DNA of 64,000 nucleotides, from assembly GCF_000429125.1 (NCBI RefSeq), contig NZ_AUBG01000007.1, positions 186,001 to 250,000 on the forward strand, written 5' to 3'. This DNA comes from Aequorivita capsosiphonis DSM 23843 (GTDB lineage: Bacteria; Bacteroidota; Bacteroidia; Flavobacteriales; Flavobacteriaceae). Both the position numbers and the translations under genes were made by a program. The notes under the pieces were generated by a model that was given only the letters and a program-made list of their open reading frames with translations, had not been told where the DNA came from and did no database searches. This document shows, one piece after another, positions 1 through 64,000 of this stretch; within the stretch, counting starts at the first letter, position 1; each line of letters starts with the position of its first letter.

Positions 1-385
1 TGAGTAATTCCTGTTTATTAAAAGCTAGGCAAGCTCCTTTGAAATTATCTCCGTATTGATTCCACATTCTTGATTTTTTATAACCGTATTCACAATGTAT
101 TTTTGAAATTTCATTAAAACAAAAGCTTATTTGATTATTCGTATTCATTCTTTTCCGAATTAAATCGTAAATCATATGTGAATCGTTTTTTGTACTTTCT
201 TCAATTTTACTATCACTAATAGCTATGCTTTTTGAAATTATTATTTCTTTGTTTTCTAATGGATCGTGTGAGCTATTTCTCGGAGAATATAAAAGGGATT
301 TCTCTGGAAGAATATATTTAATTGCAGTAATAGCTTTCGTATAATGAAAGATTGTATTTTTATCATTCAGAAATTCAGGTAACAT
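1..385 (-). CDS. DUF2971 family protein, 3' end cut by the window edge
   Basis: Reading the minus strand from an ATG at 383-385 gives an uninterrupted frame of 128 codons to the first base of the window. It starts MLPEFLNDKNTIFHYTKA. Motifs resembling the DUF2971 family are visible: an N-terminal FHYTKA..AIKYIL segment, then SPRNSSHDPLE, and later MWNQYGDNFKGACLAF, which matches the family's MW..YGDnHkGvCL core. DUF2971 proteins have no established activity and are often found in accessory or defence-like neighbourhoods. The C-terminus lies outside the window, so integrity cannot be judged. No promoter box was recognised. Family assignment is from motif memory. Confidence 0.72.
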   Translation of the reverse strand, partial: MLPEFLNDKNTIFHYTKAITAIKYILPEKSLLYSPRNSSHDPLENKEIIISKSIAISDSKIEESTKNDSHMIYDLIRKRMNTNNQISFCFNEISKIHCEYGYKKSRMWNQYGDNFKGACLAFNKQELL

Positions 386-551
386 AATTTTTTGATTTAG
401 GAATTATTCTACAAATCTAAATCGAAAAATATTTACGGATTTGCTCTGAAGGTAATCTAAAGGCTCTTTTAATTTTAATCTTTAATTCTCTTTGTTTGAA
501 ACCTAAATAATTTCTGAGTTCAACCCATAAGTGCAACACATTGTGTTTTTT

Positions 552-607
552 GTGCCTTTTTTTCCTATCAAAAGGTCTTCGGCTTCGCTTAGTTTATAGG
601 TTTTCAT
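552..607 (-). pseudogene. Remnant of a HigA-like antitoxin N-terminus
   Basis: An ATG at 605-607 opens a frame reading MKTYKLSEAEDLLIGKKGT. This differs from the first 19 residues of the intact antitoxin at 835-1125 (MKSYKLSEAEDLLIGKKGT) only at residue 3. After this the similarity stops, and the frame runs only about 15 more codons to a stop, with no helix-turn-helix. The ATG overlaps a TGA (ATGA), the same start/stop overlap seen in the intact pair, so a toxin-like reading frame probably preceded it. I read it as the stump of a second, decayed toxin-antitoxin copy. Confidence 0.75.
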
Positions 608-733
608 CCTCGAAAATGATTATATTTGTAATCCGCTGTCCTGGTAATTCCTCTTCCAGATATTAGATGCTGGTGATGAATCCGGGTTTTTTTTATGACT
701 TAAATTTACGCTTTATTTGCCAACTTCTCATAA

Positions 734-771
734 AAGCTATCTGGATCGATTTCGATTTCAGTTTCGATTTC
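734..771. repeat. Composite TCGATTTC repeat, copy 1 (degenerate)
   Basis: Contains AGCTATCtGGATCGATTTC followed by two further TCGATTTC-like units. It is a degenerate version of the palindrome-plus-hexamer element seen at 1536-1587 and, inverted, at 9672-9728. Confidence 0.5.
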
Positions 772-774
772 ATT

Positions 775-826
775 TTACTGATACCCCGCCGCCCGCAACT
801 TAAAAAACTCCAAGTACATTTTTGAA
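775..826 (-). pseudogene. Remnant of the ABC exporter C-terminus
   Basis: The minus strand reads MYLEFFKLRAAGYQ followed by a stop at 775-777. The intact ABC exporter at 1593-3431 ends LYSELFKLQAAGYQ. At nucleotide level about 52 bp align with roughly four in five positions identical, including GCGGCGGGGTATCAGTA across the stop codon, and both copies are followed by a GATCGATTTC segment. The fragment begins about 10 bp after the antitoxin stop codon, so the toxin-antitoxin module sits exactly between the true end and the duplicated end of the exporter gene. Confidence 0.8.
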
Positions 827-834
827 TTTTACAA

Positions 835-1125
835 TTATTGAAGCTGAAGTTTAAAATTCAATTTGGCCCCGAGTGCATCAAGGATTTTAATTACGGTTTC
901 AAAAGTAACGTTGCCTGTACTGTTCTCAAGCCTTGAGATTTGGGCTTTTTTTACGCCCACCAGTTCGCCCAATTGTTCTTGGGTAAGGTTTCTTTTTTTA
1001 CGGGCGATTTTAATCATATCTCCGATGAGCTCAAGTTTTAATTCAAACTCATATTCATCCCGTTCTTTTGTGCCCTTTTTTCCTATCAAAAGATCTTCGG
1101 CTTCACTTAATTTATAGCTTTTCAT
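835..1125 (-). CDS. XRE-family antitoxin (HigA-like)
   Basis: A 96-residue protein with a Cro/C1-type helix-turn-helix at about residues 35-88 (IKIARKKRNLTQEQLGELVG, then KKAQISRLENS). By analogy with HigBA systems it should bind and neutralise the toxin encoded immediately upstream and repress the shared promoter. The start codon overlaps the toxin stop codon by 4 bp (ATGA), so the two are translationally coupled. Toxin-first order is typical of HigBA, unlike most type II systems. The N-terminal segment MKSYKLSEAEDLLIGKKGT also occurs as a decayed copy at 552-607. Function is inferred from domain and context. Confidence 0.88.
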   Translation of the reverse strand: MKSYKLSEAEDLLIGKKGTKERDEYEFELKLELIGDMIKIARKKRNLTQEQLGELVGVKKAQISRLENSTGNVTFETVIKILDALGAKLNFKLQLQ

Positions 1126-1463
1126 TTTTTCTTAGTTTTAAAATAGCTGTGTCTAATATTTTCTGCTTTTTCGATTTCTTTTTTATCTACTTTACTTGTC
1201 TTCTTTATAATTCCGTGGGTTGCAAAAACTAGCGTGTTGCTTTTATTTTCCTTATCCCAAAAAGCCAACAATCTATATTGAATACCAGAATATAGGGTTC
1301 TGAATTCCCATATGTTATTGTTCAATTTTTTGAAAAATTTATTATCAGGGTTTTGTTCGGCACGCTTGATGTTCTGAAGAATTTTGCTTCTTGATTTTAA
1401 ATTCTGTTTTTGAACGAATTCAAATGCTTCTTCTAATAATATGGTATCAAAGCGTTTAATCAT
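1122..1463 (-). CDS. RelE/HigB-like toxin (Gp49-like, PF05973 type)
   Basis: A 113-residue basic protein with the RelE/HigB fold signature: an N-terminal helix pair (LLEEAFEFVQ, SRSKILQNIKRAE), then the core strand series NNIWEFRTLYSGIQYRLL and TLVFATHGIIKKTSKV. Members of this family usually cleave mRNA at the ribosome, and the conserved WEFR..Y...YR and HG..KK positions are present. It is the first gene of a two-gene operon with the XRE antitoxin. The cassette lies between the 3' end of the ABC exporter gene and a duplicated scrap of that 3' end, which suggests it arrived by insertion or as part of a tandem duplication. Confidence 0.87.
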   Translation of the reverse strand: MIKRFDTILLEEAFEFVQKQNLKSRSKILQNIKRAEQNPDNKFFKKLNNNIWEFRTLYSGIQYRLLAFWDKENKSNTLVFATHGIIKKTSKVDKKEIEKAENIRHSYFKTKKK

Positions 1464-1535
1464 TACAAGTCTGTCTTTTTCACGAGATACGAAGATAATA
1501 AAGTTTCTATAAATGTAAACTATTTATTTTTATTT

Positions 1536-1587
1536 TCGACTTCGACTTCGACTTCGACTTTTCCCGATAGCTATTGGGATCGATTTC
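1536..1587. repeat. Composite repeat, copy 2: TCGACT hexamers plus palindrome
   Basis: Four tandem copies of a TTCGAC hexamer are followed by CCCGATAGCTATTGGG, an almost perfect 16-bp palindrome, and then ATCGATTTC. It lies just downstream of the ABC exporter stop codon. The same arrangement in inverted orientation is at 9672-9728 with a perfect palindrome. Confidence 0.65.
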
Positions 1588-1592
1588 AAAAC

Positions 1593-3431
1593 CTACTGAT
1601 ACCCCGCCGCCTGCAACTTAAACAGCTCAGAATACAATTTTGGATGCGCCATCAACGCTTCGTGAGTTCCAAGTTCCAGAACACGACCGTTTTGTAATAC
1701 CAAAATACGATCCGCCATTCGTACCGTGCTAAAACGATGACTAATGATAATACTGGTTTTCCCTTTGGTGAGCGCGATAAAACGCTCAAAAACATCATAT
1801 TCTGCCTGAGCGTCCAAGGCGCTGGTGGGTTCGTCGAGAACCATCACATCGGCGTCTTTCATATACGCACGGGCGAGGGCTACTTTTTGCCATTGTCCGC
1901 CGCTGAGTTCTTGTCCTTGGTAGAAACGTCTTCCTAGACGTTGTTCCAGTCCGTCTTCCATTTCGCTTACAACTTGTTCCGCGAGACTTTTACTGGCGGC
2001 GTAGCCAATGGTTTCATCGTTATCTATTTCAGAAATATTTCCAACTGCAATGTTTTCACGCAGCGTAAATTCATATTTAAAAAAGTCTTGAAAGATCACG
2101 CCAAAACGCTTTCGGTATTCATCTACATCAAATTTATTAATGTTGATGCCGTCCAAAAGGATTTCCCCTTGGGTAGGTTCGTAAAAACGAAGGAAAAGTT
2201 TTATAAGTGTCGTTTTTCCAGCACCATTTTGTCCCACAAAAGCCATTTTTTCACCTGCTTTCATTGAGAAAGTTACACCTTTTAGTACTTCGGTTTTACT
2301 TCCGGGATAGGCAAAATGCAAGTCATTAACCTGAAAACCTTCGATAATTGTTTCTGGAATAGGCGTTTTTTCTTCGGAAGTTTGTTCAATTTTAAGATCT
2401 AAGAAATCAAAATAATCCTGAAGATAAAGCGCACTTTCGGAAATACGGGTAAAGCGTGAGAAGAAGCCTTGTAAATTATTTCGCAGTCTGTTAAAAGAAC
2501 CGGATAGGAAGGTAAGTTCCCCAATACTTATCACGCCAGAAAGCACGCGAAGAATTATATAAACATAAGCTCCGTAATAACTGAGCACCCCCAAAATGTT
2601 GAACAGGGAACCGTACAGACTTTGTTTTAGCGATAGCTTTTTGTTGATATGGTAATAATCGTTTGAAAGGACTTTAAAGCGTTCCGCAATAAAATCGGTC
2701 AGACCAAAAAGCTTGACTTCTTTAGCGGTTTGGTTGTTGGCGCCAATAAAACGGAGATAATCGAGTTCACGGCGTTCTGCGGTCCAACTACGTGCCAACG
2801 AATATCTGGTACTGCTGAATTTGGCTTCATTTATAAAAGAGGGAATAATACTTACAATGAGAATCAATATTAAAATTGGTTCAAAATACACCAGTCCAGC
2901 TATAAGGGTAATTATGGAAATAATACTTTCGGCCTGACCTAAAGCGTTGCTCATCAAACCAACTCGGCTACTGGTTTGGGTTCTGGCGCGCTCCAGTTTG
3001 TCGTAAAATTCGGGATCTTCCAGTTGGGCGATAGTAAGCTCTGAAGTCTTTCTAATTATTTTTTCGGAAGAATCGTTAGAATATAGATCGCCCAAAAGTC
3101 CATCGGTAAGGTTTATGAGCCTTCCCAGCAAATCTGAGAGTATAGCAACGGAGAATTCAATAAGGACGTAATTCCAAAGTTGCGTGAAATCTTTTTCTTC
3201 AGAAGCAACTAGACGAATGATTTCGTCAATTATCATTTTCCCCACCCAAAGAATGACTACGGGCGTGAAGGCATTGATTAATCTACTAAAAACGTTTAAT
3301 AAGAAAAGCTTCGGACTGCTTCGGAATATCTCTTTAAAAAAACGAGGAATGGCTTTTAGCGCTTTAAAAGAATCCTTAACGCTGGTTTTTTCTTCTTTAT
3401 CGGTAATTGATTTTGGTGTGGGTCTGGCCAT
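1593..3431 (-). CDS. ABC exporter, fused membrane and ATPase domains
   Basis: A 612-residue half-transporter of the exporter type. Residues 40-340 form the six-helix membrane domain and residues 360-605 the nucleotide-binding domain. Walker A (GQNGAGKTT) is at 400-408, the signature LSGGQ at 509-513, Walker B (VMVLDE) at 529-534 and the switch histidine (SHRFST) at 565. Such proteins act as homodimers or heterodimers in the inner membrane and export lipids, peptides or drugs; the substrate is not evident. No partner gene is adjacent, so homodimer is the simplest guess. The last 14 codons are duplicated at 775-826 beyond the toxin-antitoxin pair. Confidence 0.92.
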   Translation of the reverse strand: MARPTPKSITDKEEKTSVKDSFKALKAIPRFFKEIFRSSPKLFLLNVFSRLINAFTPVVILWVGKMIIDEIIRLVASEEKDFTQLWNYVLIEFSVAILSDLLGRLINLTDGLLGDLYSNDSSEKIIRKTSELTIAQLEDPEFYDKLERARTQTSSRVGLMSNALGQAESIISIITLIAGLVYFEPILILILIVSIIPSFINEAKFSSTRYSLARSWTAERRELDYLRFIGANNQTAKEVKLFGLTDFIAERFKVLSNDYYHINKKLSLKQSLYGSLFNILGVLSYYGAYVYIILRVLSGVISIGELTFLSGSFNRLRNNLQGFFSRFTRISESALYLQDYFDFLDLKIEQTSEEKTPIPETIIEGFQVNDLHFAYPGSKTEVLKGVTFSMKAGEKMAFVGQNGAGKTTLIKLFLRFYEPTQGEILLDGININKFDVDEYRKRFGVIFQDFFKYEFTLRENIAVGNISEIDNDETIGYAASKSLAEQVVSEMEDGLEQRLGRRFYQGQELSGGQWQKVALARAYMKDADVMVLDEPTSALDAQAEYDVFERFIALTKGKTSIIISHRFSTVRMADRILVLQNGRVLELGTHEALMAHPKLYSELFKLQAAGYQ

Positions 3432-3444
3432 TTTAATAGTTAAG

Positions 3445-3499
3445 AGTTATGAGTTATGAGTTCAGAGTGGTCATAACTCTGAACTCATAACTCATAACT
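3445..3499. repeat. Perfect 24-bp inverted repeat built from a 7-nt unit
   Basis: The arms at 3445-3468 and 3476-3499 are exact reverse complements with a 7-nt loop. They are made of GAGTTAT/ATAACTC units, the same heptamer as the direct repeat at 33210-33279. It sits between divergent genes (ABC exporter and MATE pump), so it could form a strong cruciform or transcript hairpin in both 5' regions. There is no T-tract typical of a terminator. Confidence 0.85.
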
Positions 3500-3540
3500 T
3501 TTTATTTGAATTACAAAGCTATTCTAAAAAACACAAAACC

Positions 3541-3548
3541 TATCTTTG
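3541..3548 (+). promoter_or_regulatory. Promoter -7 box TATCTTTG for the MATE gene
   Basis: Exact match to the Bacteroidota TAnnTTTG box. Transcription would start about 7 nt downstream, so the TTG inside this box cannot be the translation start, and the next TTG at 3564 is preferred. No clear -33 TTG was found at the usual spacing. Confidence 0.55.
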
Positions 3549-3563
3549 CGCAAAAATTTAATA

Positions 3564-4967
3564 TTGGCGCTTTCAGATTACACTCGTGAATTTAAATACA
3601 ATACCAAACTGGCAACTCCGGTTATTTTGGGTATGCTCGGGCACCAAGTGGTGGCTTTGGTAGACAATATAATGGTGGGCCAATTGGGAAGTGCAGAACT
3701 TGCGGCTGTATCATTAGGGAACAGTTTTATGTTTGTTGCAATGAGTATTGGCGTTGGATTCTCTACTGCAATCACTCCTCTAGTTGCCGAAGCAGATGGG
3801 GAAGGAAATCGCGAAAAAGGAAAATCATCCTTTAAACACGGTTTGTTTTTATGTATTATACTCGGGTTGGCACTTTTTGCAACCGTAATGTTTGCCAAAC
3901 CATTAATGTACGTGATGAGCCAACCACCAGAAGTGGTGGATTTGGCGATGCCATATTTAACTTTGGTGGCGGCTTCTTTAGTGCCGCTGATTATCTTTCA
4001 AGGATTTAAGCAGTTTAGCGATGGGATGTCTATGACGCGTTTCCCGATGTATGCCACAATTGTAGCCAACTTGGTAAACGTGTTGCTAAACTATATGTTT
4101 ATCTTCGGAAAATTTGGCGCACCGGAACTGGGCGTTGTTGGTGCAGCAATTGGTACTTTAGTTTCACGTGTTGTGATGGTCGCGTATTTATGGTATTTAT
4201 TGAGCAAGAAAGAAAAGTCGCGCTATTTCGTAACCGAGATTAAAATTTTCACACTGAGTAAAGTCATGCTCAAAAAACTATTAAACCTTGGATTTCCATC
4301 GGCTATGCAGATGTTTTTTGAGGTAGGGATCTTTACTTCCGCAGTTTGGCTTTCAGGAATTCTTGGGAAGAATGCACAAGCTGCAAACCAAATTGCGCTT
4401 AACCTTGCTTCAATGACCTTTATGGTCGCAATGGGGTTTAGTGTCGCTGCAATGATACGAGTTGGAAACCAAAAAGGATTAAAGAATTTTAAGGAATTGC
4501 GACGAGTGGCAATTTCCATCTTTTTACTTACAGCGCTGCTGTCTCTAGTATTTGTGGCTGGGTTTATAATCTTTAATGGTTCCTTACCCAAAATTTTCTT
4601 GGATTATGATAATCTTGCCCAATTTGCAGATAATAATGAAGTGGTAATTCTCGCATCCCAATTGTTGATAATTGCCGCGATATTTCAATTTACTGATGCC
4701 TTGCAAGTGGTTGCCCTTGGAGCCTTGCGTGGAATGCAGGATGTGAAAATACCTACACTGCTAACATTTATAGCATACTGGATTATCGGTTTCCCAGTAT
4801 CGTACTATCTAAGTATGCACACTTCGTTGGAAAGTATGGGTATTTGGATTGGTCTTTTCGCGGGACTAACGGCGAGCGGGATTATGTTATTCATCAGATT
4901 TAATTACCTTTCAAAAAAATTAATAAGAAGCCCCCTAACCCCCATAGGGGAAATTTCTAACTCATAA
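3564..4967 (+). CDS. MATE family multidrug efflux transporter
   Basis: About 467 residues with twelve predicted membrane helices in two homologous halves, as expected for MATE cation-coupled drug antiporters. Family-like segments are visible: TPVILGMLGHQVVALVDNIM near the N-terminus, MVGQLGSAELAAVSLGNS, and FPSAMQMFFEVGIFTSA at the start of the second half. No ATG is available. A TTG at 3564 follows a promoter box at 3541-3548, whereas the longer TTG start at 3546 lies inside that box. The last residues (SPLTPIGEISNS) are encoded by a REP-like repeat at 4929-4957 that has extended the reading frame. Confidence 0.88.
   Translation: MALSDYTREFKYNTKLATPVILGMLGHQVVALVDNIMVGQLGSAELAAVSLGNSFMFVAMSIGVGFSTAITPLVAEADGEGNREKGKSSFKHGLFLCIILGLALFATVMFAKPLMYVMSQPPEVVDLAMPYLTLVAASLVPLIIFQGFKQFSDGMSMTRFPMYATIVANLVNVLLNYMFIFGKFGAPELGVVGAAIGTLVSRVVMVAYLWYLLSKKEKSRYFVTEIKIFTLSKVMLKKLLNLGFPSAMQMFFEVGIFTSAVWLSGILGKNAQAANQIALNLASMTFMVAMGFSVAAMIRVGNQKGLKNFKELRRVAISIFLLTALLSLVFVAGFIIFNGSLPKIFLDYDNLAQFADNNEVVILASQLLIIAAIFQFTDALQVVALGALRGMQDVKIPTLLTFIAYWIIGFPVSYYLSMHTSLESMGIWIGLFAGLTASGIMLFIRFNYLSKKLIRSPLTPIGEISNS
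4929..4957 (+). repeat. REP-like GC-rich hairpin captured in the MATE C-terminus
   Basis: AGCCCCCTAACCCCC followed by ATAGGGG can fold as a short hairpin. Related sequences lie at 54415-54446 (inverted), 35722-35747 and near 55325. Here it encodes the SPLTP residues at the end of the MATE protein. Confidence 0.6.
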
Positions 4968-4984
4968 CTCAAAACTCGAAAAAA

Positions 4985-5215
4985 ATGGATTTCCCAAAAT
5001 ATTTATTAGGCGACAACAGCGATTATCCCACTGCGATTTTCGTGATACATACCGAATTTCCCCGTTTTATCATCAATCTCGAAGATGATGAGGTAGAATG
5101 GTTAGAAGATTTCGATAAGGAAGACCAAAAAGAACTTGAAGCAGAAGCGGAAGGGTTGATTCAAGGCGCCAATGATTTTTACGATCGTGAGATTGCGTTG
5201 TATGATGAGGATTAA
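4985..5215 (+). CDS. Small acidic conserved hypothetical protein
   Basis: A 76-residue soluble protein rich in Asp and Glu (EDDEVEWLEDFDKED, EAEAEGLIQ), with an aromatic N-terminal half (FPKYLLGDNSDYPTAIFVIH). No signal peptide or membrane segment. It begins 17 bp after the MATE stop and so may be co-transcribed with it. I recognise it only as a type of short acidic protein common in Flavobacteriia and cannot assign a function. Good codon bias and an ATG with a purine-rich leader support it as a real gene. Confidence 0.7.
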   Translation: MDFPKYLLGDNSDYPTAIFVIHTEFPRFIINLEDDEVEWLEDFDKEDQKELEAEAEGLIQGANDFYDREIALYDED

Positions 5216-5245
5216 TTGTTTTACAATATTTGCTATATTTACTTT

Positions 5246-5464
5246 ATGAAAAAGATTGAAATAAACATACCTGATGCTGTAGACGAAAAGACTTTCAAAA
5301 TGGAGATAGCGGCATTCCTTTTTGAAAAGGAAGTGCTTTCTTCAGGGCAAGCCGCTAAAATGGTAGGTATCTCAAGAAGAGAGTTCTTAGAGGATGTTGG
5401 AAAATATGGGGTTAGTATATTTGGCGAAACTTGGGAGGATTTAGAAAAATTAATGAATGGATAA
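5246..5464 (+). CDS. UPF0175-type antitoxin
   Basis: From the ATG at 5246 a 72-residue protein starts MKKIEINIPDAVDEKTFKME. The core AAFLFEKEVLSSGQAAKMVG, followed by ISRREFLEDVGKYGVSIF, fits the UPF0175 (PF03683) family of small DNA-binding proteins with a degenerate helix-turn-helix. These genes typically precede a DUF3368 PIN-like gene, as here. The stop codon overlaps the start of the downstream gene by 8 bp, indicating translational coupling. A longer in-frame start at 5216 adds ten residues (LFYNICYIYF) not seen in the family, and I reject it. Confidence 0.82.
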   Translation: MKKIEINIPDAVDEKTFKMEIAAFLFEKEVLSSGQAAKMVGISRREFLEDVGKYGVSIFGETWEDLEKLMNG

Positions 5465-5915
5465 TACCATTATTTCCGATACCAGTTGTTTAATTTCTTT
5501 GGACAAGCTTGGAATGCTCCACTTACTCAAAGAATTTTATAAAGAAATTACTATTACCCCAGAAGTTTCACTTGAGTGGGGAAAATCAGTGCCAAATTGG
5601 ATTGTAGAGACTAAGGCACAAAATACAAAGCTTCAATCAAAGTTAGAGAGTAAACTAGGGAAAGGTGAAGCAAGTAGTATTGTTTTGGCTCTAGAATTAC
5701 AGCCATCGATTGTAATTATTGATGAGGCTAAAGGAAGAAAAATAGCCAAAACATATAATTTAGAAATTATTGGAACCTTGGGAATACTTATTCTTGCTTT
5801 TAAAAATGGCTATTTAGATGATTTGGAAAATACGCTTCTCCAACTTAAATCGAATGGATTCAGGGTTTCTGATATTCTTCTTCAAAAAGTTATTGACTCC
5901 AGTAAACCTAAATAA
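5457..5915 (+). CDS. DUF3368 PIN-like toxin
   Basis: 152 residues with a PIN-type nuclease layout. The first acidic residue is in IISDTSCLISLDKL (Asp8), a conserved Glu is in the GKGEASSIVLALE helix, and a later Asp is in SIVIIDEAKGRKIA followed by GTLGILILA. PIN toxins are metal-dependent RNases. DUF3368 proteins pair with UPF0175 antitoxins, and the overlapping upstream gene supplies that partner. Toxicity is inferred. The last base of its stop is also the first base of the PAP2 gene start, so the pair may share a transcript with the phosphatase. Confidence 0.82.
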   Translation: MDNTIISDTSCLISLDKLGMLHLLKEFYKEITITPEVSLEWGKSVPNWIVETKAQNTKLQSKLESKLGKGEASSIVLALELQPSIVIIDEAKGRKIAKTYNLEIIGTLGILILAFKNGYLDDLENTLLQLKSNGFRVSDILLQKVIDSSKPK

Positions 5916-6502
5916 TGCTCGACCAACTCCTAAATTACGATACCCAACTTTTTCTATTTCTCAATAACCTTGGGAGTGAACCTTGGGATGGGCTATGGTT
6001 ATTTATTACGCATAAATTTTCATCAATTCCTATTTATGCATTTTTGCTTTATCTTATTTATAGGAATTATGGCTTAAAAGGAACGCTCGTGGTTGTTGTA
6101 TGTGTCGCGTTAATGATTACTGCTACCGACCAGATTGCCAGTCTTTTTAAATATGGAATCCGAAGACCAAGACCTTGCCAAGTCGATGAATTGAAAGAAC
6201 AGATGCGTTTTGTTGCCGGAGGTTGTGGTAGGTTCGGATATTTTTCCGCCCACGCCGCAAGCTCTATGGCTGCAGCGGTGTTTTTGGGACTGAGCCTTCA
6301 AAAATGGTATAAATATTTACCGTTTATATTATTGTTTTGGGCTGTAATTACTGGATATAGCCGAATTTATTTGGGTGTTCACTATCCACTTGATGTAATT
6401 TCAGGAATGATTTTCGGTGGTTTTACGGGGTGGCTGTTTTATTTGTTGCAGAAATGGGGACAGCGAAAGTTTAGTACTGGTATTAACCCATCTAGGATTT
6501 AG
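5915..6502 (+). CDS. PAP2 family membrane phosphatase
   Basis: A 195-residue membrane protein with about five helices and the three phosphatase motifs of the PAP2 superfamily. These are KYGIRRPRP at residues 79-87, FSAHAAS around His113 (in place of the usual PSGH), and SRIYLGVHYPLD at 149-160 with catalytic His156 and Asp160. Such enzymes dephosphorylate lipid phosphates such as undecaprenyl diphosphate, phosphatidate or lipid A. The exact substrate is not visible. It faces the envelope glycosylation operon on the opposite strand, which is compatible with a role in lipid-linked sugar metabolism. Confidence 0.88.
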   Translation: MLDQLLNYDTQLFLFLNNLGSEPWDGLWLFITHKFSSIPIYAFLLYLIYRNYGLKGTLVVVVCVALMITATDQIASLFKYGIRRPRPCQVDELKEQMRFVAGGCGRFGYFSAHAASSMAAAVFLGLSLQKWYKYLPFILLFWAVITGYSRIYLGVHYPLDVISGMIFGGFTGWLFYLLQKWGQRKFSTGINPSRI

Positions 6503-6525
6503 ATTCCAAGAAGGTTTTCGAGTAG

Positions 6526-8181
6526 TTATTTCTTCGTTACAATAAACAAATCGCGATACAGTCTGTCTTTATGCGTTCGACTGTCAGTTCCTTTTGGATT
6601 CATATCGTAACGGATAATGAACTCTTTATCAAAATCTGAAAAAGCCTTTTCAAAGTTTTCGTGATTATTTTCAGAAACCATCACACCAAATTTATTTTCC
6701 TCTGGAACAGTAATTTGATCATCTACTTTTAAGATTGTCATCTTTTCGCCATAATCCCAAATGAGCTCTGGCGTCATATCTGAAAACTCATAGATATTTA
6801 TATTTCCTTCTTTTCCGAAGGTATTCAATTCTGAATACGGCTTGTATTCAGGATTATTGGTTATAGCATTGCTCAGCGGAAGTCCAAACCAAATTACTGC
6901 AACTATAAATGAAATCGTCAAATAAAATACTGTTGCAATTTTTCTTCGGAAGAGATTTCGATAGATAAAAATTGCAATTATAAATAAAGCAACGGCAAGC
7001 AATACAAACCAAAGCCAGTTTCCGGCCAGACCGTCTTTCAGAAAAATATAACCTCCAATAGGGAAAACTATTCCTATAAATCCAATCAGACCAAAATTGA
7101 AATAAACAGGAAATACCTCCCATCCTTCGCCAAGGCTTCGGAGGGCAAGCTTTTTATCTCTTAACTCATTAAATCTTCGGAAGAGATATTCAATATAAAA
7201 CCCAGTATTCAAAGCCATCGGGATAAGCACCGGTAATAAATACCTCGATTTTTTCTCTGGAATTATTGACAGTAATACAACTGAAATCATGGTCCATAGA
7301 AATGTAAATAGATACGCCTTCTTATTAATAACCCGGTTTTTTAAATAGGGATAAAGCAGCGCAATAAATGCCGGAATGGTCCAAACGCCACTTTGGGTAA
7401 AGAAACTCCAGTAATAATAGAAAGGTTTGGTTTCGTAACTGATCCAATTGGTGGTTTCGTTTTTGGTTATTTCAGCTGCGGCAGGATCAAATTTTATCGT
7501 GTACCAGTGCCACCAAGTTGAAACCACTGTTGCAACAATAATAAAACCAAGTAGAGGCAGCCATCGCGACTTAAAGTTCTTGTACTTATAAACTATCCCG
7601 AAAGCAATTAAAAAGGGTAGGAGGAGGGCATAAAGGGATACTGGTCCCTTGCTTAAAAACGAACATCCGAAGAAAAGTCCGGCCAACAATGCATTTTGAT
7701 ACTTGTGTTTTTCTTCCGTAAAAAACTTGTATAGCAAATAAATACACACCATCATAAACCCGTGGGTGTAAATATCCCACTGACCATCGCGGGCGGAGGC
7801 AACGATATAAAAGGAGGTTGACATTATCAGCGAACTGATAAAAGCGTATAGCTTTTCGGAAGTTAGTTTTTGTGCGAATTTATAGGAAAACAAAACCAAT
7901 ATAAGCGCCATAATTGCCGCTGGAAGTCGAAGTGCCCAAACACTTTTAATTCCGAAAATAGCTGCCGAAAAAGCAGTTAACCAAGTAGGTAAGGGTGGTT
8001 TTTGAAAGCGCGGTTCGCCGTTTATTGTTGTGAGCAACCAATTACCGTCATTTAGCATTTCCCGAGCAGTGATAAAGTTGCGCGCTTCCATAATATTCAC
8101 GGGTAGCGAGTTTAAATTTACAAAGAAAATGGCGACGCAGGTAAGCAGCAGAAGCAGTAAATAATTTTTTTCAACTTTCAT
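6526..8181 (-). CDS. ArnT-like glycosyltransferase (GT39/GT83 type)
   Basis: About 551 residues from the ATG at 8179-8181, with roughly twelve membrane helices and a C-terminal periplasmic part. The first periplasmic loop carries NIMEARNFITAREML and then RFQKPPLPTWLTA, the pattern of PMT/ArnT-like transferases that move a sugar from a polyprenyl-phosphate donor to lipid A or another acceptor. It overlaps the upstream LAB-N gene by 11 bp. A GT2 enzyme that could make the lipid-linked sugar heads the operon. The longer start (MCEIFLFGKNSLP) would add residues that precede the natural first helix, and I reject it. Confidence 0.87.
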   Translation of the reverse strand: MKVEKNYLLLLLLTCVAIFFVNLNSLPVNIMEARNFITAREMLNDGNWLLTTINGEPRFQKPPLPTWLTAFSAAIFGIKSVWALRLPAAIMALILVLFSYKFAQKLTSEKLYAFISSLIMSTSFYIVASARDGQWDIYTHGFMMVCIYLLYKFFTEEKHKYQNALLAGLFFGCSFLSKGPVSLYALLLPFLIAFGIVYKYKNFKSRWLPLLGFIIVATVVSTWWHWYTIKFDPAAAEITKNETTNWISYETKPFYYYWSFFTQSGVWTIPAFIALLYPYLKNRVINKKAYLFTFLWTMISVVLLSIIPEKKSRYLLPVLIPMALNTGFYIEYLFRRFNELRDKKLALRSLGEGWEVFPVYFNFGLIGFIGIVFPIGGYIFLKDGLAGNWLWFVLLAVALFIIAIFIYRNLFRRKIATVFYLTISFIVAVIWFGLPLSNAITNNPEYKPYSELNTFGKEGNINIYEFSDMTPELIWDYGEKMTILKVDDQITVPEENKFGVMVSENNHENFEKAFSDFDKEFIIRYDMNPKGTDSRTHKDRLYRDLFIVTKK

Positions 8182-8803
8182 AGGTAAGCTGTTTTTTCCA
8201 AATAAAAATATTTCGCACATAAATTACCAGGCCGGCAATATGACCCACAAAAAGAACAGGATCTTGCCTAAAAATGGCGTAGGTTAAAATCAAGGTAGCT
8301 CCAACCACACTCATTCTCCAAAACCCTACAGGTAATTGTGAAGTTTTTGTTTTTTCAGAAACGAGCCATTGATAAACGAACCTAAGGGTAAATAGAATCT
8401 GTGAAACTATACCCAATAGCAATAACCAAAATGGAATTTCCTCATTATTAAAGAGTTTATTGATGTCGTATTTACCGTTATTGTAAGCGTAAACAACTAT
8501 AATAACAGGGAATAGGTAAAGAAACCATTGAACCCATTTGGGAGATTTTTGCCACTCTCCTTGCAACTGAAGATTTCGAATATAAATATAATACGTAAGC
8601 GCTTGGCCGAGCATTATAGCAAAATCATCCCGTAAATATCCGTAAACAAAAAGTAAAAATGATGCGAATAAGCTAAGCGTCCAAAAGGTTGAAGGTGTAA
8701 TGATACGTTTACTTTTTTCGGAAAGAATCCATTGCACCAAAAGCCTTCCGCTAAAAAGAATTTGCGCTAAAAAGCCAATGCTGTACACAATCCAATCGTT
8801 CAT
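8171..8803 (-). CDS. Tandem lipid-A-disaccharide-synthase N-terminal domain (LAB-N) protein
   Basis: A 210-residue membrane protein made of two related halves. The first contains IGFLAQILFSGRLLVQWILS and then TPSTFWTLSLFAS. The second contains LGIVSQILFTLRFVYQWLVS followed by LPVGFWRMSVVGA. Both match the LAB-N family (PF07578), small helical domains found near lipid A and ArnT-type genes. Each half carries the F..RF/RLLVQWL.SEK motif and a GF/FW motif, so the protein is an internal duplication. It lies between the GT2 and GT39 genes with overlaps of 4 and 11 bp. The likely role is lipid-linked sugar handling, but the biochemistry is not established. Confidence 0.87.
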   Translation of the reverse strand: MNDWIVYSIGFLAQILFSGRLLVQWILSEKSKRIITPSTFWTLSLFASFLLFVYGYLRDDFAIMLGQALTYYIYIRNLQLQGEWQKSPKWVQWFLYLFPVIIVVYAYNNGKYDINKLFNNEEIPFWLLLLGIVSQILFTLRFVYQWLVSEKTKTSQLPVGFWRMSVVGATLILTYAIFRQDPVLFVGHIAGLVIYVRNIFIWKKQLTYES

Positions 8804-9510
8804 CCTTTGCTTTTAATCTCGTAGTTGATGTATTTTTTCTTCATCCATAGATAGGCGAAACAATCCATCAATGGTCCTAACAACCTGTTCCAAACTCCAA
8901 ACTTCGGCGTTCCTGCCATTCTAGGAAAATGTTTTACAGGGATTTGAATCACTTTTCCGTTCTGCAATAAAATCATTGCGGGCAAAAATCGGTGAAGCCC
9001 TTCAAACATTGGAATTCGTTTTGCGTAGTCTGTTTTTATCACTTTTAATGGGCAGCCAGTATCGTCCATACCATCGCTAGTAAAAGCACGGCGAATGCCA
9101 TTTGCAATTTTTGATGACATATTCTTTACGAACTTGTCTTTTCGGTCAGCGCGAACGCCAGTTACCAAATCGTATTCCCCAATATGTTCGAGTAAAAGAT
9201 TGAAATCCTCAGGATCTGTTTGTAAATCGCTGTCAATATAACCAACCAGGGGACTTTCCACAGTATCAAAGCCAGCTTTGATAGCCGCGCTTAAACCACG
9301 GTTTTCTTTAAAGGAAATAAAATGGAAGGCTTCGTTTCTACTACAGATAGCTTCAATCAGACTTTGACTATTGTCCTTAGAGCCATCATTCACAAACAAA
9401 ATAGAGGTTTTTTTGGTTGCGATTTCGGTGTAAGCTAGCAGTTCCTTTTCAACGCGTTCTAGGTTTTCTTCCTCGTTATAAACGGGTACAATGATTGTGA
9501 ATTCGTACAT
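8800..9510 (-). CDS. GT2 family glycosyltransferase (DPM1/ArnC-like)
   Basis: 236 residues with a GT-A fold signature: FTIIVPVYNEEENLERV at the N-terminus, ILFVNDGSKDNS, then YIDSDLQTDPEDF containing the metal-binding acidic motif. This resembles polyprenyl-phosphate sugar synthases of the DPM1 type, but the C-terminal membrane helices of ArnC are absent. It would transfer a sugar from a nucleotide to a lipid carrier on the cytoplasmic face. It is the first gene of a three-gene operon (GT2, LAB-N, GT39) with overlapping ends, and a TACTTTTG promoter box lies 24-31 bp before its start. Confidence 0.88.
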   Translation of the reverse strand: MYEFTIIVPVYNEEENLERVEKELLAYTEIATKKTSILFVNDGSKDNSQSLIEAICSRNEAFHFISFKENRGLSAAIKAGFDTVESPLVGYIDSDLQTDPEDFNLLLEHIGEYDLVTGVRADRKDKFVKNMSSKIANGIRRAFTSDGMDDTGCPLKVIKTDYAKRIPMFEGLHRFLPAMILLQNGKVIQIPVKHFPRMAGTPKFGVWNRLLGPLMDCFAYLWMKKKYINYEIKSKG

Positions 9511-9533
9511 CTAAATAATTGAAAAGGTTTCTG

Positions 9534-9541
9534 CAAAAGTA
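9534..9541 (-). promoter_or_regulatory. Promoter -7 box TACTTTTG for the GT2 operon
   Basis: Matches TAnnTTTG on the minus strand, 24 bp upstream of the GT2 ATG. No convincing -33 element at 18-20 bp. Confidence 0.5.
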
Positions 9542-9671
9542 ATTTTTTTTAGTTTAGAAGATTAGAGGTTTAAAAGTATTTGCGGGAAATGAGCGGAAAA
9601 TCTAAAATTTTGAAAGTGATTGCTTAAAAAAGATGTTATTTTGCGAGGGAAATGGAAACGCGAGGAAAACC

Positions 9672-9728
9672 AAATCGAAAACCAAATCGAAAACGAAATC
9701 GAAAATGATCCCGATAGCTATCGGGAGA
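9672..9728. repeat. Composite repeat, copy 3 (inverted): AAATCGAAAAC units plus palindrome
   Basis: Three AAATCGAAAA(C/T) units are followed by ATGATCCCGATAGC and TATCGGGAG, giving the perfect palindrome CCCGATAGCTATCGGG. In reverse complement it matches the element at 1536-1587. Confidence 0.7.
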
Positions 9729-9826
9729 AAATGGCCAGATAGGATTGATTATTTAGTCGTGGTTTGTGGTTCATTTTTTAGTTCTCGATAAAAAATCGAG
9801 ACAAGCTTTGTTTCAAAACAAAAAAT

Positions 9827-10768
9827 ATGAAAATACTTGTTACCGGAGCGGCTGGATTTATTGGCTCACATACTGCGGAAAGATTGAAGATAATAGGTCA
9901 TGACGTTATTGGTGTTGACAATTTTTCACCGTATTACGATCTTAAATTGAAACAGTTAAATGTAAAATCATTAGCCGATAATGATATAGATGTTCTTAAA
10001 ATTGATCTACGCACTGATGATCTGAGTGAAAAACTTCCTAAAGACATAGATTATATTTTCCATTTCTCAGCACATCCGGGAATTTCAAATACTTCTACTT
10101 TTGAAGATTACTTTAGTAATAATATTATTGCCACACAGCGATTATTGGAGTTTGCCGAAAGTCTTACGAAGAAACCATTCTTTGTAAACATTGCCACTTC
10201 CTCAATATATGGTTTAGAGGCTACGTTTCCAGAAAGTGTTCCGCCAAAACCAGCTTCTTGGTATGGGGTAACCAAACTTGCCGCTGAACAATTGGCATTG
10301 GCTAAAAGTCGCGAAGAAAAGTTGCAAGCTACTTCTTTACGGTTATTTTCGGTTTATGGTCCAAGGGAAAGACCAGACAAGTTATACACCCGATTGATTG
10401 ATTGCGGATTAAATAACAAGCCATTTCCCCTGTTTGAAGGCAGTGAAAAACACCTCCGCAGTTTCACCTACGTACAGGATATCGTGGACGGAATTGTAAG
10501 CGTGATAGGGAAAGAAGAAGTTTGTAATGGCGAGATTTTTAATTTAGGAACGGAAACAGAAAGTACAACTGCAGAAGGAATTGCAACTGTTGAAGCTATT
10601 CTCGAAACAAAAATTGCAGTCGAAAAAAAACCACTTCGTGCCGGGGATCAATCGCGAACTAAAGCAAATATCGACAAAGCCAGAAAATTGTTGGGCTACA
10701 ACCCCAAAACAAAATTACGTGGAGGTTTGGAAGCGCAGGTATATTGGTTTCGGAAGAGTTTTGAATAG
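9827..10768 (+). CDS. NAD-dependent sugar-nucleotide epimerase/dehydratase
   Basis: A 313-residue extended SDR. The Rossmann motif TGAAGFIGSHTAERL is at residues 6-20, Asp31 follows strand 2 as in NAD-dependent members, the catalytic serine region is NIATSSIYG, and YGVTK at 146-150 gives the Tyr/Lys pair. RERPDKLYTRLI and the RSFTYVQDIVDGI segment are typical of UDP-glucuronate or UDP-glucose 4-epimerases. It probably supplies an epimerised nucleotide sugar for envelope polysaccharide. It stands alone between the glycosyltransferase operon (divergent) and meaB (convergent, stops 2 bp apart). Confidence 0.88.
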   Translation: MKILVTGAAGFIGSHTAERLKIIGHDVIGVDNFSPYYDLKLKQLNVKSLADNDIDVLKIDLRTDDLSEKLPKDIDYIFHFSAHPGISNTSTFEDYFSNNIIATQRLLEFAESLTKKPFFVNIATSSIYGLEATFPESVPPKPASWYGVTKLAAEQLALAKSREEKLQATSLRLFSVYGPRERPDKLYTRLIDCGLNNKPFPLFEGSEKHLRSFTYVQDIVDGIVSVIGKEEVCNGEIFNLGTETESTTAEGIATVEAILETKIAVEKKPLRAGDQSRTKANIDKARKLLGYNPKTKLRGGLEAQVYWFRKSFE

Positions 10769-10770
10769 AT

Positions 10771-11850
10771 TTATTTAAGGTTTAATAATTTTTCAGCCGC
10801 CTCAAAAGGTGTCGTTCTGTTTTCATCCAAAGCCTTCAACTGAATTTTTAATTCTACTTTAACGGAAGGATTCGCATAAAACTCACTTTTCAATCTGCTT
10901 TCTATAGTCTGCATTAACCAGAACTTATTTTGCTCCTTTCTTTTATACTGAAAATAGCCGTTGCTTTGAGCTGTTTCGAAGTAATTAGAAACTACTTCCC
11001 AAATTTCAGCAATTCCTTCATCGTTGATCGCACTACACAATAAGGTCTTTGGCGCCCAACCACTTTCTTTGGCAGGATAGAGGTGAAGTGCACGGTTAAA
11101 TTCATTTTTGGCTAGTTTGGCAGCTTTTTTATTTTCGCCATCGGCTTTGTTGATTACAATGGAATCTGCCATTTCCATAATCCCGCGTTTTATTCCCTGT
11201 AATTCGTCGCCTGCACCTGCAAGCTTTAGCAATAGAAAGAAATCGGTCATCGAGTGAACGGCGGTTTCGCTTTGACCCACGCCTACAGTTTCAATAAGGA
11301 TTACATCAAATCCGGCTGCTTCGCAAAGAATAATCGTTTCCCGCGTTTTTCGCGCTACACCTCCCAAGGTGTCGCCACTAGCGGAAGGACGAATAAATGC
11401 ATTAGGCTCTTTTACCAATTCTTCCATTCGGGTTTTGTCACCCAGAATGCTACCTTTGCTGATGCTACTACTTGGATCTACAGTAAGCACCGCAACCTTT
11501 TTTCCTACGGCAATCAGTAATTTTCCAAAGCTTTCAATAAATGTGCTTTTCCCAACGCCGGGAACGCCCGTTATTCCAATACGAATAGATTTATTGGCGT
11601 GAGGTAGACACCTTTCGATTATTTCTTTCGCTTGTTCTTGATGTTTTTGAGCAGTGCTTTCAATAATGGTAATAGCTTGGCTGAGCGCAGTTTGGCTTAG
11701 ACTTAGGACTCCAGAAACCAAAACTTCAACGGTGAGGGGTTTCTTTCTTAGGGTTTTGAGCTGCTTTAACTTTTCCGTATTTAAAGTTTCTGGTTGCGAA
11801 ACTCCATCTTTTTCGTTTAAAGCATTTGTATTTTCTTTCTTTTCAGTCAC
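10771..11850 (-). CDS. meaB: Methylmalonyl-CoA mutase-associated GTPase MeaB
   Basis: A 359-residue G3E-family GTPase. The P-loop GVPGVGKST is at residues 95-103, followed by LTVDPSSSISKGSILGDKTRM, the switch segment IETVGVGQSE and the base-recognition NKADG. This pattern is specific for MeaB/ArgK, which loads and protects adenosylcobalamin on methylmalonyl-CoA mutase. The mutase subunits are not in this window, but a cobalamin adenosyltransferase is at 33284-33856. The start is GTG at 11848-11850. A TAAATTTG promoter box lies 16 bp upstream, which fixes this start or one slightly downstream. Confidence 0.94.
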   Translation of the reverse strand: MTEKKENTNALNEKDGVSQPETLNTEKLKQLKTLRKKPLTVEVLVSGVLSLSQTALSQAITIIESTAQKHQEQAKEIIERCLPHANKSIRIGITGVPGVGKSTFIESFGKLLIAVGKKVAVLTVDPSSSISKGSILGDKTRMEELVKEPNAFIRPSASGDTLGGVARKTRETIILCEAAGFDVILIETVGVGQSETAVHSMTDFFLLLKLAGAGDELQGIKRGIMEMADSIVINKADGENKKAAKLAKNEFNRALHLYPAKESGWAPKTLLCSAINDEGIAEIWEVVSNYFETAQSNGYFQYKRKEQNKFWLMQTIESRLKSEFYANPSVKVELKIQLKALDENRTTPFEAAEKLLNLK

Positions 11851-11865
11851 AGTGTGAATTTAGGA

Positions 11866-11873
11866 CAAATTTA
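11866..11873 (-). promoter_or_regulatory. Promoter -7 box TAAATTTG for meaB
   Basis: Consensus TAnnTTTG on the minus strand, 16-23 bp before the GTG start, implying a very short leader. No -33 TTG was recognised. Confidence 0.45.
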
Positions 11874-11944
11874 TGAATATGTTCTTTTAAAAACGGGTTT
11901 AACATAGTATCTTGAAATTTAATAATTTTAAAATTCTCAGAAAA

Positions 11945-12373
11945 ATGAAAAAGTTATATGCAGCTTCCTCCACAGCGGTTGGCGGCAGAAAAGGTCACGT
12001 AACCACAGACGATAAAAAAATTGATATGGAGCTTTCCGTTCCAAAAGGATTAGGTGGTGATGGTGGAAAGGGAACCAATCCAGAACAGCTCTTTGGAAGC
12101 GCTTATGCGGCTTGTTTTGGTGGAGCTATTCAAATGGTTGCAGAAAGTAAAGACGTCAAACTTGGCGGCGATATGAGCGTAACCGCAAATATTGAAATTG
12201 GAAAAACCAAAGATGGTGATTTGCAATTAAAGGCTATTTTGGATTGTTATTTGCCAGGAGTTGATGTCGAAACGGGTGAAGATTTAGTAAACAAAGCGCA
12301 CGAGGTGTGTCCTTATTCCAGAGCAACGCGGGATAATATTACAGTGACTTTAAATCTGCTTTTGGACGAGTAA
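11945..12373 (+). CDS. Ohr/OsmC-family organic hydroperoxide resistance protein
   Basis: 142 residues from the ATG at 11945, the usual Ohr length. Motifs are GGRKGHVTTDD, the GGDGGKGTNPEQLFGSAYAAC segment with the reactive Cys57, and HEVCPYSRATRDN with the resolving Cys122. Ohr is a thiol peroxidase that detoxifies organic and fatty-acid hydroperoxides in the cytoplasm. A longer frame from a TTG at 11912 adds 11 residues outside the family consensus. A strong bidirectional hairpin terminator follows at 12394-12422. The redox context (BshC and a thioredoxin-like protein elsewhere in the window) is consistent. Confidence 0.92.
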   Translation: MKKLYAASSTAVGGRKGHVTTDDKKIDMELSVPKGLGGDGGKGTNPEQLFGSAYAACFGGAIQMVAESKDVKLGGDMSVTANIEIGKTKDGDLQLKAILDCYLPGVDVETGEDLVNKAHEVCPYSRATRDNITVTLNLLLDE

Positions 12374-12393
12374 GACTTTAAAAAATTAAGCAT

Positions 12394-12422
12394 AATAAAG
12401 CCCTGAGATTCAGGGCTTTATT
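12394..12422. terminator. Bidirectional hairpin terminator
   Basis: AATAAAGCCCTGA pairs perfectly with TCAGGGCTTTATT around a GAT loop. A-rich and T-rich flanks serve both the ohr-type gene (+) and the convergent four-helix protein gene (-). Confidence 0.88.
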
Positions 12423-12425
12423 TGT

Positions 12426-12959
12426 TTATATCGCTTTAAGGTTTATCACCTTTCCACGTTCATCTTCTTTTGGTGATTCTACTTTGATTTCCTCCTTTTT
12501 TGATTCAACGAAAGGACTTTTCTTCGGTTGTTGCGCTGCTTGTTTAATATACCACTGCAATTGATATTTATGTTTCTCTAAAAGTTCGAGAATACCAGTT
12601 GGCAATTCCCTTCGTTCCAAAAGTTCATCATATCTTTTAATATTGTTCTTGTCTCTACTTATACAAGAATTCACAATGGCTTCCGCATCAAAATGCTCCA
12701 AGGCTTCCTTAACTTCCTGCCAAGTGCGATCTAGATTTCCTTTATTGGAATCAGTTTTCAAGGGCTCTATGTCTCGAGCGTGGAGTTCATTGGAAATATC
12801 ATGGCTCATGCGGTTTCTTTCAACAGCCATGTAGTTTAAAAATCGTTTTAAATCTGTTGTTTGGGCGTCTTGAGCCGCATTATAATATAACTTTTCAGCT
12901 TCAAAGCAAGCTACAAGCAAGCGATTCAATCTATCAAAATCTGCGTATTTTTTTTCCAT
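12426..12959 (-). CDS. PA2169/DUF2383 four-helix-bundle protein
   Basis: 177 residues, soluble and helical. The first 145 residues fit the ferritin-like DUF2383 family (LNRLLVACFEAEKLYYNAAQ, MAVERNRMSHDISNEL, then KHKYQLQWYIKQA). The remaining tail is charged and low in complexity (KKEEIKVESPKEDERGK). Family members are often stress-induced, but no enzymatic activity is established. It has the best complete promoter in the window, with a TTTTG box and TAACTTTG 18 bp apart just upstream. It lies divergently from the ECF sigma factor gene, so the two could be co-regulated. Confidence 0.85.
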   Translation of the reverse strand: MEKKYADFDRLNRLLVACFEAEKLYYNAAQDAQTTDLKRFLNYMAVERNRMSHDISNELHARDIEPLKTDSNKGNLDRTWQEVKEALEHFDAEAIVNSCISRDKNNIKRYDELLERRELPTGILELLEKHKYQLQWYIKQAAQQPKKSPFVESKKEEIKVESPKEDERGKVINLKAI

Positions 12960-12975
12960 ATTTGTGGTATTTTAC

Positions 12976-13006
12976 CAAAGTTACTATAAAATTGGATGAT
13001 TCAAAA
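12976..13006 (-). promoter_or_regulatory. Bacteroidota promoter for the DUF2383 gene
   Basis: On the minus strand TTTTG (13002-13006) is followed after 18 bp by TAACTTTG (12976-12983), both consensus. The predicted transcript starts about 10 nt before the ATG. Confidence 0.75.
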
Positions 13007-13078
13007 TTCTAATTATGAAATGTTTCACAAAAAAATACAATTATACTGCAACATCTTAACTTTATTGTCGTCTTCTAA

Positions 13079-13651
13079 GTGAACAGCAACCAAAAATCAT
13101 CAAATTTGTCCGATTTACTTCTTATCGAGCAATGCAAACAATGCAACCGAAAGGCGCAAATGGCGCTTTACGGGAAATATAGTCAAGGCATGTTTGTCAT
13201 TGCTAAAAGATATTTAAAAGACAACGCTTCAGCGGAAGACGCCATGCAGGAGGCCTTTATAAAGGCATTTCAAAAACTGAACCAATTTAATGGGGAAGTC
13301 ACTTTTGGCGCTTGGATGAAGCGAATTGTTATCAATACTTGCTTGGATGCCATCAAAGCAGCCAAAATGGACTTGCAAGGATTAAATGAAGATGTCTTTA
13401 GCATTTTGGATACAAACGATGATTGGTCTATTACGGATGAAACAACAATTCCGGAGGTTTTGGCGGCTATAGAAGAACTATCCTTCAATTATAAATCAAC
13501 GGTGAAGTTGTATTTATTAGAAGGCTATGATCACCAAGAAATTTCAGAAATACTTAATATTTCTGAAAATGCTTCTAGAACTTATTTGCATCGAGGGAAA
13601 ACGAAATTAAAAGAAAAATTAAAACACTTGCGATATGGCACGGGATCTTAA
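13079..13651 (+). CDS. ECF-type RNA polymerase sigma factor
   Basis: 190 residues with region 2 (ALYGKYSQGMFVIAKRYLKD, SAEDAMQEAFIKAFQKL) and region 4 (KLYLLEGYDHQEISEILNIS, ASRTYLHRGKTKLKEKL). A GTG start is used; a TAACTTTA box 15 bp upstream suggests a nearly leaderless transcript. It heads a three-gene operon with a membrane-anchored regulator (17-bp overlap) and a DUF4097-like surface protein. This is the usual Bacteroidota layout in which the sigma factor responds to envelope stress through its anti-sigma partner. Confidence 0.93.
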   Translation: MNSNQKSSNLSDLLLIEQCKQCNRKAQMALYGKYSQGMFVIAKRYLKDNASAEDAMQEAFIKAFQKLNQFNGEVTFGAWMKRIVINTCLDAIKAAKMDLQGLNEDVFSILDTNDDWSITDETTIPEVLAAIEELSFNYKSTVKLYLLEGYDHQEISEILNISENASRTYLHRGKTKLKEKLKHLRYGTGS

Positions 13652-14273
13652 AAAAATGTTTGAAAATTACGAGTCGGAATCTTCGGAACTTCATCAAGGA
13701 CATGAAGCACGGTTTGAGGCAAAATTGGAAGCGGCTTTGGCCGAAAATATTCAGGAAGAGAATTCGATAGGAAAAATAAAAAAACAGAATTCCAGATCGT
13801 GGTTAAAAATTGCTGCGAGCCTTGCAATCTTGCTTGCTGTTAGCTTTTTTGGATATCTACAAATGAATACTACTGAAGTGGATGGTTCCAACACGAATAA
13901 ATCTATCGTTGGAACCGAGTCTGAGAAAATTGAAAATAGTGAAAAGACAAAACGTAGCTTGGCGGACATTTCTCCAGATCTAAAAAAAGTAGAGGAGTAC
14001 TATATGGCTGGGATTAATGTGCAGTTAGCTTCCTTAAAAATTAATCCCGAAAACAAGGATTTGGTTGACGGTTATATGCAGCGACTTTCAGAGTTGGACA
14101 AGGAATATACTTCCCTTAACGTGGAACTGGCGAAGGTGGGTCTTACTGAAACTACCGTAACTGCCCTCATAGATAATTTGAAATTGCGTTTGGATTTGCT
14201 GTTCAAACTGAAAAATAAATTAAAAGAACTTAAAACTCAAAACAATGAAGACTTTGAAGCTATTCAGTCATAA
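13635..14273 (+). CDS. Putative membrane anti-sigma factor
   Basis: 212 residues. The cytoplasmic N-terminus carries HQGHEARFEAKLEAAL, similar to the gHe.RF..KL motif often seen in Bacteroidota anti-sigma-like proteins. One membrane helix spans about residues 56-76 (WLKIAASLAILLAVSFFGYL), followed by a periplasmic helical part (LKKVEEYYMAGINVQLASLK, LNVELAKVGLTETTVTALID). No zinc-binding HxxxCxxC motif is present. It overlaps the sigma gene by 17 bp and the next gene by 29 bp, so translation is tightly coupled. The role is inferred from position and topology. Confidence 0.75.
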   Translation: MARDLKKMFENYESESSELHQGHEARFEAKLEAALAENIQEENSIGKIKKQNSRSWLKIAASLAILLAVSFFGYLQMNTTEVDGSNTNKSIVGTESEKIENSEKTKRSLADISPDLKKVEEYYMAGINVQLASLKINPENKDLVDGYMQRLSELDKEYTSLNVELAKVGLTETTVTALIDNLKLRLDLLFKLKNKLKELKTQNNEDFEAIQS

Positions 14274-15654
14274 AGCAGCGTATTTGCTGCTGTTTGTAAG
14301 TGCATTATCCTATTCTCAGAAAAATTATTTGGAGAGCTTTAATGTTTCAGATAATGTGGAGGTTTCCGTAAATTCGTCCTATACGGATATCATTTTTGAG
14401 ACTTGGAATAAAAACAAGGTTGAAGTGGAAGCCTACATTGAAGGCGAAAGGCTTTCAGAAAAGGAAAAGCAACAACTAATGAAAAACTGGGATTTAAACA
14501 TTACCGGAAACAGCAAGAAAATAAGTATCAACTCTGATGCGGGAAGTCAAGCTTCGGCAATGAGTATGTTGCCAGATATGGATTTTATTGGTCCGTTGAT
14601 GGAAAGTCTAGTTATGCCGATGATTCAAAACGTAAAAGTGCCGCCACTTCCGAAAGACTTGTTTGAAAATATAGGTAATATCCAGTTTGATTATGAAGCG
14701 TATAAAAAGGATGAAGAAGGCTATATGAAAAAATTTGAAGCCCAAATGGACAAGAAGTTTGGGAAAGATTTTGAAAGAAAAATGGAACAATGGGGCGAGA
14801 ACTTCGAAAGATCATGGGATGATAAAAAGGCCGATAGCATAGGGGAGGCCTATGGCAAGAGTATGGAGGCTTGGGGCGAGGCTTATGGTAAAAAGATGGA
14901 AGCTTGGGGTGAGGCTTATGGAAAGAGGATGGAAGCTTGGGCAGAGCAGTTTGATGATGAAGGAGGTAATTATACCAAAACCGTTACCAAGAGCCCAAAT
15001 GGAACCTCTATTGTTATAAAAAGCGGGAAAAATAGTAGTAACACGAGTACTGGGAAGACTAAAAAAACGATTATTATCCGTTTACCAAAGAACGCAAAAA
15101 CCGATATAAATGTGCGGTATGGAGATCTAAAAATGGCAGAAGCAAATAATATAAAAGCCAACTTAAACTATACTTCTTTTACAGCAAATACTGTTGATGG
15201 AAAACAAACTGTCATCAATGCCGCCTATGCTCCTGTGGTTGTAAATAAATGGAAACAAGGCGAACTCAATGTGAAGTATGTGGATAAATGTAATATCGAC
15301 AACATTCAAAATATTAACCTGCAAGCAAATTCCAGCGATGTACGGATTGGAAATATAACCCAACAGGCTTTTCTTTCAGGCTCTTTCGGAGATTTAAGAA
15401 TTGATAAGGTTTCAGATGGATTTGAAACTTTAGATATCAGTCTTGAAAATACCGATGCAAAGGTGAAAGTACCTTCGGGAGCATTTTCGTTTTATTTCAA
15501 CGGAAAAAAATCTACCTTAAAATATCCGAAATCCCTTCAACTTAAAGAATCAAAAAGTGCAGATCGGGTATTGGTGAAGGGTTTTAACCAAAGTAATAGT
15601 TCCAATAAAACGATTAGTATTAATTCTACTTATAGCAATGTTTCGCTGCAATAG
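14245..15654 (+). CDS. Secreted DUF4097-like beta-helix protein with 11-residue repeats
   Basis: 469 residues with a signal peptide (LKLFSHKAAYLLLFVSALSYSQ). N-terminal and C-terminal parts are beta-rich and resemble DUF4097 adhesin-like domains (VEVSVNSSYTDIIFETWNKN; NINLQANSSDVRIGNITQQA). Between them, residues about 150-235 are charged and helical with period-11 repeats: EAYGKSMEAWG, EAYGKKMEAWG, EAYGKRMEAWA. It is the third gene of the ECF sigma operon and probably reports or buffers envelope state. The overlapping start (29 bp into the previous gene) is fixed by the signal peptide. Confidence 0.8.
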   Translation: MKTLKLFSHKAAYLLLFVSALSYSQKNYLESFNVSDNVEVSVNSSYTDIIFETWNKNKVEVEAYIEGERLSEKEKQQLMKNWDLNITGNSKKISINSDAGSQASAMSMLPDMDFIGPLMESLVMPMIQNVKVPPLPKDLFENIGNIQFDYEAYKKDEEGYMKKFEAQMDKKFGKDFERKMEQWGENFERSWDDKKADSIGEAYGKSMEAWGEAYGKKMEAWGEAYGKRMEAWAEQFDDEGGNYTKTVTKSPNGTSIVIKSGKNSSNTSTGKTKKTIIIRLPKNAKTDINVRYGDLKMAEANNIKANLNYTSFTANTVDGKQTVINAAYAPVVVNKWKQGELNVKYVDKCNIDNIQNINLQANSSDVRIGNITQQAFLSGSFGDLRIDKVSDGFETLDISLENTDAKVKVPSGAFSFYFNGKKSTLKYPKSLQLKESKSADRVLVKGFNQSNSSNKTISINSTYSNVSLQ

Positions 15655-15725
15655 CAATGGATCTATCCAAGGGAGATCGGTTCGGGACTCGAAATGAATA
15701 TGCAGAGGAAATTCTAGAATAGCAA

Positions 15726-15754
15726 AAGCCCCTTTCAAAAAAAGAAAGGGACTT
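15726..15754 (-). terminator. Terminator after HAF-repeat paralogue 1
   Basis: On the minus strand GTCCCTTTC and GAAAGGGGC can pair around a T7 loop (one mismatch) and are followed by a short T-run. It lies about 30 bp after the stop codon of the gene at 15781-17076. Confidence 0.65.
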
Positions 15755-15780
15755 AAGTGTATTATAATTAGGGGAGTCTG

Positions 15781-17076
15781 TTATTGTTTAACAACTTTAA
15801 GATTTTCTATACTACCATTGCTAGAAACCTTTACAAGGTAAACACCACTAGCCAAGCTAGAAAGGTTTAATTGCGTGTGGTTATTATTGAAAGTGATATT
15901 AGAAACTCTTTGTCCACTGATCGTGTAAACCTCAACTGAATCGATAATTTCCTTAGAGTTTATATGCATTACATCTGCTATTGGGTTAGGGTAGAAAGAT
16001 ATTGTATTTTCCGAAACAGTGTTAGTTCCCAAGATAAGATCATCAAGATAAACCATCCAACCTTCAGCGAAAGGTGGTGCTCCGTTTACCCATCCTGCAA
16101 TAAATTTTCCATTTGGAGAAATTGCTATAGCTGTACCTAAAAGACCATCCACTGTGTTTACAGTCACGCCATTATCTTCCAAAACATCTTTTAAATAAAG
16201 AGGTTGATTACCAAGTGAAGGATGGTAAATGATTGCGTCTCTTACTTGAAAATCGACATCGGCAAAACCAACAACCACACCGTTTTCAGAAATACTTGTA
16301 AAGGCTGCAGCATCGGCACCTACAGGAATATCATAGGTTGTAAAAGTATTTGATGCTCTGTCGTAAATAAATGGTTGAAGGTCGAAATCACCTACCATTA
16401 CATCATTGCTAGTTATATCGTTAATGGTATTTATTTGATATACTGGTAACTGTCCTTCTGGGATAAAATGATATTCGCCATCCAGGGTTCTGTAAGCAGG
16501 AACTCTTAAGGTTCCACCACCATTGGGACGATCTACCCATCCAACCATAATTCCGTTGTCATTTACTGCGTAAGAAGCACTTGCTTCACCTTCAGGATCA
16601 AAAGTGAGTAGGAGTTCTTCCGTTTCCGTGTCAAATAGAAAACCACCATATTCAAGACCTACACTTGACTGTCCGGTTATGTACTTGCTATTTGGAGAAA
16701 TACCATAAGTAGTATTTTCATCGTAATCAAATGGATTTTGTTCTGGAGTAAATCCGATTGGCTTCCAAACGCCATCCATTCTGTATCCTGCTTGCAAAAT
16801 AAATTCAGGTTCATCATAGATCATGAATCCAGCCACATTTTCATCGTTGTTTATGGATTGAACCATAATTGCTTCGGGTTCAAGTGGAGATAACGCTCCT
16901 GTTGCAAAGTTATAATATGCTCCAACAGTGACTCCAAATCCTGAGTCATTAACATCATTAAAACGAGTGCCCATTTCTGTGAGGACTTTTAACTCAACTT
17001 GAGCTTGCATGTTTGAGGTTCCAAGAAGAACCGCTGCAAAGAGGATGCTCTTCGCTAAAAAGGTAGTTTTTTTCAT
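15781..17076 (-). CDS. Secreted HAF-repeat protein with T9SS type A sorting domain, paralogue 1
   Basis: 431 residues with a signal peptide (FLAKSILFAAVLLGTSNMQAQ). About six repeats of roughly 45 residues follow, built on I(S/N)xNGxxVGxx...FxY (GISPNSKYITGQ, NDNGIMVGWVDRP, SISENGVVVGFADVDF, AISPNGKFIAGWVNG), resembling the HAF extracellular repeat and probably forming a beta-propeller. Residues from about 355 (FYPNPIADVMHINS, YTISGQRV, LSSLASGVYLVKV) are a type A T9SS sorting domain, so the product is exported and anchored or released by the T9SS. Its two paralogues lie in tandem. Ligand and function are unknown. Confidence 0.85.
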   Translation of the reverse strand: MKKTTFLAKSILFAAVLLGTSNMQAQVELKVLTEMGTRFNDVNDSGFGVTVGAYYNFATGALSPLEPEAIMVQSINNDENVAGFMIYDEPEFILQAGYRMDGVWKPIGFTPEQNPFDYDENTTYGISPNSKYITGQSSVGLEYGGFLFDTETEELLLTFDPEGEASASYAVNDNGIMVGWVDRPNGGGTLRVPAYRTLDGEYHFIPEGQLPVYQINTINDITSNDVMVGDFDLQPFIYDRASNTFTTYDIPVGADAAAFTSISENGVVVGFADVDFQVRDAIIYHPSLGNQPLYLKDVLEDNGVTVNTVDGLLGTAIAISPNGKFIAGWVNGAPPFAEGWMVYLDDLILGTNTVSENTISFYPNPIADVMHINSKEIIDSVEVYTISGQRVSNITFNNNHTQLNLSSLASGVYLVKVSSNGSIENLKVVKQ

Positions 17077-17777
17077 ATTAGTGTTTGAATTAAGGTTAAA
17101 TTAATTAGAATTTGCCAAGTAAAAGTAGTTTTAGTTGTATTATAATAAAAGAAACACTCTTTAGTAATTCGGAATTCTGGTAGGGTTTGATTTTGTAAAA
17201 ACCTAAAAATCAGTAAGTAATAAAATTAATTCTTGACTCGTACTATTTGGCTCTTTCGGCTTAAAAAAACATATTATATACTCTTCCTTGTGATTAGGCA
17301 GTTGCACGATCCAATAATTGCAATAGGAGCACGCTAAATGTTAAGCTCTTTTGGAATTCGTTTTTTATTGAAGAAAAACCAATTCTTATGGAAATGAATC
17401 AGCTTTTTGCATTAATAGCAATCACTTCGAATAGGTTTTAAATCATTAGTGTTCGATTAAAATATTGCAAAATCCTGTTGAAACAAAGATACCAGGCATT
17501 TAATACATTTTTATTAAGTGACAGCTTGCTATTAAGTTTATCATTAAAATTTAATAATTAAAAAGCATACTTCATCAATTTAACCTAATTACCAAAGTAT
17601 TAAGAGGCAAGTCTTATATCTTAAGTCTTTTAGCGTCCGCGTGCCGCCATAGCTTTTGCGGATGAGCAAGCGGTCTTACATCTTAGTCGGACACGACTAA
17701 TTTCAAATAATAAACCTCCCATCAAAAATGACGAGAGGTTTGTTTGCATGTTAAGTGCGTAGAATTAGGGGAGTCTG
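17077..17777. other. Long intergenic region between HAF paralogues 1 and 2
   Basis: 701 bp without a supported gene. The segment 17300-17420 is clearly similar to 19256-19380 in the next gap (both contain AATTGCAATAGGAGCACGCT and a GAAGAAAAACCA segment), and 17700-17777 is similar to 19392-19467. These shared blocks show that the gene was duplicated together with its upstream region. The rest is unique and AT-rich, and I see no RNA gene in it. Confidence 0.7.
17712..17741 (-). terminator. Terminator after HAF-repeat paralogue 2
   Basis: AAACCTC and GAGGTTT arms with an inner CATCA pairing region form a hairpin 37 bp beyond the stop codon. The same hairpin occurs at 19402-19431. Confidence 0.65.
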
Positions 17778-19070
17778 TTATTGTTTAACAACTTTAAGAT
17801 TTTCTACACTGCCGTTTCTAGTTACCTTAACAAGATAAACGCCGCTGGCTAAGTTAGAAATGTTTAATTCTTTATTGTTGTTGTTTGAAGTGATATTAGA
17901 AACTCTTTGACCAGTGATTGTGTAAACCGCTACTGAATCAATTGTTTGATTTGAGTTTATATGCAATACATCTGTTACCGGGTTAGGGTAGAAAGACACT
18001 GCGTTTTCTGAAACATTGTTTGTCCCCAAGATAAGATCATCAAGATAAACCATCCAGCCTTGTTCCCACGTTGGTGGGCCGTTTAGATAGCCTACAATAT
18101 ATTCGCCATTGGGAGAAATAGAACTAGCCGTACCCAATAGACCATCGTCAGTATTTACAGCTACGCCATTAGCTGCCAATACATCTTTTAGATAAAGTGG
18201 TTGGTCTCCTAGAGATGGGTGATATACAATTGCATCGCGAATCTCGATATCAATATTAGCATAGCCCACAGCAACACCGTTTTCAGAAATAGATCCAAAA
18301 GTAGCATAGTCTGCGCCCGCTGGAATTTCATAACGCGTAAAAGTATTGGTTGACATATCATAAATGAAAGGTTGTCCGTTAAAATCTCCAGCCATTTGAT
18401 TCGAGGAATTGATGTCATTTATGGTATTAAGGTTAAATGATGGAGATTGACCTTCTGGAATAAGATGATATTCCCCGTCTAGGGTACGGTATGCAGGAAT
18501 ACGAAGTGTTCCGGGATTAGGACGGTTTACCCATCCAACCATTATTCCGTTGTCGTTTACATTATAAAAAGACCCAGCTTCTCCCTCTGGATCAAAAGTG
18601 GCTATCATTTCTTGAGTTTCGGTATCAAATAAAAATCCTCCGTAATCAGATCCTATGTTAAGTTGTCCAGTTATATATTTGTTGTTTGGGGAAATACCAT
18701 ATACTGTATTCTCGTCCATATTTTCAGGATCTTGTTCAGGTAAAAAATCGATTGCATTCCAAGTGCCGCCTACTCTATATCCTGGCTGCAAAATAAAGTT
18801 CGGTTCATCATAAATCATAGTACCTACAACATTCTCATCATTGTTTGTGGCTTGCACCATAAATACTTCTTGTTCAATAGGTGTTAATTGGTTTGTTTCG
18901 AAATCGTAATAACTGTAGACATTTACTCCGAAACCCGAATCATTAACATCATTGAAACGAGTACCCGTTTCAGTAAGTACTTTCAACTCTATTTGGGCTT
19001 GAATATTTGCGGTTCCAAGGAGAATGGCTGCAGGGAAAATGCACGTTTTTAAAAAAGTATTTTTTTTCAT
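17778..19070 (-). CDS. Secreted HAF-repeat protein with T9SS type A sorting domain, paralogue 2
   Basis: 430 residues, aligning end to end with its neighbours. The signal peptide FLKTCIFPAAILLGTANIQAQ is the most diverged part. The repeats keep the same frame (GISPNNKYITGQLN, NDNGIMVGWVNRP, SISENGVAVGYANIDI, SISPNGEYIVGYLNG), and the sorting domain ends YTITGQRVSNITSNNNNK and YLVKVTRNGSVENLKVVKQ. Its C-terminal part is closer to paralogue 3 than to paralogue 1, suggesting stepwise duplication or gene conversion. Secretion by T9SS is supported by the C-terminal domain; the role is unknown. Confidence 0.85.
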   Translation of the reverse strand: MKKNTFLKTCIFPAAILLGTANIQAQIELKVLTETGTRFNDVNDSGFGVNVYSYYDFETNQLTPIEQEVFMVQATNNDENVVGTMIYDEPNFILQPGYRVGGTWNAIDFLPEQDPENMDENTVYGISPNNKYITGQLNIGSDYGGFLFDTETQEMIATFDPEGEAGSFYNVNDNGIMVGWVNRPNPGTLRIPAYRTLDGEYHLIPEGQSPSFNLNTINDINSSNQMAGDFNGQPFIYDMSTNTFTRYEIPAGADYATFGSISENGVAVGYANIDIEIRDAIVYHPSLGDQPLYLKDVLAANGVAVNTDDGLLGTASSISPNGEYIVGYLNGPPTWEQGWMVYLDDLILGTNNVSENAVSFYPNPVTDVLHINSNQTIDSVAVYTITGQRVSNITSNNNNKELNISNLASGVYLVKVTRNGSVENLKVVKQ

Positions 19071-19467
19071 TAATGTTTTTTAAATAGAATTAGTTTGATT
19101 TGAGTCTGCAAAGTAGTTGGAAACATAGGACTAGAAAAGGAAGGGGCTTTCGGAATTCGGAATTTCGGTAGAATCCAAATTTTAAAATACTGAAAGCCAA
19201 TTAGTAAATAAAAATGATTCTACACTCATAATATCCGGTTCTTTGTAATTTGAAAGTTGCAGGAGCCAATAATTGCAATAGGAGCACGCTAAATGTTAAT
19301 AGCTTTTGGAACTGGTTTTTGATTGAAGAAAAACCACTTCTTATGAAAATGACTCAACTTTTTGCATTAAGAGCAATCCCTTCAATTGGATATCTAATAA
19401 AAAACCTCCCATCAAAAATGATGAGAGGTTTGTTTGCACGTTAAGTGCGTAGAATTAGGGGAGTCTG
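19071..19467. other. Intergenic region between HAF paralogues 2 and 3
   Basis: 397 bp, mostly a shorter copy of the 17077-17777 gap. No gene is supported: a 64-codon frame on the plus strand (19250-19444) lies in the duplicated block and is disrupted in the other copy. Confidence 0.65.
19402..19431 (-). terminator. Terminator after HAF-repeat paralogue 3
   Basis: AAACCTC/GAGGTTT outer stem and CATCA/TGATG inner stem around an AAAA loop. Duplicate of the hairpin at 17712-17741, here with the better inner stem. Confidence 0.68.
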
Positions 19468-20766
19468 TTATTGTTTAACAACTTTAAGATTCTCTACACT
19501 GCCGTTGCTAGTTACCTTGACAAGGTAAACGCCGCTGGCCAAGTTAGAAATGTTTAATTCTTTATTGTTGTTGTTTGAAGTGATATTAGAAACTCTCTGA
19601 CCAGTGATAGTGTAAACAGCTACCGAATCAATTGTTTCATTTGAATTTATATGCAATACGTCAGACACTGGGTTAGGGTAGAAAGACACTCCATTTTGAG
19701 AAACATGGTTTGTTCCCAAGATAAGATCGTCAAGGTAAACCATCCAGCCTTCAGCATATTGTGGTGCACCGTTTACCCAACCAGCGATATATTTTCCATT
19801 TGGAGAAATTGATATAGCTGTCCCCAAAAGACCATCGTCAGTATTAACTTCTATGCCGTTATCTGCCAAAACATCTTTTAAATAAAGTGGTTGGTCACCT
19901 AGTGAAGGATGGTAAATAATAGCATCTCTAACTTGGAAATCAACATCGGCATATCCTACAGCTATTCCGTTTTCGGAAATACTTCCAAATGCAGCATGGA
20001 CTGCGCCCGCTGGAATATCAAAGCTAGTAAAAGTATCGGTATTCATATCATAAATAAAAGGTGCTAGATCAAAATCACCTACCATCATATTATTGTTATT
20101 AATTCCTTGAATGGTATTATCACCAGTAAGAGTTGGTAGTTGTCCTTCAGGAATAAGGTGGTATTCTCCATCTAAAGTAATGTATGCAGGAACACGTAAG
20201 GTTCCACCAGAATCTGGACGGTCAACCCATCCAACCATAATACCGTTGTCGTTTACATCATAAGATGAACTTGCTTCTCCTTCGGGGTCAAAAGTCAGTG
20301 CCAATTCTTCAGTTTCAGTATCGTACAAAAACCCACCATAATCATAATCTACGTTGGATTGGCCAGTTATATATTTGCTATTGGGGGAAATGGCATATGT
20401 GAAGTTTTCATCGTAATTATTAGGATTTTGCTCCGGTGCAAACCCGATTGGTTTCCAAACCCCATCTTTTCTGTAGGCTGCTTGTAAAATAAATTCTGGT
20501 TCATTATAAAACATAAATCCAGCAACATTCTCATCATTATTTATCTGTGCCATCATAAATGCTTCAGACTCAATAGGTGTTAATTGGTTTGTTTCAAAAT
20601 CGTAATAATCATACATGGTAACTCCTGTTCCAGCGTCGTTCACATCGCTAAATCGGGTTTCCATTTGGGTTTGTACTTTTAATTCAATCTGAGCTTGAAT
20701 GTTTGAAGCTCCAAGAAGAACCGCCGCAAGGAAAACGCTCTTCGCTAAAAAGGTAATTTTTTTCAT
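19468..20766 (-). CDS. Secreted HAF-repeat protein with T9SS type A sorting domain, paralogue 3
   Basis: 432 residues with the signal peptide FLAKSVFLAAVLLGASNIQAQ, HAF-like repeats (AISPNSKYITGQSN, NDNGIMVGWVDRPD, SISENGIAVGYADVDF, SISPNGKYIAGWVNG) and the same type A sorting domain (FYPNPVSDVLHINSNETIDS). It is nearest to the TPR and TPR-AraC genes on the same strand, 183 bp from the TPR gene stop. It combines features of paralogue 1 (repeat region) and paralogue 2 (C-terminus), as expected if the copies recombine. Confidence 0.85.
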   Translation of the reverse strand: MKKITFLAKSVFLAAVLLGASNIQAQIELKVQTQMETRFSDVNDAGTGVTMYDYYDFETNQLTPIESEAFMMAQINNDENVAGFMFYNEPEFILQAAYRKDGVWKPIGFAPEQNPNNYDENFTYAISPNSKYITGQSNVDYDYGGFLYDTETEELALTFDPEGEASSSYDVNDNGIMVGWVDRPDSGGTLRVPAYITLDGEYHLIPEGQLPTLTGDNTIQGINNNNMMVGDFDLAPFIYDMNTDTFTSFDIPAGAVHAAFGSISENGIAVGYADVDFQVRDAIIYHPSLGDQPLYLKDVLADNGIEVNTDDGLLGTAISISPNGKYIAGWVNGAPQYAEGWMVYLDDLILGTNHVSQNGVSFYPNPVSDVLHINSNETIDSVAVYTITGQRVSNITSNNNNKELNISNLASGVYLVKVTSNGSVENLKVVKQ

Positions 20767-20949
20767 TTTTATAATTTTAAATAGAATTAGTTTGATTTAA
20801 GTCCGCAAAGTAGATGGAATTATACTATAATAAAAGAAACAGGCTTTCGGAATTCGGAATTCCTGTAAAATTTGATTTCTAAAAATTTAATGGTCAGTTT
20901 GTTGTAGGTAGGTAAGCAGTGGTTAATATTAGCCTTATTTCTGAGAGAA

Positions 20950-22077
20950 CTATAGCTTCAATTCCTTTTTTAGCACCTTTAAAGTCTTTTCAGAAGCGGA
21001 AAATGACCGAGCGATAAGTATAATTACAACAATTATAAGAAGGAGGAGTAGAGCTCGAAATAGGTAATTTTTTGTTTGTAAATCATCCAATTTTTTGGCG
21101 TTCACCTCCATATTATTTTGGATGGAATTGTCAATAGTTTTTCGTTCCGTTTGGGTTATTTCGTTGTGAACGGCTAGATTCTTATCCTTGTATAATGAAT
21201 AATTTTTTAAATCGTTTTCAACCAAATAATTATTTGCCAGCGCATCATAAATGGATCGATTAAGTATTTTGTCGCCTACTTCTTCGGAGTTTTGAAGTGC
21301 CTCAGTGAGTAGATTGATAGCTTTCTCACTATCTCCAACAGATGTATAAAAACCGGCAAGACCCTTTTTTGCAAAGGCAACCAAGCTTTTGGCATTATTT
21401 TTCTGTGCATAGGTTATTGCTTGCAGAAAACTAGCTTTCGCTTCGCTTGTTTTATCCAAAGAAAGCAGGCAATTTCCTTTATTGTAAAATGCGATGCTTA
21501 GATTGGAACTAATATTTGGCAGCGTTTCTATTTTTTTATAGGCTTCAATGGAACTATTAAAATAATCTAGTGCAATTTCACAACTCATCTGCTCTCGATA
21601 GATAAAACCGCGGACAAGGTTATTGAAGCCTAGGAGCTTTAACCTTTCGGGGCTTTCTGGAAAGGTTTTAAGCAATTGATAAGCTTCATCTAAATAGGTC
21701 AGTGCCTTATCGTAAACGTTTAATTCCTGGTATTGCCCGCCAATCCTGTTAAGTAGTTTAATTTTTAGCTCTTTGTCGCTTATTTTTGGAAACATTTCCA
21801 TAGCCCTTCGGGAAGATTCCAAAGATTTTTCGTATTCTCTTTTAGAGGAATATGCCTGAGACGTTACAATGAGCGCTAGGACTTTAGTGTCAGTAGTTGC
21901 TTCTGGAGAATTTAAAATTTCTTGTGCCGTTTCAATGGCTACATTTGGGTTTTCATAAATTTGGCTAGTTGCAAATTCAAGAATGCTATCCGTTTCATGT
22001 TGCGACCAGGCCATATTGGTTAGCAGAAGAAAACTTCCAATCAAGAAAAACAATCTGTATGAGACTTTAGTATTCAT
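20950..22077 (-). CDS. TPR protein with C-terminal membrane helix, lacking a DNA-binding domain
   Basis: 375 residues: signal peptide (LFFLIGSFLLLTNMAWSQ), about six TPR-like repeats (KSLESSRRAMEMFPKISD, YDKALTYLDEAYQLLKTF, SEKAINLLTEALQNSEEVG), one membrane helix near residues 340-360 (LFRALLLLLIIVVIILIA) and a short basic cytoplasmic tail ending LKVLKKELKL. The architecture is that of the neighbouring TPR-AraC regulator without its AraC domain. It follows that gene by 10 bp in the same operon, so it may be a paralogue that lost its output domain, or a co-receptor for it. Confidence 0.78.
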   Translation of the reverse strand: MNTKVSYRLFFLIGSFLLLTNMAWSQHETDSILEFATSQIYENPNVAIETAQEILNSPEATTDTKVLALIVTSQAYSSKREYEKSLESSRRAMEMFPKISDKELKIKLLNRIGGQYQELNVYDKALTYLDEAYQLLKTFPESPERLKLLGFNNLVRGFIYREQMSCEIALDYFNSSIEAYKKIETLPNISSNLSIAFYNKGNCLLSLDKTSEAKASFLQAITYAQKNNAKSLVAFAKKGLAGFYTSVGDSEKAINLLTEALQNSEEVGDKILNRSIYDALANNYLVENDLKNYSLYKDKNLAVHNEITQTERKTIDNSIQNNMEVNAKKLDDLQTKNYLFRALLLLLIIVVIILIARSFSASEKTLKVLKKELKL

Positions 22078-22087
22078 TTTTATAGTG

Positions 22088-23641
22088 CTAAGCTGCGGGA
22101 CTTTCTAGTTTGTTTTGTAATAGGCTAATAAAGGTTGTTGGAGAAATTCCGGTAACCGATTTGAATACCGTGGCAAAAACGCTGTGGGACGAAAACCCAC
22201 TGTCTTTGGCCAAATAACTTATTTTATATTGTAAATATTGAGGGTCAGTTTTTAGTTTTTCGATAATATAACTGATACGTAATTCATTGATATACGTGTT
22301 GAAATTTTTCTGTTTATGTGTGTTTACTATTTCAGAAAGATATTTCGTATTAGTTTCGAATTGCAGCGCCAATCGTGAAAGTGAAATGTCATTGTTTGTA
22401 AAATCTAGCGAATTCTCAAAGGTATTAAGTTTTTTAAGCAAAATATCTTCCGCTTCTTTTGGAATATTTAAGGTTCGCGGTAAATCAAGTTTTTTTGTAG
22501 GAGCGACTTTTACTATTTCTTTTTCTTTGTTCTGTTCTAAATAACCAATAAATTTTTGATATTGGTTTATTTTAGCTCGGTATCTCAATTTGGTAAAGCC
22601 CCAAAATAATAAAAGTAAGAATAGAATTCCGCCCAGAATTAATAAGTACCATGTAGCATTAGCGCGAGCTAAATCATACTTTGCAGCTTCATTTTTGTTA
22701 AAAATATTATAGGCCACGTTCACTGCATCATTTTCATTTTCACCTCTTGCAGTGTTTAGATCAGCCGCTTTTTGATTATAATTATTGAATTCGTTAAGGT
22801 TGTTGAGGACTAAATAATTTTCGGCAATAGCATGGGAGATAGTAATTTGTTCTGGTAGATTCTGAAATTTTTCTGCAATCTTCATGGCAGCATTCAGCGT
22901 GTCAATAGCTTTGGTGTGGGCATTCTTCAGAAAAATCAAGTTGCCATAATCAATTAGCGCCTTCATTTCTAAGTAATTTCCCGATTCCTTTTTTCTGCTT
23001 TCTTGAAGTGCAGTTGCCAGGTAAACTTCGGCGGAATCCAATTGAAATTCCCTAAGATGAATTTGCGCTAGATCGAGGTTGATATTTCCAATTTGGAAAG
23101 AATAGTTTTTAGGGGATAGGCCTTTAAATTTATTTTTTGCTTGATAATAATGTTCTAAGTTTCTTTTGGTGCTGTCGGGTTGATCTTTATTGATAGAATA
23201 TTGAATGATTTTTCCTTCAACCCAGCTTTTAGCGTTGCTTTCAGAATTTTCATTTAATAATTTGTAACTCTTTTGGTTGTAGTAACTGGAAAGAGCGTTG
23301 AGGTATAGATCGTTCAATATCTTTGAAAGAAGAATGTTTAGATGAATTTGAATATCAGTATCGCCTTTCAATTCTTTCTCGGAAAATTTTAAACCAATTT
23401 TTAAAGCTTGATCATATTTTCCCTCCATATAAAAAGCACGCGTAAGGATATAGGATGCTTGAAGTAACTCTGTGGGTTGGTCAGATTTTTCTGAAATATA
23501 TTCGGCAATCCGGATTGCTTCCTGTGGATCTGAATATAAAGCATCTTCCGCCTGCTTAAGTAGGCCTGAAGTATTGTCTTGCTGCGCAACGGAAATCACG
23601 CAGAAAAATAATAAAAACCAGATTGTGCAAACCGAACGCAT
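22088..23641 (-). CDS. TPR-transmembrane-AraC family transcriptional regulator
   Basis: 517 residues. A signal peptide (TIWFLLFFCVISVAQ) is followed by a periplasmic TPR array (residues about 25-320), one membrane helix (WYLLILGGILFLLLLFWGF, about 330-350) and a cytoplasmic AraC-type helix-turn-helix pair (ISLSRLALQFETNTKYLSEI; KISYLAKDSGFSSHSVFATV). This one-protein sensor-regulator design is common in Flavobacteriia. The TPR part is expected to sense a periplasmic partner and the AraC part to act on nearby promoters. It lies upstream of a TPR protein and three HAF/T9SS genes, which are plausible targets; this link is inferred from position only. Confidence 0.88.
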   Translation of the reverse strand: MRSVCTIWFLLFFCVISVAQQDNTSGLLKQAEDALYSDPQEAIRIAEYISEKSDQPTELLQASYILTRAFYMEGKYDQALKIGLKFSEKELKGDTDIQIHLNILLSKILNDLYLNALSSYYNQKSYKLLNENSESNAKSWVEGKIIQYSINKDQPDSTKRNLEHYYQAKNKFKGLSPKNYSFQIGNINLDLAQIHLREFQLDSAEVYLATALQESRKKESGNYLEMKALIDYGNLIFLKNAHTKAIDTLNAAMKIAEKFQNLPEQITISHAIAENYLVLNNLNEFNNYNQKAADLNTARGENENDAVNVAYNIFNKNEAAKYDLARANATWYLLILGGILFLLLLFWGFTKLRYRAKINQYQKFIGYLEQNKEKEIVKVAPTKKLDLPRTLNIPKEAEDILLKKLNTFENSLDFTNNDISLSRLALQFETNTKYLSEIVNTHKQKNFNTYINELRISYIIEKLKTDPQYLQYKISYLAKDSGFSSHSVFATVFKSVTGISPTTFISLLQNKLESPAA

Positions 23642-24021
23642 CTAAATAAAGTGTTTTGGAATGTAAAAGTAGGTACTATGAAATGAAAGTGGAAATTATT
23701 TTTTTGATTGAATTGAATAATACGGGCTTTGGGACTTTATTTTGCGTTACGCGGGTGTATTTTAGCCATCTAAAAAGCTCAACTAAAAACTCATTTCAAA
23801 TACGGGAAAGGATCTATTGCAATGCTGTCCAAGCATTAGAGGATTTTATTCCAAATATCCCACCATCCTTTAGTAGTTGCTTTTATAATGTTTGGTTGAG
23901 AAATCTATAGAATTTTGGACAACAATATAATATAGGAATCTGAGTTAAAGCAGCGTATTGATAGAAAATCGAACGTATATAATAGATTGCGACTAAGGTT
24001 ATTTTCGGGGACAAGATTGAT
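23642..24021. other. Intergenic region without recognisable content
   Basis: 380 bp upstream of the TPR-AraC gene and downstream of the DUF4199 gene. An 84-codon plus-strand frame (23656-23910) has no family resemblance and poor codon use. I see no RNA gene or clear promoter. Confidence 0.5.
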
Positions 24022-24498
24022 TTATTTCTTGCGAACAAAAAATGCAACAATAGCAGCTGTTGGAATTCCAAGGCCCAGTGCTCCAAAAAAAGACTGCAAG
24101 ATGTAATTGTTTATGTTTAATAAGTCATTCGCCAAGGTTTTTGTCATTAGGTCGTTTGTAACCGAATGTTCTGCAACCGTATTGAAGTATTCCGTGGTAA
24201 TATAATTGTGTGAAATGTATTGCGCTATGGGAGAAAGCAGGGCGATAAAAACCGTAAGAATTACCCCCGAAACAAAACCTTGTAACCAGGTCATTTTTCT
24301 ATCGTAAACCCTTCTTCTTTTTTCGCGCATGGCCGATAAATAAAGCAGTAATGCGAAAGGGACAAAGAATAATGTAAACCAATAGCGATCCACGATTTGC
24401 TCCTCGTGCCAACCCATAGTTTTTTCAAGCAACATCCAGCATAGTATCGCAATGGTGAATATTACGGCCCATTTAAGTTCGATATATATTTTTTTCAT
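24022..24498 (-). CDS. DUF4199 family membrane protein
   Basis: 158 residues with four predicted membrane helices: WAVIFTIAILCWMLLEKTMG, YWFTLFFVPFALLLYLSAM, MTWLQGFVSGVILTVFIALL and YILQSFFGALGLGIPTAAIV. The layout and the EKTMGWH and YDRKMTWLQGF segments fit DUF4199, a Bacteroidota membrane family of unknown function. It is monocistronic and separated from the upstream accessory island by a strong terminator at 24563-24588. Confidence 0.8.
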   Translation of the reverse strand: MKKIYIELKWAVIFTIAILCWMLLEKTMGWHEEQIVDRYWFTLFFVPFALLLYLSAMREKRRRVYDRKMTWLQGFVSGVILTVFIALLSPIAQYISHNYITTEYFNTVAEHSVTNDLMTKTLANDLLNINNYILQSFFGALGLGIPTAAIVAFFVRKK

Positions 24499-24562
24499 AG
24501 CAGTTTTTTATTGAACAAAATCTTTGTCCAATTTCGATTAAAGATAGCTTTTTTCATTGAAA

Positions 24563-24588
24563 AATCCCGAAGCAACAGCTTCGGGATT
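24563..24588 (-). terminator. Strong terminator ending the esterase island
   Basis: AATCCCGAAGC and GCTTCGGGATT pair perfectly around a 4-nt loop, with a T-run following on the minus strand. It is downstream of the lipoprotein gene at 24734-25312. Confidence 0.85.
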
Positions 24589-24667
24589 ATAAACTTTTTG
24601 AAAACTATAAAACTCTTAAATTAAATAGTCTTACGTCCTAAGTCATTCCGTCTTACGTCAAAAGTTT

Positions 24668-24713
24668 TATTCATCCACCAATACCCAATCGCCCTTATTA
24701 AGAATAGGAAATT
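24668..24713 (-). pseudogene. Displaced remnant of the secA 3' end
   Basis: The minus strand reads PILNKGDWVLVDE followed by TAA. The intact SecA ends PMLDKGDWVLVDE; 11 of 13 residues match, and about four fifths of the 46 aligned bases are identical. The fragment starts a few bases after the stop of the lipoprotein gene at 24734, so the whole esterase/lipoprotein island lies between the true secA end (29203) and this duplicate. The divergence indicates that the event is old. Confidence 0.85.
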
Positions 24714-24733
24714 GGTAGCCCGGAAAGATTATC

Positions 24734-25312
24734 TTACAGCCAACACGGTTTTTTAGTATTGTCCAATGTGGATTTATTGAGATTGAACTCTCCAGTTATA
24801 GTCTTCTCAATTGAAGGATCTGCCGTACTAACCATTTCTGACGTAAATGTTCCTACCAGTATTCCTGAACCACTATCATACTCCGTTATTTCAATTGTTC
24901 CATTGGCAGAACTGATATAAGAATAGGAGTTTGTAGATTCATCTTCAATAAATAATGAAGTTATTTCAGCACAATATATTGCTACATGATCTGGATTTCC
25001 AGTAGATATTGAATAATTCCCTACAGCACCAATGTTTGTCATAGTAATGTATAAACCTAAATCATCTTCAGTTCTTATTGTAAATAGCCAAGTATTATCA
25101 TTTGATGTACATCGTTGTATATATAAAGTATAGAGCCCAAATCCACCCCCTTGATTATAATAGGGTTCTATGATTTGTCCATCAAAATCCGCCTCAAAAA
25201 AGTTTTTATTCTTTATACAATCTTGATCTCCGTTATTATCATCGTCTTTATTACAACTGGATAATAATAGGGCAAATATTATTAAGGATTTTAAAATCAT
25301 AAATTTTTTCAT
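24734..25312 (-). CDS. Putative lipoprotein, island copy B
   Basis: 192 residues with a lipoprotein signal peptide: KSLIIFALLLSSC with lipobox LSSC, followed by the acidic NKDDDNNGD spacer. The mature part is beta-rich (FFEADFDGQIIEP, NGTIEITEYDSGSGILVGTF, then PSIEKTITGEFNLNKSTLD) and ends CWL. It is a paralogue of the lipoprotein at 25693-26283, sharing the start, the FNCE/FTSE..S.DPSI core and the CWL end. It may be related to Bacteroidota lipoproteins of the DUF6252 kind, but this is uncertain. Secreted via Sec and lipid-anchored; function unknown. Confidence 0.78.
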   Translation of the reverse strand: MKKFMILKSLIIFALLLSSCNKDDDNNGDQDCIKNKNFFEADFDGQIIEPYYNQGGGFGLYTLYIQRCTSNDNTWLFTIRTEDDLGLYITMTNIGAVGNYSISTGNPDHVAIYCAEITSLFIEDESTNSYSYISSANGTIEITEYDSGSGILVGTFTSEMVSTADPSIEKTITGEFNLNKSTLDNTKKPCWL

Positions 25313-25331
25313 TTTTTCATTTTTAAAATTA

Positions 25332-25640
25332 TTATCTTTCTATACTTATGTGTTTTGTTGCTTCGACTCCATTCTGTTCTATAATCTTTAAAATATAAAT
25401 ACCATTAGGGATGTTGCCAACTTCCAAAATTATGGAATTGTTGCTTGTACTACGGCTTGCTGTTTTTTCCTGTCCAAACATATCATACAAAATGGCGGTG
25501 ATTGCAGTATTTTCGCTTTGCGTATTGACAATGGTTACCATATCTTTTGCGGGAACGGGATAGACCACAAAATTCTTTATTGGCTGCGGCCGTCCTTCAT
25601 CTTCCACAATAACGAACCGTACCGTGGTAAAATGCGGGTT
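25332..25640 (-). pseudogene. Orphan T9SS sorting domain, 3' remnant of a second esterase copy
   Basis: The frame reads NPHFTTVRFVIVEDEGRPQP and continues into a complete type A sorting domain (FVVYPVPAKDMVTIVNTQS, YDMFGQEK, GIYILKII). It matches the last about 100 residues of the esterase at 26280-28967 closely. A TGA stop and unrelated sequence lie just upstream, so no catalytic part and no signal peptide remain. An internal ATG at 25605-25607 could give a 91-residue product, but without a signal peptide it could not be exported. I read it as the stump left when [esterase + lipoprotein] was tandemly duplicated and one esterase was deleted. Confidence 0.82.
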
Positions 25641-25692
25641 TATAGAGACCGATCAGTTACAAAATATTTTATATAAAACAATGCTTTTCATA

Positions 25693-26283
25693 TTACAGCC
25701 AACAAGGCTTTTCATCAATATTAAGTGTAGAGAGATTGATATTAAAGTCACCGCTAATCGGGGATATTATACTTGGGTCAAAGGAGTTGTATAATTCACA
25801 ATTAAAGGTTCCAATTAAAATACCATCCTCAGAATTATAATCAGTAATTCTTATATCTCCCGATCCTTCCTTGCTGAAATAATAAATAGTTGAATTATCT
25901 ACAATTTTTTCAACATAAATATATGTTTTGGAAAACGTGAAGGGGGGAGGGGGGAGTTCGCTTGAAGTTGCCGCTTCTATAAGATAATTGCCCGTGCCAT
26001 TAACATTTACCAACGAAAAATTTAAGGATATCCTATTGTTGGATGTTAAAGAGATTTCCCAGTCATTTTCATCCTCATTATTTCTATTTACAGATAATGT
26101 ATATGCACTTACTCCTCCACCTGTAATCCATCTTGGTTCAATTATCTCACCTTGAAACTCCGCCTCAAAAAAATTCTCTTCCTTTACGCAGTCTTGTCCA
26201 TTTTTATTGTCATCGTCCTTATTGCAACTCGTTGCAATAATAGCGCATATAATAAGCGATTTTAAAATCATATAACGTTTCAT
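25693..26283 (-). CDS. Putative lipoprotein, island copy A
   Basis: 196 residues with a lipobox signal (KSLIICAIIATSC), an NKDDDNKNGQD spacer and a mature domain with FFEAEFQGEIIEP, GDIRITDYNSEDGILIGTF and the CWL end shared with copy B. The start overlaps the esterase stop by 4 bp, so it is translated together with the esterase and may be its surface partner or an immunity-like protein; this is speculation. A run of two G6 tracts at 25942-25954 (encoding the ELPPPPF segment) is absent from copy B and could be a secondary slippage site. Confidence 0.8.
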   Translation of the reverse strand: MKRYMILKSLIICAIIATSCNKDDDNKNGQDCVKEENFFEAEFQGEIIEPRWITGGGVSAYTLSVNRNNEDENDWEISLTSNNRISLNFSLVNVNGTGNYLIEAATSSELPPPPFTFSKTYIYVEKIVDNSTIYYFSKEGSGDIRITDYNSEDGILIGTFNCELYNSFDPSIISPISGDFNINLSTLNIDEKPCWL

Positions 26284-28967
26284 TTCTCTATGTTTAAATG
26301 TTTTATTACCTCAATTCCGTTGTTTCCAATAATCTTTAAAATGTAAATGCCTTCGGGAACATATCCAACGTCAAGGGTCAGGGAATTGTTGTCTACAGCT
26401 CGGTGCGATGTTTTTTCCTGTCCAAACATATCATACAAAATGGCAGTGATTGCGGTATTTTCGCTTTGTGTATTGACAATGGTTATCATATTTTTTGCGG
26501 GAACGGGATAGACCACAAAACTCTCTATTGGCTGCGGCCGTCCTCCATCTTCCACAATAACGAACCGTACCGGGGTAAATTGCGGGTTGCCGCATTCATC
26601 GGTAATCGTGAACCGAAAATCAATGACGGAGTTAAAATTTTTGTTCATATAATAGAAGGTCAAGGTGCTACCACCTGAGGACCAACTGTCCAGCGAATTA
26701 TCGTTGTCAGCCCAAACCGTCCAAGTTGGGTTGGATGCGCCCGTGGGCATATTGGGCCTTACGGTTACCTTTTGAGCCGCAGGTAAATTGAGCGGGTCTG
26801 GATCGCCCAGCAGGGTATTGTTGCCGCCACCGGTCAATAAGGTATATGTTATACCAATTGGAGGATCTACCTTATACGTTCCGCCAGAAGGATAGGTGCC
26901 CGTACCTCCCGGATATGGGTCTTGGGGATTTCCTTCAATTTCTTCAAAAAGGTAATATGAAGAAGTGGAAGACAAAAAAGTATGGGGCTCATTGGTTGAG
27001 GGTGCTGAGTGATAACTGTTAAATGGGGTATTGTTAGTGCATACTAAATTTCGGTTTATATCTTCATAAAGGTGCGGATCCCCTTGATAGTCCAAGGCGC
27101 TTTTTGTTGGTATAAAGCTGAACTTGTCACTGGAAAGTTCCAGATCCATTCCGGCCACAAACCAGTCAAAACCCAGTTCGGTAAGCTCTAAAATATCTTT
27201 GTCAAGCGTTTCCAATGTGGCGATACCGCCGGGAGCGTTTTCCAAGCTGCCCATGCTGGGGTTGGTATAGGAATAGCGCTGGCGGTGCCATACGGTTACG
27301 CCCAGCAACTTGAGCCTCCAGTTGAACACCCTTGCATTGCCGGAATTATTGGTAAACTTTAAGCGAATGTTTCCATCTATCAAGACCCAAAGCAAATGAG
27401 CCTTGCCCTCAAAGTATTTTTGATTTATATCGCTGGTCCCGTTGCCATAGAAGCTACCATTTACCACCGCAATATTCCTAGAATTTTGTGGGTAGCCCAT
27501 AGTGCTCAAGTTTCCATAAAAAGTATTGTGAAATGTGGAAGAATTATAATGGTTTGATAGTAATTGTTTTACTGCTGGATTTTCCAAGTTTTCACCAATT
27601 TCTGAAAACTCTTCATAATCTTCGCCCCAGTTAGGTACAACATCATCCACAAAATCAATCATTTCCTGAGCCCCTCTTGGTACGGTTGCACCTTGGTGGG
27701 GCGCATCTACAGATGCGTATAAATCTACATCGTGTGTTAGGCTGTTAAGCTCCATATATCGTAAGGCATAACGCGCAATAACACCGCCCATGCTAAAACC
27801 GATAACCTTAGTAGGCTCTGCATTAGTACTTTTGTTCTGGTTTATGAATGTAATCAATTTTACTAAAACCATGGCGTTCCTTTCTATATAATCGGTTCCT
27901 CCAGCAACGGTTTTTCCGTTGATGGGACGAGGTTCAAAATTTAAGGTAATTACATCATAATCATTGTTGACGAGATCGGTAGATAGTCCATTTCTATTTA
28001 ATTGAGCTGTTCCAAAAATATCATCATTATCAAAAGTATCAGCAGGATCATACCCTTCCACAACGATTATGGGTTTATCTACACAAGTTGTGTTTGAATG
28101 GTTAGCATATCTACCAATGCCCACATAAGCCTGGCCCTCATCATACCCCTGAAAGGTATAGGGTGCAGATGAAAACACTTGGGTAACTGGTATCGCACAA
28201 TTACTGGGCAATGTGGACATAGTCTCGCTTATCAAGACTTCATCATTGGGACTTACAATCTCTAAAACTGAGGTGACGGTTTTTGTGGCATTATTGCTAA
28301 AGGTTGCTTTTATACTTATATCTTTGTTGCCGTAAGCTGCATACTGTATATAATAGGTTTGGTTTTTTACTACAGTTCTGTACCCGACCCCGTCATTAAA
28401 ATCAATTTGTAAACTGCTAATGCTATACTGTGCAGTTTCTTTCCAGAATACACTGGGCAGTTTAAAGTATATACTTTTTAAAGTAGTTTTTTTCTTGAGA
28501 CTTGATGCCACAAAAATATTCTTGTATTCATTGTAAGGAGATAAAGAGGAATTGGGGTTATCATAAAAAAGACTATCATTTCCTTGGACAATTAAAGCTC
28601 CTATGTCCAAGGCATCATCTTTAAATTTATTTATATCGGCATTAATAAAACCGATATTAATTATATTACTTGCAGTTTGATTGTTTGTAATTAAAGTTTC
28701 AGGATTTGTGAATCTGTTCAAATAATCCATCCTATAAAGATCTTCCATCGCCAAAAAATAATGTCCGGCATTACTGTTTGGCACACTAGGCACTAAAGGT
28801 GCAAAACCGGAAGGAGTTCCATAACCTAAAATATTTGAAAGAGGGAGCGTTCTGTCATAAAGGATTCGTGTAGGGACATCGTTTGGATTCAGATGTTGAA
28901 TTTTGGTCTGGATCTCGGTACGTACATTATCCATAAAAGTTTGTGCTGTGGCAGCATAGGCAATCAT
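26280..28967 (-). CDS. Secreted alpha/beta-hydrolase (lipase/esterase-like) with T9SS type A sorting domain; 5' end interrupted by a C11 tract
   Basis: The open frame has 895 codons. Residues 297-480 resemble a lipase-type alpha/beta hydrolase: PIIVVEGYDPADTF, a nucleophile elbow GFSMGG at 390-395 (Ser392), then YASVDAPHQGATVP. Residues about 820-895 form a type A T9SS sorting domain (FVVYPVPAKNMITIV, YDMFGQEK, GIYILKIIG). The natural start is an ATG at 29018-29020, but the 11-C tract (28994-29004 on the plus strand) puts it out of frame. With 12 or 9 C's the N-terminus would be MKQSITPPPPRRIVLFLFF followed by MIAYAATAQ, a full signal peptide. In the present state only a truncated one could be made from 28967. 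A TAAATTTG promoter box lies at 29098. Confidence 0.86.
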   Translation of the reverse strand: MIAYAATAQTFMDNVRTEIQTKIQHLNPNDVPTRILYDRTLPLSNILGYGTPSGFAPLVPSVPNSNAGHYFLAMEDLYRMDYLNRFTNPETLITNNQTASNIINIGFINADINKFKDDALDIGALIVQGNDSLFYDNPNSSLSPYNEYKNIFVASSLKKKTTLKSIYFKLPSVFWKETAQYSISSLQIDFNDGVGYRTVVKNQTYYIQYAAYGNKDISIKATFSNNATKTVTSVLEIVSPNDEVLISETMSTLPSNCAIPVTQVFSSAPYTFQGYDEGQAYVGIGRYANHSNTTCVDKPIIVVEGYDPADTFDNDDIFGTAQLNRNGLSTDLVNNDYDVITLNFEPRPINGKTVAGGTDYIERNAMVLVKLITFINQNKSTNAEPTKVIGFSMGGVIARYALRYMELNSLTHDVDLYASVDAPHQGATVPRGAQEMIDFVDDVVPNWGEDYEEFSEIGENLENPAVKQLLSNHYNSSTFHNTFYGNLSTMGYPQNSRNIAVVNGSFYGNGTSDINQKYFEGKAHLLWVLIDGNIRLKFTNNSGNARVFNWRLKLLGVTVWHRQRYSYTNPSMGSLENAPGGIATLETLDKDILELTELGFDWFVAGMDLELSSDKFSFIPTKSALDYQGDPHLYEDINRNLVCTNNTPFNSYHSAPSTNEPHTFLSSTSSYYLFEEIEGNPQDPYPGGTGTYPSGGTYKVDPPIGITYTLLTGGGNNTLLGDPDPLNLPAAQKVTVRPNMPTGASNPTWTVWADNDNSLDSWSSGGSTLTFYYMNKNFNSVIDFRFTITDECGNPQFTPVRFVIVEDGGRPQPIESFVVYPVPAKNMITIVNTQSENTAITAILYDMFGQEKTSHRAVDNNSLTLDVGYVPEGIYILKIIGNNGIEVIKHLNIEK

Positions 28968-28993
28968 AAAAAATAGAAATAAAACTATTCTTC

Positions 28994-29004
28994 GGGGGGG
29001 GGGG
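28994..29004 (-). repeat. C11 homopolymer, candidate phase-variation tract
   Basis: Eleven consecutive G on the plus strand (C on the coding strand), six codons after the ATG at 29020. Length changes of +1 or -2 restore the frame to the hydrolase. It is the longest G/C homopolymer I saw in an AT-rich window. Confidence 0.85.
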
Positions 29005-29097
29005 TAATACTTTGTTTCATAACGTTAAAAGTTTAAAATGGGACTTCTAATTGGGGAGTTATGGTTTTGCTAAAATGAAAAAAAATAACGGGAAAAG

Positions 29098-29105
29098 CAA
29101 ATTTA
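29098..29105 (-). promoter_or_regulatory. Promoter -7 box TAAATTTG for the esterase gene
   Basis: TAnnTTTG match on the minus strand, about 78 bp before the ATG at 29020, leaving room for a leader that includes no other ATG in the hydrolase frame. No -33 TTG was recognised. Confidence 0.45.
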
Positions 29106-29122
29106 ATACTTTATTTATTAAT

Positions 29123-29155
29123 AAGAAAATCCCCCACAACCGTGAAGGATTTCTT
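29123..29155. terminator. Hairpin between secA and the esterase promoter
   Basis: AAGAAAATCC and GGATTTCTT can pair with one bulge; the T-run is on the plus-strand side and a weaker one on the minus side. Probably ends the secA transcript. Confidence 0.45.
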
Positions 29156-29202
29156 TTTTAACAATATTTTTAAAGCTTGTATTTGGTTCTTGACTCTTAA
29201 AT

Positions 29203-32200
29203 TTATTCATCAACCAAAACCCAATCCCCCTTATCAAGCATCGGGATTGCTTGTTTAAACTTCATCGTTTTGTTTTCCCCGCTCATAACGTGCTTGATAG
29301 TAACCTTGTCATTACGGTTAATTTTTGGACGTTCACGAACAATGGTTTCTGTTACTTGCTGCTGTTGCGATTGCGTATTTCCAGCAGCACGAGATTCTGC
29401 GGCTCGCTCATCCATATTTGGAATCTCTTCTTTCTGCTCGTTTAAATTATCCTTTCTTTTAACCTCACGAGCTTCTTGAATTTGCTGTTGGTTTTCCTGT
29501 GGCAATTCGCCTTTGAAAAGGAAGGAAACAACATCTTTATTTACCTTTTCAATCATTTCTTTAAAAAGTTCAAAGGCTTCAAATTTATAGATTAGCAATG
29601 GGTCTTTCTGTTCGTGTACGGCAAGTTGAACAGATTGTTTCAACTCGTCCATTTTACGCAAATGCGTTTTCCAAGCATCATCTATAATAGCTAGCGTGAT
29701 GTTTTTCTCAAAATCGTGAACTAATTGCTTTCCTTCAGTTTCATAAGCTTTTTCAAGATCGGTAGCAACGTTTAAGGTTTTCACACCATCGGTAAATGGC
29801 ACTAAAATTCGCTTGTATTTATCTTTTTGTGTTTCGTAAACATTTTTGATAACTGGGAAAGCCATTTCGGCATTGCGTTCCATTTTGTTTTGATAATGAA
29901 TATAAGCAGCTTTATAAACTTTTCCCGCAATTTCACGAGCGTCCATTTTCTCAAATTCTTTTTGAGTAATTGGAGAGCTCATAGAAAAGAAACGAATCAA
30001 TTCAAATTCAAAATTCTTATAATCCTGAGCCATTTTATTGCTGTCTGCAATTACTTCAGAAGTATCAAAAATCATATTCGCAATATCTACACGAAGTCGA
30101 TTTCCGAACAATGCGTTGTAACGACGTTTGTAAACTACTTCACGTTGCGCATTCATTACATCATCATATTCCAGTAAACGCTTACGAATTCCGAAGTTGT
30201 TTTCTTCTACTTTTTTCTGTGCGCGCTCAATAGATTTTGAAATCATACTATGTTGTATCACTTCGCCTTCCTTTAAGCCCATTTTATCCATCATTTTCGC
30301 AATTCGCTCGCTTCCGAAGAGACGCATCAAGTTGTCTTCCAAAGAAACGTAGAACTGTGAGCTTCCTGGATCTCCTTGACGTCCGCTACGACCACGCAAC
30401 TGCCTGTCAACACGTCGCGAATCGTGACGTTCCGTACCTACAATTGCAAGTCCGCCGGCATCTTTTACTTCTTTGCTCAATTTAATATCCGTACCACGAC
30501 CCGCCATGTTTGTGGCTATGGTTACGATTCCGCTTTTCCCTGCTTCGGCAACAATATCTGCCTCGCGTTTGTGGAGTTTTGCGTTCAAAACGTTGTGCGG
30601 AATATTTTTAATACTCAACATTCTACTCAATAATTCTGAAATCTCTACGGAAGTTGTACCAATCAGTACCGGTCTTCCAGCTCTGGAAAGAGCAACAACT
30701 TCTTCGCCAACGGCGTTGTATTTTTCACGTTTTGTTTTGTAAATTTTATCTTCACGATCAAAACGTGCGATTGGACGGTTGGTTGGAATTTCAACCACAT
30801 CCAGTTTGTAGATTTCCCAAAGTTCACCAGCTTCTGTTACGGCCGTACCTGTCATTCCAGATAATTTACGGTACATACGGAAGTAATTCTGAAGTGTAAC
30901 TGTAGCAAAAGTTTGGGTCATTGCTTCAATTTTCACATCTTCTTTGGCTTCAATTGCTTGGTGAAGTCCATCGCTATAACGACGACCGTCCATAATACGT
31001 CCGGTCTGTTCGTCAACAATCATTACTTTGTTTTCCATCACCACATACTGATCATCTTTTTCAAAAAGCGTATAAGCTTTCAAAAGTTGGCTCATCGTGT
31101 GGATACGTTCACTTTTCAAAGAGAATTCGCGGAAAAGTTCTTCTTTTTCAGCAACTTCTTCTTCTGTTGGAAGTCCCTTTTCTTCAATTTTTGCTATTTC
31201 CGTTCCAATTTCTGGCATTACGAAGAAATCGGGTTCTCCGTCTCCAGACAGATATTCTATACCTTTATCGGAAAGTTCGATTTGATTGTTTTTTTCATCA
31301 ATCACAAAATAAAGTTCGGCATCAACCTTGGGCATTTCGCGGTTGTTATCGCTCATATAATGGTTTTCCGTTTTCTGAAGAATTTGTTTTATGCCTTCTT
31401 CTGAAAGATATTTTATCAGGGCTTTGTTTTTAGGTAAACCACGGAAAACACGTAGTAGTTGGAAACCTCCTTCTTTGTGATCGCCTTCTTTTATAAGCTT
31501 TTTGGCTTCGGCTAAAACACCGGTTAAGTATTTTTTCTGAACTTCAACTATATTATTGATCTTCGGTTTAAGATCATTGAATTCGTGACGGTCGCCTTCA
31601 GGAACAGGACCTGAAATAATAAGTGGCGTACGCGCATCATCAATCAAAACAGAATCCACCTCATCCACAATGGCGTAATGATGTGGGCGCTGCACAAGAT
31701 CGTCTGGCGAATGCGCCATATTATCACGCAAGTAGTCGAAACCAAACTCGTTGTTGGTTCCGTAGGTAATGTCAGAAAGATATGCTTTTCTTCGTGCAGC
31801 GGAGTTTGGACGGTGGTTATCGATACAATCAACGGTCATTCCGTGGAATTCGAATAAGGGCGCCATCCACGCGCTATCACGTTTTGCAAGGTAGTCGTTT
31901 ACGGTTACAAGGTGTACTCCGTTTCCAGCAAGGGCATTTAAGTACATTGGTAGTGTTGCAACCAAGGTTTTACCTTCCCCCGTTTGCATTTCGGCAACTT
32001 TTCCTTCGTGAAGTACCACACCTCCAATTAACTGAACATCATAATGAACCATATCCCAAGTGATGGCTTTTCCTGCGGCATCCCAAGAGTTTTGCCAAAT
32101 GGCTTTGTCGTCTTCAAGCGTTACATACCCCTTGTCTGTAGAAATTTCACGGTCAAAGGGATTTGCAGTTACGGTTAAGGTTTCATTGTCTTTAAAACGC

Positions 32201-32562
32201 TTTGCTGTTTCTTTCATTACGGCAAAGGCTTCGGGAAGTATTTTTTTCAGAGTCGCTTTTTCAATTTCGTAGCGATCGTCCTTTAATTTGTCAATCTGGT
32301 TGTAGATGTCTTCCTTTTTGTTGATATCTTGTTCTTCATCAGATTGCTTTTCGAGGGCGTCTATTTGATCTTGAAGCTCCTTTTGATCTTCTTTTATTAT
32401 ATCTCGGAAGTAAGTTGATTTTGCGCGAAGTTCATCGTGGGATAGTGTTTCTAGCGCGGCTTCATGTTTTTTTACTTCATCTACCAACGGCTGCATTTGG
32501 CCTAGATCTTTTTTTGATTTATCGCCTACAAAAACCTTAAGTACGTTATCTAATATTCCCAT
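29203..32562 (-). CDS. secA: Preprotein translocase ATPase SecA
   Basis: 1119 residues, the long form usual in Bacteroidota. The Walker A region AEMQTGEGKTLVATLPMYLN is followed by VHLVTVNDYLAKRDSAWM, the DEAD-like VDEVDSVLIDDARTPLIISG, and the motif V-VI region TIATNMAGRGTDIKLS and RQLRGRSGRQGDPGSS. The C-terminal tail (MDERAAESRAAGNTQSQQQQ) lacks the zinc-binding cysteines of the proteobacterial protein and ends DKGDWVLVDE. SecA drives Sec export, the first step for all signal-peptide proteins here, including T9SS cargo. The last 13 codons are duplicated at 24668-24713. Confidence 0.98.
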   Translation of the reverse strand: MGILDNVLKVFVGDKSKKDLGQMQPLVDEVKKHEAALETLSHDELRAKSTYFRDIIKEDQKELQDQIDALEKQSDEEQDINKKEDIYNQIDKLKDDRYEIEKATLKKILPEAFAVMKETAKRFKDNETLTVTANPFDREISTDKGYVTLEDDKAIWQNSWDAAGKAITWDMVHYDVQLIGGVVLHEGKVAEMQTGEGKTLVATLPMYLNALAGNGVHLVTVNDYLAKRDSAWMAPLFEFHGMTVDCIDNHRPNSAARRKAYLSDITYGTNNEFGFDYLRDNMAHSPDDLVQRPHHYAIVDEVDSVLIDDARTPLIISGPVPEGDRHEFNDLKPKINNIVEVQKKYLTGVLAEAKKLIKEGDHKEGGFQLLRVFRGLPKNKALIKYLSEEGIKQILQKTENHYMSDNNREMPKVDAELYFVIDEKNNQIELSDKGIEYLSGDGEPDFFVMPEIGTEIAKIEEKGLPTEEEVAEKEELFREFSLKSERIHTMSQLLKAYTLFEKDDQYVVMENKVMIVDEQTGRIMDGRRYSDGLHQAIEAKEDVKIEAMTQTFATVTLQNYFRMYRKLSGMTGTAVTEAGELWEIYKLDVVEIPTNRPIARFDREDKIYKTKREKYNAVGEEVVALSRAGRPVLIGTTSVEISELLSRMLSIKNIPHNVLNAKLHKREADIVAEAGKSGIVTIATNMAGRGTDIKLSKEVKDAGGLAIVGTERHDSRRVDRQLRGRSGRQGDPGSSQFYVSLEDNLMRLFGSERIAKMMDKMGLKEGEVIQHSMISKSIERAQKKVEENNFGIRKRLLEYDDVMNAQREVVYKRRYNALFGNRLRVDIANMIFDTSEVIADSNKMAQDYKNFEFELIRFFSMSSPITQKEFEKMDAREIAGKVYKAAYIHYQNKMERNAEMAFPVIKNVYETQKDKYKRILVPFTDGVKTLNVATDLEKAYETEGKQLVHDFEKNITLAIIDDAWKTHLRKMDELKQSVQLAVHEQKDPLLIYKFEAFELFKEMIEKVNKDVVSFLFKGELPQENQQQIQEAREVKRKDNLNEQKEEIPNMDERAAESRAAGNTQSQQQQVTETIVRERPKINRNDKVTIKHVMSGENKTMKFKQAIPMLDKGDWVLVDE

Positions 32563-32651
32563 AATTATTTATTTTGTTGAAGCGCTTTTAAACGCTTTGC
32601 TTATTTTGAAGTGTTGCTAGGCAGCACAGTTTTTCAGTTTTGATTTGTTTG

Positions 32652-32724
32652 GCCACAAAATTGTCTGCTGGTAGGCAGGTTCACGAGTAATTTTTAAAAA
32701 AAAAAGGATTCGTGAATTTGTGGC
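32652..32724. repeat. Nested inverted repeat of the GCCACGAAT type
   Basis: GCCACAAA at 32652 pairs with TTTGTGGC at 32717-32724, and inside it TTCACGA at 32680 pairs with TTCGTGAA at 32709. The core has a CTGCTGGTAGGCAG stem. A shorter relative lies at 37828-37864 (GCCACGAATCTGCC). It lies upstream of secA. Confidence 0.6.
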
Positions 32725-32740
32725 AACTTTTTTAAATAAA

Positions 32741-32766
32741 AAAAAGCCTCCTTGAAGAGACTTTTT
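32741..32766 (-). terminator. Terminator after the DUF2795 gene
   Basis: AAAAAG-CTC and GAG-CTTTTT arms (one mismatch) give a hairpin 36 bp beyond the stop codon, with a long T-run on the minus strand. Confidence 0.72.
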
Positions 32767-32801
32767 ATATTATTTTTTAATTTTTCCCAAGATTAATGGG
32801 A

Positions 32802-33023
32802 TTAATACTCATCCTCATTCCAAAGATAATCGTCGTCGGTTGGGTAATCTGCCCAGATCTCCTCAATAGAGTCGTAAGAGTCGCCCTCGTCTTCGATTGC
32901 CTGAAGGTTTTCCACTACTTCTAGTGGAGCACCGGTCCTGATCGCGTAATCAATCAATTCGTCTTTGGTTGCGGGCCAGGGTGCATCGCTTAAATAGGAT
33001 GCTAATTCTAATGTCCAGTACAT
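32802..33023 (-). CDS. DUF2795 family small acidic protein
   Basis: 73 residues. The DUF2795-like helical part is LASYLSDAPWPATKDELIDYAIRTGAPLEVVENLQAI, in which the [WP.s..eL..yA...gaP..v...L] pattern is clear, and it is followed by an acidic tail (SIEEIWADYPTDDDY). It is highly conserved in Bacteroidota as a stand-alone gene and probably abundant. Function is not established. It has a complete promoter (TTG, 19 bp, TACTTTTG) and its own terminator, so it is a single-gene transcription unit. Confidence 0.88.
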   Translation of the reverse strand: MYWTLELASYLSDAPWPATKDELIDYAIRTGAPLEVVENLQAIEDEGDSYDSIEEIWADYPTDDDYLWNEDEY

Positions 33024-33047
33024 AGCACTTTAGGTTTTAATTTTCCG

Positions 33048-33077
33048 CAAAAGTAATTTTTTAGATTAGAAAGTCAA
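33048..33077 (-). promoter_or_regulatory. Complete Bacteroidota promoter for the DUF2795 gene
   Basis: On the minus strand TTG (33075-33077), a 19-bp spacer, then TACTTTTG (33048-33055), 25 bp before the ATG. Confidence 0.78.
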
Positions 33078-33209
33078 GTAAAATTCCAATTATTTCTGCT
33101 GTATTTTAAAGAACGTTTTTATTATATTGACAATCAGACGATTGTATTTTGAATTGTTAATAAGTTATTTATGGAAATGATAGTCTTTAATTAAATTATT
33201 CCTTCTTTT

Positions 33210-33279
33210 CATAATTCATAATTCATAATTCATAATTCATAATTCATAATTCATAACTCATAACTCATAACTCATAACT
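33210..33279. repeat. Ten tandem 7-nt units (6 CATAATT + 4 CATAACT)
   Basis: Seventy bases of uninterrupted heptamer repeat ending 4 bp from the stop codon of the cobalamin adenosyltransferase gene. The same unit forms the inverted repeat at 3445-3499 and occurs once or twice at 4961-4975. Confidence 0.92.
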
Positions 33280-33283
33280 CATA

Positions 33284-33856
33284 TCACAACTTCTTCGGAA
33301 TCCACTGTGTTTCTTCCGCGTTAGTATCTTTAGACAATTTTCGTGCCAGCACAAATAGGTAGTCAGATAGTCGGTTTAAGTACTTTAGGACCTTTTCGTC
33401 AATAGGTTCATTTTCATTTAACAACGTAGCACGTCGTTCTGCACGACGACATACGGTGCGGGCAATGTGACAATATGACACCGTTGTGTTTCCTCCAGGA
33501 AGGATAAAATGCGTCATAGGCGGCAGGGCATCATTCATCCTGTCCATTTCCGTTTCCAAAAGTGTAATATCTTCTTCCTCTATTCTTGGAATGTTCAGAC
33601 GTTCCTTTCCACTTTTTAAAACGGCTTTGGCAGGATCTGTGGCTAAAATAGAACCCACGGTAAACAATCGGTCTTGAATAGCTATAATTATTTCCTTGCT
33701 TTTTGAATCTATATCTTGCGTACGAATCAATCCCATATAAGAATTTAACTCATCCACAGTGCCATAACTCTCTATTCTAATATTGTGTTTCGGTACGCGG
33801 GTGCCACCAAAAAGGGCAGTGGTTCCTGCATCACCAGTTTTAGTATATATTTTCAT
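33284..33856 (-). CDS. Cob(I)alamin adenosyltransferase, PduO type
   Basis: 190 residues. The N-terminal ATP-binding signature KIYTKTGDAGTTALFGGTRV is diagnostic for PduO-type ATP:cob(I)alamin adenosyltransferases. SYGTVDELNSYMGLI and the helix CHIARTVCRRAERRAT with the conserved arginines complete the active site. The enzyme transfers the adenosyl group of ATP to cob(I)alamin, giving coenzyme B12. Together with MeaB at 10771-11850 this implies a B12-dependent methylmalonyl-CoA mutase in the genome. A TAAATTTG box lies about 36 bp upstream. A 70-bp heptamer repeat directly follows the stop codon. Confidence 0.94.
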   Translation of the reverse strand: MKIYTKTGDAGTTALFGGTRVPKHNIRIESYGTVDELNSYMGLIRTQDIDSKSKEIIIAIQDRLFTVGSILATDPAKAVLKSGKERLNIPRIEEEDITLLETEMDRMNDALPPMTHFILPGGNTTVSYCHIARTVCRRAERRATLLNENEPIDEKVLKYLNRLSDYLFVLARKLSKDTNAEETQWIPKKL

Positions 33857-33891
33857 TGTAAGCTCATTTTATAATTTCCTGTTTTGGCTCC

Positions 33892-33899
33892 CAAATTTA
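33892..33899 (-). promoter_or_regulatory. Promoter -7 box TAAATTTG for the adenosyltransferase gene
   Basis: TAnnTTTG on the minus strand, 36 bp before the ATG. No -33 TTG at normal spacing. Confidence 0.48.
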
Positions 33900-33964
33900 C
33901 GAATAACAAATAGAAAAATAGACCTGCAAAGTCGCGAACACGCAAAGAATGTTTTTTAATTTAA

Positions 33965-33988
33965 ACTGACCACTGACCACTGACCACT
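33965..33988. repeat. Tandem 7-nt repeat ACTGACC, 3.4 copies
   Basis: Three exact ACTGACC units plus ACT. Another heptamer-period repeat with a different unit, located in the short gap between the adenosyltransferase gene and a small membrane-protein gene. Confidence 0.8.
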
Positions 33989-34024
33989 CCTTGTCCTCCA
34001 AAGCTTTTTCAGCATAGGGGGAGA

Positions 34025-34195
34025 TCACTGCTCACTTTCTTCCTCCCGTTTCTTTTTACGTTCGTAATAACTGCTGCGGAAATTCTTATTCTTTCGTTGT
34101 CGCTGGTTGGAAGCGTTGCGCTTGTTCCAAAAATAGACAATGGCCAGGAAGAGAATTCCACCAATTATTAAAACAAGGGGATTTGAAAAGTCCAT
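34025..34195 (-). CDS. Small single-helix membrane protein (56 aa)
   Basis: From the ATG at 34193-34195 the frame reads MDFSNPLVLIIGGILFLAIV followed by YFWNKR, a clear N-out or N-in single membrane helix. A strongly basic tail follows (NQRQRKNKNFRSSYYERKKK) and an acidic end (REEESEQ), with a stop at 34025-34027. It is too short for common gene-length cut-offs, but the composition is strongly protein-like. The gene is flanked by repeats and has no obvious partner. It resembles small flavobacterial membrane proteins of unknown function. Confidence 0.7.
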   Translation of the reverse strand: MDFSNPLVLIIGGILFLAIVYFWNKRNASNQRQRKNKNFRSSYYERKKKREEESEQ

Positions 34196-34457
34196 ATTTA
34201 AATATTAGGAGTTATGAAACGAGTTACATTTTACAAATTAACGAATTCTTCAATAACATTCAAAGAAATTGATACGAGGGAGTTGAAGGGGTGATTGTGG
34301 ACTTAATGATCGTAGATAGCATAATTAATCTGAAATTAGTTCTTCTTTCTTCAGCATGACAAACAACGCCAAATTTGTGAAACAATGATGTTCTTTTTTA
34401 ATTGACTCAAGCTGTCATAATTGCTACCGTTCAAAAAGCACTCTAATCAAGAATAAA

Positions 34458-35654
34458 CTATTCCGTGGCTACTTTACCTTCTTTCCCTATATAATACATC
34501 AAATATAAATATCGAACCGCTAAAGCTATCAACAGCGGTAACAAAGCGATGGCGAAAACCTGTACTCCCGTTATCCAATGGATTGTTAAAAGCACTAAAA
34601 GGAGGATGAGTAATAATACATAGCGCTTTAAGTTTAAAGCGACATGTTTTTTTGAAATAGCCCACATAAATAAAAGTGAGATAGGGAAGGCCCAAAGTAA
34701 ATTGTAGTTGTTTGCGGTGGCGCTATGATCAGTAGCGAACCAAAGCAAGAGCAGAAATACACCAATCAACCCGGTAAAAAGGAAAAGGAAAACATCTAGA
34801 TAGCGGCTTCGTGTACCTTGCTTAATATCGCGAAAGGTGATTAATATAATTATAAGTCCGAATATCCCTAAAAAGAAAAGCGGGCTCAAAAGAAAATTAT
34901 TTTCTGTTGGGGTGGGGGAGTTCTTAAATAAAACCTTGGTTGACTTTACTAGATTTACAGTTTCTCCATTTCTTTGAATAACGGCGTTTGCAGCACCCTT
35001 AAATACATATTCAGGAAGAAATTGGTATTCTATGGGTGTTGCTTTCCTATCTATTACTGCACCCAAGGCGATATCAATACCCATACTTCCCCAGGTATTA
35101 GCTTGTAGGTTTTGCTGGATAAGCTGCCGGAAAGTGAGTTCGTCTTTTATATGATCTTCATGGAACGCCAATTTATTTCCCAAGACTTCCCACATCACAT
35201 CGCGGATTTTTGTGGCGCAATTGTCGTAAAAGAAATCGTATTTATATTTTTTGTTTTCCGGAAGGGCATTTTTCCAAAGAAAGTCTGTAATGCCTTGTTT
35301 TTCCTCTTTTGAAAGATTGAGAACTTGCTCTTTTACAAATCTGTTTTGAGCTACATAATTCTCATAAAAAGGCTGATAATTGCTAACGCCAAGTTCATAA
35401 AGTAATTTACCCTGGGCGAATTTGGTATAGAAATTAGGGGTGTCGAAGTCGTAAACACCATAGTTGAAAACCACATCTACGCCGCTCAGGGAGTCCTTGA
35501 TTCTAAATGCACTATGCCCAAACTTGTCATAAAGCTCTGCTCCAGGACCGATGGTCAATATACTAATCTCCCCTGCAGGAGATAAAGATCCAAACTGCGC
35601 TTTGGCAGGAACACTTAGTAAAAGTAGTAAGAATAGAATGTAATTTTTTATCAC
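34458..35654 (-). CDS. DUF4105 (Lnb N-terminal-like) periplasmic/membrane protein
   Basis: 398 residues. A signal peptide (ILFLLLLLSVPAKAQ) is followed by a DUF4105 domain: SILTIGPGAELYDKFGHSAF with the conserved His, VVFNYGVYDF, and FFYDNCATKIRDV with the conserved Asn-Cys pair typical of a papain/NlpC-like hydrolase fold. Three to four membrane helices make up the C-terminal third (NFLLSPLFFLGIFGLIIILI, then two to three more). The family is related to the N-terminal domain of lacto-N-biosidase chaperone-like proteins and is common in Bacteroidota. Substrate unknown. Confidence 0.87.
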   Translation of the reverse strand: MIKNYILFLLLLLSVPAKAQFGSLSPAGEISILTIGPGAELYDKFGHSAFRIKDSLSGVDVVFNYGVYDFDTPNFYTKFAQGKLLYELGVSNYQPFYENYVAQNRFVKEQVLNLSKEEKQGITDFLWKNALPENKKYKYDFFYDNCATKIRDVMWEVLGNKLAFHEDHIKDELTFRQLIQQNLQANTWGSMGIDIALGAVIDRKATPIEYQFLPEYVFKGAANAVIQRNGETVNLVKSTKVLFKNSPTPTENNFLLSPLFFLGIFGLIIILITFRDIKQGTRSRYLDVFLFLFTGLIGVFLLLLWFATDHSATANNYNLLWAFPISLLFMWAISKKHVALNLKRYVLLLILLLVLLTIHWITGVQVFAIALLPLLIALAVRYLYLMYYIGKEGKVATE

Positions 35655-35721
35655 GAATACACGAATTTTTATTTTTTTTGAATCTATCAGTTTTAGCTTG
35701 GTATTCTAATTTTTTATTTTC

Positions 35722-35747
35722 AAATGCCCCCTTTGGGTCTAGGAGGA
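35722..35747. repeat. REP-like GC-rich hairpin, PorV-gene end
   Basis: GCCCCCTTTGGGTCTAGGAGG, adjoining the stop codon of the PorV-like gene. In reverse complement (CCTCCTAGACCCAAAGGGGG) it resembles the elements at 4929-4957 and 54415-54446. Confidence 0.5.
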
Positions 35748-36833
35748 TTATCTAAAAATATCCCAGTCCAATTTCAGCGAAAACACATTGGAATAAAGCG
35801 CCGCGCTCTGGTCGCCTATATCTGTTAAAGCGTAATCAACTTGAATTCCTTTATATCTAAAACCAACGCCAATGTTAGGCTGAAAACCTACGGAATCAGT
35901 GTTGTCCAATTGTTTTATGTTTTGAAAATTACCCACGCCACCACGAACATACACCATATCTATATAGGCAAATTCAAGACCTAAAGACGGCGTTATACTA
36001 GCGAAAGAGGTAGAAATGATATCATTTGTTTCGGCAAATCTGAAGTTTAAATCTACTTCTGCCAATAATGAAAAGTCATATTGATAAACAAACTTTCTTG
36101 CAATTCCCAGTTGTAATTTCGGGATTGTGACTTCCGTAGTTTCTGGCAATTCTTGATTCTGTCCTTCAACCGCTCCTTGAATTTCGGCAAATTTTTCTTC
36201 GTCTATACTCCAAGCGTTAAATGTAGTTGTAATATCGCGTGCCATTATTCCAAACATCCATTTATCACTTCTAAATTGAATGGCTGCATCCAATCCAAAT
36301 CCCCAAGAGGAAGCGAAATCCCCAATAACCCTTCTAATTACTTTCGCATTTACACCATAATTTAAGCCGTCCAATGGCAATTTACGTGCATAGGAAAAGG
36401 TGAAACCATAATCGGCGGTAGAGAACTTACTGATACGGTTGTAGTCAATATTTCCTTGATCGTCAATTAACTGGGTGGTATTTAAAATATCATCCACCCC
36501 AAAGCGGATTACCGAAAGTCCAACTGCGCTCCTATCATCCAAAGGCATTGCAAACGCTGCGTAGTCATAATTTGCAATATTGGCAAAGTAGGATGCGTGC
36601 ATCACAGAAATCTGGTTGTCTTCCAAATTGACCAGACCTGCTGGGTTCCAATAGCCTGAATTTACGTCGCCAGAGGAAGCTATCACAGCGTTGGACATTC
36701 CGAAGGCAGCGGCATCAACGCCAATATTCATAAACTCGTTAGAATATTTGCGTGCCGTTTGTGCTCCTAAGGTGGCGGAGAGTAGTAGGGTAAGTAGGAG
36801 AAATTTCTCTTTCAATCTTAAAAATTTGGACAA
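35748..36833 (-). CDS. PorV/PorQ family outer-membrane beta-barrel protein
   Basis: 361 residues. The signal peptide KFLLLTLLLSATLGAQ is followed by the family hallmark FMNIGVDAAAFGMSNAVIAS, then GDVNSGYWNPAGLVN and HASYFANIANYDY. The rest is a beta-barrel ending FSLKLDWDIFR. PorV-type proteins shuttle T9SS cargo from the translocon to the attachment complex; PorQ-type members have related roles. I cannot tell which member this is. Start is TTG: 36833 gives seven extra residues, whereas a TTG at 36815 gives the cleaner signal peptide MKEKFLLL. Six T9SS cargo genes or remnants are in the same window. Confidence 0.84.
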   Translation of the reverse strand: MSKFLRLKEKFLLLTLLLSATLGAQTARKYSNEFMNIGVDAAAFGMSNAVIASSGDVNSGYWNPAGLVNLEDNQISVMHASYFANIANYDYAAFAMPLDDRSAVGLSVIRFGVDDILNTTQLIDDQGNIDYNRISKFSTADYGFTFSYARKLPLDGLNYGVNAKVIRRVIGDFASSWGFGLDAAIQFRSDKWMFGIMARDITTTFNAWSIDEEKFAEIQGAVEGQNQELPETTEVTIPKLQLGIARKFVYQYDFSLLAEVDLNFRFAETNDIISTSFASITPSLGLEFAYIDMVYVRGGVGNFQNIKQLDNTDSVGFQPNIGVGFRYKGIQVDYALTDIGDQSAALYSNVFSLKLDWDIFR

Positions 36834-37068
36834 ATATGAGACTATTTTATAAAATACTAAACTATAAATTTATGCACATATTGTGTTTTGATAGCTTTGG
36901 ACGAAAATACTTTACTATTTTTACAAGAAACTTTTTAAATTCAACTAGATAGAAAGGATTTCTCGTTTTGTCGAATACGTGGCGAAGTTTATATTAATAT
37001 TTCTATTTCATTGAATATAAGTCACTTCGAAATACTCAGGATAAACTAAAGTTGAGACTCATAACTAT

Positions 37069-37818
37069 ATGCTAAAGCAAATACCAAACATCATTACCTC
37101 CCTAAACATTCTTTGTGGCTGTGTTGCCGTTCTTTTTGCAGTTTCGGGTGATTTAATTAACGCTGCCATCTTTGTCTTCCTCGGGATTTTCTTCGACTTC
37201 TTTGATGGTCTTGCCGCTCGATTACTTAATGCGCAAAGCGAAGTGGGCCTTCAGTTAGATTCATTGGCAGATGTAGTTACTAGCGGTGTGGTTCCTGGGA
37301 TTGTGATGTATCAGCTGCTGAATCTTTCCTATTTTGGGCATATGCAGTCGCTCACGGAAACTTTTTCTGGTGAAGGTTGGAATGTGGGTGTAAAAAACTA
37401 TTTACCGCTCATCGGGCTTATGATTGTTGTTGCTTCCGCCTATCGTTTGGCAAAGTTTAATGTGGATACACGACAAACCTCAGGTTTCATCGGAATACCA
37501 ACTCCCGCAAATACTATTTTAGTTTTAAGCCTGCCGTTGATACTTCAGTTTCAATATTCTGAACTTGTGGAAAGTATTATTCTAAATAAATGGTTTTTAA
37601 TAGGAATTACCCTTCTTGGTAGTATTCTTATGAATGCCGAAATCCCACTCTTCGCATTAAAATTTAAAACTTGGGATTTTAAAAGCAACGCCGTGCGCTA
37701 TATATTTTTGATTCTCTGTGGGGTACTTTTGGTCTTGCTGAAGTTTGTTGCGATTCCGTTTATAATTCTGCTTTATATTGTGCTGTCGTTGATTAGTCAG
37801 AAGAAACAAATAGCGTAA
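37069..37818 (+). CDS. pssA: CDP-diacylglycerol-serine O-phosphatidyltransferase
   Basis: 249 residues with about eight membrane helices and a perfect CDP-alcohol phosphatidyltransferase signature: D43-x2-D46-G47-x2-A50-R51-x8-G60-x3-D64-x3-D68. The N-terminus IPNIITSLNILCGCVAVLFA is typical of the PssA subgroup, which makes phosphatidylserine, the precursor of phosphatidylethanolamine. It is a single gene on the plus strand. The start ATG at 37069 is directly before the first helix. Confidence 0.93.
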   Translation: MLKQIPNIITSLNILCGCVAVLFAVSGDLINAAIFVFLGIFFDFFDGLAARLLNAQSEVGLQLDSLADVVTSGVVPGIVMYQLLNLSYFGHMQSLTETFSGEGWNVGVKNYLPLIGLMIVVASAYRLAKFNVDTRQTSGFIGIPTPANTILVLSLPLILQFQYSELVESIILNKWFLIGITLLGSILMNAEIPLFALKFKTWDFKSNAVRYIFLILCGVLLVLLKFVAIPFIILLYIVLSLISQKKQIA

Positions 37819-38146
37819 AAGGGGCTTGCCACGAATCTGCCAGCTATAGGCTGGTGCGCGAATGTTTTTCTATGCCAAATGGAAGTAAGCTATGTGTTGA
37901 GCTTTCCTGGGTTAACCACAAAGAGCACAAAGAAAAAAGCGTAAAAAACACAAAGTATATCTCAGCGAACTCTGCGTAAAACCATTGTGAGCTCTGTGGT
38001 TAAAAATACGAATTATTCTTTATTGAAAGTTTTCTAGAACTCGTTTACGAGCGGTTGGATTAACGAATGTTTCAGTGCGTGTTATGGAAAAGACGTTAGA
38101 TCTCACAGGTTTTTAAAACCTGTGAGGTCTGTAGATATCGATATCC
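37819..38146. other. Repeat-rich intergenic region after pssA
   Basis: Holds a GCCACGAATCTGCC-type element at 37828-37864, a block of CACAAAG-type words at 37915-38003 (ACCACAAAGAGCACAAAG, then CTCTGCGTAAAACCATTGTG) and a hairpin at 38098-38130. No gene was seen. Confidence 0.65.
38098..38130 (-). terminator. Terminator-like hairpin after bshC
   Basis: CTCACAGGTTTT and AAAACCTGTGAG are exact inverted arms (12 bp) with flanking AGA/TCT. The inner A/T pairs would open as loop and T-run. It lies 17 bp beyond the bshC stop codon. Confidence 0.65.
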
Positions 38147-39742
38147 TTACAATGCCAAAACAGTAAAATTCAAATCAAGAGGGTCCAGATTTTCTTTTAG
38201 AAAATCCAGCAAATCTTCTCCGTATTCCAAATAGAATTCAGAGAAATTAAGTTGCCGTTCTTGGAGACTTTGATTCGGAAATAATTGATTTTGAATATTT
38301 CTCACTTGGTCCAGTTCTTCAGAAAGATTTCTTTTTTGAGCTTTTAGCAAGCGTTTTTCTAAATTGTCCAAACCATTCAATTGTTTCTTTTCCTGAGCGC
38401 CCACAGCGCCAAGAAATGAAGCGTCGGTTTTTTTAGCCAATTGATATAAATCTTTAAATTGCTTTTCCAAGTGTTTCTTTTGTTTTGAAAAGTCGATATC
38501 AATTTTTGAAATACTCCGCGTGTGTTTCGTTATTAGGTCATACTGTGGAAGAAAGAGATCGTCGATTTTTACGTGGAGTTTTTTTAGTTTTTCTGAAGCT
38601 GTTTTCGGAACTAAAACCGCCGAATTCCGAAGTAACAGAATAGGGAATGGTACTTCTAGCTTTTCGAAATAGTCCTTCAACTGAAACCAATATGCAAGTT
38701 CGCCACCGCCGCCAATATAACAGAGATTCGGTAAAATAACCTCTTGATATAACGGACGCAACAAGGCGTTAGGCGAAAAGCGCTCTGGATATTCGTGCAA
38801 TTCCTTTAAAATTTCTTCTTTAGAAAAGGAGATTTCTGTTTCATTCACATAAAATCTGTCCTCTTGTTCAATAATCCGTTCACGAAGGTTTTCCTTTAAA
38901 TAAAACAAGTTGATTTCCCGTGGATGCACTTGTTCCGAAAAGCCTAAATCAGTCAGTTTTTTGGTAGTTTCAGTAACTTCTTTAAAGCTGAGGTTTTCTG
39001 TGAGCTCCTTTTCGGCATAAGGAATAAAAGCCTTTTTAAGTTCTTGGTCGTTGCCATCAACAATCACCAAGCCGTATTCCCAAAACATGGAATTGGCGAG
39101 ATGCCGCGTAGCATCAGCGAGATTGGTGTTATTTTGATATGCTTCTGCGAAATAGGAAATTAATTTCGCCGCATTTTTGCCGGCTCCCAATTTTTTTTTG
39201 AGTTGTTCCTTTACTTTTTTCAAGCCCTCAGTTGAAAGTTCGCCCACGGCTCCTGAAGCATCGCGTTGCCATTCAACTTTACTTCCAAAAAGATTGAAAT
39301 AGTTGATTTCCTCAAAGTCGTGGTCTTCCGTAGCCATCCAATATATCGGTACGAAATAGTGTTGTGGGTATTCCTTATTAAGCTTTTCTGCCAGATTTAT
39401 GGTTGAAAATATTTTGTAAAGAAAATACAGCGGCCCCGTGAAAAGGTTAAGTTGATGCCCTGTGGTAACCGTAAAAGTATCTGGCTCGTAAAGTAAATCT
39501 ATATTGCTCAAGGTGCCTTGAGATATATTGTTATCGCCGTACTGAAGCATGATTCGTTTCGCCAAAGTGCGACGTTGCGCTAAAGATAACTGACTCCGTT
39601 TTTCCTCAAATTGGGGTTTAAAGTTTTCCAAAGCAGGAAATCTGTTATAAAAAGAATGCAGACTTGAATTTTCATTTAAGTAGTCACACATTAATTTGGA
39701 AAAATATCCGGTGTTTTTATAGGGAATGGAGTGGGTTGGCAT
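38147..39742 (-). CDS. bshC: Bacillithiol biosynthesis cysteine-adding enzyme BshC
   Basis: 531 residues from the ATG at 39740-39742 (MPTHSIPYKNTGYFSKLMCD). Family motifs are TVTTGHQLNLFTGPLYFLYK, YFVPIYWMATEDHDFEEIN and the late ICYIGGGGELAYWFQLK-like segment. BshC adds cysteine to GlcN-malate, the last step of bacillithiol synthesis, giving the main low-molecular thiol of this lineage. A TATTTTTG promoter box at 39765-39772 lies 23 bp upstream of this ATG and inside the longer frame that starts at 39850, so the shorter start is right. A hairpin terminator follows. Confidence 0.95.
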   Translation of the reverse strand: MPTHSIPYKNTGYFSKLMCDYLNENSSLHSFYNRFPALENFKPQFEEKRSQLSLAQRRTLAKRIMLQYGDNNISQGTLSNIDLLYEPDTFTVTTGHQLNLFTGPLYFLYKIFSTINLAEKLNKEYPQHYFVPIYWMATEDHDFEEINYFNLFGSKVEWQRDASGAVGELSTEGLKKVKEQLKKKLGAGKNAAKLISYFAEAYQNNTNLADATRHLANSMFWEYGLVIVDGNDQELKKAFIPYAEKELTENLSFKEVTETTKKLTDLGFSEQVHPREINLFYLKENLRERIIEQEDRFYVNETEISFSKEEILKELHEYPERFSPNALLRPLYQEVILPNLCYIGGGGELAYWFQLKDYFEKLEVPFPILLLRNSAVLVPKTASEKLKKLHVKIDDLFLPQYDLITKHTRSISKIDIDFSKQKKHLEKQFKDLYQLAKKTDASFLGAVGAQEKKQLNGLDNLEKRLLKAQKRNLSEELDQVRNIQNQLFPNQSLQERQLNFSEFYLEYGEDLLDFLKENLDPLDLNFTVLAL

Positions 39743-39764
39743 AAACTTTTTAGGGAATTTCAAG

Positions 39765-39772
39765 CAAAAATA
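39765..39772 (-). promoter_or_regulatory. Promoter -7 box TATTTTTG for bshC
   Basis: Consensus TAnnTTTG on the minus strand, 23 bp before the ATG at 39742. It decides between the two possible starts. Confidence 0.6.
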
Positions 39773-39893
39773 ATGGTTTTGGATTGGGTGTAGGTTTAAA
39801 GATACGTTAATATGATGACCAAATCCCAAATAAGAAGCTTCAAATTGCAAAACCTGCCATTTGGAATTCGGATTTTCGCCTTTGGAATTTGCC

Positions 39894-39901
39894 TATCTTT
39901 G
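39894..39901 (+). promoter_or_regulatory. Promoter -7 box TATCTTTG for the M14 peptidase gene
   Basis: TAnnTTTG on the plus strand, 24 bp before the ATG. No clear -33 TTG. Confidence 0.58.
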
Positions 39902-39924
39902 ACCGCTAAATAAAATCGCATCTA

Positions 39925-42390
39925 ATGACTAGAGTTTTCGCCTTCCTTCTTTGCCTATCGCCTATACTTGTTTTTGCACAACTGAAATCCCCTGCCGAAT
40001 TTTTGGGGTATGAACTTGGAACCCAGTTCTCAAGACATGCTGATGTTGTTTCCTATTTTGAACACGTAGCTGCTAATAGTAAGAAGGTGAATTATTTGGA
40101 CTACGGAAAAACCAATGAACGTAGAAGGCTGACTTATGCGGTGATTTCTTCCGAAGAAAATTTGGGGAACCTGGAAACAATACGAACGGACAATTTAAAG
40201 AATGCCGGTATTATTCTTGGAGATGCAAGTCCGCAAAAAGCTATCGTTTGGCTTAGCTATAACGTACACGGAAATGAAGCTAGCAGCAGTGAGGCAGCTA
40301 TGAACACTGTTTATAAACTGATTACCGAACATTCTGATTATTTGAATAATACCGTAATTATTATGGATCCAGGTGTAAATCCTGATGGCCGCGATCGTTA
40401 TGTGAATTGGTACAACCAAGTGAAAGCTACGCCTTACAATTCATCCAGAGATGCAATTGAACACAATGAACCTTGGCCGGGCGGGCGACCAAATCATTAT
40501 CTTTTTGATTTAAATCGTGATTGGATGTGGGCAAGTCAAGTGGAAACCCAACAGCGTTTAAAAATCTACAACCAGTGGATGCCGCAGATTCACGTTGATT
40601 TTCACGAGCAGTATATTAACAATCCCTATTATTTCGCTCCAGGAGCGGAACCATATCACGAAATTATCACTCCTTTTCAACGGGAATTCCAAAACAAAAT
40701 CGGGAAGAACAATGCCAAATATTTTGACGAAAACGGTTGGCTTTTCTTTACGCGTGAGAGTTTTGATTTGCTGTATCCAAGTTATGGCGATACCTATCCG
40801 CTTTATATGGGCGCCATTGGAATGACTTATGAACAAGCCGGGCACGGAATGGCAGGTTTGGGAATTATCAATGACGAAGATATCGAACTTACTTTGGTGG
40901 ACCGTATCGCACATCATACTACCACTGGATTATCTACCATTGAAGTGGCTTCAAAAGAGGCTGCGAGTCTTAATTCTGAATTCAAAAAATTCTTTAAAAA
41001 CCAGGATTTAAAATATAAAAGTTTTGTGCTAAAAGGGAATCCAGATAATTTAAAAGCGCTGACAGATATGCTCGATCGGCACGAAATTAAATATGGTTAT
41101 TCCAAAGAAGGCACGGTAAAAGGTTTTAATTATTCAGACAATAAAAAAGGAAAAATAGATGCTAAAGGTGCTTTGGTTGTAAGCACCAATCAGCCGAAAG
41201 GGAAAATGGTTCAGGTACTTTTTGAACCTAATACGGCTTTATCAACTCCAATAACCTATGATATTACGGCTTGGAGTTTGCCTTATGCGTTTGGACTTGA
41301 AGCTGTAGCAAGTACAACTTTAGTTGCTGCAAATGGAACTGCTCCACAAGCGGTTGTTTCAAATCTGCCAAATGCTTCCGCTGCTGGATATATTGCCAAA
41401 TGGGATAGTATGAAGGATGCGGAATTTCTTTCGGCTTTGTTAAAAAACGATATCAAAGTGCGCTTTTCTGAAAATGAACTCAGCTTTGGCGGCAATAGTT
41501 TTGGCCGTGGAAGCTTGATTATTACACGAAGTGACAACAAAGCGAACACCGATTTTGATAAGACAGTGACCCAATTGGCAAATGAAATAGGAAGACAACT
41601 TTACGCTTCTCCAACTAGTTTTGCTGATAAACTCACAGATTTTGGTTCGCAATATGTTCATCTTATTAAGAATAAAAAAGTGGCAATGCTTCGTGGGAAG
41701 GAAACATCTTCGTTGAATTACGGTTCACTTTGGCACTATTTTGAAACCCAACTGAAATATCCAATTACCTCTGTAAATACTGAAAATATCAATCGAATAA
41801 AATGGAGTGATTACGATGTTTTGATTCTTCCAGACGGCAATTATAAACCTCTTTTTGATGAAGAAACTTTTAAAACTTTGGACGAATGGATAAGCAGTGG
41901 CGGCAAGTTGATTGCAATGGGGAATGCTATCAGTCTTTTTGAAGGAAAGGATGGATATGATTTAATCGAGAATTTTTCCAAAGAAGAAAAAGAAAAGCAA
42001 AAGGATTCTATAGGCAATTTGGTGCCCTATGCGCAACGGGAACTGGAAAGCACTAAGAATATGATTACCGGAAGTATTTATAAAGTGACTTTAGACAACA
42101 CGCATCCCTTGGCATTTGGTTATGGAGATTTTTACTATAGTTTAAAGTTGGGCAGCGATTCTTACAAACTTTTAAAAGATGGATACAATGTGGGTTATAT
42201 AAAAGATGAACCAGAAAGTGTTTCGGGTTTTTCAGGTGAAAAAGCAAATGCGTCGTTAAAAAATTCCATCGTTTTTGCCGAAGTGGAAAAGGGCAGAGGC
42301 AACGTGATTTATATGGTTGACGATGTTAATTTCCGCTCCTTTTGGCAAAATGGAAAACTGTTTTTGGCGAATGCGGTTTTCCTTGAATAA
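39925..42390 (+). CDS. Secreted M14 family zinc carboxypeptidase
   Basis: 821 residues: a signal peptide (VFAFLLCLSPILVFAQ), then an M14 catalytic domain. Zinc ligands His115 and Glu118 are in SYNVHGNEASSSE and His227 in IHVDFHEQY. DPGVNPDGRDRY supplies the substrate-binding Asn/Arg pair, and Glu303 in MTYEQAGHG is the catalytic glutamate. Residues beyond 400 form a long beta-rich and glutamine-amidotransferase-like tail (DYDVLILPDGNYKPLFDEET), ending without a T9SS sorting domain. It probably digests peptides or peptidoglycan-derived substrates in the periplasm. Single gene with its own promoter. Confidence 0.9.
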   Translation: MTRVFAFLLCLSPILVFAQLKSPAEFLGYELGTQFSRHADVVSYFEHVAANSKKVNYLDYGKTNERRRLTYAVISSEENLGNLETIRTDNLKNAGIILGDASPQKAIVWLSYNVHGNEASSSEAAMNTVYKLITEHSDYLNNTVIIMDPGVNPDGRDRYVNWYNQVKATPYNSSRDAIEHNEPWPGGRPNHYLFDLNRDWMWASQVETQQRLKIYNQWMPQIHVDFHEQYINNPYYFAPGAEPYHEIITPFQREFQNKIGKNNAKYFDENGWLFFTRESFDLLYPSYGDTYPLYMGAIGMTYEQAGHGMAGLGIINDEDIELTLVDRIAHHTTTGLSTIEVASKEAASLNSEFKKFFKNQDLKYKSFVLKGNPDNLKALTDMLDRHEIKYGYSKEGTVKGFNYSDNKKGKIDAKGALVVSTNQPKGKMVQVLFEPNTALSTPITYDITAWSLPYAFGLEAVASTTLVAANGTAPQAVVSNLPNASAAGYIAKWDSMKDAEFLSALLKNDIKVRFSENELSFGGNSFGRGSLIITRSDNKANTDFDKTVTQLANEIGRQLYASPTSFADKLTDFGSQYVHLIKNKKVAMLRGKETSSLNYGSLWHYFETQLKYPITSVNTENINRIKWSDYDVLILPDGNYKPLFDEETFKTLDEWISSGGKLIAMGNAISLFEGKDGYDLIENFSKEEKEKQKDSIGNLVPYAQRELESTKNMITGSIYKVTLDNTHPLAFGYGDFYYSLKLGSDSYKLLKDGYNVGYIKDEPESVSGFSGEKANASLKNSIVFAEVEKGRGNVIYMVDDVNFRSFWQNGKLFLANAVFLE

Positions 42391-42473
42391 TAGTTCTTTA
42401 TTGGCTAAGGATTTATTTATCATTACTAATTTTTTCAGGGAGTTTTTTTAGCAAGAATAATGTAGTAATCGGC

Positions 42474-42504
42474 TTGACTTGGAGGTGGATATTAGTTAGT
42501 TTTG
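42474..42504 (+). promoter_or_regulatory. Complete Bacteroidota promoter for the T9SS protein at 42534
   Basis: TTG (42474-42476), 20-bp spacer, TAGTTTTG (42497-42504). The predicted transcript starts near 42511, 23 nt before the TTG start codon at 42534. Confidence 0.68.
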
Positions 42505-42533
42505 CTTGCTTAACTCATAAAATACATATTACA

Positions 42534-43463
42534 TTGAAAAAATTTACCTCATTTCTTGCATTGACCATTGCCTTTGGTTTCGGATTAAATGCGCAAAATA
42601 TTTCATTTGAAACATCTGAAGGTTACACTTTGGGCGATATAAACGGCCAAAATCATTGGATAACCACAGAGGATGGTGCTGGTGGATTTATAGAAAATCA
42701 AGTTATCACGGATGAAGCTGCAAGCGATGGCAGTTATTCTCTAAAACTAACTCAAGAACCTGATCTTCCTGGAAGTTTAGATCCTTATGTGGGGGGATTT
42801 TACAATTATGCTACTCCAGTTTCAATGGACAATGCTGAAATTTCCGCAGCCATTTATATCGACGATCAAAATCCGCTACACTTCAATTTTCTGATGGGTC
42901 TGGTGGATCTTCAAGAAGAGCGTTATAGAACTTATATCAATTTTTTCTTTGATGGTACAATCAATGTTTTTGTTAAAGGTGGTCCTACCGGAATTCAGCT
43001 GGTATATACAGGCCATAATTGGGAAAAGGAAACTTGGTATAACGTGAAAATAGAGACTGTAGGTGAAGACCTTAAATTCTATATAAATGAAGAATTGATT
43101 TATGAAGGTATCGCAGTCTCTGAGGGATTGATAGATCAAGTGAGATTTGCTCATGATAATTACGAAGGTTTTGCATATGTTGACAACTTTAGAACGAATG
43201 AGACACTAGCTGTTTCCGATTATACTACTGATGTTGATTTTACTCATTTCTATAATAAGAATAGCCAAATCTTGACACTTAAATCACAAGACAATACTTT
43301 CTCAAATATTTCTATTTTCGATATTTTAGGTCAGAATATGCTGACCGAAGGTCTATCTAAAAAAACTGAAAATATAGATATGTCGAGGCTTATAAGTGGA
43401 GTTTATATTGTTAAACTAAATATTGGTAAGGCAACAAAAACCTTTAAATTTTTAAAGCAATAA
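42534..43463 (+). CDS. Secreted jelly-roll-like protein with T9SS type A sorting domain
   Basis: 309 residues from a TTG at 42534: signal peptide LKKFTSFLALTIAFGFGLNA, then a beta-rich domain (SFETSEGYTLGDINGQNHW, VGGFYNYATPVS, YVDNFRTNE) resembling concanavalin-like carbohydrate or surface domains. A C-terminal sorting domain of about 75 residues follows (FYNKNSQILTLKS, SIFDILGQNMLTEG, ISGVYIVKLNIGKATKTFKF). The sorting domain's first motif (FYNKNS) is a diverged form of the usual YPNP. An upstream in-frame TTG at 42474 is the -33 box of the promoter and not a start. Binding target unknown. Confidence 0.82.
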   Translation: MKKFTSFLALTIAFGFGLNAQNISFETSEGYTLGDINGQNHWITTEDGAGGFIENQVITDEAASDGSYSLKLTQEPDLPGSLDPYVGGFYNYATPVSMDNAEISAAIYIDDQNPLHFNFLMGLVDLQEERYRTYINFFFDGTINVFVKGGPTGIQLVYTGHNWEKETWYNVKIETVGEDLKFYINEELIYEGIAVSEGLIDQVRFAHDNYEGFAYVDNFRTNETLAVSDYTTDVDFTHFYNKNSQILTLKSQDNTFSNISIFDILGQNMLTEGLSKKTENIDMSRLISGVYIVKLNIGKATKTFKFLKQ

Positions 43464-43707
43464 AATATTCCAATAACTTATTGAAAAAACGACCGGAAAA
43501 TGAACGAGTTTAAATGCGGCATTACATTATTAATTTGGTATTAGTCGCACTTTTATTGGACTGTTGTTAGTATATTCCTTATCTACGGCGTGGAGCTTTT
43601 TGAACACATAATCCTACTTGAAGGAACTGGTAAGTTATTTAGACATTTCAAAATAAGATTCGTGAAAGATCTTTCTAATCCTTTATTTAATTAATAGAGA
43701 CAATATA

Positions 43708-44283
43708 TTAAAGGTTTATCTCTTGCAGAGCTTCATAAAAACCACCATCATAACGGCATATAAAAACTTTCCCATTTTTAAGATTTGCTGTAATATCTAT
43801 TTCATAAAGCCCTATCGGTGAGTCATAAGGAGTTACCAATTTTATGCTTACGTATTCAGCTTCAATAATTTCATAACCTCCCGTACCCGGAGTTACTTTT
43901 GGGATAAATTTAAAATTTCTAACAGCCATATGGTCTATTGCTTCACTGTTATATACACCAGATTTAAAATAATGATCATCAGCTAAAAGTTCAAAAGTTA
44001 CAAACATTCCCTCAACTCCTTCAATTTGTCCATTGCGCAATTGCATGCAATCTGAAACCATACCAATTACTATAGAATTATCCAAATTATCAGGATCCTC
44101 TTCACCTATAAAATATCCAGAAGTGATATCAAATTCCAGATCATTATAATAAGCTTTAGCGTCCATTTCTAAGCACCAACCATTCGGACCTTCGTCGTCT
44201 TCAGACTCTTTTGTGCAGCTTATTAATACAGAAAATATAATTACTATTAAAATTAGTATTCGAAGAAAATTTTTAGAAGCCAT
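43708..44283 (-). CDS. Putative lipoprotein of unknown function
   Basis: 191 residues with a lipoprotein signal (LILIVIIFSVLISC, lipobox LISC) and an acidic spacer (TKESEDDEGPNG). The mature domain is beta-rich (DLEFDITSGYFIGEEDPDN, GMFVTFELLADDHYFKSGVY, NGKVFICRYDGGFYEALQ). I do not recognise the family. It stands alone between two gaps and has no clear promoter box. Confidence 0.72.
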   Translation of the reverse strand: MASKNFLRILILIVIIFSVLISCTKESEDDEGPNGWCLEMDAKAYYNDLEFDITSGYFIGEEDPDNLDNSIVIGMVSDCMQLRNGQIEGVEGMFVTFELLADDHYFKSGVYNSEAIDHMAVRNFKFIPKVTPGTGGYEIIEAEYVSIKLVTPYDSPIGLYEIDITANLKNGKVFICRYDGGFYEALQEINL

Positions 44284-44680
44284 ATTTAGGAAATTTCATG
44301 ATGTTAGTTTTCAAGATGTTTAAAAATAATTGTAGTGAAAAATATACCCAATACCCAATAGTAGGTATTTTTCTTGATCAAAATTTCAGACAAAGTTCTC
44401 ACAAGAAGAGAAAAACTGAACGCAGAATTTCTGGAAATTACAATGGAGTATTTCTTTTGTCAATTGATTGACAAAAGTCATTACAGTTTTGATTTCTCAT
44501 TTCTTTTACTTTATGAATTGATTTTTTTCAAATCTTAATCCTTCTCTGCCTTTAATTTATTTACTAAACCCAGGCTATCTTTTAAAGGTAGATTAAAAGT
44601 CAAATTCCAAGCGATAGATTTTTGAGGTTTGAGATTTCACGTTTAGAATTTATTTGAATTTGGTACTTGTAGTTTGGTAT
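44284..44680. other. Intergenic region with a perfect 10-bp inverted repeat
   Basis: 397 bp. CTTTTGTCAA (44454-44463) and TTGACAAAAG (44468-44477) are exact arms around a TTGA spacer, a possible operator or weak terminator. Further right, around 44620-44690, are AAATTC/TTTGAG-type word repeats. No gene was seen. Confidence 0.6.
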
Positions 44681-45289
44681 TTAACTTTCAATCGTTCTAA
44701 AAGTTAAATTAACTCTAGCAGAATTCACTTTTTTAGTAGGTGGTAATCTATGCAGCCAATGGCTTTGCGTGGTGTCTTTCATTATCAAGAGACTTCCGTG
44801 TTCCAAATTCAACGAAACCGTTTCTTTGGTTTCTTTATGTTTAAAAGCAAACTTACGTTCGGAACCAAAACTTACCGAGGCTATGGCACCATTCTTTTTT
44901 AGATCTTTTTCGCCATCGCTGTGCCATGCCATGCCTTCATCGCCAGAATGGTAAAGGTTGAGGAGACAACTATTAAAAGTTTCGTCACTTTTGTCTTCGA
45001 TATACTTTTTAAGCTGAAGTAATTCTGGAGTCCATAATTGAGCTTTTTTAGTGACTTTGGAATAGGTGTATTCAAATTTGCGGTCGCCATACCAAGCTAC
45101 TTTTCGTTTGGTGATAATCTTTTTTCCGAAGATTACAGCTTCGTCATTTTTCCATGGAATGGTATTCAGAAGTAATTCAAAATAGTTGTTGGCTTCTTCC
45201 TCAGAAAATATCTTTCCAAAATAATTTACTATGCCATCTTTTGGTAACAAATTTCTTTTATCATCTACTTCAACATTGAATAATTCCAT
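44681..45289 (-). CDS. AlkB-type 2OG-Fe(II) dioxygenase
   Basis: 202 residues from the ATG at 45287-45289. The iron ligands are His123 and Asp125 in WHSDGE and His180 in SHWLHRLPP. Arg192 and Arg198 in ARVNLTFR bind 2-oxoglutarate. KRKVAWYGDRKFEYTYS and NLYHSGDEGMAW are typical of AlkB homologues that remove alkyl lesions from single-stranded DNA by oxidative demethylation. The longer upstream frame adds an unlikely N-terminal extension of 24 residues. No ada/alkA-type gene is adjacent. Confidence 0.9.
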   Translation of the reverse strand: MELFNVEVDDKRNLLPKDGIVNYFGKIFSEEEANNYFELLLNTIPWKNDEAVIFGKKIITKRKVAWYGDRKFEYTYSKVTKKAQLWTPELLQLKKYIEDKSDETFNSCLLNLYHSGDEGMAWHSDGEKDLKKNGAIASVSFGSERKFAFKHKETKETVSLNLEHGSLLIMKDTTQSHWLHRLPPTKKVNSARVNLTFRTIES

Positions 45290-45559
45290 AATTAATAAAA
45301 CTATGAATTTTCTAAGGATTAGCCTTGAGTTCTTCTTGAAAACAGTAAAATATTGTCGCAACCAATTTCCTATATGTCTACGGCTTGATGTGAATTATAA
45401 AATATAATTCTAGTAAAATTCTAAATTACACTTTGTAATTTGGCAGTGCTAAAGCATAAAATATATTATCTTAGTTCTTTACTTTTAAATAGTTAGTTCA
45501 ATCAGGAAAAATTTGGACAATAAAAATTCAATAATTAACTACCAACTAAATTTGAAACT

Positions 45560-46120
45560 ATGATTACTGTATTAATTCTTATCGGCATCATCGTTTTGCT
45601 GGCCTTTTTGCTTGTGGGCATTTTCAATCGTTTTGTAAAAAACAAAAATGTGGTAAAGGACGCTTGGAGCAATATTGATGTTGCATTAAAGCGTAGATAC
45701 GATCTAATTCCCAACCTTGTAGAAACGGTAAAAGGCTATGCTGCACACGAAAAGACAACCTTAGAAAATGTGATACAAGCCCGAAATGCTGCAATGGCAG
45801 TTCCTTCTGGTGAAATAAATGCGCAGATAAAAGCTGAAAACCAACTACAGCAAACCTTACGAAGTATTTTTGCCTTAAGCGAGGCGTATCCAGACTTAAA
45901 AGCGAACGCCAGCTTTTTAGACCTTCAGCAAAAACTGAATGAAATTGAAGAAAACCTGGAGCGTAGTCGCCGTTATTACAACGGAACCGTTCGTGAAAAT
46001 AATACCTATGGAGAAAGTTTTCCTGGAGTTATGTTTGCCGGAATGTTCAGCTATCAACACTTTGATTTCTTTGAAGCAGCGGAGGCGGAGCGTGAAAACG
46101 TGAAAGTGAGTTTTGAATAG
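45560..46120 (+). CDS. lemA: LemA family protein
   Basis: 186 residues: one N-terminal membrane helix (ITVLILIGIIVLLAFLLVGI), then a helical bundle with the LemA hallmarks VKDAWSNIDVALKRRYDLIP, NLVETVKGYAAHEKTTLENV and YPDLKANASFLDLQQKLNEI. LemA proteins are membrane-anchored and of unclear function; in many bacteria they are paired with a DUF2207 or TPM-domain protein, and a DUF2207 gene follows here after 66 bp. A TAAATTTG motif 6 bp before the ATG is too close to be a promoter for this start. Confidence 0.93.
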   Translation: MITVLILIGIIVLLAFLLVGIFNRFVKNKNVVKDAWSNIDVALKRRYDLIPNLVETVKGYAAHEKTTLENVIQARNAAMAVPSGEINAQIKAENQLQQTLRSIFALSEAYPDLKANASFLDLQQKLNEIEENLERSRRYYNGTVRENNTYGESFPGVMFAGMFSYQHFDFFEAAEAERENVKVSFE

Positions 46121-46186
46121 GGTTCAAGTATCATACTTTTAATAGGTTATTGTGTTATTCAATAGCCTTCATTTAGATTTTTAATA

Positions 46187-47926
46187 ATGATCATTAAAAA
46201 TGTTATAAGAGACAATTTTAAGTTTCAGTTTGATAAGAAACTGTTTCTTTTTCTCTTTGGAATCCTGTTTTTTCTAAAAGGCTACTCACAGGGTTTTGAG
46301 GTAAGTCATGCACATGTGGATATTTTCATTAGTGAGGATGGGTATTTTGATGTTGTAGAAAATTACGACCTCAATTTTACGCAAGCTAAACACGGGATTT
46401 ACCGAGATATATTAACAGAATACAATCTTTTGACTGCCGAAAAACAACATGAAGAGCGCAAGATTAAAATTAGAAAGGTTAAGGTGCCAGGCCATAAGTT
46501 TGAAACTGATCCCGATTTTGTTCAGAAGATAAGCAACAATTTCCAAATCAAAATAGGCGATAAGAATAAAACCATTATTGGGCCACAGCATTATGAAATA
46601 AAATACAGAGTTTATAATGCTTTTCTTTTTGAAGATGAACAAATTCGTTTTTACTGGGATGTAAAACCCGATGGTTGGTATGCCTCCTTTCATCAGCTGG
46701 ACTTTAGCATCCAACTTCCAGAAAATATAGACGCAAGTCTTGATGACTTCTTTATCTATGCCGGTGCAACGGGAGATACCATTGCTAGCAATGATTTTGA
46801 TGTAAATTATTACAATGGAGTTTTTACCGCAAAAAGTCGCCCTGATTTTCTTTCCGTATCAGGGCAGAGTGTTACTGCATTACTAAACCTTCCATTAAAT
46901 TCCGTCAAGGAAATAAAACCATTTTGGCCATTTTGGACAGATTATGGTTGGATCTTGCTTCTAGCGGCCTTGCTTTTTGTTTTTTACAGGGTTTGGAACA
47001 AATACGGAAAAGATGATAAGGTGGTCACTACTATAAGTTATTTTCCACCCAACGGAGTAGATCCGGCAATGGCGGGTTTTTTGATTGATGACAGCGGTGA
47101 TACAGAAGATCTTATTTCGCTAATTCCATACTGGGGGTCACGCGGCATCATCAAAATGGAGGAGATTCCGAAAACTAGCTGGTTTGGAAAAAATGATACT
47201 AAACTTACCCAATTAAGACCCTTGCCAGTAGGTGCTCCAGATTACGAACAGGAAATATTTAACGGACTTTTCGGCAGTGGATCTGAATCTGGTGAAAATG
47301 ATGTTTTGATCAGTAGCCTAAAAGATTCTTTTTACACGAAGATGACAGTAGCAAAGTCACTTTTAACCAGTCAGGCTCAAATTTATTACGATCCAACTGC
47401 AAAAAAAATGCAGACTTGGAGTATTGTAGGGGTTATACTGATTGGCATTCTACTGGGTATTCTCTTTTTGTTTGTCTGGGGTATATTTGCGGCTCTTGCC
47501 GTAATTCCCGTTGCCATTTTTCTATTATTTATGTCGTCGTATATGATCAAGAAAAATTCTAAAGGCAATGAAATGCTATCGGAGTTGAGAGGATTTAAGC
47601 AATTTATTAAAGTTGCTGAAGAAAATAAATTGAAAATGCTTATGCAAGACAGTCCCACCTATTTTGAAACCACGATGGGCTATGCGCTAGCTTTTGGGTT
47701 GTTTGATCAATGGGCTAAAAAGTTTGAAGCCTTGAATCTGCAACCTCCTAGTTGGTACAGTTCAACAGCCGGTGTGATGACGATGAATAATTTTTCGCAA
47801 TCATTTTCGAGCTCCATTTCATCCGCAAAATCTACTATGGTGAGCTCGCCATCAAGTAGCTCTTCTGGCGGCGGCGGCGGTTCATCAGGCGGAGGCTTTG
47901 GCGGCGGCGGCGGCGGGAGTTGGTGA
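46187..47926 (+). CDS. DUF2207 membrane protein (LemA partner)
   Basis: 579 residues: a signal peptide or first helix (LFLFLFGILFFLKGYSQG), a large extracytoplasmic beta domain (SHAHVDIFISEDGYFDVVEN, KHGIYRDI) typical of DUF2207, then membrane helices at about 255-275 and 400-450 (VGVILIGILLGILFLFVWGI) and a cytoplasmic helical part. The C-terminus is glycine/serine rich (SSSSGGGGGSS, GGGFGGGGGGSW), as is usual in this family. Forms an operon with lemA. The pair may act in envelope homeostasis, but the mechanism is unknown. Confidence 0.88.
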   Translation: MIIKNVIRDNFKFQFDKKLFLFLFGILFFLKGYSQGFEVSHAHVDIFISEDGYFDVVENYDLNFTQAKHGIYRDILTEYNLLTAEKQHEERKIKIRKVKVPGHKFETDPDFVQKISNNFQIKIGDKNKTIIGPQHYEIKYRVYNAFLFEDEQIRFYWDVKPDGWYASFHQLDFSIQLPENIDASLDDFFIYAGATGDTIASNDFDVNYYNGVFTAKSRPDFLSVSGQSVTALLNLPLNSVKEIKPFWPFWTDYGWILLLAALLFVFYRVWNKYGKDDKVVTTISYFPPNGVDPAMAGFLIDDSGDTEDLISLIPYWGSRGIIKMEEIPKTSWFGKNDTKLTQLRPLPVGAPDYEQEIFNGLFGSGSESGENDVLISSLKDSFYTKMTVAKSLLTSQAQIYYDPTAKKMQTWSIVGVILIGILLGILFLFVWGIFAALAVIPVAIFLLFMSSYMIKKNSKGNEMLSELRGFKQFIKVAEENKLKMLMQDSPTYFETTMGYALAFGLFDQWAKKFEALNLQPPSWYSSTAGVMTMNNFSQSFSSSISSAKSTMVSSPSSSSSGGGGGSSGGGFGGGGGGSW

Positions 47927-47994
47927 TGGGTAGGTCTACACGAAATATCACTGAATGTTTTTGTGATAACTAGGTTGTAATAAAAGGAAAGGCA

Positions 47995-50421
47995 TTAATA
48001 ATTCACATAAACCCACCCCACAATTGGGTTTGGATATTTGGCGTCATTCAGTATCAAAACATAATAATAAGTGCCAACGGGAACGAGGTTTCCCGAAAAC
48101 AATAAGCCTTCAGTGGCAACCCCATTCCAAAAGCCATCATTATTGCGAGCGGTGTGGATTAAGTTACCGTATCGGGAATAGATTTTTAGTTCAAACTTGT
48201 CATAGATATTCAGCAGGTTGCTGATTTCAAATTCATCGTTTATGCCGTCATTATTTGGTGAAAATCCTTGAGGAATAAAAGGCGCGCATTTTTCGGTATT
48301 TAATTGAAAGGAGGTTGTGGCAAAACAGATGTCATTTTCCAAACGTACATAAATAGTCTGTGGTTCAGTTTCGTTTTGGTATTGGGAGGGGGTGTTTATG
48401 GCGTCGGTATTCTCCAAAGCGTTTTCTTGGGAGGTGAAATAACTAATCACATCTTCAGGTGAAGTGCGAATTACTTCATCTTGCACGGTTAGGTCGAAAA
48501 CTGCCTCTCTAAAACCTTTGTCACATTCCAAAAGATTTGGCAGGTTCGGAATGGGAGGGATGCTTTCAAAAGAAAATATCTGGGTAAAAATGTTGTTATC
48601 TTCCCGAAATTCTTCAACAGAACCGTTGCCGTTGCCGTCATCATCCACTACGGCGGTAATAGAAAAATTATTAGGTAACCCTTCCGGAAGGTACAGTTGA
48701 ATTTCACCGTTTTCGCTACCATCAATTGGAATGCTTTGCCGCGTTTGTGAAAGGCCAAGCAAAACGCTGTCATTATAAAATGCAATATATATATTGGCGG
48801 GCAACGGACCGGTAGCTTCCAAATTATAGACTGTAAATGGTAAATTTAGCACTCGACCTCTACATGCGGACACTTCGGCTAAGGTTATAGTTGCATCCGG
48901 CAAGGGGCAGGGAATTACTTCAATCGAAAAACTGTCTGTTAAAAAACAATCTGGATTTGACACTCGAATGAAAATAGTCTGCGGATTTTCTGTATTCTGA
49001 AAACTTTCTGGATTGGGAATAGGGGCGTTGTTGTTCTGTGCATCTGCTTCGGAAAGATGAAAACTTAAATCGTATATCGGATCTATTTCTGAAGTAGCCT
49101 CTGTTAAGTCGAAATATTCCTCTCCAATGCTATCACAGGTTTGCAAATTTTGCAGCCCAGCTATTTCGGGGTTTAAAAGTAAGTGAATGGGTGTTTCGTC
49201 TTCATTGTTTTCTTCGTTTATTTCCCCGACAATTCCTGTGCCATCTCCGAGGTCATCAACTACAGCTTTTAAAATAAAATCTGCTTCCAGGTTGGTAGGG
49301 ACAGAAAATGAAACGATTCCGATTTCTGCCCCGTCAATGGGGATTTCAGCCAAGGTGTTCGCTTGCGCAATCAAGATGTCATTTGCATAAAACGCGACGG
49401 GCGTTCCAGCAGGCAACGTATCCGTACTGTTTAAATTATAGACGGTGTATTCAACGCTAAGCTCACGATTCCCACATTCCGTAGTACCTATTATTTCGTC
49501 AATTGAAATAGTGGCATCCGGCAATTCGGTATTGAGAACTGTGATAATATTATTTACCATCACGAAATCTTGACCGCTCGTGAGCTGGATGGTCGCTGAG
49601 GTATCGCCAGGGTTTATATAATTTGAAATAGGATATACATCTATATCCATATTGTAAAGCGCATTGCTTCCCGTGAAACTATTGGTGCCATTAAAAGCAT
49701 TGTTCGCCGGATTCAACGGTGGATTGCTTAAAATATTTCCATTGATGCGAAGGGTTTCATTTACAGAAATTCCGCGGTCGCCTTCCCACGCAAGAAAGCC
49801 GATTTTAGCTCCTTGGCTGTCTAAAACCATCAAATTATTTAACGTGATTTCAAGAATTTGATTATTTCTGGAAACGCCTTCCAGGCCGTCAAAAATATTC
49901 ACTTGATTGCTGGGTAAACTTGGATCTTCATAAACCACGGTTACAGCCCAACCTCCAAAATTGGTTCCAGAGCCTGGCGGACTGCAATAAGTTGGAATAA
50001 TAGCTGTAAGGTCCAAATCTGAAAGGGTATAATTTCCATTTCCAGCATTTATGATTTGCTGGGTTACATCTGCAAAAGCTGCGAAGTAGATATACTCGAT
50101 GCCGTCGCTTGTAAAAAGAGCGTTGAATGTACGTTCTGCAGTTATTGGAAGCTGATTGAAAGTAACATCGAAATCTCCTGGTCCTGAACCTGCCCAGTAT
50201 AAATATGCGGCAATTACTTCTTGATTTGGCTGAAGTTGAAAATTGGCACTACTACTGGTAAGGATAAAGCATTGTCCACCGGGGCCATTTTCTTCCGTGT
50301 TTAATGTATTTCCGAAGGCAGTATAATCGTAATGTCCATTAAACTGTTGATAGAGTGAAATATCTTGTGATAAAACTTGCAAGGAAGTTAAAAAGCAGAA
50401 TATGAAAATAAGATGCTTCAA
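47995..50421 (-). CDS. Large secreted protein with T9SS type B (gliding-motility-associated) C-terminal domain
   Basis: 808 residues with a TTG start and the signal peptide MKHLIFIFCFLTSLQVLSQ. The N-terminal 300 residues are a surface domain (YLYWAGSGPGDFDVTFNQLP, FDGLEGVSRNNQ). Then come two CARDB-like Ig repeats: LPDATISIDEIIGTTECGNR and LPDATITLAEVSACRGRVLN, each followed by DDLGDGTG/DDDGNGNG and NNEDETP/DNNIFTQ blocks. The end (QGFSPNNDGINDEFEISNLL, KIYSRYGNLIHTARNNDGFW) is the CHU_C/type B sorting domain, used for SprF-dependent secretion of SprB-like adhesins. A matching SprF-type partner gene is not adjacent. Confidence 0.9.
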   Translation of the reverse strand: MKHLIFIFCFLTSLQVLSQDISLYQQFNGHYDYTAFGNTLNTEENGPGGQCFILTSSSANFQLQPNQEVIAAYLYWAGSGPGDFDVTFNQLPITAERTFNALFTSDGIEYIYFAAFADVTQQIINAGNGNYTLSDLDLTAIIPTYCSPPGSGTNFGGWAVTVVYEDPSLPSNQVNIFDGLEGVSRNNQILEITLNNLMVLDSQGAKIGFLAWEGDRGISVNETLRINGNILSNPPLNPANNAFNGTNSFTGSNALYNMDIDVYPISNYINPGDTSATIQLTSGQDFVMVNNIITVLNTELPDATISIDEIIGTTECGNRELSVEYTVYNLNSTDTLPAGTPVAFYANDILIAQANTLAEIPIDGAEIGIVSFSVPTNLEADFILKAVVDDLGDGTGIVGEINEENNEDETPIHLLLNPEIAGLQNLQTCDSIGEEYFDLTEATSEIDPIYDLSFHLSEADAQNNNAPIPNPESFQNTENPQTIFIRVSNPDCFLTDSFSIEVIPCPLPDATITLAEVSACRGRVLNLPFTVYNLEATGPLPANIYIAFYNDSVLLGLSQTRQSIPIDGSENGEIQLYLPEGLPNNFSITAVVDDDGNGNGSVEEFREDNNIFTQIFSFESIPPIPNLPNLLECDKGFREAVFDLTVQDEVIRTSPEDVISYFTSQENALENTDAINTPSQYQNETEPQTIYVRLENDICFATTSFQLNTEKCAPFIPQGFSPNNDGINDEFEISNLLNIYDKFELKIYSRYGNLIHTARNNDGFWNGVATEGLLFSGNLVPVGTYYYVLILNDAKYPNPIVGWVYVNY

Positions 50422-50626
50422 AGATTAGTGAGGTTGATTGGTTGCTAAATATAGCAAAAAATGACGCTCTATTGTTTTTTGAAGGTAGGTATTTACTATC
50501 CTAAACTCTTGTGTTACTTTGCGTTTCCTCAGTGGAACTCTGCGTAATAGCTATAACACAAAGGGCCGCAAATAGACACAGGGTTTCACAAAAAAAAGTA
50601 ATCAAATCATTGGGAAACATTATTTT

Positions 50627-51463
50627 TTAAAGGTCTCTTTTCTTCAAAATAGCATAAGACCAGTACAGGAAGAGTGCAGTCCAAACCAAGACAATCAGTA
50701 TGTTTAAAAAACTGACGCTATAATCTTTTGTAAAGCTTTCCCCTAACTGATTTGCCGCAGATTGTATAGCTCCCAAACGGCTCATCGGTTCTTTAATAAG
50801 GTTTGCCATTGCATTAAGCGGAAAGAATTGCGAAACCTGATCTGCTATTTCTGTATCCTTAAAGAATTGCCATTTCATCAGTCCGTAAATGAGCCATTCT
50901 ACAATTTGAATAACAATCAAAAATCCAAGAGCAAAGGCGGAACGCTTCACCAGAACGCCAAGAAAAAGACAAAGGGAAAAGAAGGCAACGAGCTTTATAA
51001 AATAGGCGCCAATATATTCCATACCACTAAAAATGATTCCAATTTCAGTATAATCTGAAAATAAAAGTCCTAATATCAAGGAAACTGCAAAAATGAATAC
51101 TGTTGAAATAACTGAAAAGAGTAGGACTGTGAGAAACTTTGAAAGCAAAAACTCCTTTTTGCTAAGGCCGTCAATTAGGTTTTGTTTTAGGGTTCTATAA
51201 CTGTATTCGTTACTCATCATGGAAACGATAACAATAGCCAAAAACAATTTTAAGATGGCCGCCATATAGGTGTCAAAATGCCAAATAAACGGGAAGTTGA
51301 AAATCCCTTGATCGGCCACACGAAAATGAAAATTGCCAAAGTTGAATTCAATGGAAGCAATAAGGGCAATAAATGTGATGAGAACAAAATATATTATGGA
51401 GATAACTTTTGCTGCACGGTTGTAGCGCAGTTTTTGAAGTTCTATGCTTAGTAATCTGAACAT
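50627..51463 (-). CDS. ABC-2 type transporter permease
   Basis: 278 residues with six membrane helices: IISIIYFVLITFIALIASIE, YMAAILKLFLAIVIVSMMSN, FLTVLLFSVISTVFIFAVSL and others. NEYSYRTLKQNLIDGLSKKE is a motif common to ABC-2 permeases of the NatB/bacitracin-resistance kind. It lies 6 bp after the ATPase gene on the same strand, so both form one exporter. The substrate could be an antibiotic-like or lipid compound, but this is not evident. Confidence 0.88.
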   Translation of the reverse strand: MFRLLSIELQKLRYNRAAKVISIIYFVLITFIALIASIEFNFGNFHFRVADQGIFNFPFIWHFDTYMAAILKLFLAIVIVSMMSNEYSYRTLKQNLIDGLSKKEFLLSKFLTVLLFSVISTVFIFAVSLILGLLFSDYTEIGIIFSGMEYIGAYFIKLVAFFSLCLFLGVLVKRSAFALGFLIVIQIVEWLIYGLMKWQFFKDTEIADQVSQFFPLNAMANLIKEPMSRLGAIQSAANQLGESFTKDYSVSFLNILIVLVWTALFLYWSYAILKKRDL

Positions 51464-51469
51464 GGTAGA

Positions 51470-52366
51470 TTATTTTTGTTTGGTGAGTTCCAGAAATTGT
51501 TCTTCAAGGCTTTCCTTGCGTTTTACGAGATGCGAAAGTGTAATTCCTTTTTCAAAAAGAAGTTTGTTTACTTCGGAAGCATCTAGTGGCTCATTGAGAT
51601 AAACAATTAGGAATTCGCCTTCTCTTTTTATCTTTCCGAAAGCGGGATTTCCTTCCAAAGCGCTTTGGAGCATTTCCATATTATTACTGTGCATCGTGAG
51701 GAAGCCGTGACTGGCGTTCATGGCATCTACACTACCAGAATACAGGCTTACTCCTTTTCGAAGAATAACCACATGGGTACAAACTTTTTCCACTTCATCC
51801 AATAAATGTGAAGCTAGAAGAATAGTTGTTCCTTGTGAAGCAATGGTTTTAATTATTTCTCTAATCTGATGGATTCCCTGCGGATCTAATCCGTTGGTGG
51901 GTTCATCAAGAATCAATATTTCTGGATCGTTCAATAGTGCGGAAGCAATCGCCAAACGCTGTTTCATTCCCAAGGAGAAAGTGCTAAACTTGCTATCCTT
52001 TCGATCCAATAACCCGACGAGCTGTAATTTTTCTGAAATCTTTTCCTCAGAAACCTCTTTTATTTTACAAACCAATTTCAGGTTTTGAGTGGCCGTCATA
52101 TATGGGTAAAAGTTGGGGTGTTCAATGATGGCACCTACTTTCTTTAAAGCATTGTGGGTGGAGGTATTGCCATCAAACCAATCAAAATTGCCTGATGTTT
52201 TGTTTACCACATTGAGCACGATACCTAGTGTGGTGCTTTTACCACTTCCGTTCGGGCCAAGGATGCCATAAACGTTACCTTTTTCAATAGTGAAGGACAG
52301 ATTGTTTACAGCTGTAATTGCGCCAAATTTCTTGGTGAGATTAGTAAGAGTTAGAATATGTTCCAC
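51470..52366 (-). CDS. ABC transporter ATPase (partner of the ABC-2 permease)
   Basis: 298 residues from GTG at 52364-52366, beginning VEHILTLTNLTKKFGAITAV. Walker A GPNGSGKST, a Q-loop region (AIIEHPNFYPYMTATQNLKL), signature FSLGMKQR, Walker B ILILDEPTNGLDP and the H-loop LLASHLLDEVEK are all intact. A longer frame begins at a TTG (52444), but its additional 26 residues (KNVTNHQPVRHINNPPKTVG and more) are not family-like and overlap the divergent promoter at 52457. It forms an operon with the permease. Confidence 0.9.
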   Translation of the reverse strand: MEHILTLTNLTKKFGAITAVNNLSFTIEKGNVYGILGPNGSGKSTTLGIVLNVVNKTSGNFDWFDGNTSTHNALKKVGAIIEHPNFYPYMTATQNLKLVCKIKEVSEEKISEKLQLVGLLDRKDSKFSTFSLGMKQRLAIASALLNDPEILILDEPTNGLDPQGIHQIREIIKTIASQGTTILLASHLLDEVEKVCTHVVILRKGVSLYSGSVDAMNASHGFLTMHSNNMEMLQSALEGNPAFGKIKREGEFLIVYLNEPLDASEVNKLLFEKGITLSHLVKRKESLEEQFLELTKQK

Positions 52367-52456
52367 AGAAAAGTTTTTGGTTCCGACAGTTTTCGGAGGG
52401 TTGTTTATATGACGAACGGGTTGATGATTTGTTACATTTTTCAATTCAGAATTAAC

Positions 52457-52464
52457 TAACTTTG
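52457..52464 (+). promoter_or_regulatory. Promoter -7 box TAACTTTG for the PPIase gene
   Basis: TAnnTTTG on the plus strand, 23 bp before the ATG at 52487. A TTTG lies 25 bp further upstream, longer than ideal. Confidence 0.6.
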
Positions 52465-52486
52465 CACCTCATTTAAAAATAAACAG

Positions 52487-53419
52487 ATGCAAGACGGAAT
52501 CTACGCAAAAATAACGACAGAAAAAGGTGAAATTCTTATAAAACTCACCTACGATAAAACTCCGGGAACAGTTGGTAACTTTGTAGCCTTGGCGGAAGGG
52601 AATTTAGAAAATTCAGCAAAACCACAGGGTACGCCTTATTACGATGGCCTGAAATTTCACCGTGTAATCCCAGATTTTATGGTGCAGGGTGGAGATCCAA
52701 AGGGGTCAGGTTCTGGCGGTCCAGGCTACAGCTTTGAAGATGAATTCCATCCAGAGCTTCGTCACGATACTCCAGGAGTACTTTCTATGGCCAATTCTGG
52801 ACCTGCGAGTAATGGAAGTCAGTTTTTTATTACTCACGTGGCAACACCTTGGTTAGACGATAAACACACTGTTTTTGGAAACGTGGTTGAAGGACAGGAT
52901 GTTGTTGACAGCATTACACAAGGCGATACGATGCAGAAGGTTGAGATTATCCGTGTAGGCGAAGAAGCCGAAAAATGGAATGCTGTGGAAGGTTTTAGAA
53001 GTTTTACAGGTGAAAGGGAAAAAAACCTTGCTAAAAAAAAGCAGCAAGAAGAAGATGAAATAAAGAAAGTTTCTGAAGGTTTCGATCGTACGGATAGCGG
53101 ACTTCTTTATAAAATGATTGTTAAAGGAAACGGTAAAAAAGCTGAAAAAGGAAAGACTGTTTCTGTGCACTACAAGGGAATGTTAACTGACGGAACCGAA
53201 TTTGATTCTTCTTATAAAAGAAAGCAGCCAATCGATTTTCCATTAGGGAAAGGTCACGTAATTGAAGGATGGGATGAAGGTATTGAATTGCTGCAAGTTG
53301 GTGATAAAGCCCGATTTGTGATTCCTTCACATTTAGCTTACGGTGAGCGTGGTGCTGGCGGAGTAATTCCTCCTGGAGCTACTTTGATTTTTGATGTGGA
53401 ATTGATGGATGTGAAGTAA
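52487..53419 (+). CDS. Cyclophilin-FKBP fusion peptidyl-prolyl isomerase
   Basis: 310 residues in two catalytic domains. Residues 1-165 are a cyclophilin: [39 protein letters not shown] and [12 protein letters not shown] with the active-site Arg, Gln and Trp. Residues 203-310 are an [44 protein letters not shown] and [21 protein letters not shown] charged linker ([17 protein letters not shown]) joins them. No signal peptide, so it is cytoplasmic and should help folding. The dual architecture is known from Flavobacterium as an FK506- and cyclosporin-binding protein. Confidence 0.94.
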
Positions 53420-53420
53420 A

Positions 53421-53467
53421 ATCAAGGTTCAAAGTTCAAGATTCAAATTTAATATTCAAGATTCAAG
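53421..53467. repeat. TTCAAGA-type 7-nt word repeat
   Basis: TTCAAAG, TTCAAGA and TTCAAAT units repeat with period close to 7 directly after the PPIase stop codon (GGTTCAAAGTTCAAGATTC). Less regular than the CATAATT array. Confidence 0.6.
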
Positions 53468-53524
53468 AAATCTTCATTTAATTCTTTATTAGCGAGGGAA
53501 AATGGAGATTTCTTTCTTTTGAAA

Positions 53525-54331
53525 CTATTTTTTACGACCAACGAAATGCTCCATTGTTTTGTAAATTCCTAAGACGTCGCTCGCAAACCAATCAAATATA
53601 TTTATTGGCATTATTGCTTGGCCGAACCGTGTAAATCTATAGATATACCCTGGAATGGTCACCATTTTCTTGTTCCTCTCAATCGCTTTTACAATAGTGA
53701 GCGCGGCTGCTTCAGGTTCGAGAATTGGAATCTTAGATTTTACGCCATCAAACATACCTGTATTGATATAATAGGGCATTATTGTAGTAACATTTATGTC
53801 TTTCCCCAATTGCTTCATTTCCAAACGCAAGCTGTCTGACCAGCCAATTAGTGCCCATTTACTCGATGCATAAACTGACATTTTGGGGTTTGAAATTAAG
53901 CCTCCAGAGGATGCAATGTTGCAGATATGTCCAGAATTTTGACTTAACATGTCTTTTAAAAATTCCTTAGCTACATACATAGGTCCAATGGCATTAATTT
54001 CCATTGTTTTAGCAATATCTGTAGTGGAATGCTCATTGAAAAATTTACCTACAACGATTCCTGCATTATTGATCAACACATCTACCACACCTATTTCCTT
54101 TTTTACTTTTTTTGCTGTTTCTTGAATTTGCTCGGGATTAGATACATCTACTTTGAAGCCAAATAGATTTTGGTTTTCAGAAAATTCTGAAATTGTTTGA
54201 TCAATATTATCTTGGTTAATATCCCAAATTATCACTTTGGCATTGCGCTCTAGCATTAAACGAAGCATAATCTTGCCAATTCCAGATGCGCCGCCGGTGA
54301 TTAATACAGTTTTTTCTTTTAAATACTTCAT
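53525..54331 (-). CDS. Short-chain dehydrogenase/reductase
   Basis: 268 residues of the classical SDR type. The nucleotide site TGGASGIG is at residues 12-19, NNAG at 88-91, the catalytic serine region ASSGG near 140-144, and Tyr154 and Lys158 in YASSK. Asp37 after strand 2 (IIWDINQDN) favours NAD over NADP. The C-terminal part (YIYRFTRFGQAIMPINIFDW) with an amphipathic helix suggests membrane association, as in fatty-acid or retinol-type SDRs. The substrate is unknown. The gene stands alone. Confidence 0.88.
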   Translation of the reverse strand: MKYLKEKTVLITGGASGIGKIMLRLMLERNAKVIIWDINQDNIDQTISEFSENQNLFGFKVDVSNPEQIQETAKKVKKEIGVVDVLINNAGIVVGKFFNEHSTTDIAKTMEINAIGPMYVAKEFLKDMLSQNSGHICNIASSGGLISNPKMSVYASSKWALIGWSDSLRLEMKQLGKDINVTTIMPYYINTGMFDGVKSKIPILEPEAAALTIVKAIERNKKMVTIPGYIYRFTRFGQAIMPINIFDWFASDVLGIYKTMEHFVGRKK

Positions 54332-54404
54332 AAATAATAAATCCTAATGAATTTTCTTAAATTAGATTTCAGCAAATTCCAAATTCCGAATCTCGAACCC
54401 CAAA

Positions 54405-54995
54405 TCACAGCAAGGTAGTTCCCCCTTCGGGTGTTAGGGGGCTCTTCCACTTAATATTACATCCCATACTCGGTTTTTGATCTTTGCGTTGGGGATTGTT
54501 GTTTAAAATATTATCCAAAGCTTCACGAAGGTTGCGACCATTTACGGGAATTCCATTTCCAGGTCTTGAGTTGTCCAATTGACCGCGATATACAAGTCTT
54601 AAGTCAGCATCAAAAAGATAGAAATCTGGAGTGCAAGCCGCATGGTAAGCTTTGGCTACTTCCTGTGTTTCATCAAATAAATATGGAAAGGGGTAATCGT
54701 TTTTCCTGGCTGTTTCCCACATTTGTAGTGGAGAATCTTGGGGGTATTTTATAATATCGTTGCTGTTTATGGCAACAAAGCCAAAACCAGTAACACGGTA
54801 GTCGTTACATATACGCACAATTTCGTCATTAACGTGCTTTACGAAAGGACAATGGTTACAAATAAACATCACCACAGTGCCTTTTTTCCCTCGAACGTCC
54901 TTTATAGCAACTGGATTATTGGTTACTGCATCTATTAATATAAAATCTGGTGCTTTAGTTCCCAAAGGAAGCATTTTTGATTCTGTGTTGGCCAT
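54405..54995 (-). CDS. Thioredoxin-like (AhpC/TSA-redoxin) protein
   Basis: 196 residues. The thioredoxin fold is marked by LPLGTKAPDFILIDAVTNN, the active-site CNHCPF (Cys46, Cys49) after VVMFI, and FLYLFDETQEV-like PYLFDETQEVAKAYHAACTP with the cis-proline region. CNHCP redoxins of this kind are common in Bacteroidota as peroxiredoxin-like disulfide reductases. There is no signal peptide. The last residues (KSPLTPEGGTTLL) are encoded by a REP-like repeat at 54415-54446, which lengthens the protein beyond the family end near NIKW. Confidence 0.87.
   Translation of the reverse strand: MANTESKMLPLGTKAPDFILIDAVTNNPVAIKDVRGKKGTVVMFICNHCPFVKHVNDEIVRICNDYRVTGFGFVAINSNDIIKYPQDSPLQMWETARKNDYPFPYLFDETQEVAKAYHAACTPDFYLFDADLRLVYRGQLDNSRPGNGIPVNGRNLREALDNILNNNPQRKDQKPSMGCNIKWKSPLTPEGGTTLL
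54415..54446 (-). repeat. REP-like GC-rich hairpin captured in the thioredoxin-like C-terminus
   Basis: On the minus strand AAGAGCCCCCTAACACCCG then AAGGGGGAAC, the same element as at 4929-4957. CCCCCT and AGGGGG-type arms can pair. Confidence 0.6.
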
Positions 54996-55452
54996 ATTTG
55001 TCTTTTCTAAATAAAATATAAATTTAGCTTTAAAAATACGATTTCGGGCATGTAAAGACGCTGGGCTTTTTATTTCATTGGAAACGTTATTTTAGTGTAG
55101 GAGATTCTAGGTTGGTGTATTCAAGCTCGATTCACTTACTAATTTTCATCGCTGAGTCGCAGAGGGCCTAGAGAAATGTTCTTTATAATTCTTGGCAACT
55201 TTATGATAAAAATTGCACGCAAAGACGCCAAGCCGTCAAGTTTCTTTAATTTCTCCTAAACTCCTAAACTCCTAAACTCCTAAACTCCTAAACTCCTAAA
55301 CTCCTAAACTCCTAAACTCCTAAACCCTCCTACGGCGGGCAATCTCCTAACCCCTTCTACAGGCAAACTCCAAAACTTTTTCTATTAAAGAATTTATAAA
55401 ACTTTGCCGTTACAGAATATCTCCATTAACTTTAAAATCTAAACGAAAAATT
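54996..55452. other. Repeat-rich intergenic region upstream of the 103-aa protein
   Basis: 457 bp. Contains rRNA-like word repeats (GCTGAGTCGCAGAGGGCC, GCACGCAAAGACGCCAAGCC), the 9-copy octamer array at 55253-55324 and a degenerate REP-like piece at 55325-55352. No gene was seen. Confidence 0.65.
55253..55324. repeat. Nine tandem copies of CTCCTAAA
   Basis: Seventy-two bases of exact 8-nt repeats, followed by CCCTCCTACGGCGGGC. The units contain a stop codon in one frame, so the array is not coding. Confidence 0.92.
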
Positions 55453-55764
55453 ATGAAAAACTCTTATACATCACTTTCTGTAGCAATCCAAGATTTACAA
55501 GACCAAGGTTTTACTGAAGATTTTAATCTTGTAGGCGAGGGCATAGAATCCAAATCTCTTAAAAAGCAATGGAAAGCCGGGGAACTTGACGTTGTTAAGT
55601 TTTACCGCTTTGAAGGAATGACTAACCCTGGAGATAATACTATTCTTTATTTAATTGAAACAAAAGACGGTCTAAAAGGATTACTTGTGGATGCTTATGG
55701 CGCAGATCAAGGCGAGATATCTCCAGAAATGATCCAAAAATTGAAATTGCATCATGGTGAATAA
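55453..55764 (+). CDS. Conserved small Bacteroidota protein
   Basis: 103 residues (TSLSVAIQDLQDQGFTEDFN, VVKFYRFEGMTNPGDNTILY, GLLVDAYGADQGEISPEMIQ). Similar proteins are often labelled phosphoribosylpyrophosphate synthetase, but this sequence has no PRPP-binding motif and is far too short, so I do not use that name. The start ATG is preceded by an A-rich stretch. It overlaps csaA by 11 bp and is therefore translated with it, which links it to tRNA or chaperone functions by position only. Confidence 0.78.
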   Translation: MKNSYTSLSVAIQDLQDQGFTEDFNLVGEGIESKSLKKQWKAGELDVVKFYRFEGMTNPGDNTILYLIETKDGLKGLLVDAYGADQGEISPEMIQKLKLHHGE

Positions 55765-56092
55765 TCTTAGCTGGTTCGATTTTGAAAAGGTTGAAATGCG
55801 CGTTGGAACGATCGTTGAAGTGAATGATTTTCCCGAGGCACGTAATCCTTCCTATCAACTCTTGATTGACTTTGGAAGTGAATTGGGACAACGTAAAACT
55901 TCAGCACAGATTACTTCATTATACGAAAGAGAAGAATTGATTGGGAAGCAAGTAGTTGCCGTAGTGAATTTTCCAAAGAAACAAATTGCTAACTTTATGA
56001 GTGAATGTCTGGTTTTGGGTGCCGTGGAAGGAAAAAATGTAACGCTATTGCAAACGGACAAACCTGTTGAAAATGGTTTACGGATTTTATGA
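55754..56092 (+). CDS. csaA: tRNA-binding/secretion chaperone CsaA
   Basis: 112 residues with the OB-fold tRNA-binding domain of the EMAPII type: FEKVEMRVGTIVEVNDFPEA, ARNPSYQLLIDFGSELGQRK, TSAQITSLYEREELIGKQVV and AVVNFPKKQIANFMSECLVL. These match CsaA, a dimeric protein that binds tRNA or, in Bacillus, presecretory proteins. It forms an operon with the 103-aa gene, and the start overlaps it by 11 bp. Identification is secure; the physiological role is not. Confidence 0.93.
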   Translation: MVNNLSWFDFEKVEMRVGTIVEVNDFPEARNPSYQLLIDFGSELGQRKTSAQITSLYEREELIGKQVVAVVNFPKKQIANFMSECLVLGAVEGKNVTLLQTDKPVENGLRIL

Positions 56093-56160
56093 AAATTGAA
56101 GTTAGATAAACTTTAGAATTTCACCGAAGCTAGAAAATTTTTATTTATTGAAAAGAATTA

Positions 56161-56547
56161 TTAGGGAGTACTATATCCTATTACGTGTGCTTTAAGCCTC
56201 TTTGATAGAGGTTTTTTGGTAAAGATAACCCATCCGGTTACGGATGATTTTCCTGGTAAGTATTCAAATGTAATTTGACCTTTTTCTTTGTCCGATTCCT
56301 CGTCCAACACAACTTCTATCACTACATTTTCTGCGGTTTCGGTTCCTTTGTTAAAAGCTTCAAGGGGTACGGCAAAGGCTTCATCTTTTTGGGAGACTTC
56401 TCCCAACACAACCCTTATGTTTGGTGGGGTTTGCTCTTCAAAAATTAATTGATATGCCAAAAATCCCAAAGTGAAACAAACTAATATTCCTGATAGGATA
56501 CTTATAGCCCATTCCAGCCAATTTCTTTCTGTTTTGCCTTTTCCCAT
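56161..56547 (-). CDS. TIGR02588-like membrane-anchored protein
   Basis: 128 residues from ATG at 56545-56547 (MGKGKTERNWLEWAISILSG). A single membrane helix (AISILSGILVCFTLGFLAYQ) is followed by an extracytoplasmic beta domain (PPNIRVVLGEVSQKDEAFAV, TAENVVIEVVLDEESDK, YLPGKSSVTGWVIF). Size and order next to the multi-helix protein fit the TIGR02587/TIGR02588 pair of conserved hypotheticals, of unknown function. It starts 2 bp after the upstream gene stop. A longer frame (start at 56733) runs inside that gene and is spurious. Confidence 0.75.
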   Translation of the reverse strand: MGKGKTERNWLEWAISILSGILVCFTLGFLAYQLIFEEQTPPNIRVVLGEVSQKDEAFAVPLEAFNKGTETAENVVIEVVLDEESDKEKGQITFEYLPGKSSVTGWVIFTKKPLSKRLKAHVIGYSTP

Positions 56548-56549
56548 AA

Positions 56550-57413
56550 TCAAACCTGTATAAGTAATCTTCCAGCAGAGGCGCCTAGAGCTGCGGGAAA
56601 TGCTAAGACTATTGTTTCTGCAATCATTCCATAAAGGGACAATCCACCAAAACGTCCAAAAAACCATAGCATAAATGCTGAGGAAGAAAGAGCGATGGCA
56701 TACATTATTACTGTTCCTAAAACTGCATCCCAATGATTCTGGGGCTGCAGTACAAGACTTTTAGCTCCTTTAAAATTTAGGTAGTATAACACGGCTCCCC
56801 CTATACCAATAGAAAGGAGCGAAATAATAAAGAGCTTATAAACATTGGCTTCCACGGCAATTACCATGACCTCGTCAGTAGGTGCTACGTTGGATGCTAT
56901 AAGGATGGCGCCACAAAGAGCAATTCCTATTGAACGCACTAAATGCGGATTCCTGGTATTGTTTTTTGACTCTTCTTCATTGGTGTCTTTTTCTTTGGTA
57001 TCGTTGTTGTCACCGCCCAATTGTGATTTTCCTACCGAGATACCTATGGCCATCGTTATAGCTTCTACCACTATCTTGCCGCTTATTTCATTAAGCGACA
57101 TATTTGGTGCAATCCTACCGGTAATCCACAAAATAAATATCGTGAGCAAGATGCCCATTCCCAATTCTTCGGCAGATTCCATAAAACCTTCCCAAATGGA
57201 ATGCTCTCTTCTGATTCCCACGTAATGATTATACACCATCAAAAGCGAAAATCCTACAATAAAATAAATGATTAATTGAAGTGGATTGGCAATGAAACCG
57301 GCCCACCAAAGCTCCATAGTATAAAGCATTGGCAAACTGAAGAGTAGTCCACCGGTTATTCCGCGACCATATTCCTTCAGAGATTCATCAATAGGTTTTT
57401 TAGTTGTGGTCAT
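56550..57413 (-). CDS. TIGR02587-like integral membrane protein
   Basis: 287 residues from ATG at 57411-57413 with about eight membrane helices. The N-terminal part is GITGGLLFSLPMLYTMELWW then AGFIANPLQLIIYFIVGFSL, followed by a charged loop (DNNDTKEKDTNEEESKNN) and helices to MIAETIVLAFPAALGASAGR. The pattern matches the TIGR02587 family, which is always found with TIGR02588 and has no known activity. In this window it precedes a DUF6265 lipoprotein (divergent), with the SulP transporter beyond it. Codon use does not stand out. Confidence 0.75.
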   Translation of the reverse strand: MTTTKKPIDESLKEYGRGITGGLLFSLPMLYTMELWWAGFIANPLQLIIYFIVGFSLLMVYNHYVGIRREHSIWEGFMESAEELGMGILLTIFILWITGRIAPNMSLNEISGKIVVEAITMAIGISVGKSQLGGDNNDTKEKDTNEEESKNNTRNPHLVRSIGIALCGAILIASNVAPTDEVMVIAVEANVYKLFIISLLSIGIGGAVLYYLNFKGAKSLVLQPQNHWDAVLGTVIMYAIALSSSAFMLWFFGRFGGLSLYGMIAETIVLAFPAALGASAGRLLIQV

Positions 57414-57526
57414 TTTAAAAAGAAAATACATTTAAAGGTAATCAAAATCGATTTTTATACTTCTATTTATTGAGGATAAAATTAAGGATTCTGATTACGA
57501 AAGTTTAAATGAAAGTAAAGAAAGCT

Positions 57527-57534
57527 TAGCTTTG
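57527..57534 (+). promoter_or_regulatory. Promoter -7 box TAGCTTTG for the DUF6265 gene
   Basis: TAnnTTTG on the plus strand, 39 bp before the ATG at 57574. No -33 TTG at normal spacing. Confidence 0.5.
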
Positions 57535-57573
57535 TATACTGTAGATTATTTTTCTAACATTTAAATGACTTTT

Positions 57574-58083
57574 ATGAAAAAGTATATTCTCCTCATTTTA
57601 CTTCCGATATTGATTTATTCCTGTAAAAACAATTCTGACAATGAAAGCGCTGAACGTTTTGTTTCCAATAAAAAATATGAAAAAATAGGGCAGTTAGAAT
57701 GGCTTCTGGGAACGTGGACTAATGAATCTGGTGAGGAATTTTCACAAGAAACTTGGTCAAAGGAGAATGACAGCACATTTACGGCCTTTAGTTTCACTCA
57801 AGTAGATGGTGAAACTGTTTTTGCCGAAACCATGGCGCTGGAACAGAAAGGGGAACGATTGCTATTGACCGTTGCTACAGCTAACGAAAAAGGAGCGTCT
57901 CCTGTTGCATTTAGACTTATTCCTTCCGAAGAAAAACAGTTTACATTTGAAAATAAGAGCCATGATTTTCCAGAACGTATAACATATACAAATCCGGCAA
58001 AAGATTCGCTACATGCTTGGATTGAAGGCACCGTAAATGACCAAGATAAAAAAGTTGATTTCAGCTTTTCGAGAAAAAATTAA
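57574..58083 (+). CDS. DUF6265 family lipoprotein
   Basis: 169 residues from ATG at 57574 (an ATG at 57565 adds three). The lipoprotein signal YILLILLPILIYSC has lipobox IYSC. The mature part has the hallmark LEWLLGTWTNESGEEFSQET, then ENDSTFTAFSFTQVDGETVF and FENKSHDFPERITYTNPAKD, a lipocalin-like beta barrel as proposed for DUF6265. Function unknown. It converges with the SulP gene, with only 3 bp between the stops. Confidence 0.83.
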   Translation: MKKYILLILLPILIYSCKNNSDNESAERFVSNKKYEKIGQLEWLLGTWTNESGEEFSQETWSKENDSTFTAFSFTQVDGETVFAETMALEQKGERLLLTVATANEKGASPVAFRLIPSEEKQFTFENKSHDFPERITYTNPAKDSLHAWIEGTVNDQDKKVDFSFSRKN

Positions 58084-58086
58084 ATG

Positions 58087-59706
58087 CTACAATACTTCGG
58101 AATCTAAAGTGTCAGTAACCACATAATACCGCGGATCTTCGATGGAATCTTCAATTATGGTTTCAAATTCAGGATTCCATTTTAGCAAGAGCTCTTTACA
58201 ATCTGGGCTGAGGTGGGTCAATTTAATTTGTTTTCCGCTATCTAAATATTTATTTGCAATATTTCGAACCGCTTCTACCCCGGAATGATCCGATATTTTA
58301 GATTCTATAAAATCAATTTCAATGCAATCTGGATCCGTTGAAACGTCAAACTTACTATTGAAAGCAGTAGTTGAACCAAAAAACAAGGGTCCCCAGATTT
58401 CGTAAATTTTCGTACCGTCTTCTTTAAGTCTTTTTCGTGCACGGATTCGTGTAGCGCTTTTCCAGGCAAATACAAGCGCGCTCATAATAACCCCTACCAA
58501 GACTGCGATTGCGAGATCCTGCCAAACAGTTACTGCTGAAACGGTTATTAAAACTATGGCATCTGCCAATGGTATTTTATGTAAAATCCTAAAACTGCTC
58601 CAAGCGAAGGTTCCTATCACCACCATAAACATTACTCCAACCAATGCGGCAATAGGTATTTGTTCAATTAACGGAGCTCCAAAAAGCACAAAACATAATA
58701 GCGCAATTGCTGCCGTGGCACCGGAAAGTCTTCCACGTCCACCAGAACTAACGTTAATAATGGATTGCCCAATCATAGCGCAACCACCCATACCTCCAAA
58801 GAGCCCGTTTAGCATATTAGCACCTCCCTGTGCAACACATTCGCGATTACCGCTACCGCGAGTTTCGGTCATTTCATCTATTAAATTCAAGGTCATTAAA
58901 GATTCAATCAAGCCAACAGCAGCTAACAAAAATGCGGTTGAAATTATCAGATCCCAATGCCCGTTTAAGGTTTCAAGAAATCCAAAAATCTGTGTTTGGA
59001 AAACAGGTAAGGAGCCTTTAAGGCCACTACCTCCTCCGTCGCGAATAAAAGAACCAACGGTGCTCACATCAATTCCTCCAAAAATTGTAATGCATGCCAC
59101 CACGATGATAGCTATTAATGCGGCGGGAAGTTTTTTGGTGAGCTTAGGTAGGCCGAACATAATACCCATTGTTATCCCAACCAGAGCGAGCATTATCCAT
59201 AAGTCCGTCCCTGTAAGCCATTGCGGCACAGTACCACGACTTTCCTTAAAAAGGCCTAATTGCGAAAGAAAAATAATAATGGCAAGACCGTTTACAAAAC
59301 CCATCATAACGGGATGGGGGATTAGGCGTACAAATTTCCCTAACTTAAAGACTCCTGCTGAAATTTGGATTGCTCCAACAAACAAAAGCGTGATAAAGAG
59401 CCATTGCAGTCCTAGATAATCAACGGGTTCTGCCAGGGTCAACCCCACTTCATTCCCTTTTTGGATTAAATGGACCATAACAACTGCCATCGCCCCGGTA
59501 GCACCTGAAATCATTCCCGGTCTTCCACCAAAAATTGCTGTTACAAGGCCCATTATAAACGCACCATAGAGTCCAACAAGTGGATCAATGCCCGCCACAA
59601 ATGAAAAGGCAACAGCTTCTGGCACCAACGCCAAAGCAACGGTAAGTCCAGAAAGTATATCGTTTTTAGGATTTTGAGTAAAGGATAATAGATATTTTGC
59701 TAGCAT
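58087..59706 (-). CDS. SulP family inorganic anion transporter
   Basis: 539 residues: about twelve membrane helices and a C-terminal STAS domain (residues about 435-539). Motifs are DILSGLTVALALVPEAVAFS near the start, GLYGAFIMGLVTAIFGGRPG, then the second half GSGNRECVAQGGANMLNGLF. In the STAS domain SDHSGVEAVRNIANKYLDSG resembles the conserved D-S/H-G switch. SulP proteins carry sulfate, bicarbonate or related anions; the subgroup is not clear. A TATCTTTG promoter box lies upstream. A decayed fragment of residues 360-430 lies at 62193-62403. Confidence 0.93.
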   Translation of the reverse strand: MLAKYLLSFTQNPKNDILSGLTVALALVPEAVAFSFVAGIDPLVGLYGAFIMGLVTAIFGGRPGMISGATGAMAVVMVHLIQKGNEVGLTLAEPVDYLGLQWLFITLLFVGAIQISAGVFKLGKFVRLIPHPVMMGFVNGLAIIIFLSQLGLFKESRGTVPQWLTGTDLWIMLALVGITMGIMFGLPKLTKKLPAALIAIIVVACITIFGGIDVSTVGSFIRDGGGSGLKGSLPVFQTQIFGFLETLNGHWDLIISTAFLLAAVGLIESLMTLNLIDEMTETRGSGNRECVAQGGANMLNGLFGGMGGCAMIGQSIINVSSGGRGRLSGATAAIALLCFVLFGAPLIEQIPIAALVGVMFMVVIGTFAWSSFRILHKIPLADAIVLITVSAVTVWQDLAIAVLVGVIMSALVFAWKSATRIRARKRLKEDGTKIYEIWGPLFFGSTTAFNSKFDVSTDPDCIEIDFIESKISDHSGVEAVRNIANKYLDSGKQIKLTHLSPDCKELLLKWNPEFETIIEDSIEDPRYYVVTDTLDSEVL

Positions 59707-59725
59707 TCTGTTTTTTAAAGGGCGG

Positions 59726-59733
59726 CAAAGATA
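59726..59733 (-). promoter_or_regulatory. Promoter -7 box TATCTTTG for the SulP gene
   Basis: Exact TAnnTTTG on the minus strand, 19 bp before the ATG. Confidence 0.6.
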
Positions 59734-59861
59734 GGGTTTTCATACCATTTGGAAAGCTATAATGGAAGTTTTGGGGATTTCAATTGAATGATCAATACTT
59801 ACTTTAAGATGTTGCGTCCTTATTTTATAAATCCTTGAACAATCTTTTTAAGAACAAAACA

Positions 59862-59881
59862 AGCTGTCCAGAAAGACAGCT
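59862..59881 (-). terminator. Terminator after the propeller gene
   Basis: AGCTGTC and GACAGCT are exact 7-bp arms around a 6-nt loop, with TTGTTTTG following on the minus strand; T7 follows on the plus strand. Confidence 0.72.
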
Positions 59882-59912
59882 CGTTTTTTTGAGGTTCCTA
59901 ATTTTTTCAAAA

Positions 59913-61802
59913 TTACCCAATGGGCGGGTTGATTATGGATTCCCTGCCAAATAGTACATAATACGGATCGAACCTGTGTCCTGCAGTGGTGGTGGCATCT
60001 TGCAGTATTACGTAACCAAACCCGGCAAACAGACGAGGGTCTGAGCCTGCCTGCCTTGCGGAAACATAATCTCCCCATCGGGTGTGGGTCCATGTACTTC
60101 CATCGCGGTACCAAACCACATAATCGCCAATAATGCCGACCGCACTGTTGGCGTTCAAACTGCCGCCGCCACCCCAACCGAGGGCAATGCCCACTTCGTT
60201 ATTTGTATTGGTAGCCAAACATGGATAGCCAAAGGCAAAATCAGGGTTCCAAATTTGCATTTGTTCCACCATGTTATAGGAGCCTATTTCAATTTTAACT
60301 AATTGTACATGCGGATGGGGGAAGCTGAAGCCTCCAAACCCACCGTCTCCGCTACTTGCCATCCAGGACATCCAGATTTCGTTTTGTTTTCGCGTGATCC
60401 CGATTATGGCATTGTTCGGAAATACTTTTGCAAACCAATTGTTCCCATTGGGCCCATTCGATACACGTGTTTGGTTTGGCCAGTTATTCACATCCACACT
60501 TCGCCAAAAATAGGTGTTGGAGTTTTCTTTCCAGCTAAAAACACGGATGGTGCTGTTATCTATGTGGCCGCCCCAGAATACTTCATCTCCGGTATTTTGG
60601 GAAACGTTGCTTCCCCACGCCAAAGCCGAATCGCCTGGGTTTGTGTACCAAAAATTAATGGTGGCGGAGTCCCGGATTTCATCCAAGGGAATTCGAACTA
60701 CCACCAAGCCGTTGTCTGCCGTACTGTCCGGCACAGAGTCCAATACATCAAAACTTAAGTATAACGAATTATTGCCAACCGACAAACTTGGATAATCCAT
60801 CCAGTCCGTACCCAGATTGAAACTGGCCGAAGTAAGGTCCCAATACGTCCATGCAGTACAATTGCTGTCAATGATATCCTGTGGGCTTGCAGATGCCAAT
60901 CTATAGGCATTATTCCCGCTGGTCGTCGAACTGTATTGCAAAAGCCAAATAAAGCGGTCGATACTTGGGACATATTGAATTACTTGGTCGCAACAAAATC
61001 CGCCAGCCAAGGTATTGGGAAAAATGGTGGTGGGATTGAGGGTCGTAAAAGTTTGCCCACCATCGGTGGAATATTGCACATACCAGTTTCCGGACAGCAT
61101 TATCACGGGCATCTCCCCATTGTTATTTCTTCCGCTTTGCGCCCCACTTATATCTGCGGCGTTCGCACTTGCTGGCGATACGGTATTGTTAAAAGTATAC
61201 GTGCCAAAAATCACGGGATCCGGAGCTCCGTCTGCGGCTCCCATTACTTGGGGCTTGGATCCCAAACTCTCTGAGATAAGACCTTTGAATGGGCCTCTTG
61301 GCACTTCCAATCCCGGTCTATTATTGGGCGGGCGAGAGGGATTGTCCACTTTTACAATTGGGCCATAGGGGGCATCTTTTACTTTTTTCGGAATAGCTTT
61401 GCCTTCAAAACCCTCGTGGGAACCTGAATCGTCTTTTGTGGATTTAATGCAGGGCTTGTATTTACAGATAATCCTGTCTTTATCTTTTTCAGAAGGACAG
61501 CATTTTTCCAATTGCTTTTTAATATCTTCCAGTTCACCAATCCTTGCAACGGCGTCTGGCTTTTGGTATTTATAAATTTCCAGGAGTGTGGAGATTTCTT
61601 TGAGTAATTTCTTTTGAATCGTCGTTTGCCAATGGAGCTCATTTACAGACTGGCACGTTTGTTTTGAGATCTTCTCCAATTGACAAGTTATGGTTTCAAA
61701 ATAATTGATCATTGACCCCAAAAGTTGATTCTGGTACTTTGATTGTTCCAACATTTTTTTGAACAACTCAAAACTTTCGGATTTTTTTTCATTTTCTTCC
61801 AT
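59913..61802 (-). CDS. Coiled-coil plus beta-propeller protein of unknown function
   Basis: 629 residues from ATG at 61800-61802. Residues 1-150 are helical and charged (KKSESFELFKKMLEQSKYQN, NELHWQTTIQKKLLKEISTL), with a Cys cluster in QLEKCCPSEKDKDRIICK. A proline-rich linker (VDNPSRPPNNRPGLEVPRGP) leads to a beta-propeller of the BNR/sialidase-like type (NWYVQYSTDGGQTFTTLNPT, IDNSTIRVFSWKENSNTYFW, SWMASSGDGGFGGFSF). There is no signal peptide and no T9SS sorting domain, although such propellers are usually extracellular. The gene lies between a sulP remnant and sulP. Function unknown. The start at 61958 adds 52 residues of doubtful value. Confidence 0.78.
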   Translation of the reverse strand: MEENEKKSESFELFKKMLEQSKYQNQLLGSMINYFETITCQLEKISKQTCQSVNELHWQTTIQKKLLKEISTLLEIYKYQKPDAVARIGELEDIKKQLEKCCPSEKDKDRIICKYKPCIKSTKDDSGSHEGFEGKAIPKKVKDAPYGPIVKVDNPSRPPNNRPGLEVPRGPFKGLISESLGSKPQVMGAADGAPDPVIFGTYTFNNTVSPASANAADISGAQSGRNNNGEMPVIMLSGNWYVQYSTDGGQTFTTLNPTTIFPNTLAGGFCCDQVIQYVPSIDRFIWLLQYSSTTSGNNAYRLASASPQDIIDSNCTAWTYWDLTSASFNLGTDWMDYPSLSVGNNSLYLSFDVLDSVPDSTADNGLVVVRIPLDEIRDSATINFWYTNPGDSALAWGSNVSQNTGDEVFWGGHIDNSTIRVFSWKENSNTYFWRSVDVNNWPNQTRVSNGPNGNNWFAKVFPNNAIIGITRKQNEIWMSWMASSGDGGFGGFSFPHPHVQLVKIEIGSYNMVEQMQIWNPDFAFGYPCLATNTNNEVGIALGWGGGGSLNANSAVGIIGDYVVWYRDGSTWTHTRWGDYVSARQAGSDPRLFAGFGYVILQDATTTAGHRFDPYYVLFGRESIINPPIG

Positions 61803-61958
61803 GGTATTTGGTTTTAATGGATTCGTAAAAACTTTTCGCAAATTGGATTTATGGATCCATTTCCGAATTGAGGAGAGTGTAAGTCTTATAATTAAAAGAA
61901 ACCTGCAGTGATTGTCAAGCGGCTTATAATGGATATCCATTAGTCGTTCGCGGCACAA

Positions 61959-62192
61959 CTAAAAAGAAATGGATATTTTTTAATTGGGAAGAAATAGTTT
62001 CCCAAAAAAATGGGCTTTTAAATGTAGGGAAAATTCACAAATAAACCTATTAAAAACTGATTATTAACAGGTTGCGCAATCGTGATTAAGGAAATAGTTA
62101 AATTCTATAGCAAAATGAATTTCCTTATTTTGTCCATTTAATCCTCTATTTTTGAGTTTTGAGTGAAATTTCTTAGAGTTTTCTGAAACATA
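61959..62192. other. AT-rich gap upstream of the propeller gene
   Basis: Together with the leader from 61803, about 390 bp without a recognised gene or consensus promoter box. The sulP remnant starts at 62193. Confidence 0.45.
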
Positions 62193-62403
62193 TTCTTTAA
62201 TTCTTTTTCGCGAGCGGATTCGTGTAGCGCTTTTCTAGGCCAACACAAGAGCGCTTATAATAGCCGCTACCAAGAACGCGATTGCTAGATTATTCCAAAC
62301 AGTTGCTGTCCAAACAGTTTATCAAAACTATTGCATCTGCTAGAAGTAATTTATATAAAATTCTAAAACTGCTCCAAGCGATGTTCCCTTCACTACCATA
62401 AAC
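62193..62403 (-). pseudogene. Decayed fragment of a SulP transporter gene
   Basis: The 211 bp align without large gaps to 58420-58630 inside the intact SulP gene (residues about 360-430), with roughly four fifths of bases identical. Shared blocks include GGATTCGTGTAGCGCTTTTC and ATTCTAAAACTGCTCCAAGC versus ATCCTAAAACTGCTCCAAGC. Frameshifts and stops remove the coding potential. It ends 10 bp from the stop codon of the oxidoreductase at 62413. So the propeller gene sits between a sulP relic and intact sulP. Confidence 0.88.
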
Positions 62404-62412
62404 TCAGGAAGT

Positions 62413-64000
62413 TTATTGCCTTTGTTGTTCCTTGATTTCTTTAAAAAGCTTCCAAGAACCAAATTTGAGAATTGTGGTTGCACAGAGTAAACCTGAAAGC
62501 ATGGCTCCAGCAACACCAACTAAAGTAATGTCCTGCCCAGTTAAATACAATCCTTTTATTTGTGTCTTGGGACGTAGAAACGAAAGGGAGAATCTTTCGG
62601 GAGAATGCGCCAAACCATATATTTCACCACTTTTGTAATTCGTGAAATTTTCGGTAGAAAGTGGTGTTGAAACTTCGGAAGCAACCACACTTCCTTCAAT
62701 TTGAGGGAAAAATCGATATAGAACCTTTAGCATTTTAGCTTCAAAATCCTTTTTCAGATTTATATACTCATCTCCTCTTTTCATCCAATTGGTATTTTTA
62801 TAGGCTTCAAACCATTCCATATTTCCTATGGAAATTGCTTGTATAGTTGCAGTTCCAGGATTTTTGATTTCCCATTCTGGATCTTTAGCGGAAGGGAAGG
62901 AGATATAAGCAAAATTCTCTGGAGCATTTTGAATGGTAGATTCTTCAAAAATCTTGTCGATATCATCGTGTTTGTAATACCAAAAATTATGCTTCGGAAG
63001 ATTTAAAGCTTCACTGGATTTGTTCAAGCCGAGATATAAACAAATATGCGCACTTGCGGGTTTTACATTTTTTAAATTGAATTTACAACCCTTCCTATCT
63101 GCTTCTGAAAGTAACTGATTAAAAGTATTGTTTACGCCTACATTGCTGATCACACTTTTGCAGGGAATGAATTTTTCGCCAATTTGAATTCCTTGAACCT
63201 GGTTGTTTTTAGTTATAATCTCAGTTACATCTGCATTGATGTAAATTTTACCGCCGTGCGCCGTAAAAACTTCAAGGGTTTTTTTACAAATCTGATCAGC
63301 CCCGCCAACAGGATAATAACCGCCTTCCAAAAAATGACCAATTACCATAGCGTGAGCGACGAAACTGCTGTTTTTTGGAGATAGTCCATAATTACCACAT
63401 TGTGAGCAGAGCACAGCAATTAATCTTTTGTTACCGGTTATTTTGCTTAAAACCTCCCAAGTAGTTTTATTTGAAAATTTTGAATATCTATTTCTGAAAA
63501 ACCATCCAGCAATCTTACTTAACCACGGCTCAAATGTTTTTTCAAAAAAGAAAGCACTGCCGCGTTTATTTGCTTTTTCTATAAGTTGTAAATACGTGTC
63601 GATTGCTTTTTCTTCCATTGGAAAATAGCCTGTTAACTGTTTTCTGAAGTTTTCCTTACCTGCTTTAAAGATATATTCCGAACCGTCAATATTTGCAACG
63701 TCGTAAACATCTCCCATAGATTCCCACGCTAAGTTTCCATCGGTTAAAAAGTCGAAAAAACCACGGAGTGAGGAATCTTCACCCATATTGCCCACGTAGT
63801 GTACGCCAACATCCCACTGAAAACCATCTTTGCGTTTAAAACTATGTGTAAAACCACCTGGAACGTAATGACGTTCGAAAATTGCAACCTTCTTTCCAGC
63901 TTTCGCCAGCCAAGTAGCAACTGTAAGTCCGCCCATGCCGCTACCAACAATAATATGATCCAAACTAGAAAAGTCGAAATTGGGTTTGTAAGCTTGGTAA
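62413..64000 (-). CDS. FAD-dependent phytoene-desaturase/carotenoid-isomerase-like oxidoreductase, N-terminus cut
   Basis: At least 528 codons. The frame stays open to the window end (reading YQAYKPNFDFSSLDHIIVG into the protein), so the start lies outside. The FAD-binding motif DHIIVGSGMGGLTVATWLAK is at the start, followed by VAIFERHYVPGGFTHSF, and the C-terminal FAD motif LYLTGQDITLVGVAGAMLSG is near the end. This pattern fits the CrtI/retinol saturase/carotenoid isomerase superfamily. Members act on polyunsaturated lipids or carotenoids; the exact reaction cannot be stated. The gene overlaps nothing and is next to a sulP remnant. Confidence 0.88.
   Translation of the reverse strand, partial: YQAYKPNFDFSSLDHIIVGSGMGGLTVATWLAKAGKKVAIFERHYVPGGFTHSFKRKDGFQWDVGVHYVGNMGEDSSLRGFFDFLTDGNLAWESMGDVYDVANIDGSEYIFKAGKENFRKQLTGYFPMEEKAIDTYLQLIEKANKRGSAFFFEKTFEPWLSKIAGWFFRNRYSKFSNKTTWEVLSKITGNKRLIAVLCSQCGNYGLSPKNSSFVAHAMVIGHFLEGGYYPVGGADQICKKTLEVFTAHGGKIYINADVTEIITKNNQVQGIQIGEKFIPCKSVISNVGVNNTFNQLLSEADRKGCKFNLKNVKPASAHICLYLGLNKSSEALNLPKHNFWYYKHDDIDKIFEESTIQNAPENFAYISFPSAKDPEWEIKNPGTATIQAISIGNMEWFEAYKNTNWMKRGDEYINLKKDFEAKMLKVLYRFFPQIEGSVVASEVSTPLSTENFTNYKSGEIYGLAHSPERFSLSFLRPKTQIKGLYLTGQDITLVGVAGAMLSGLLCATTILKFGSWKLFKEIKEQQRQ

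Follow-up and report, generated by a model that had tools for sequence, protein, structure and literature searches.

The window, a stretch of 64,000 nucleotides from Aequorivita capsosiphonis DSM 23843, carries near one end an intact gene for a SulP-type transporter and a broken piece of that same gene. Between them lies a gene for a protein with a propeller-like part (hereafter the propeller gene), and a gene for an FAD-dependent oxidoreductase (the FAD gene) follows the broken piece. The features are:

58087-59706, minus strand: intact sulP gene, 539 aa (ORF, domain matches and congener orthologues)
58397-58630, minus strand: stretch of sulP that is duplicated in the relic, codons 359-436 (blastn)
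59707-59772, minus strand: region upstream of sulP, conserved with congeners and carrying a TATCTTTG element
59862-59881, no strand assigned: terminator-like hairpin with T/A runs (hairpin search)
59913-61802, minus strand: propeller gene, 629 aa from its ATG (ORF, structure model and homologues)
61803-62167, no strand assigned: AT-rich stretch between relic and propeller gene, 365 bp, G+C 0.31 (composition)
62168-62403, minus strand: sulP relic, 236 bp, codons 359-436 with stops and frameshifts (blastn and frame translation)
62413-63999, minus strand: FAD gene, left open by the end of the window; syntenic neighbour of sulP in congeners

The product of the intact gene matches the Sulfate_transp family of Pfam at 176.4 bits (gathering cut-off 23.2), and on the strength of this predicted domain it is a SulP anion transporter. 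A C-terminal STAS match scores 21.9 bits, just below the Pfam cut-off of 22.6, and the NCBIfam sulP subfamily model gives 246.1 bits, below its cut-off of 380.45. Upstream of the gene, about 32 bp are conserved in many congeners, and 67 alignment columns are 78% identical with the congener G013. The -7 promoter motif of Bacteroidota is TAnnTTTG. The hairpin search found one terminator-like site against a mean of 3.1 in shuffled sequences, which is not significant. The FAD gene product is closest to phytoene desaturase and carotenoid isomerase models, all of them below their cut-offs; its stop codon is separated from the relic end by 9 bp.

The earlier note had placed a relic of sulP codons about 360-430 at 62193-62403, in the same orientation as the gene. 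A blastn comparison of the sulP region with positions 59700-64000 confirmed this and extended the relic slightly, to 62168-62403 and codons 359-436: it aligns with 58397-58630 over 192/237 identities (81%, 4 gaps, E 3e-57). Relic and sulP are on the same strand, with the propeller gene between them, and no third sulP-like place was found in the genome at E <= 0.001. The relic has stops in each of its three frames. Its differences from the intact gene at codon positions 1, 2 and 3 number 12, 8 and 21, compared with 6-11, 0-3 and 29-41 between the intact gene and 24 congener orthologues over the same stretch. The changes in the relic are thus unconstrained, with stops, frameshifts and substitutions at every codon position, and a mild third-position excess left (p = 0.04 against uniform). 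Such an excess is expected if the intact sulP has gathered some silent changes as well; part of the divergence may predate the decay or sit on the branch of the intact gene. No Rfam match to the relic region was obtained at gathering thresholds, and an RNA family was therefore rejected.

The AT-rich stretch at 61803-62167 is single-copy in the genome and has no match in the congener stretches that were fetched; positions 61700-62412 have none in plasmids. No trace of sulP codons 437-539 was detected in it: its local alignment with the sulP 3' end scored 27, where shuffled sequences reached up to 30.

To place the relic, we used a genus sample of 28 genomes, namely this one and 27 congeners. 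A sulP orthologue is present in 24 of the 27, at about 88-95% amino acid identity, the copy of G019 being split over two contigs. In G003 a contig end leaves just the first 22 codons visible; no orthologue was seen in G002 or G020. The relic DNA is 81% identical to the sulP of its own genome and 69-74% identical to that of 23 congeners, while the intact gene and congener sulP genes share 75-81% over the aligned length. Among the 28 genomes the relic was found in this one alone, in a search that was not exhaustive since it missed the G006 sulP, which matches the relic at 73% in the alignment. G014 and G023 gave additional short matches (31 and 44 bp), which seem to be chance hits. No sulP relic was detected between sulP and the FAD gene in 18 congeners when each gap was compared with the sulP of the same genome (for G003 and G019 with the part of sulP that was available).

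A maximum-likelihood tree of 28 rows (the intact sulP, the relic, 24 congeners and two outgroups), in which the relic fills 14% of the columns, joined the relic to the intact sulP as its sister with support 99/95. The end branch of the intact gene has length 0, and that of the relic is 0.71 and flagged as long. At the 41 substitutions between the two, the state of the intact gene is the commoner one in the 24 congeners at 33 positions and that of the relic at 7, with one tie. Conversely, the intact sulP departs from the congener majority at 40 positions, and the relic has the same state at 27 of them. The sister position and the mostly commoner state of the intact gene both indicate that the relic is a copy of sulP made in this lineage, which then decayed, as judged from these alignments. 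The earlier note had proposed comparing sulP neighbourhoods in relatives and had raised a complete second sulP at this position as the sign of simple gene decay. No second sulP of similar identity was seen in the congeners, including the 24 of 27 with a complete or near-complete orthologue. The nearest, and the sole second copy above 40% listed, is a paralogue of 59% amino acid identity in G019, on a contig that holds part of sulP. An old paralogue as the source of the relic was rejected, as the tree pairs the relic with the intact sulP alone.

The interval between sulP and the FAD gene is variable throughout the genus. The congener gene order is trx, p55453, csaA, (DUF2391), lipoprotein, sulP and FAD gene, with members missing in some genomes. 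In 18 congeners, a single fetched stretch covers both sulP (part of it in G003 and G019) and the FAD gene. The gap is 78-194 bp in 10 of them, an uninterrupted site with one orthologous sulP (the first 22 codons in G003), and the other 8 harbour cargo. Judging by the look of the sequences, we take this cargo to be an mscS-like gene in G009, G012, G018, G023 and G027, a DUF2339/DUF3999-like pair in G001 and G004, and an oxidoreductase-like gene in G006. In G014, G016, G022 and G026, such cargo stands behind sulP and the FAD gene is off the fetched stretch; in G014 it comprises the DUF2339/DUF3999-like pair together with an mscS-like gene that is cut off by the contig end. Neither cargo genes nor the FAD gene were seen in G008, G015 and G024. 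A close orthologue of the mscS-like gene is lacking from the genome under study, whose best match reaches 30% (E 6e-13). Across the interval (58087-63999; congener stretches L059-L085), it looks as if cargo genes had been gained and lost repeatedly.

In its conserved flanks and its species-specific cargo (mscS-like, DUF2339/DUF3999-like pair, oxidoreductase-like, propeller), the interval resembles an integration hotspot. It differs from one in that no integrase, tRNA or border repeat was noticed at the site. About 2.4 kb, from 59773 to 62167, are likely a foreign insert; we place its border there because homology to the DNA upstream of congener sulP genes reaches to about 59772. Positions 59600-62500 contain eight inverted pairs of at least 14 nt; in no case do the two arms lie at the two presumed borders, and no repeat of at least 14 nt marks both ends of the insert. 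A transposon or insertion sequence as cargo was rejected, as no terminal inverted repeat of at least 14 nt connects the two insert ends.

The propeller gene encodes a protein with an N-terminal helical region containing conserved Cys residues, a linker and a C-terminal propeller-like part; an upstream TTG start would give an ORF of 681 aa. The earlier note had described its product as a coiled coil plus a propeller, with no signal. The charged N-terminus is helical in a low-confidence model and has no hydrophobic signal stretch by eye. The structure model of the whole protein could not be used (pLDDT 42.3). That of the C-terminal domain (pLDDT 53.5, pTM 0.66) gave weak fold matches, with TM-scores of 0.21-0.44 on query length for the best 50 of 1,175. 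Many of these 50 are beta-propellers, a fold class that includes sialidases and PLL/PHL lectins. The protein differs from those in having an N-terminal helical region and conserved cysteines, with no signal seen. As these matches are generic and come from a low-confidence model, the C-terminal part may be called 'propeller-like' at most. Together with the conserved cysteines, they suggest that the protein could be a binding scaffold.

No match above a curated cut-off was found for this protein in Pfam or NCBIfam, and none in the PDB by sequence. A link with defence was rejected in the absence of a PADLOC match. Phages gave no match, nor did viral contigs with six peptide patterns that reach close relatives only, and plasmids gave three records with distant matches (29.0-30.6%); a mobile or viral home for the gene was thus rejected. 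The homologue on the Streptomyces plasmid NZ_CP109155.1 (L099:6665-32856; 30.5%) has a contractile-tail-like gene set, one that includes a DUF4157 gene, at a distance of about 4.5 kb.

A scan of 84,980 species with the six peptide patterns, which again reaches close relatives only, identified the nearest full-length relatives in Phyllobacterium brassicacearum, Pseudoroseomonas oryzae and a Methylobacter MAG (50-57% identity in the best segment). Homologues were detected in 1 of 395 genomes of a phylum sample (this one alone), in 5 of 397 of a family sample (this one and four others) and in 5 of 99 relatives (this one and four congeners). The congeners have five homologues in all, two in G014 and one each in G004, G010 and G013. 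They align with the propeller protein from about residue 137 on, at 41-46% identity, and begin with an apparent membrane anchor or lipoprotein signal. The homologues from other family genera (L100/G802, L101/G640 and L102/G557) are interrupted within the aligned part by one or two in-frame stops.

A tree of 11 proteins, for which we chose a root on Streptomyces and Ruegeria and in which some branches are flagged as long, places the window protein with the three proteobacterial relatives (97/99), and with the two alphaproteobacteria among them at 99/99. The five congener homologues fall apart from this group. The propeller gene has a G+C of 0.455 and a GC3 of 0.476, the highest among the genes compared, with 0.31-0.34 for the GC3 of the flanking genes. 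This grouping and the high GC3 argue for horizontal acquisition of the gene, probably from a source of proteobacterial type.

The earlier note had counted the sulP relic as the third case in the window of an accessory gene enclosed by a gene and a piece of the same gene. Two other pairs do exist, but they are of a different kind, as both repeat 3' gene ends and the sulP piece is internal. In the first, a 52-bp piece at 776-827 repeats the end of the gene at 1593-3431 (copy at 1594-1645, 85%), and the start of a 96-aa gene (835-1125) recurs as 60 bp at 548-607 (92%). The 113-aa and 96-aa genes within 548-1645 are, we presume, a toxin-antitoxin module. Beside the gene at 1593-3431 there is a 61-bp inverted repeat (3442-3502, 88.5%). 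In the second pair, the last 102 codons of the gene at 26280-28967 are repeated at 25335-25640 (against 26280-26588) with 75% amino acid identity and no stops. They enclose a lipoprotein-like gene at 25693-26283, and its 43% paralogue at 24734-25312 lies directly behind the piece. Thus, 24734-26588 is a tandem duplication of a gene end plus the lipoprotein-like gene. The window also contains three tandem paralogous genes with 71-77% amino acid identity (15753-20898).

Since the window was chosen for its cases, no rate was drawn from it. We surveyed 400 kb outside it, from parts of two contigs of the same genome (C2 and C5), along with a chosen 400 kb of G017. By a rough and uncontrolled rule, which put the window pair 25164-26588 under non-gene as its piece is in a short ORF, the former has 14 local pairs (4 gene plus relic, 9 non-gene, 1 gene-gene) and the latter 6 (0, 4 and 2, respectively). 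Two of the four gene-plus-relic pairs lie in one repeat-rich stretch. In one of the four, on contig C2, an 83% repeat of the end of an hsdR-like gene flanks three small genes (L123:4870-6556), of which we take one to be HTH-like and one SecB-like. The differences between its copies are mostly at the third position (14/21), unlike those of the sulP relic, so the pairs as a group are of more than one age or kind; this one looks younger or derived from recombination. On the same contig, an 847-aa permease-like gene is followed, after about 420 bp, by a second copy of a piece from near its end (L116:8013-8639, 87%).

We consider it moderately probable that the locus combines a partial sulP duplication specific to this lineage, since decayed, with a gene acquired separately in a variable interval. 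After the split from the sampled congeners, a tandem duplication would have spanned the DNA from just behind the FAD gene to about codon 436 of sulP, with one complete sulP staying beyond it. The truncated upstream copy, being of no use, would have been free to decay, losing its first 358 codons and gathering stops, frameshifts and unconstrained changes. The propeller gene would have come separately by horizontal transfer and settled in the same interval. The extent of the original duplication, the order of these steps and the independence of the relic from the propeller gene are our inference from the single genome that has the arrangement. According to PMC3784515, tandem duplication is the commonest form of merodiploidy in bacteria.

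As a broken piece of a neighbouring gene, on the same strand, in one lineage and changed at all codon positions, the relic resembles other decayed tandem or partial duplicates, and it groups on a long branch with the parent gene of its own genome (99/95). It differs from them in that only internal codons 359-436 survive and in that it stands apart from its parent, with a probably foreign gene in between. On the other hand, homology drops sharply after codon 436, at the edge facing the insert, and this requires a partial duplication or an additional deletion. The lack of any visible copy of the FAD-gene end between relic and insert also counts against tandem duplication, because one that started inside the FAD gene would leave such a copy.

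The earlier note had suggested that relic and propeller gene stem from one event. The geometry allows it, the truncated 3' edge of the relic facing the insert and the intact sulP being located across from it. Nevertheless, nothing ties the two together: the relic occurs in one genome, 365 bp lie between it and the propeller gene, and no repeat of at least 14 nt is shared by the two borders. The interval also varies in relatives in which no sulP relic was seen, and its variability thus needs none. Therefore, decay of a duplicated sulP suffices by itself; a single event is possible and unproven, and the simplest account is an ordinary one.

Stated fully, a single insertion with target duplication would have left the propeller DNA flanked on each side by a copy of the segment that runs from the FAD-gene end to codon 436 of sulP. 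The side continuing into codons 437-539 would have stayed a working sulP while the other decayed. We regard this as tentative and rather doubtful. Insertion with long target duplication was reportedly described by Nobusato et al. in 2000. We drew its features from its name and from PMC1643837, which offers a precedent in Helicobacter pylori. The locus is similar in having a gene between direct copies of host sequence and relatives with the plain site (the junction lacks an insert in 10 of 18 congeners). The order of FAD gene, sulP piece up to codon 436, foreign gene and complete sulP with its own upstream region would also fit, and other gene-end duplications here enclose small accessory genes (776-1645; L123 4870-6556). 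Those cases, however, duplicate gene ends and have the piece on the downstream side; for sulP it is an internal part and lies upstream. The cargo is not a restriction-modification system as in the precedent. The repeats are 81% alike and hence not fresh. Moreover, only the relic borders directly on the insert; the other copy of codons 359-436 (58397-58630) lies about 1.1 kb inside the gene, so the upstream copy must be assumed to have lost 358 codons and the spacer.

It is quite unlikely that a sulP piece from a close relative arrived joined to the propeller gene and served as a homologous anchor for its integration. Homology-facilitated illegitimate recombination is known, going by titles in the reference list of PMC3784515, and the relic retains some third-position excess. 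Against this, the relic groups with the sulP of its own genome and with none of the 24 congeners, having 27 of the 40 own-specific states in common, and the nearest relatives of the propeller protein were found in Proteobacteria rather than in congeners. An old second sulP at this place in the genus, decayed everywhere with a remnant here alone, is very improbable: the distant SulP of G019 (59% amino acid identity) would fit it, but the tree largely refutes it by making the relic sister of the intact sulP alone, and the gaps of 18 congeners (two compared with part of sulP) hold no trace. Hardly credible, finally, is a relic kept for a function as a small RNA, promoter or leader of the propeller gene, upstream of which it lies on the same strand, given its changes over all codon positions, the lack of an Rfam match at gathering thresholds and the separate 365-bp stretch in between.

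The decay of a lineage-specific sulP duplicate beside a separately acquired gene is overall most likely ordinary genome turnover. By itself, the locus amounts to another decayed duplicate within an interval of variable content. The propeller family occurs in distant phyla and is unnamed in every library searched, and a structure would be useful. A broader reading, which we consider improbable, is that this genome repeatedly gains accessory genes by recombination that duplicates part of a neighbouring gene, with one copy preserved intact and a relic left across the newcomer. The sulP/propeller locus would then be an old example and the hsdR-like/toxin-antitoxin-like locus a younger one. If such a footprint of partial duplication were common around accessory genes here, it would be a readable trace of the integrase-free entry of genes into chromosomes.
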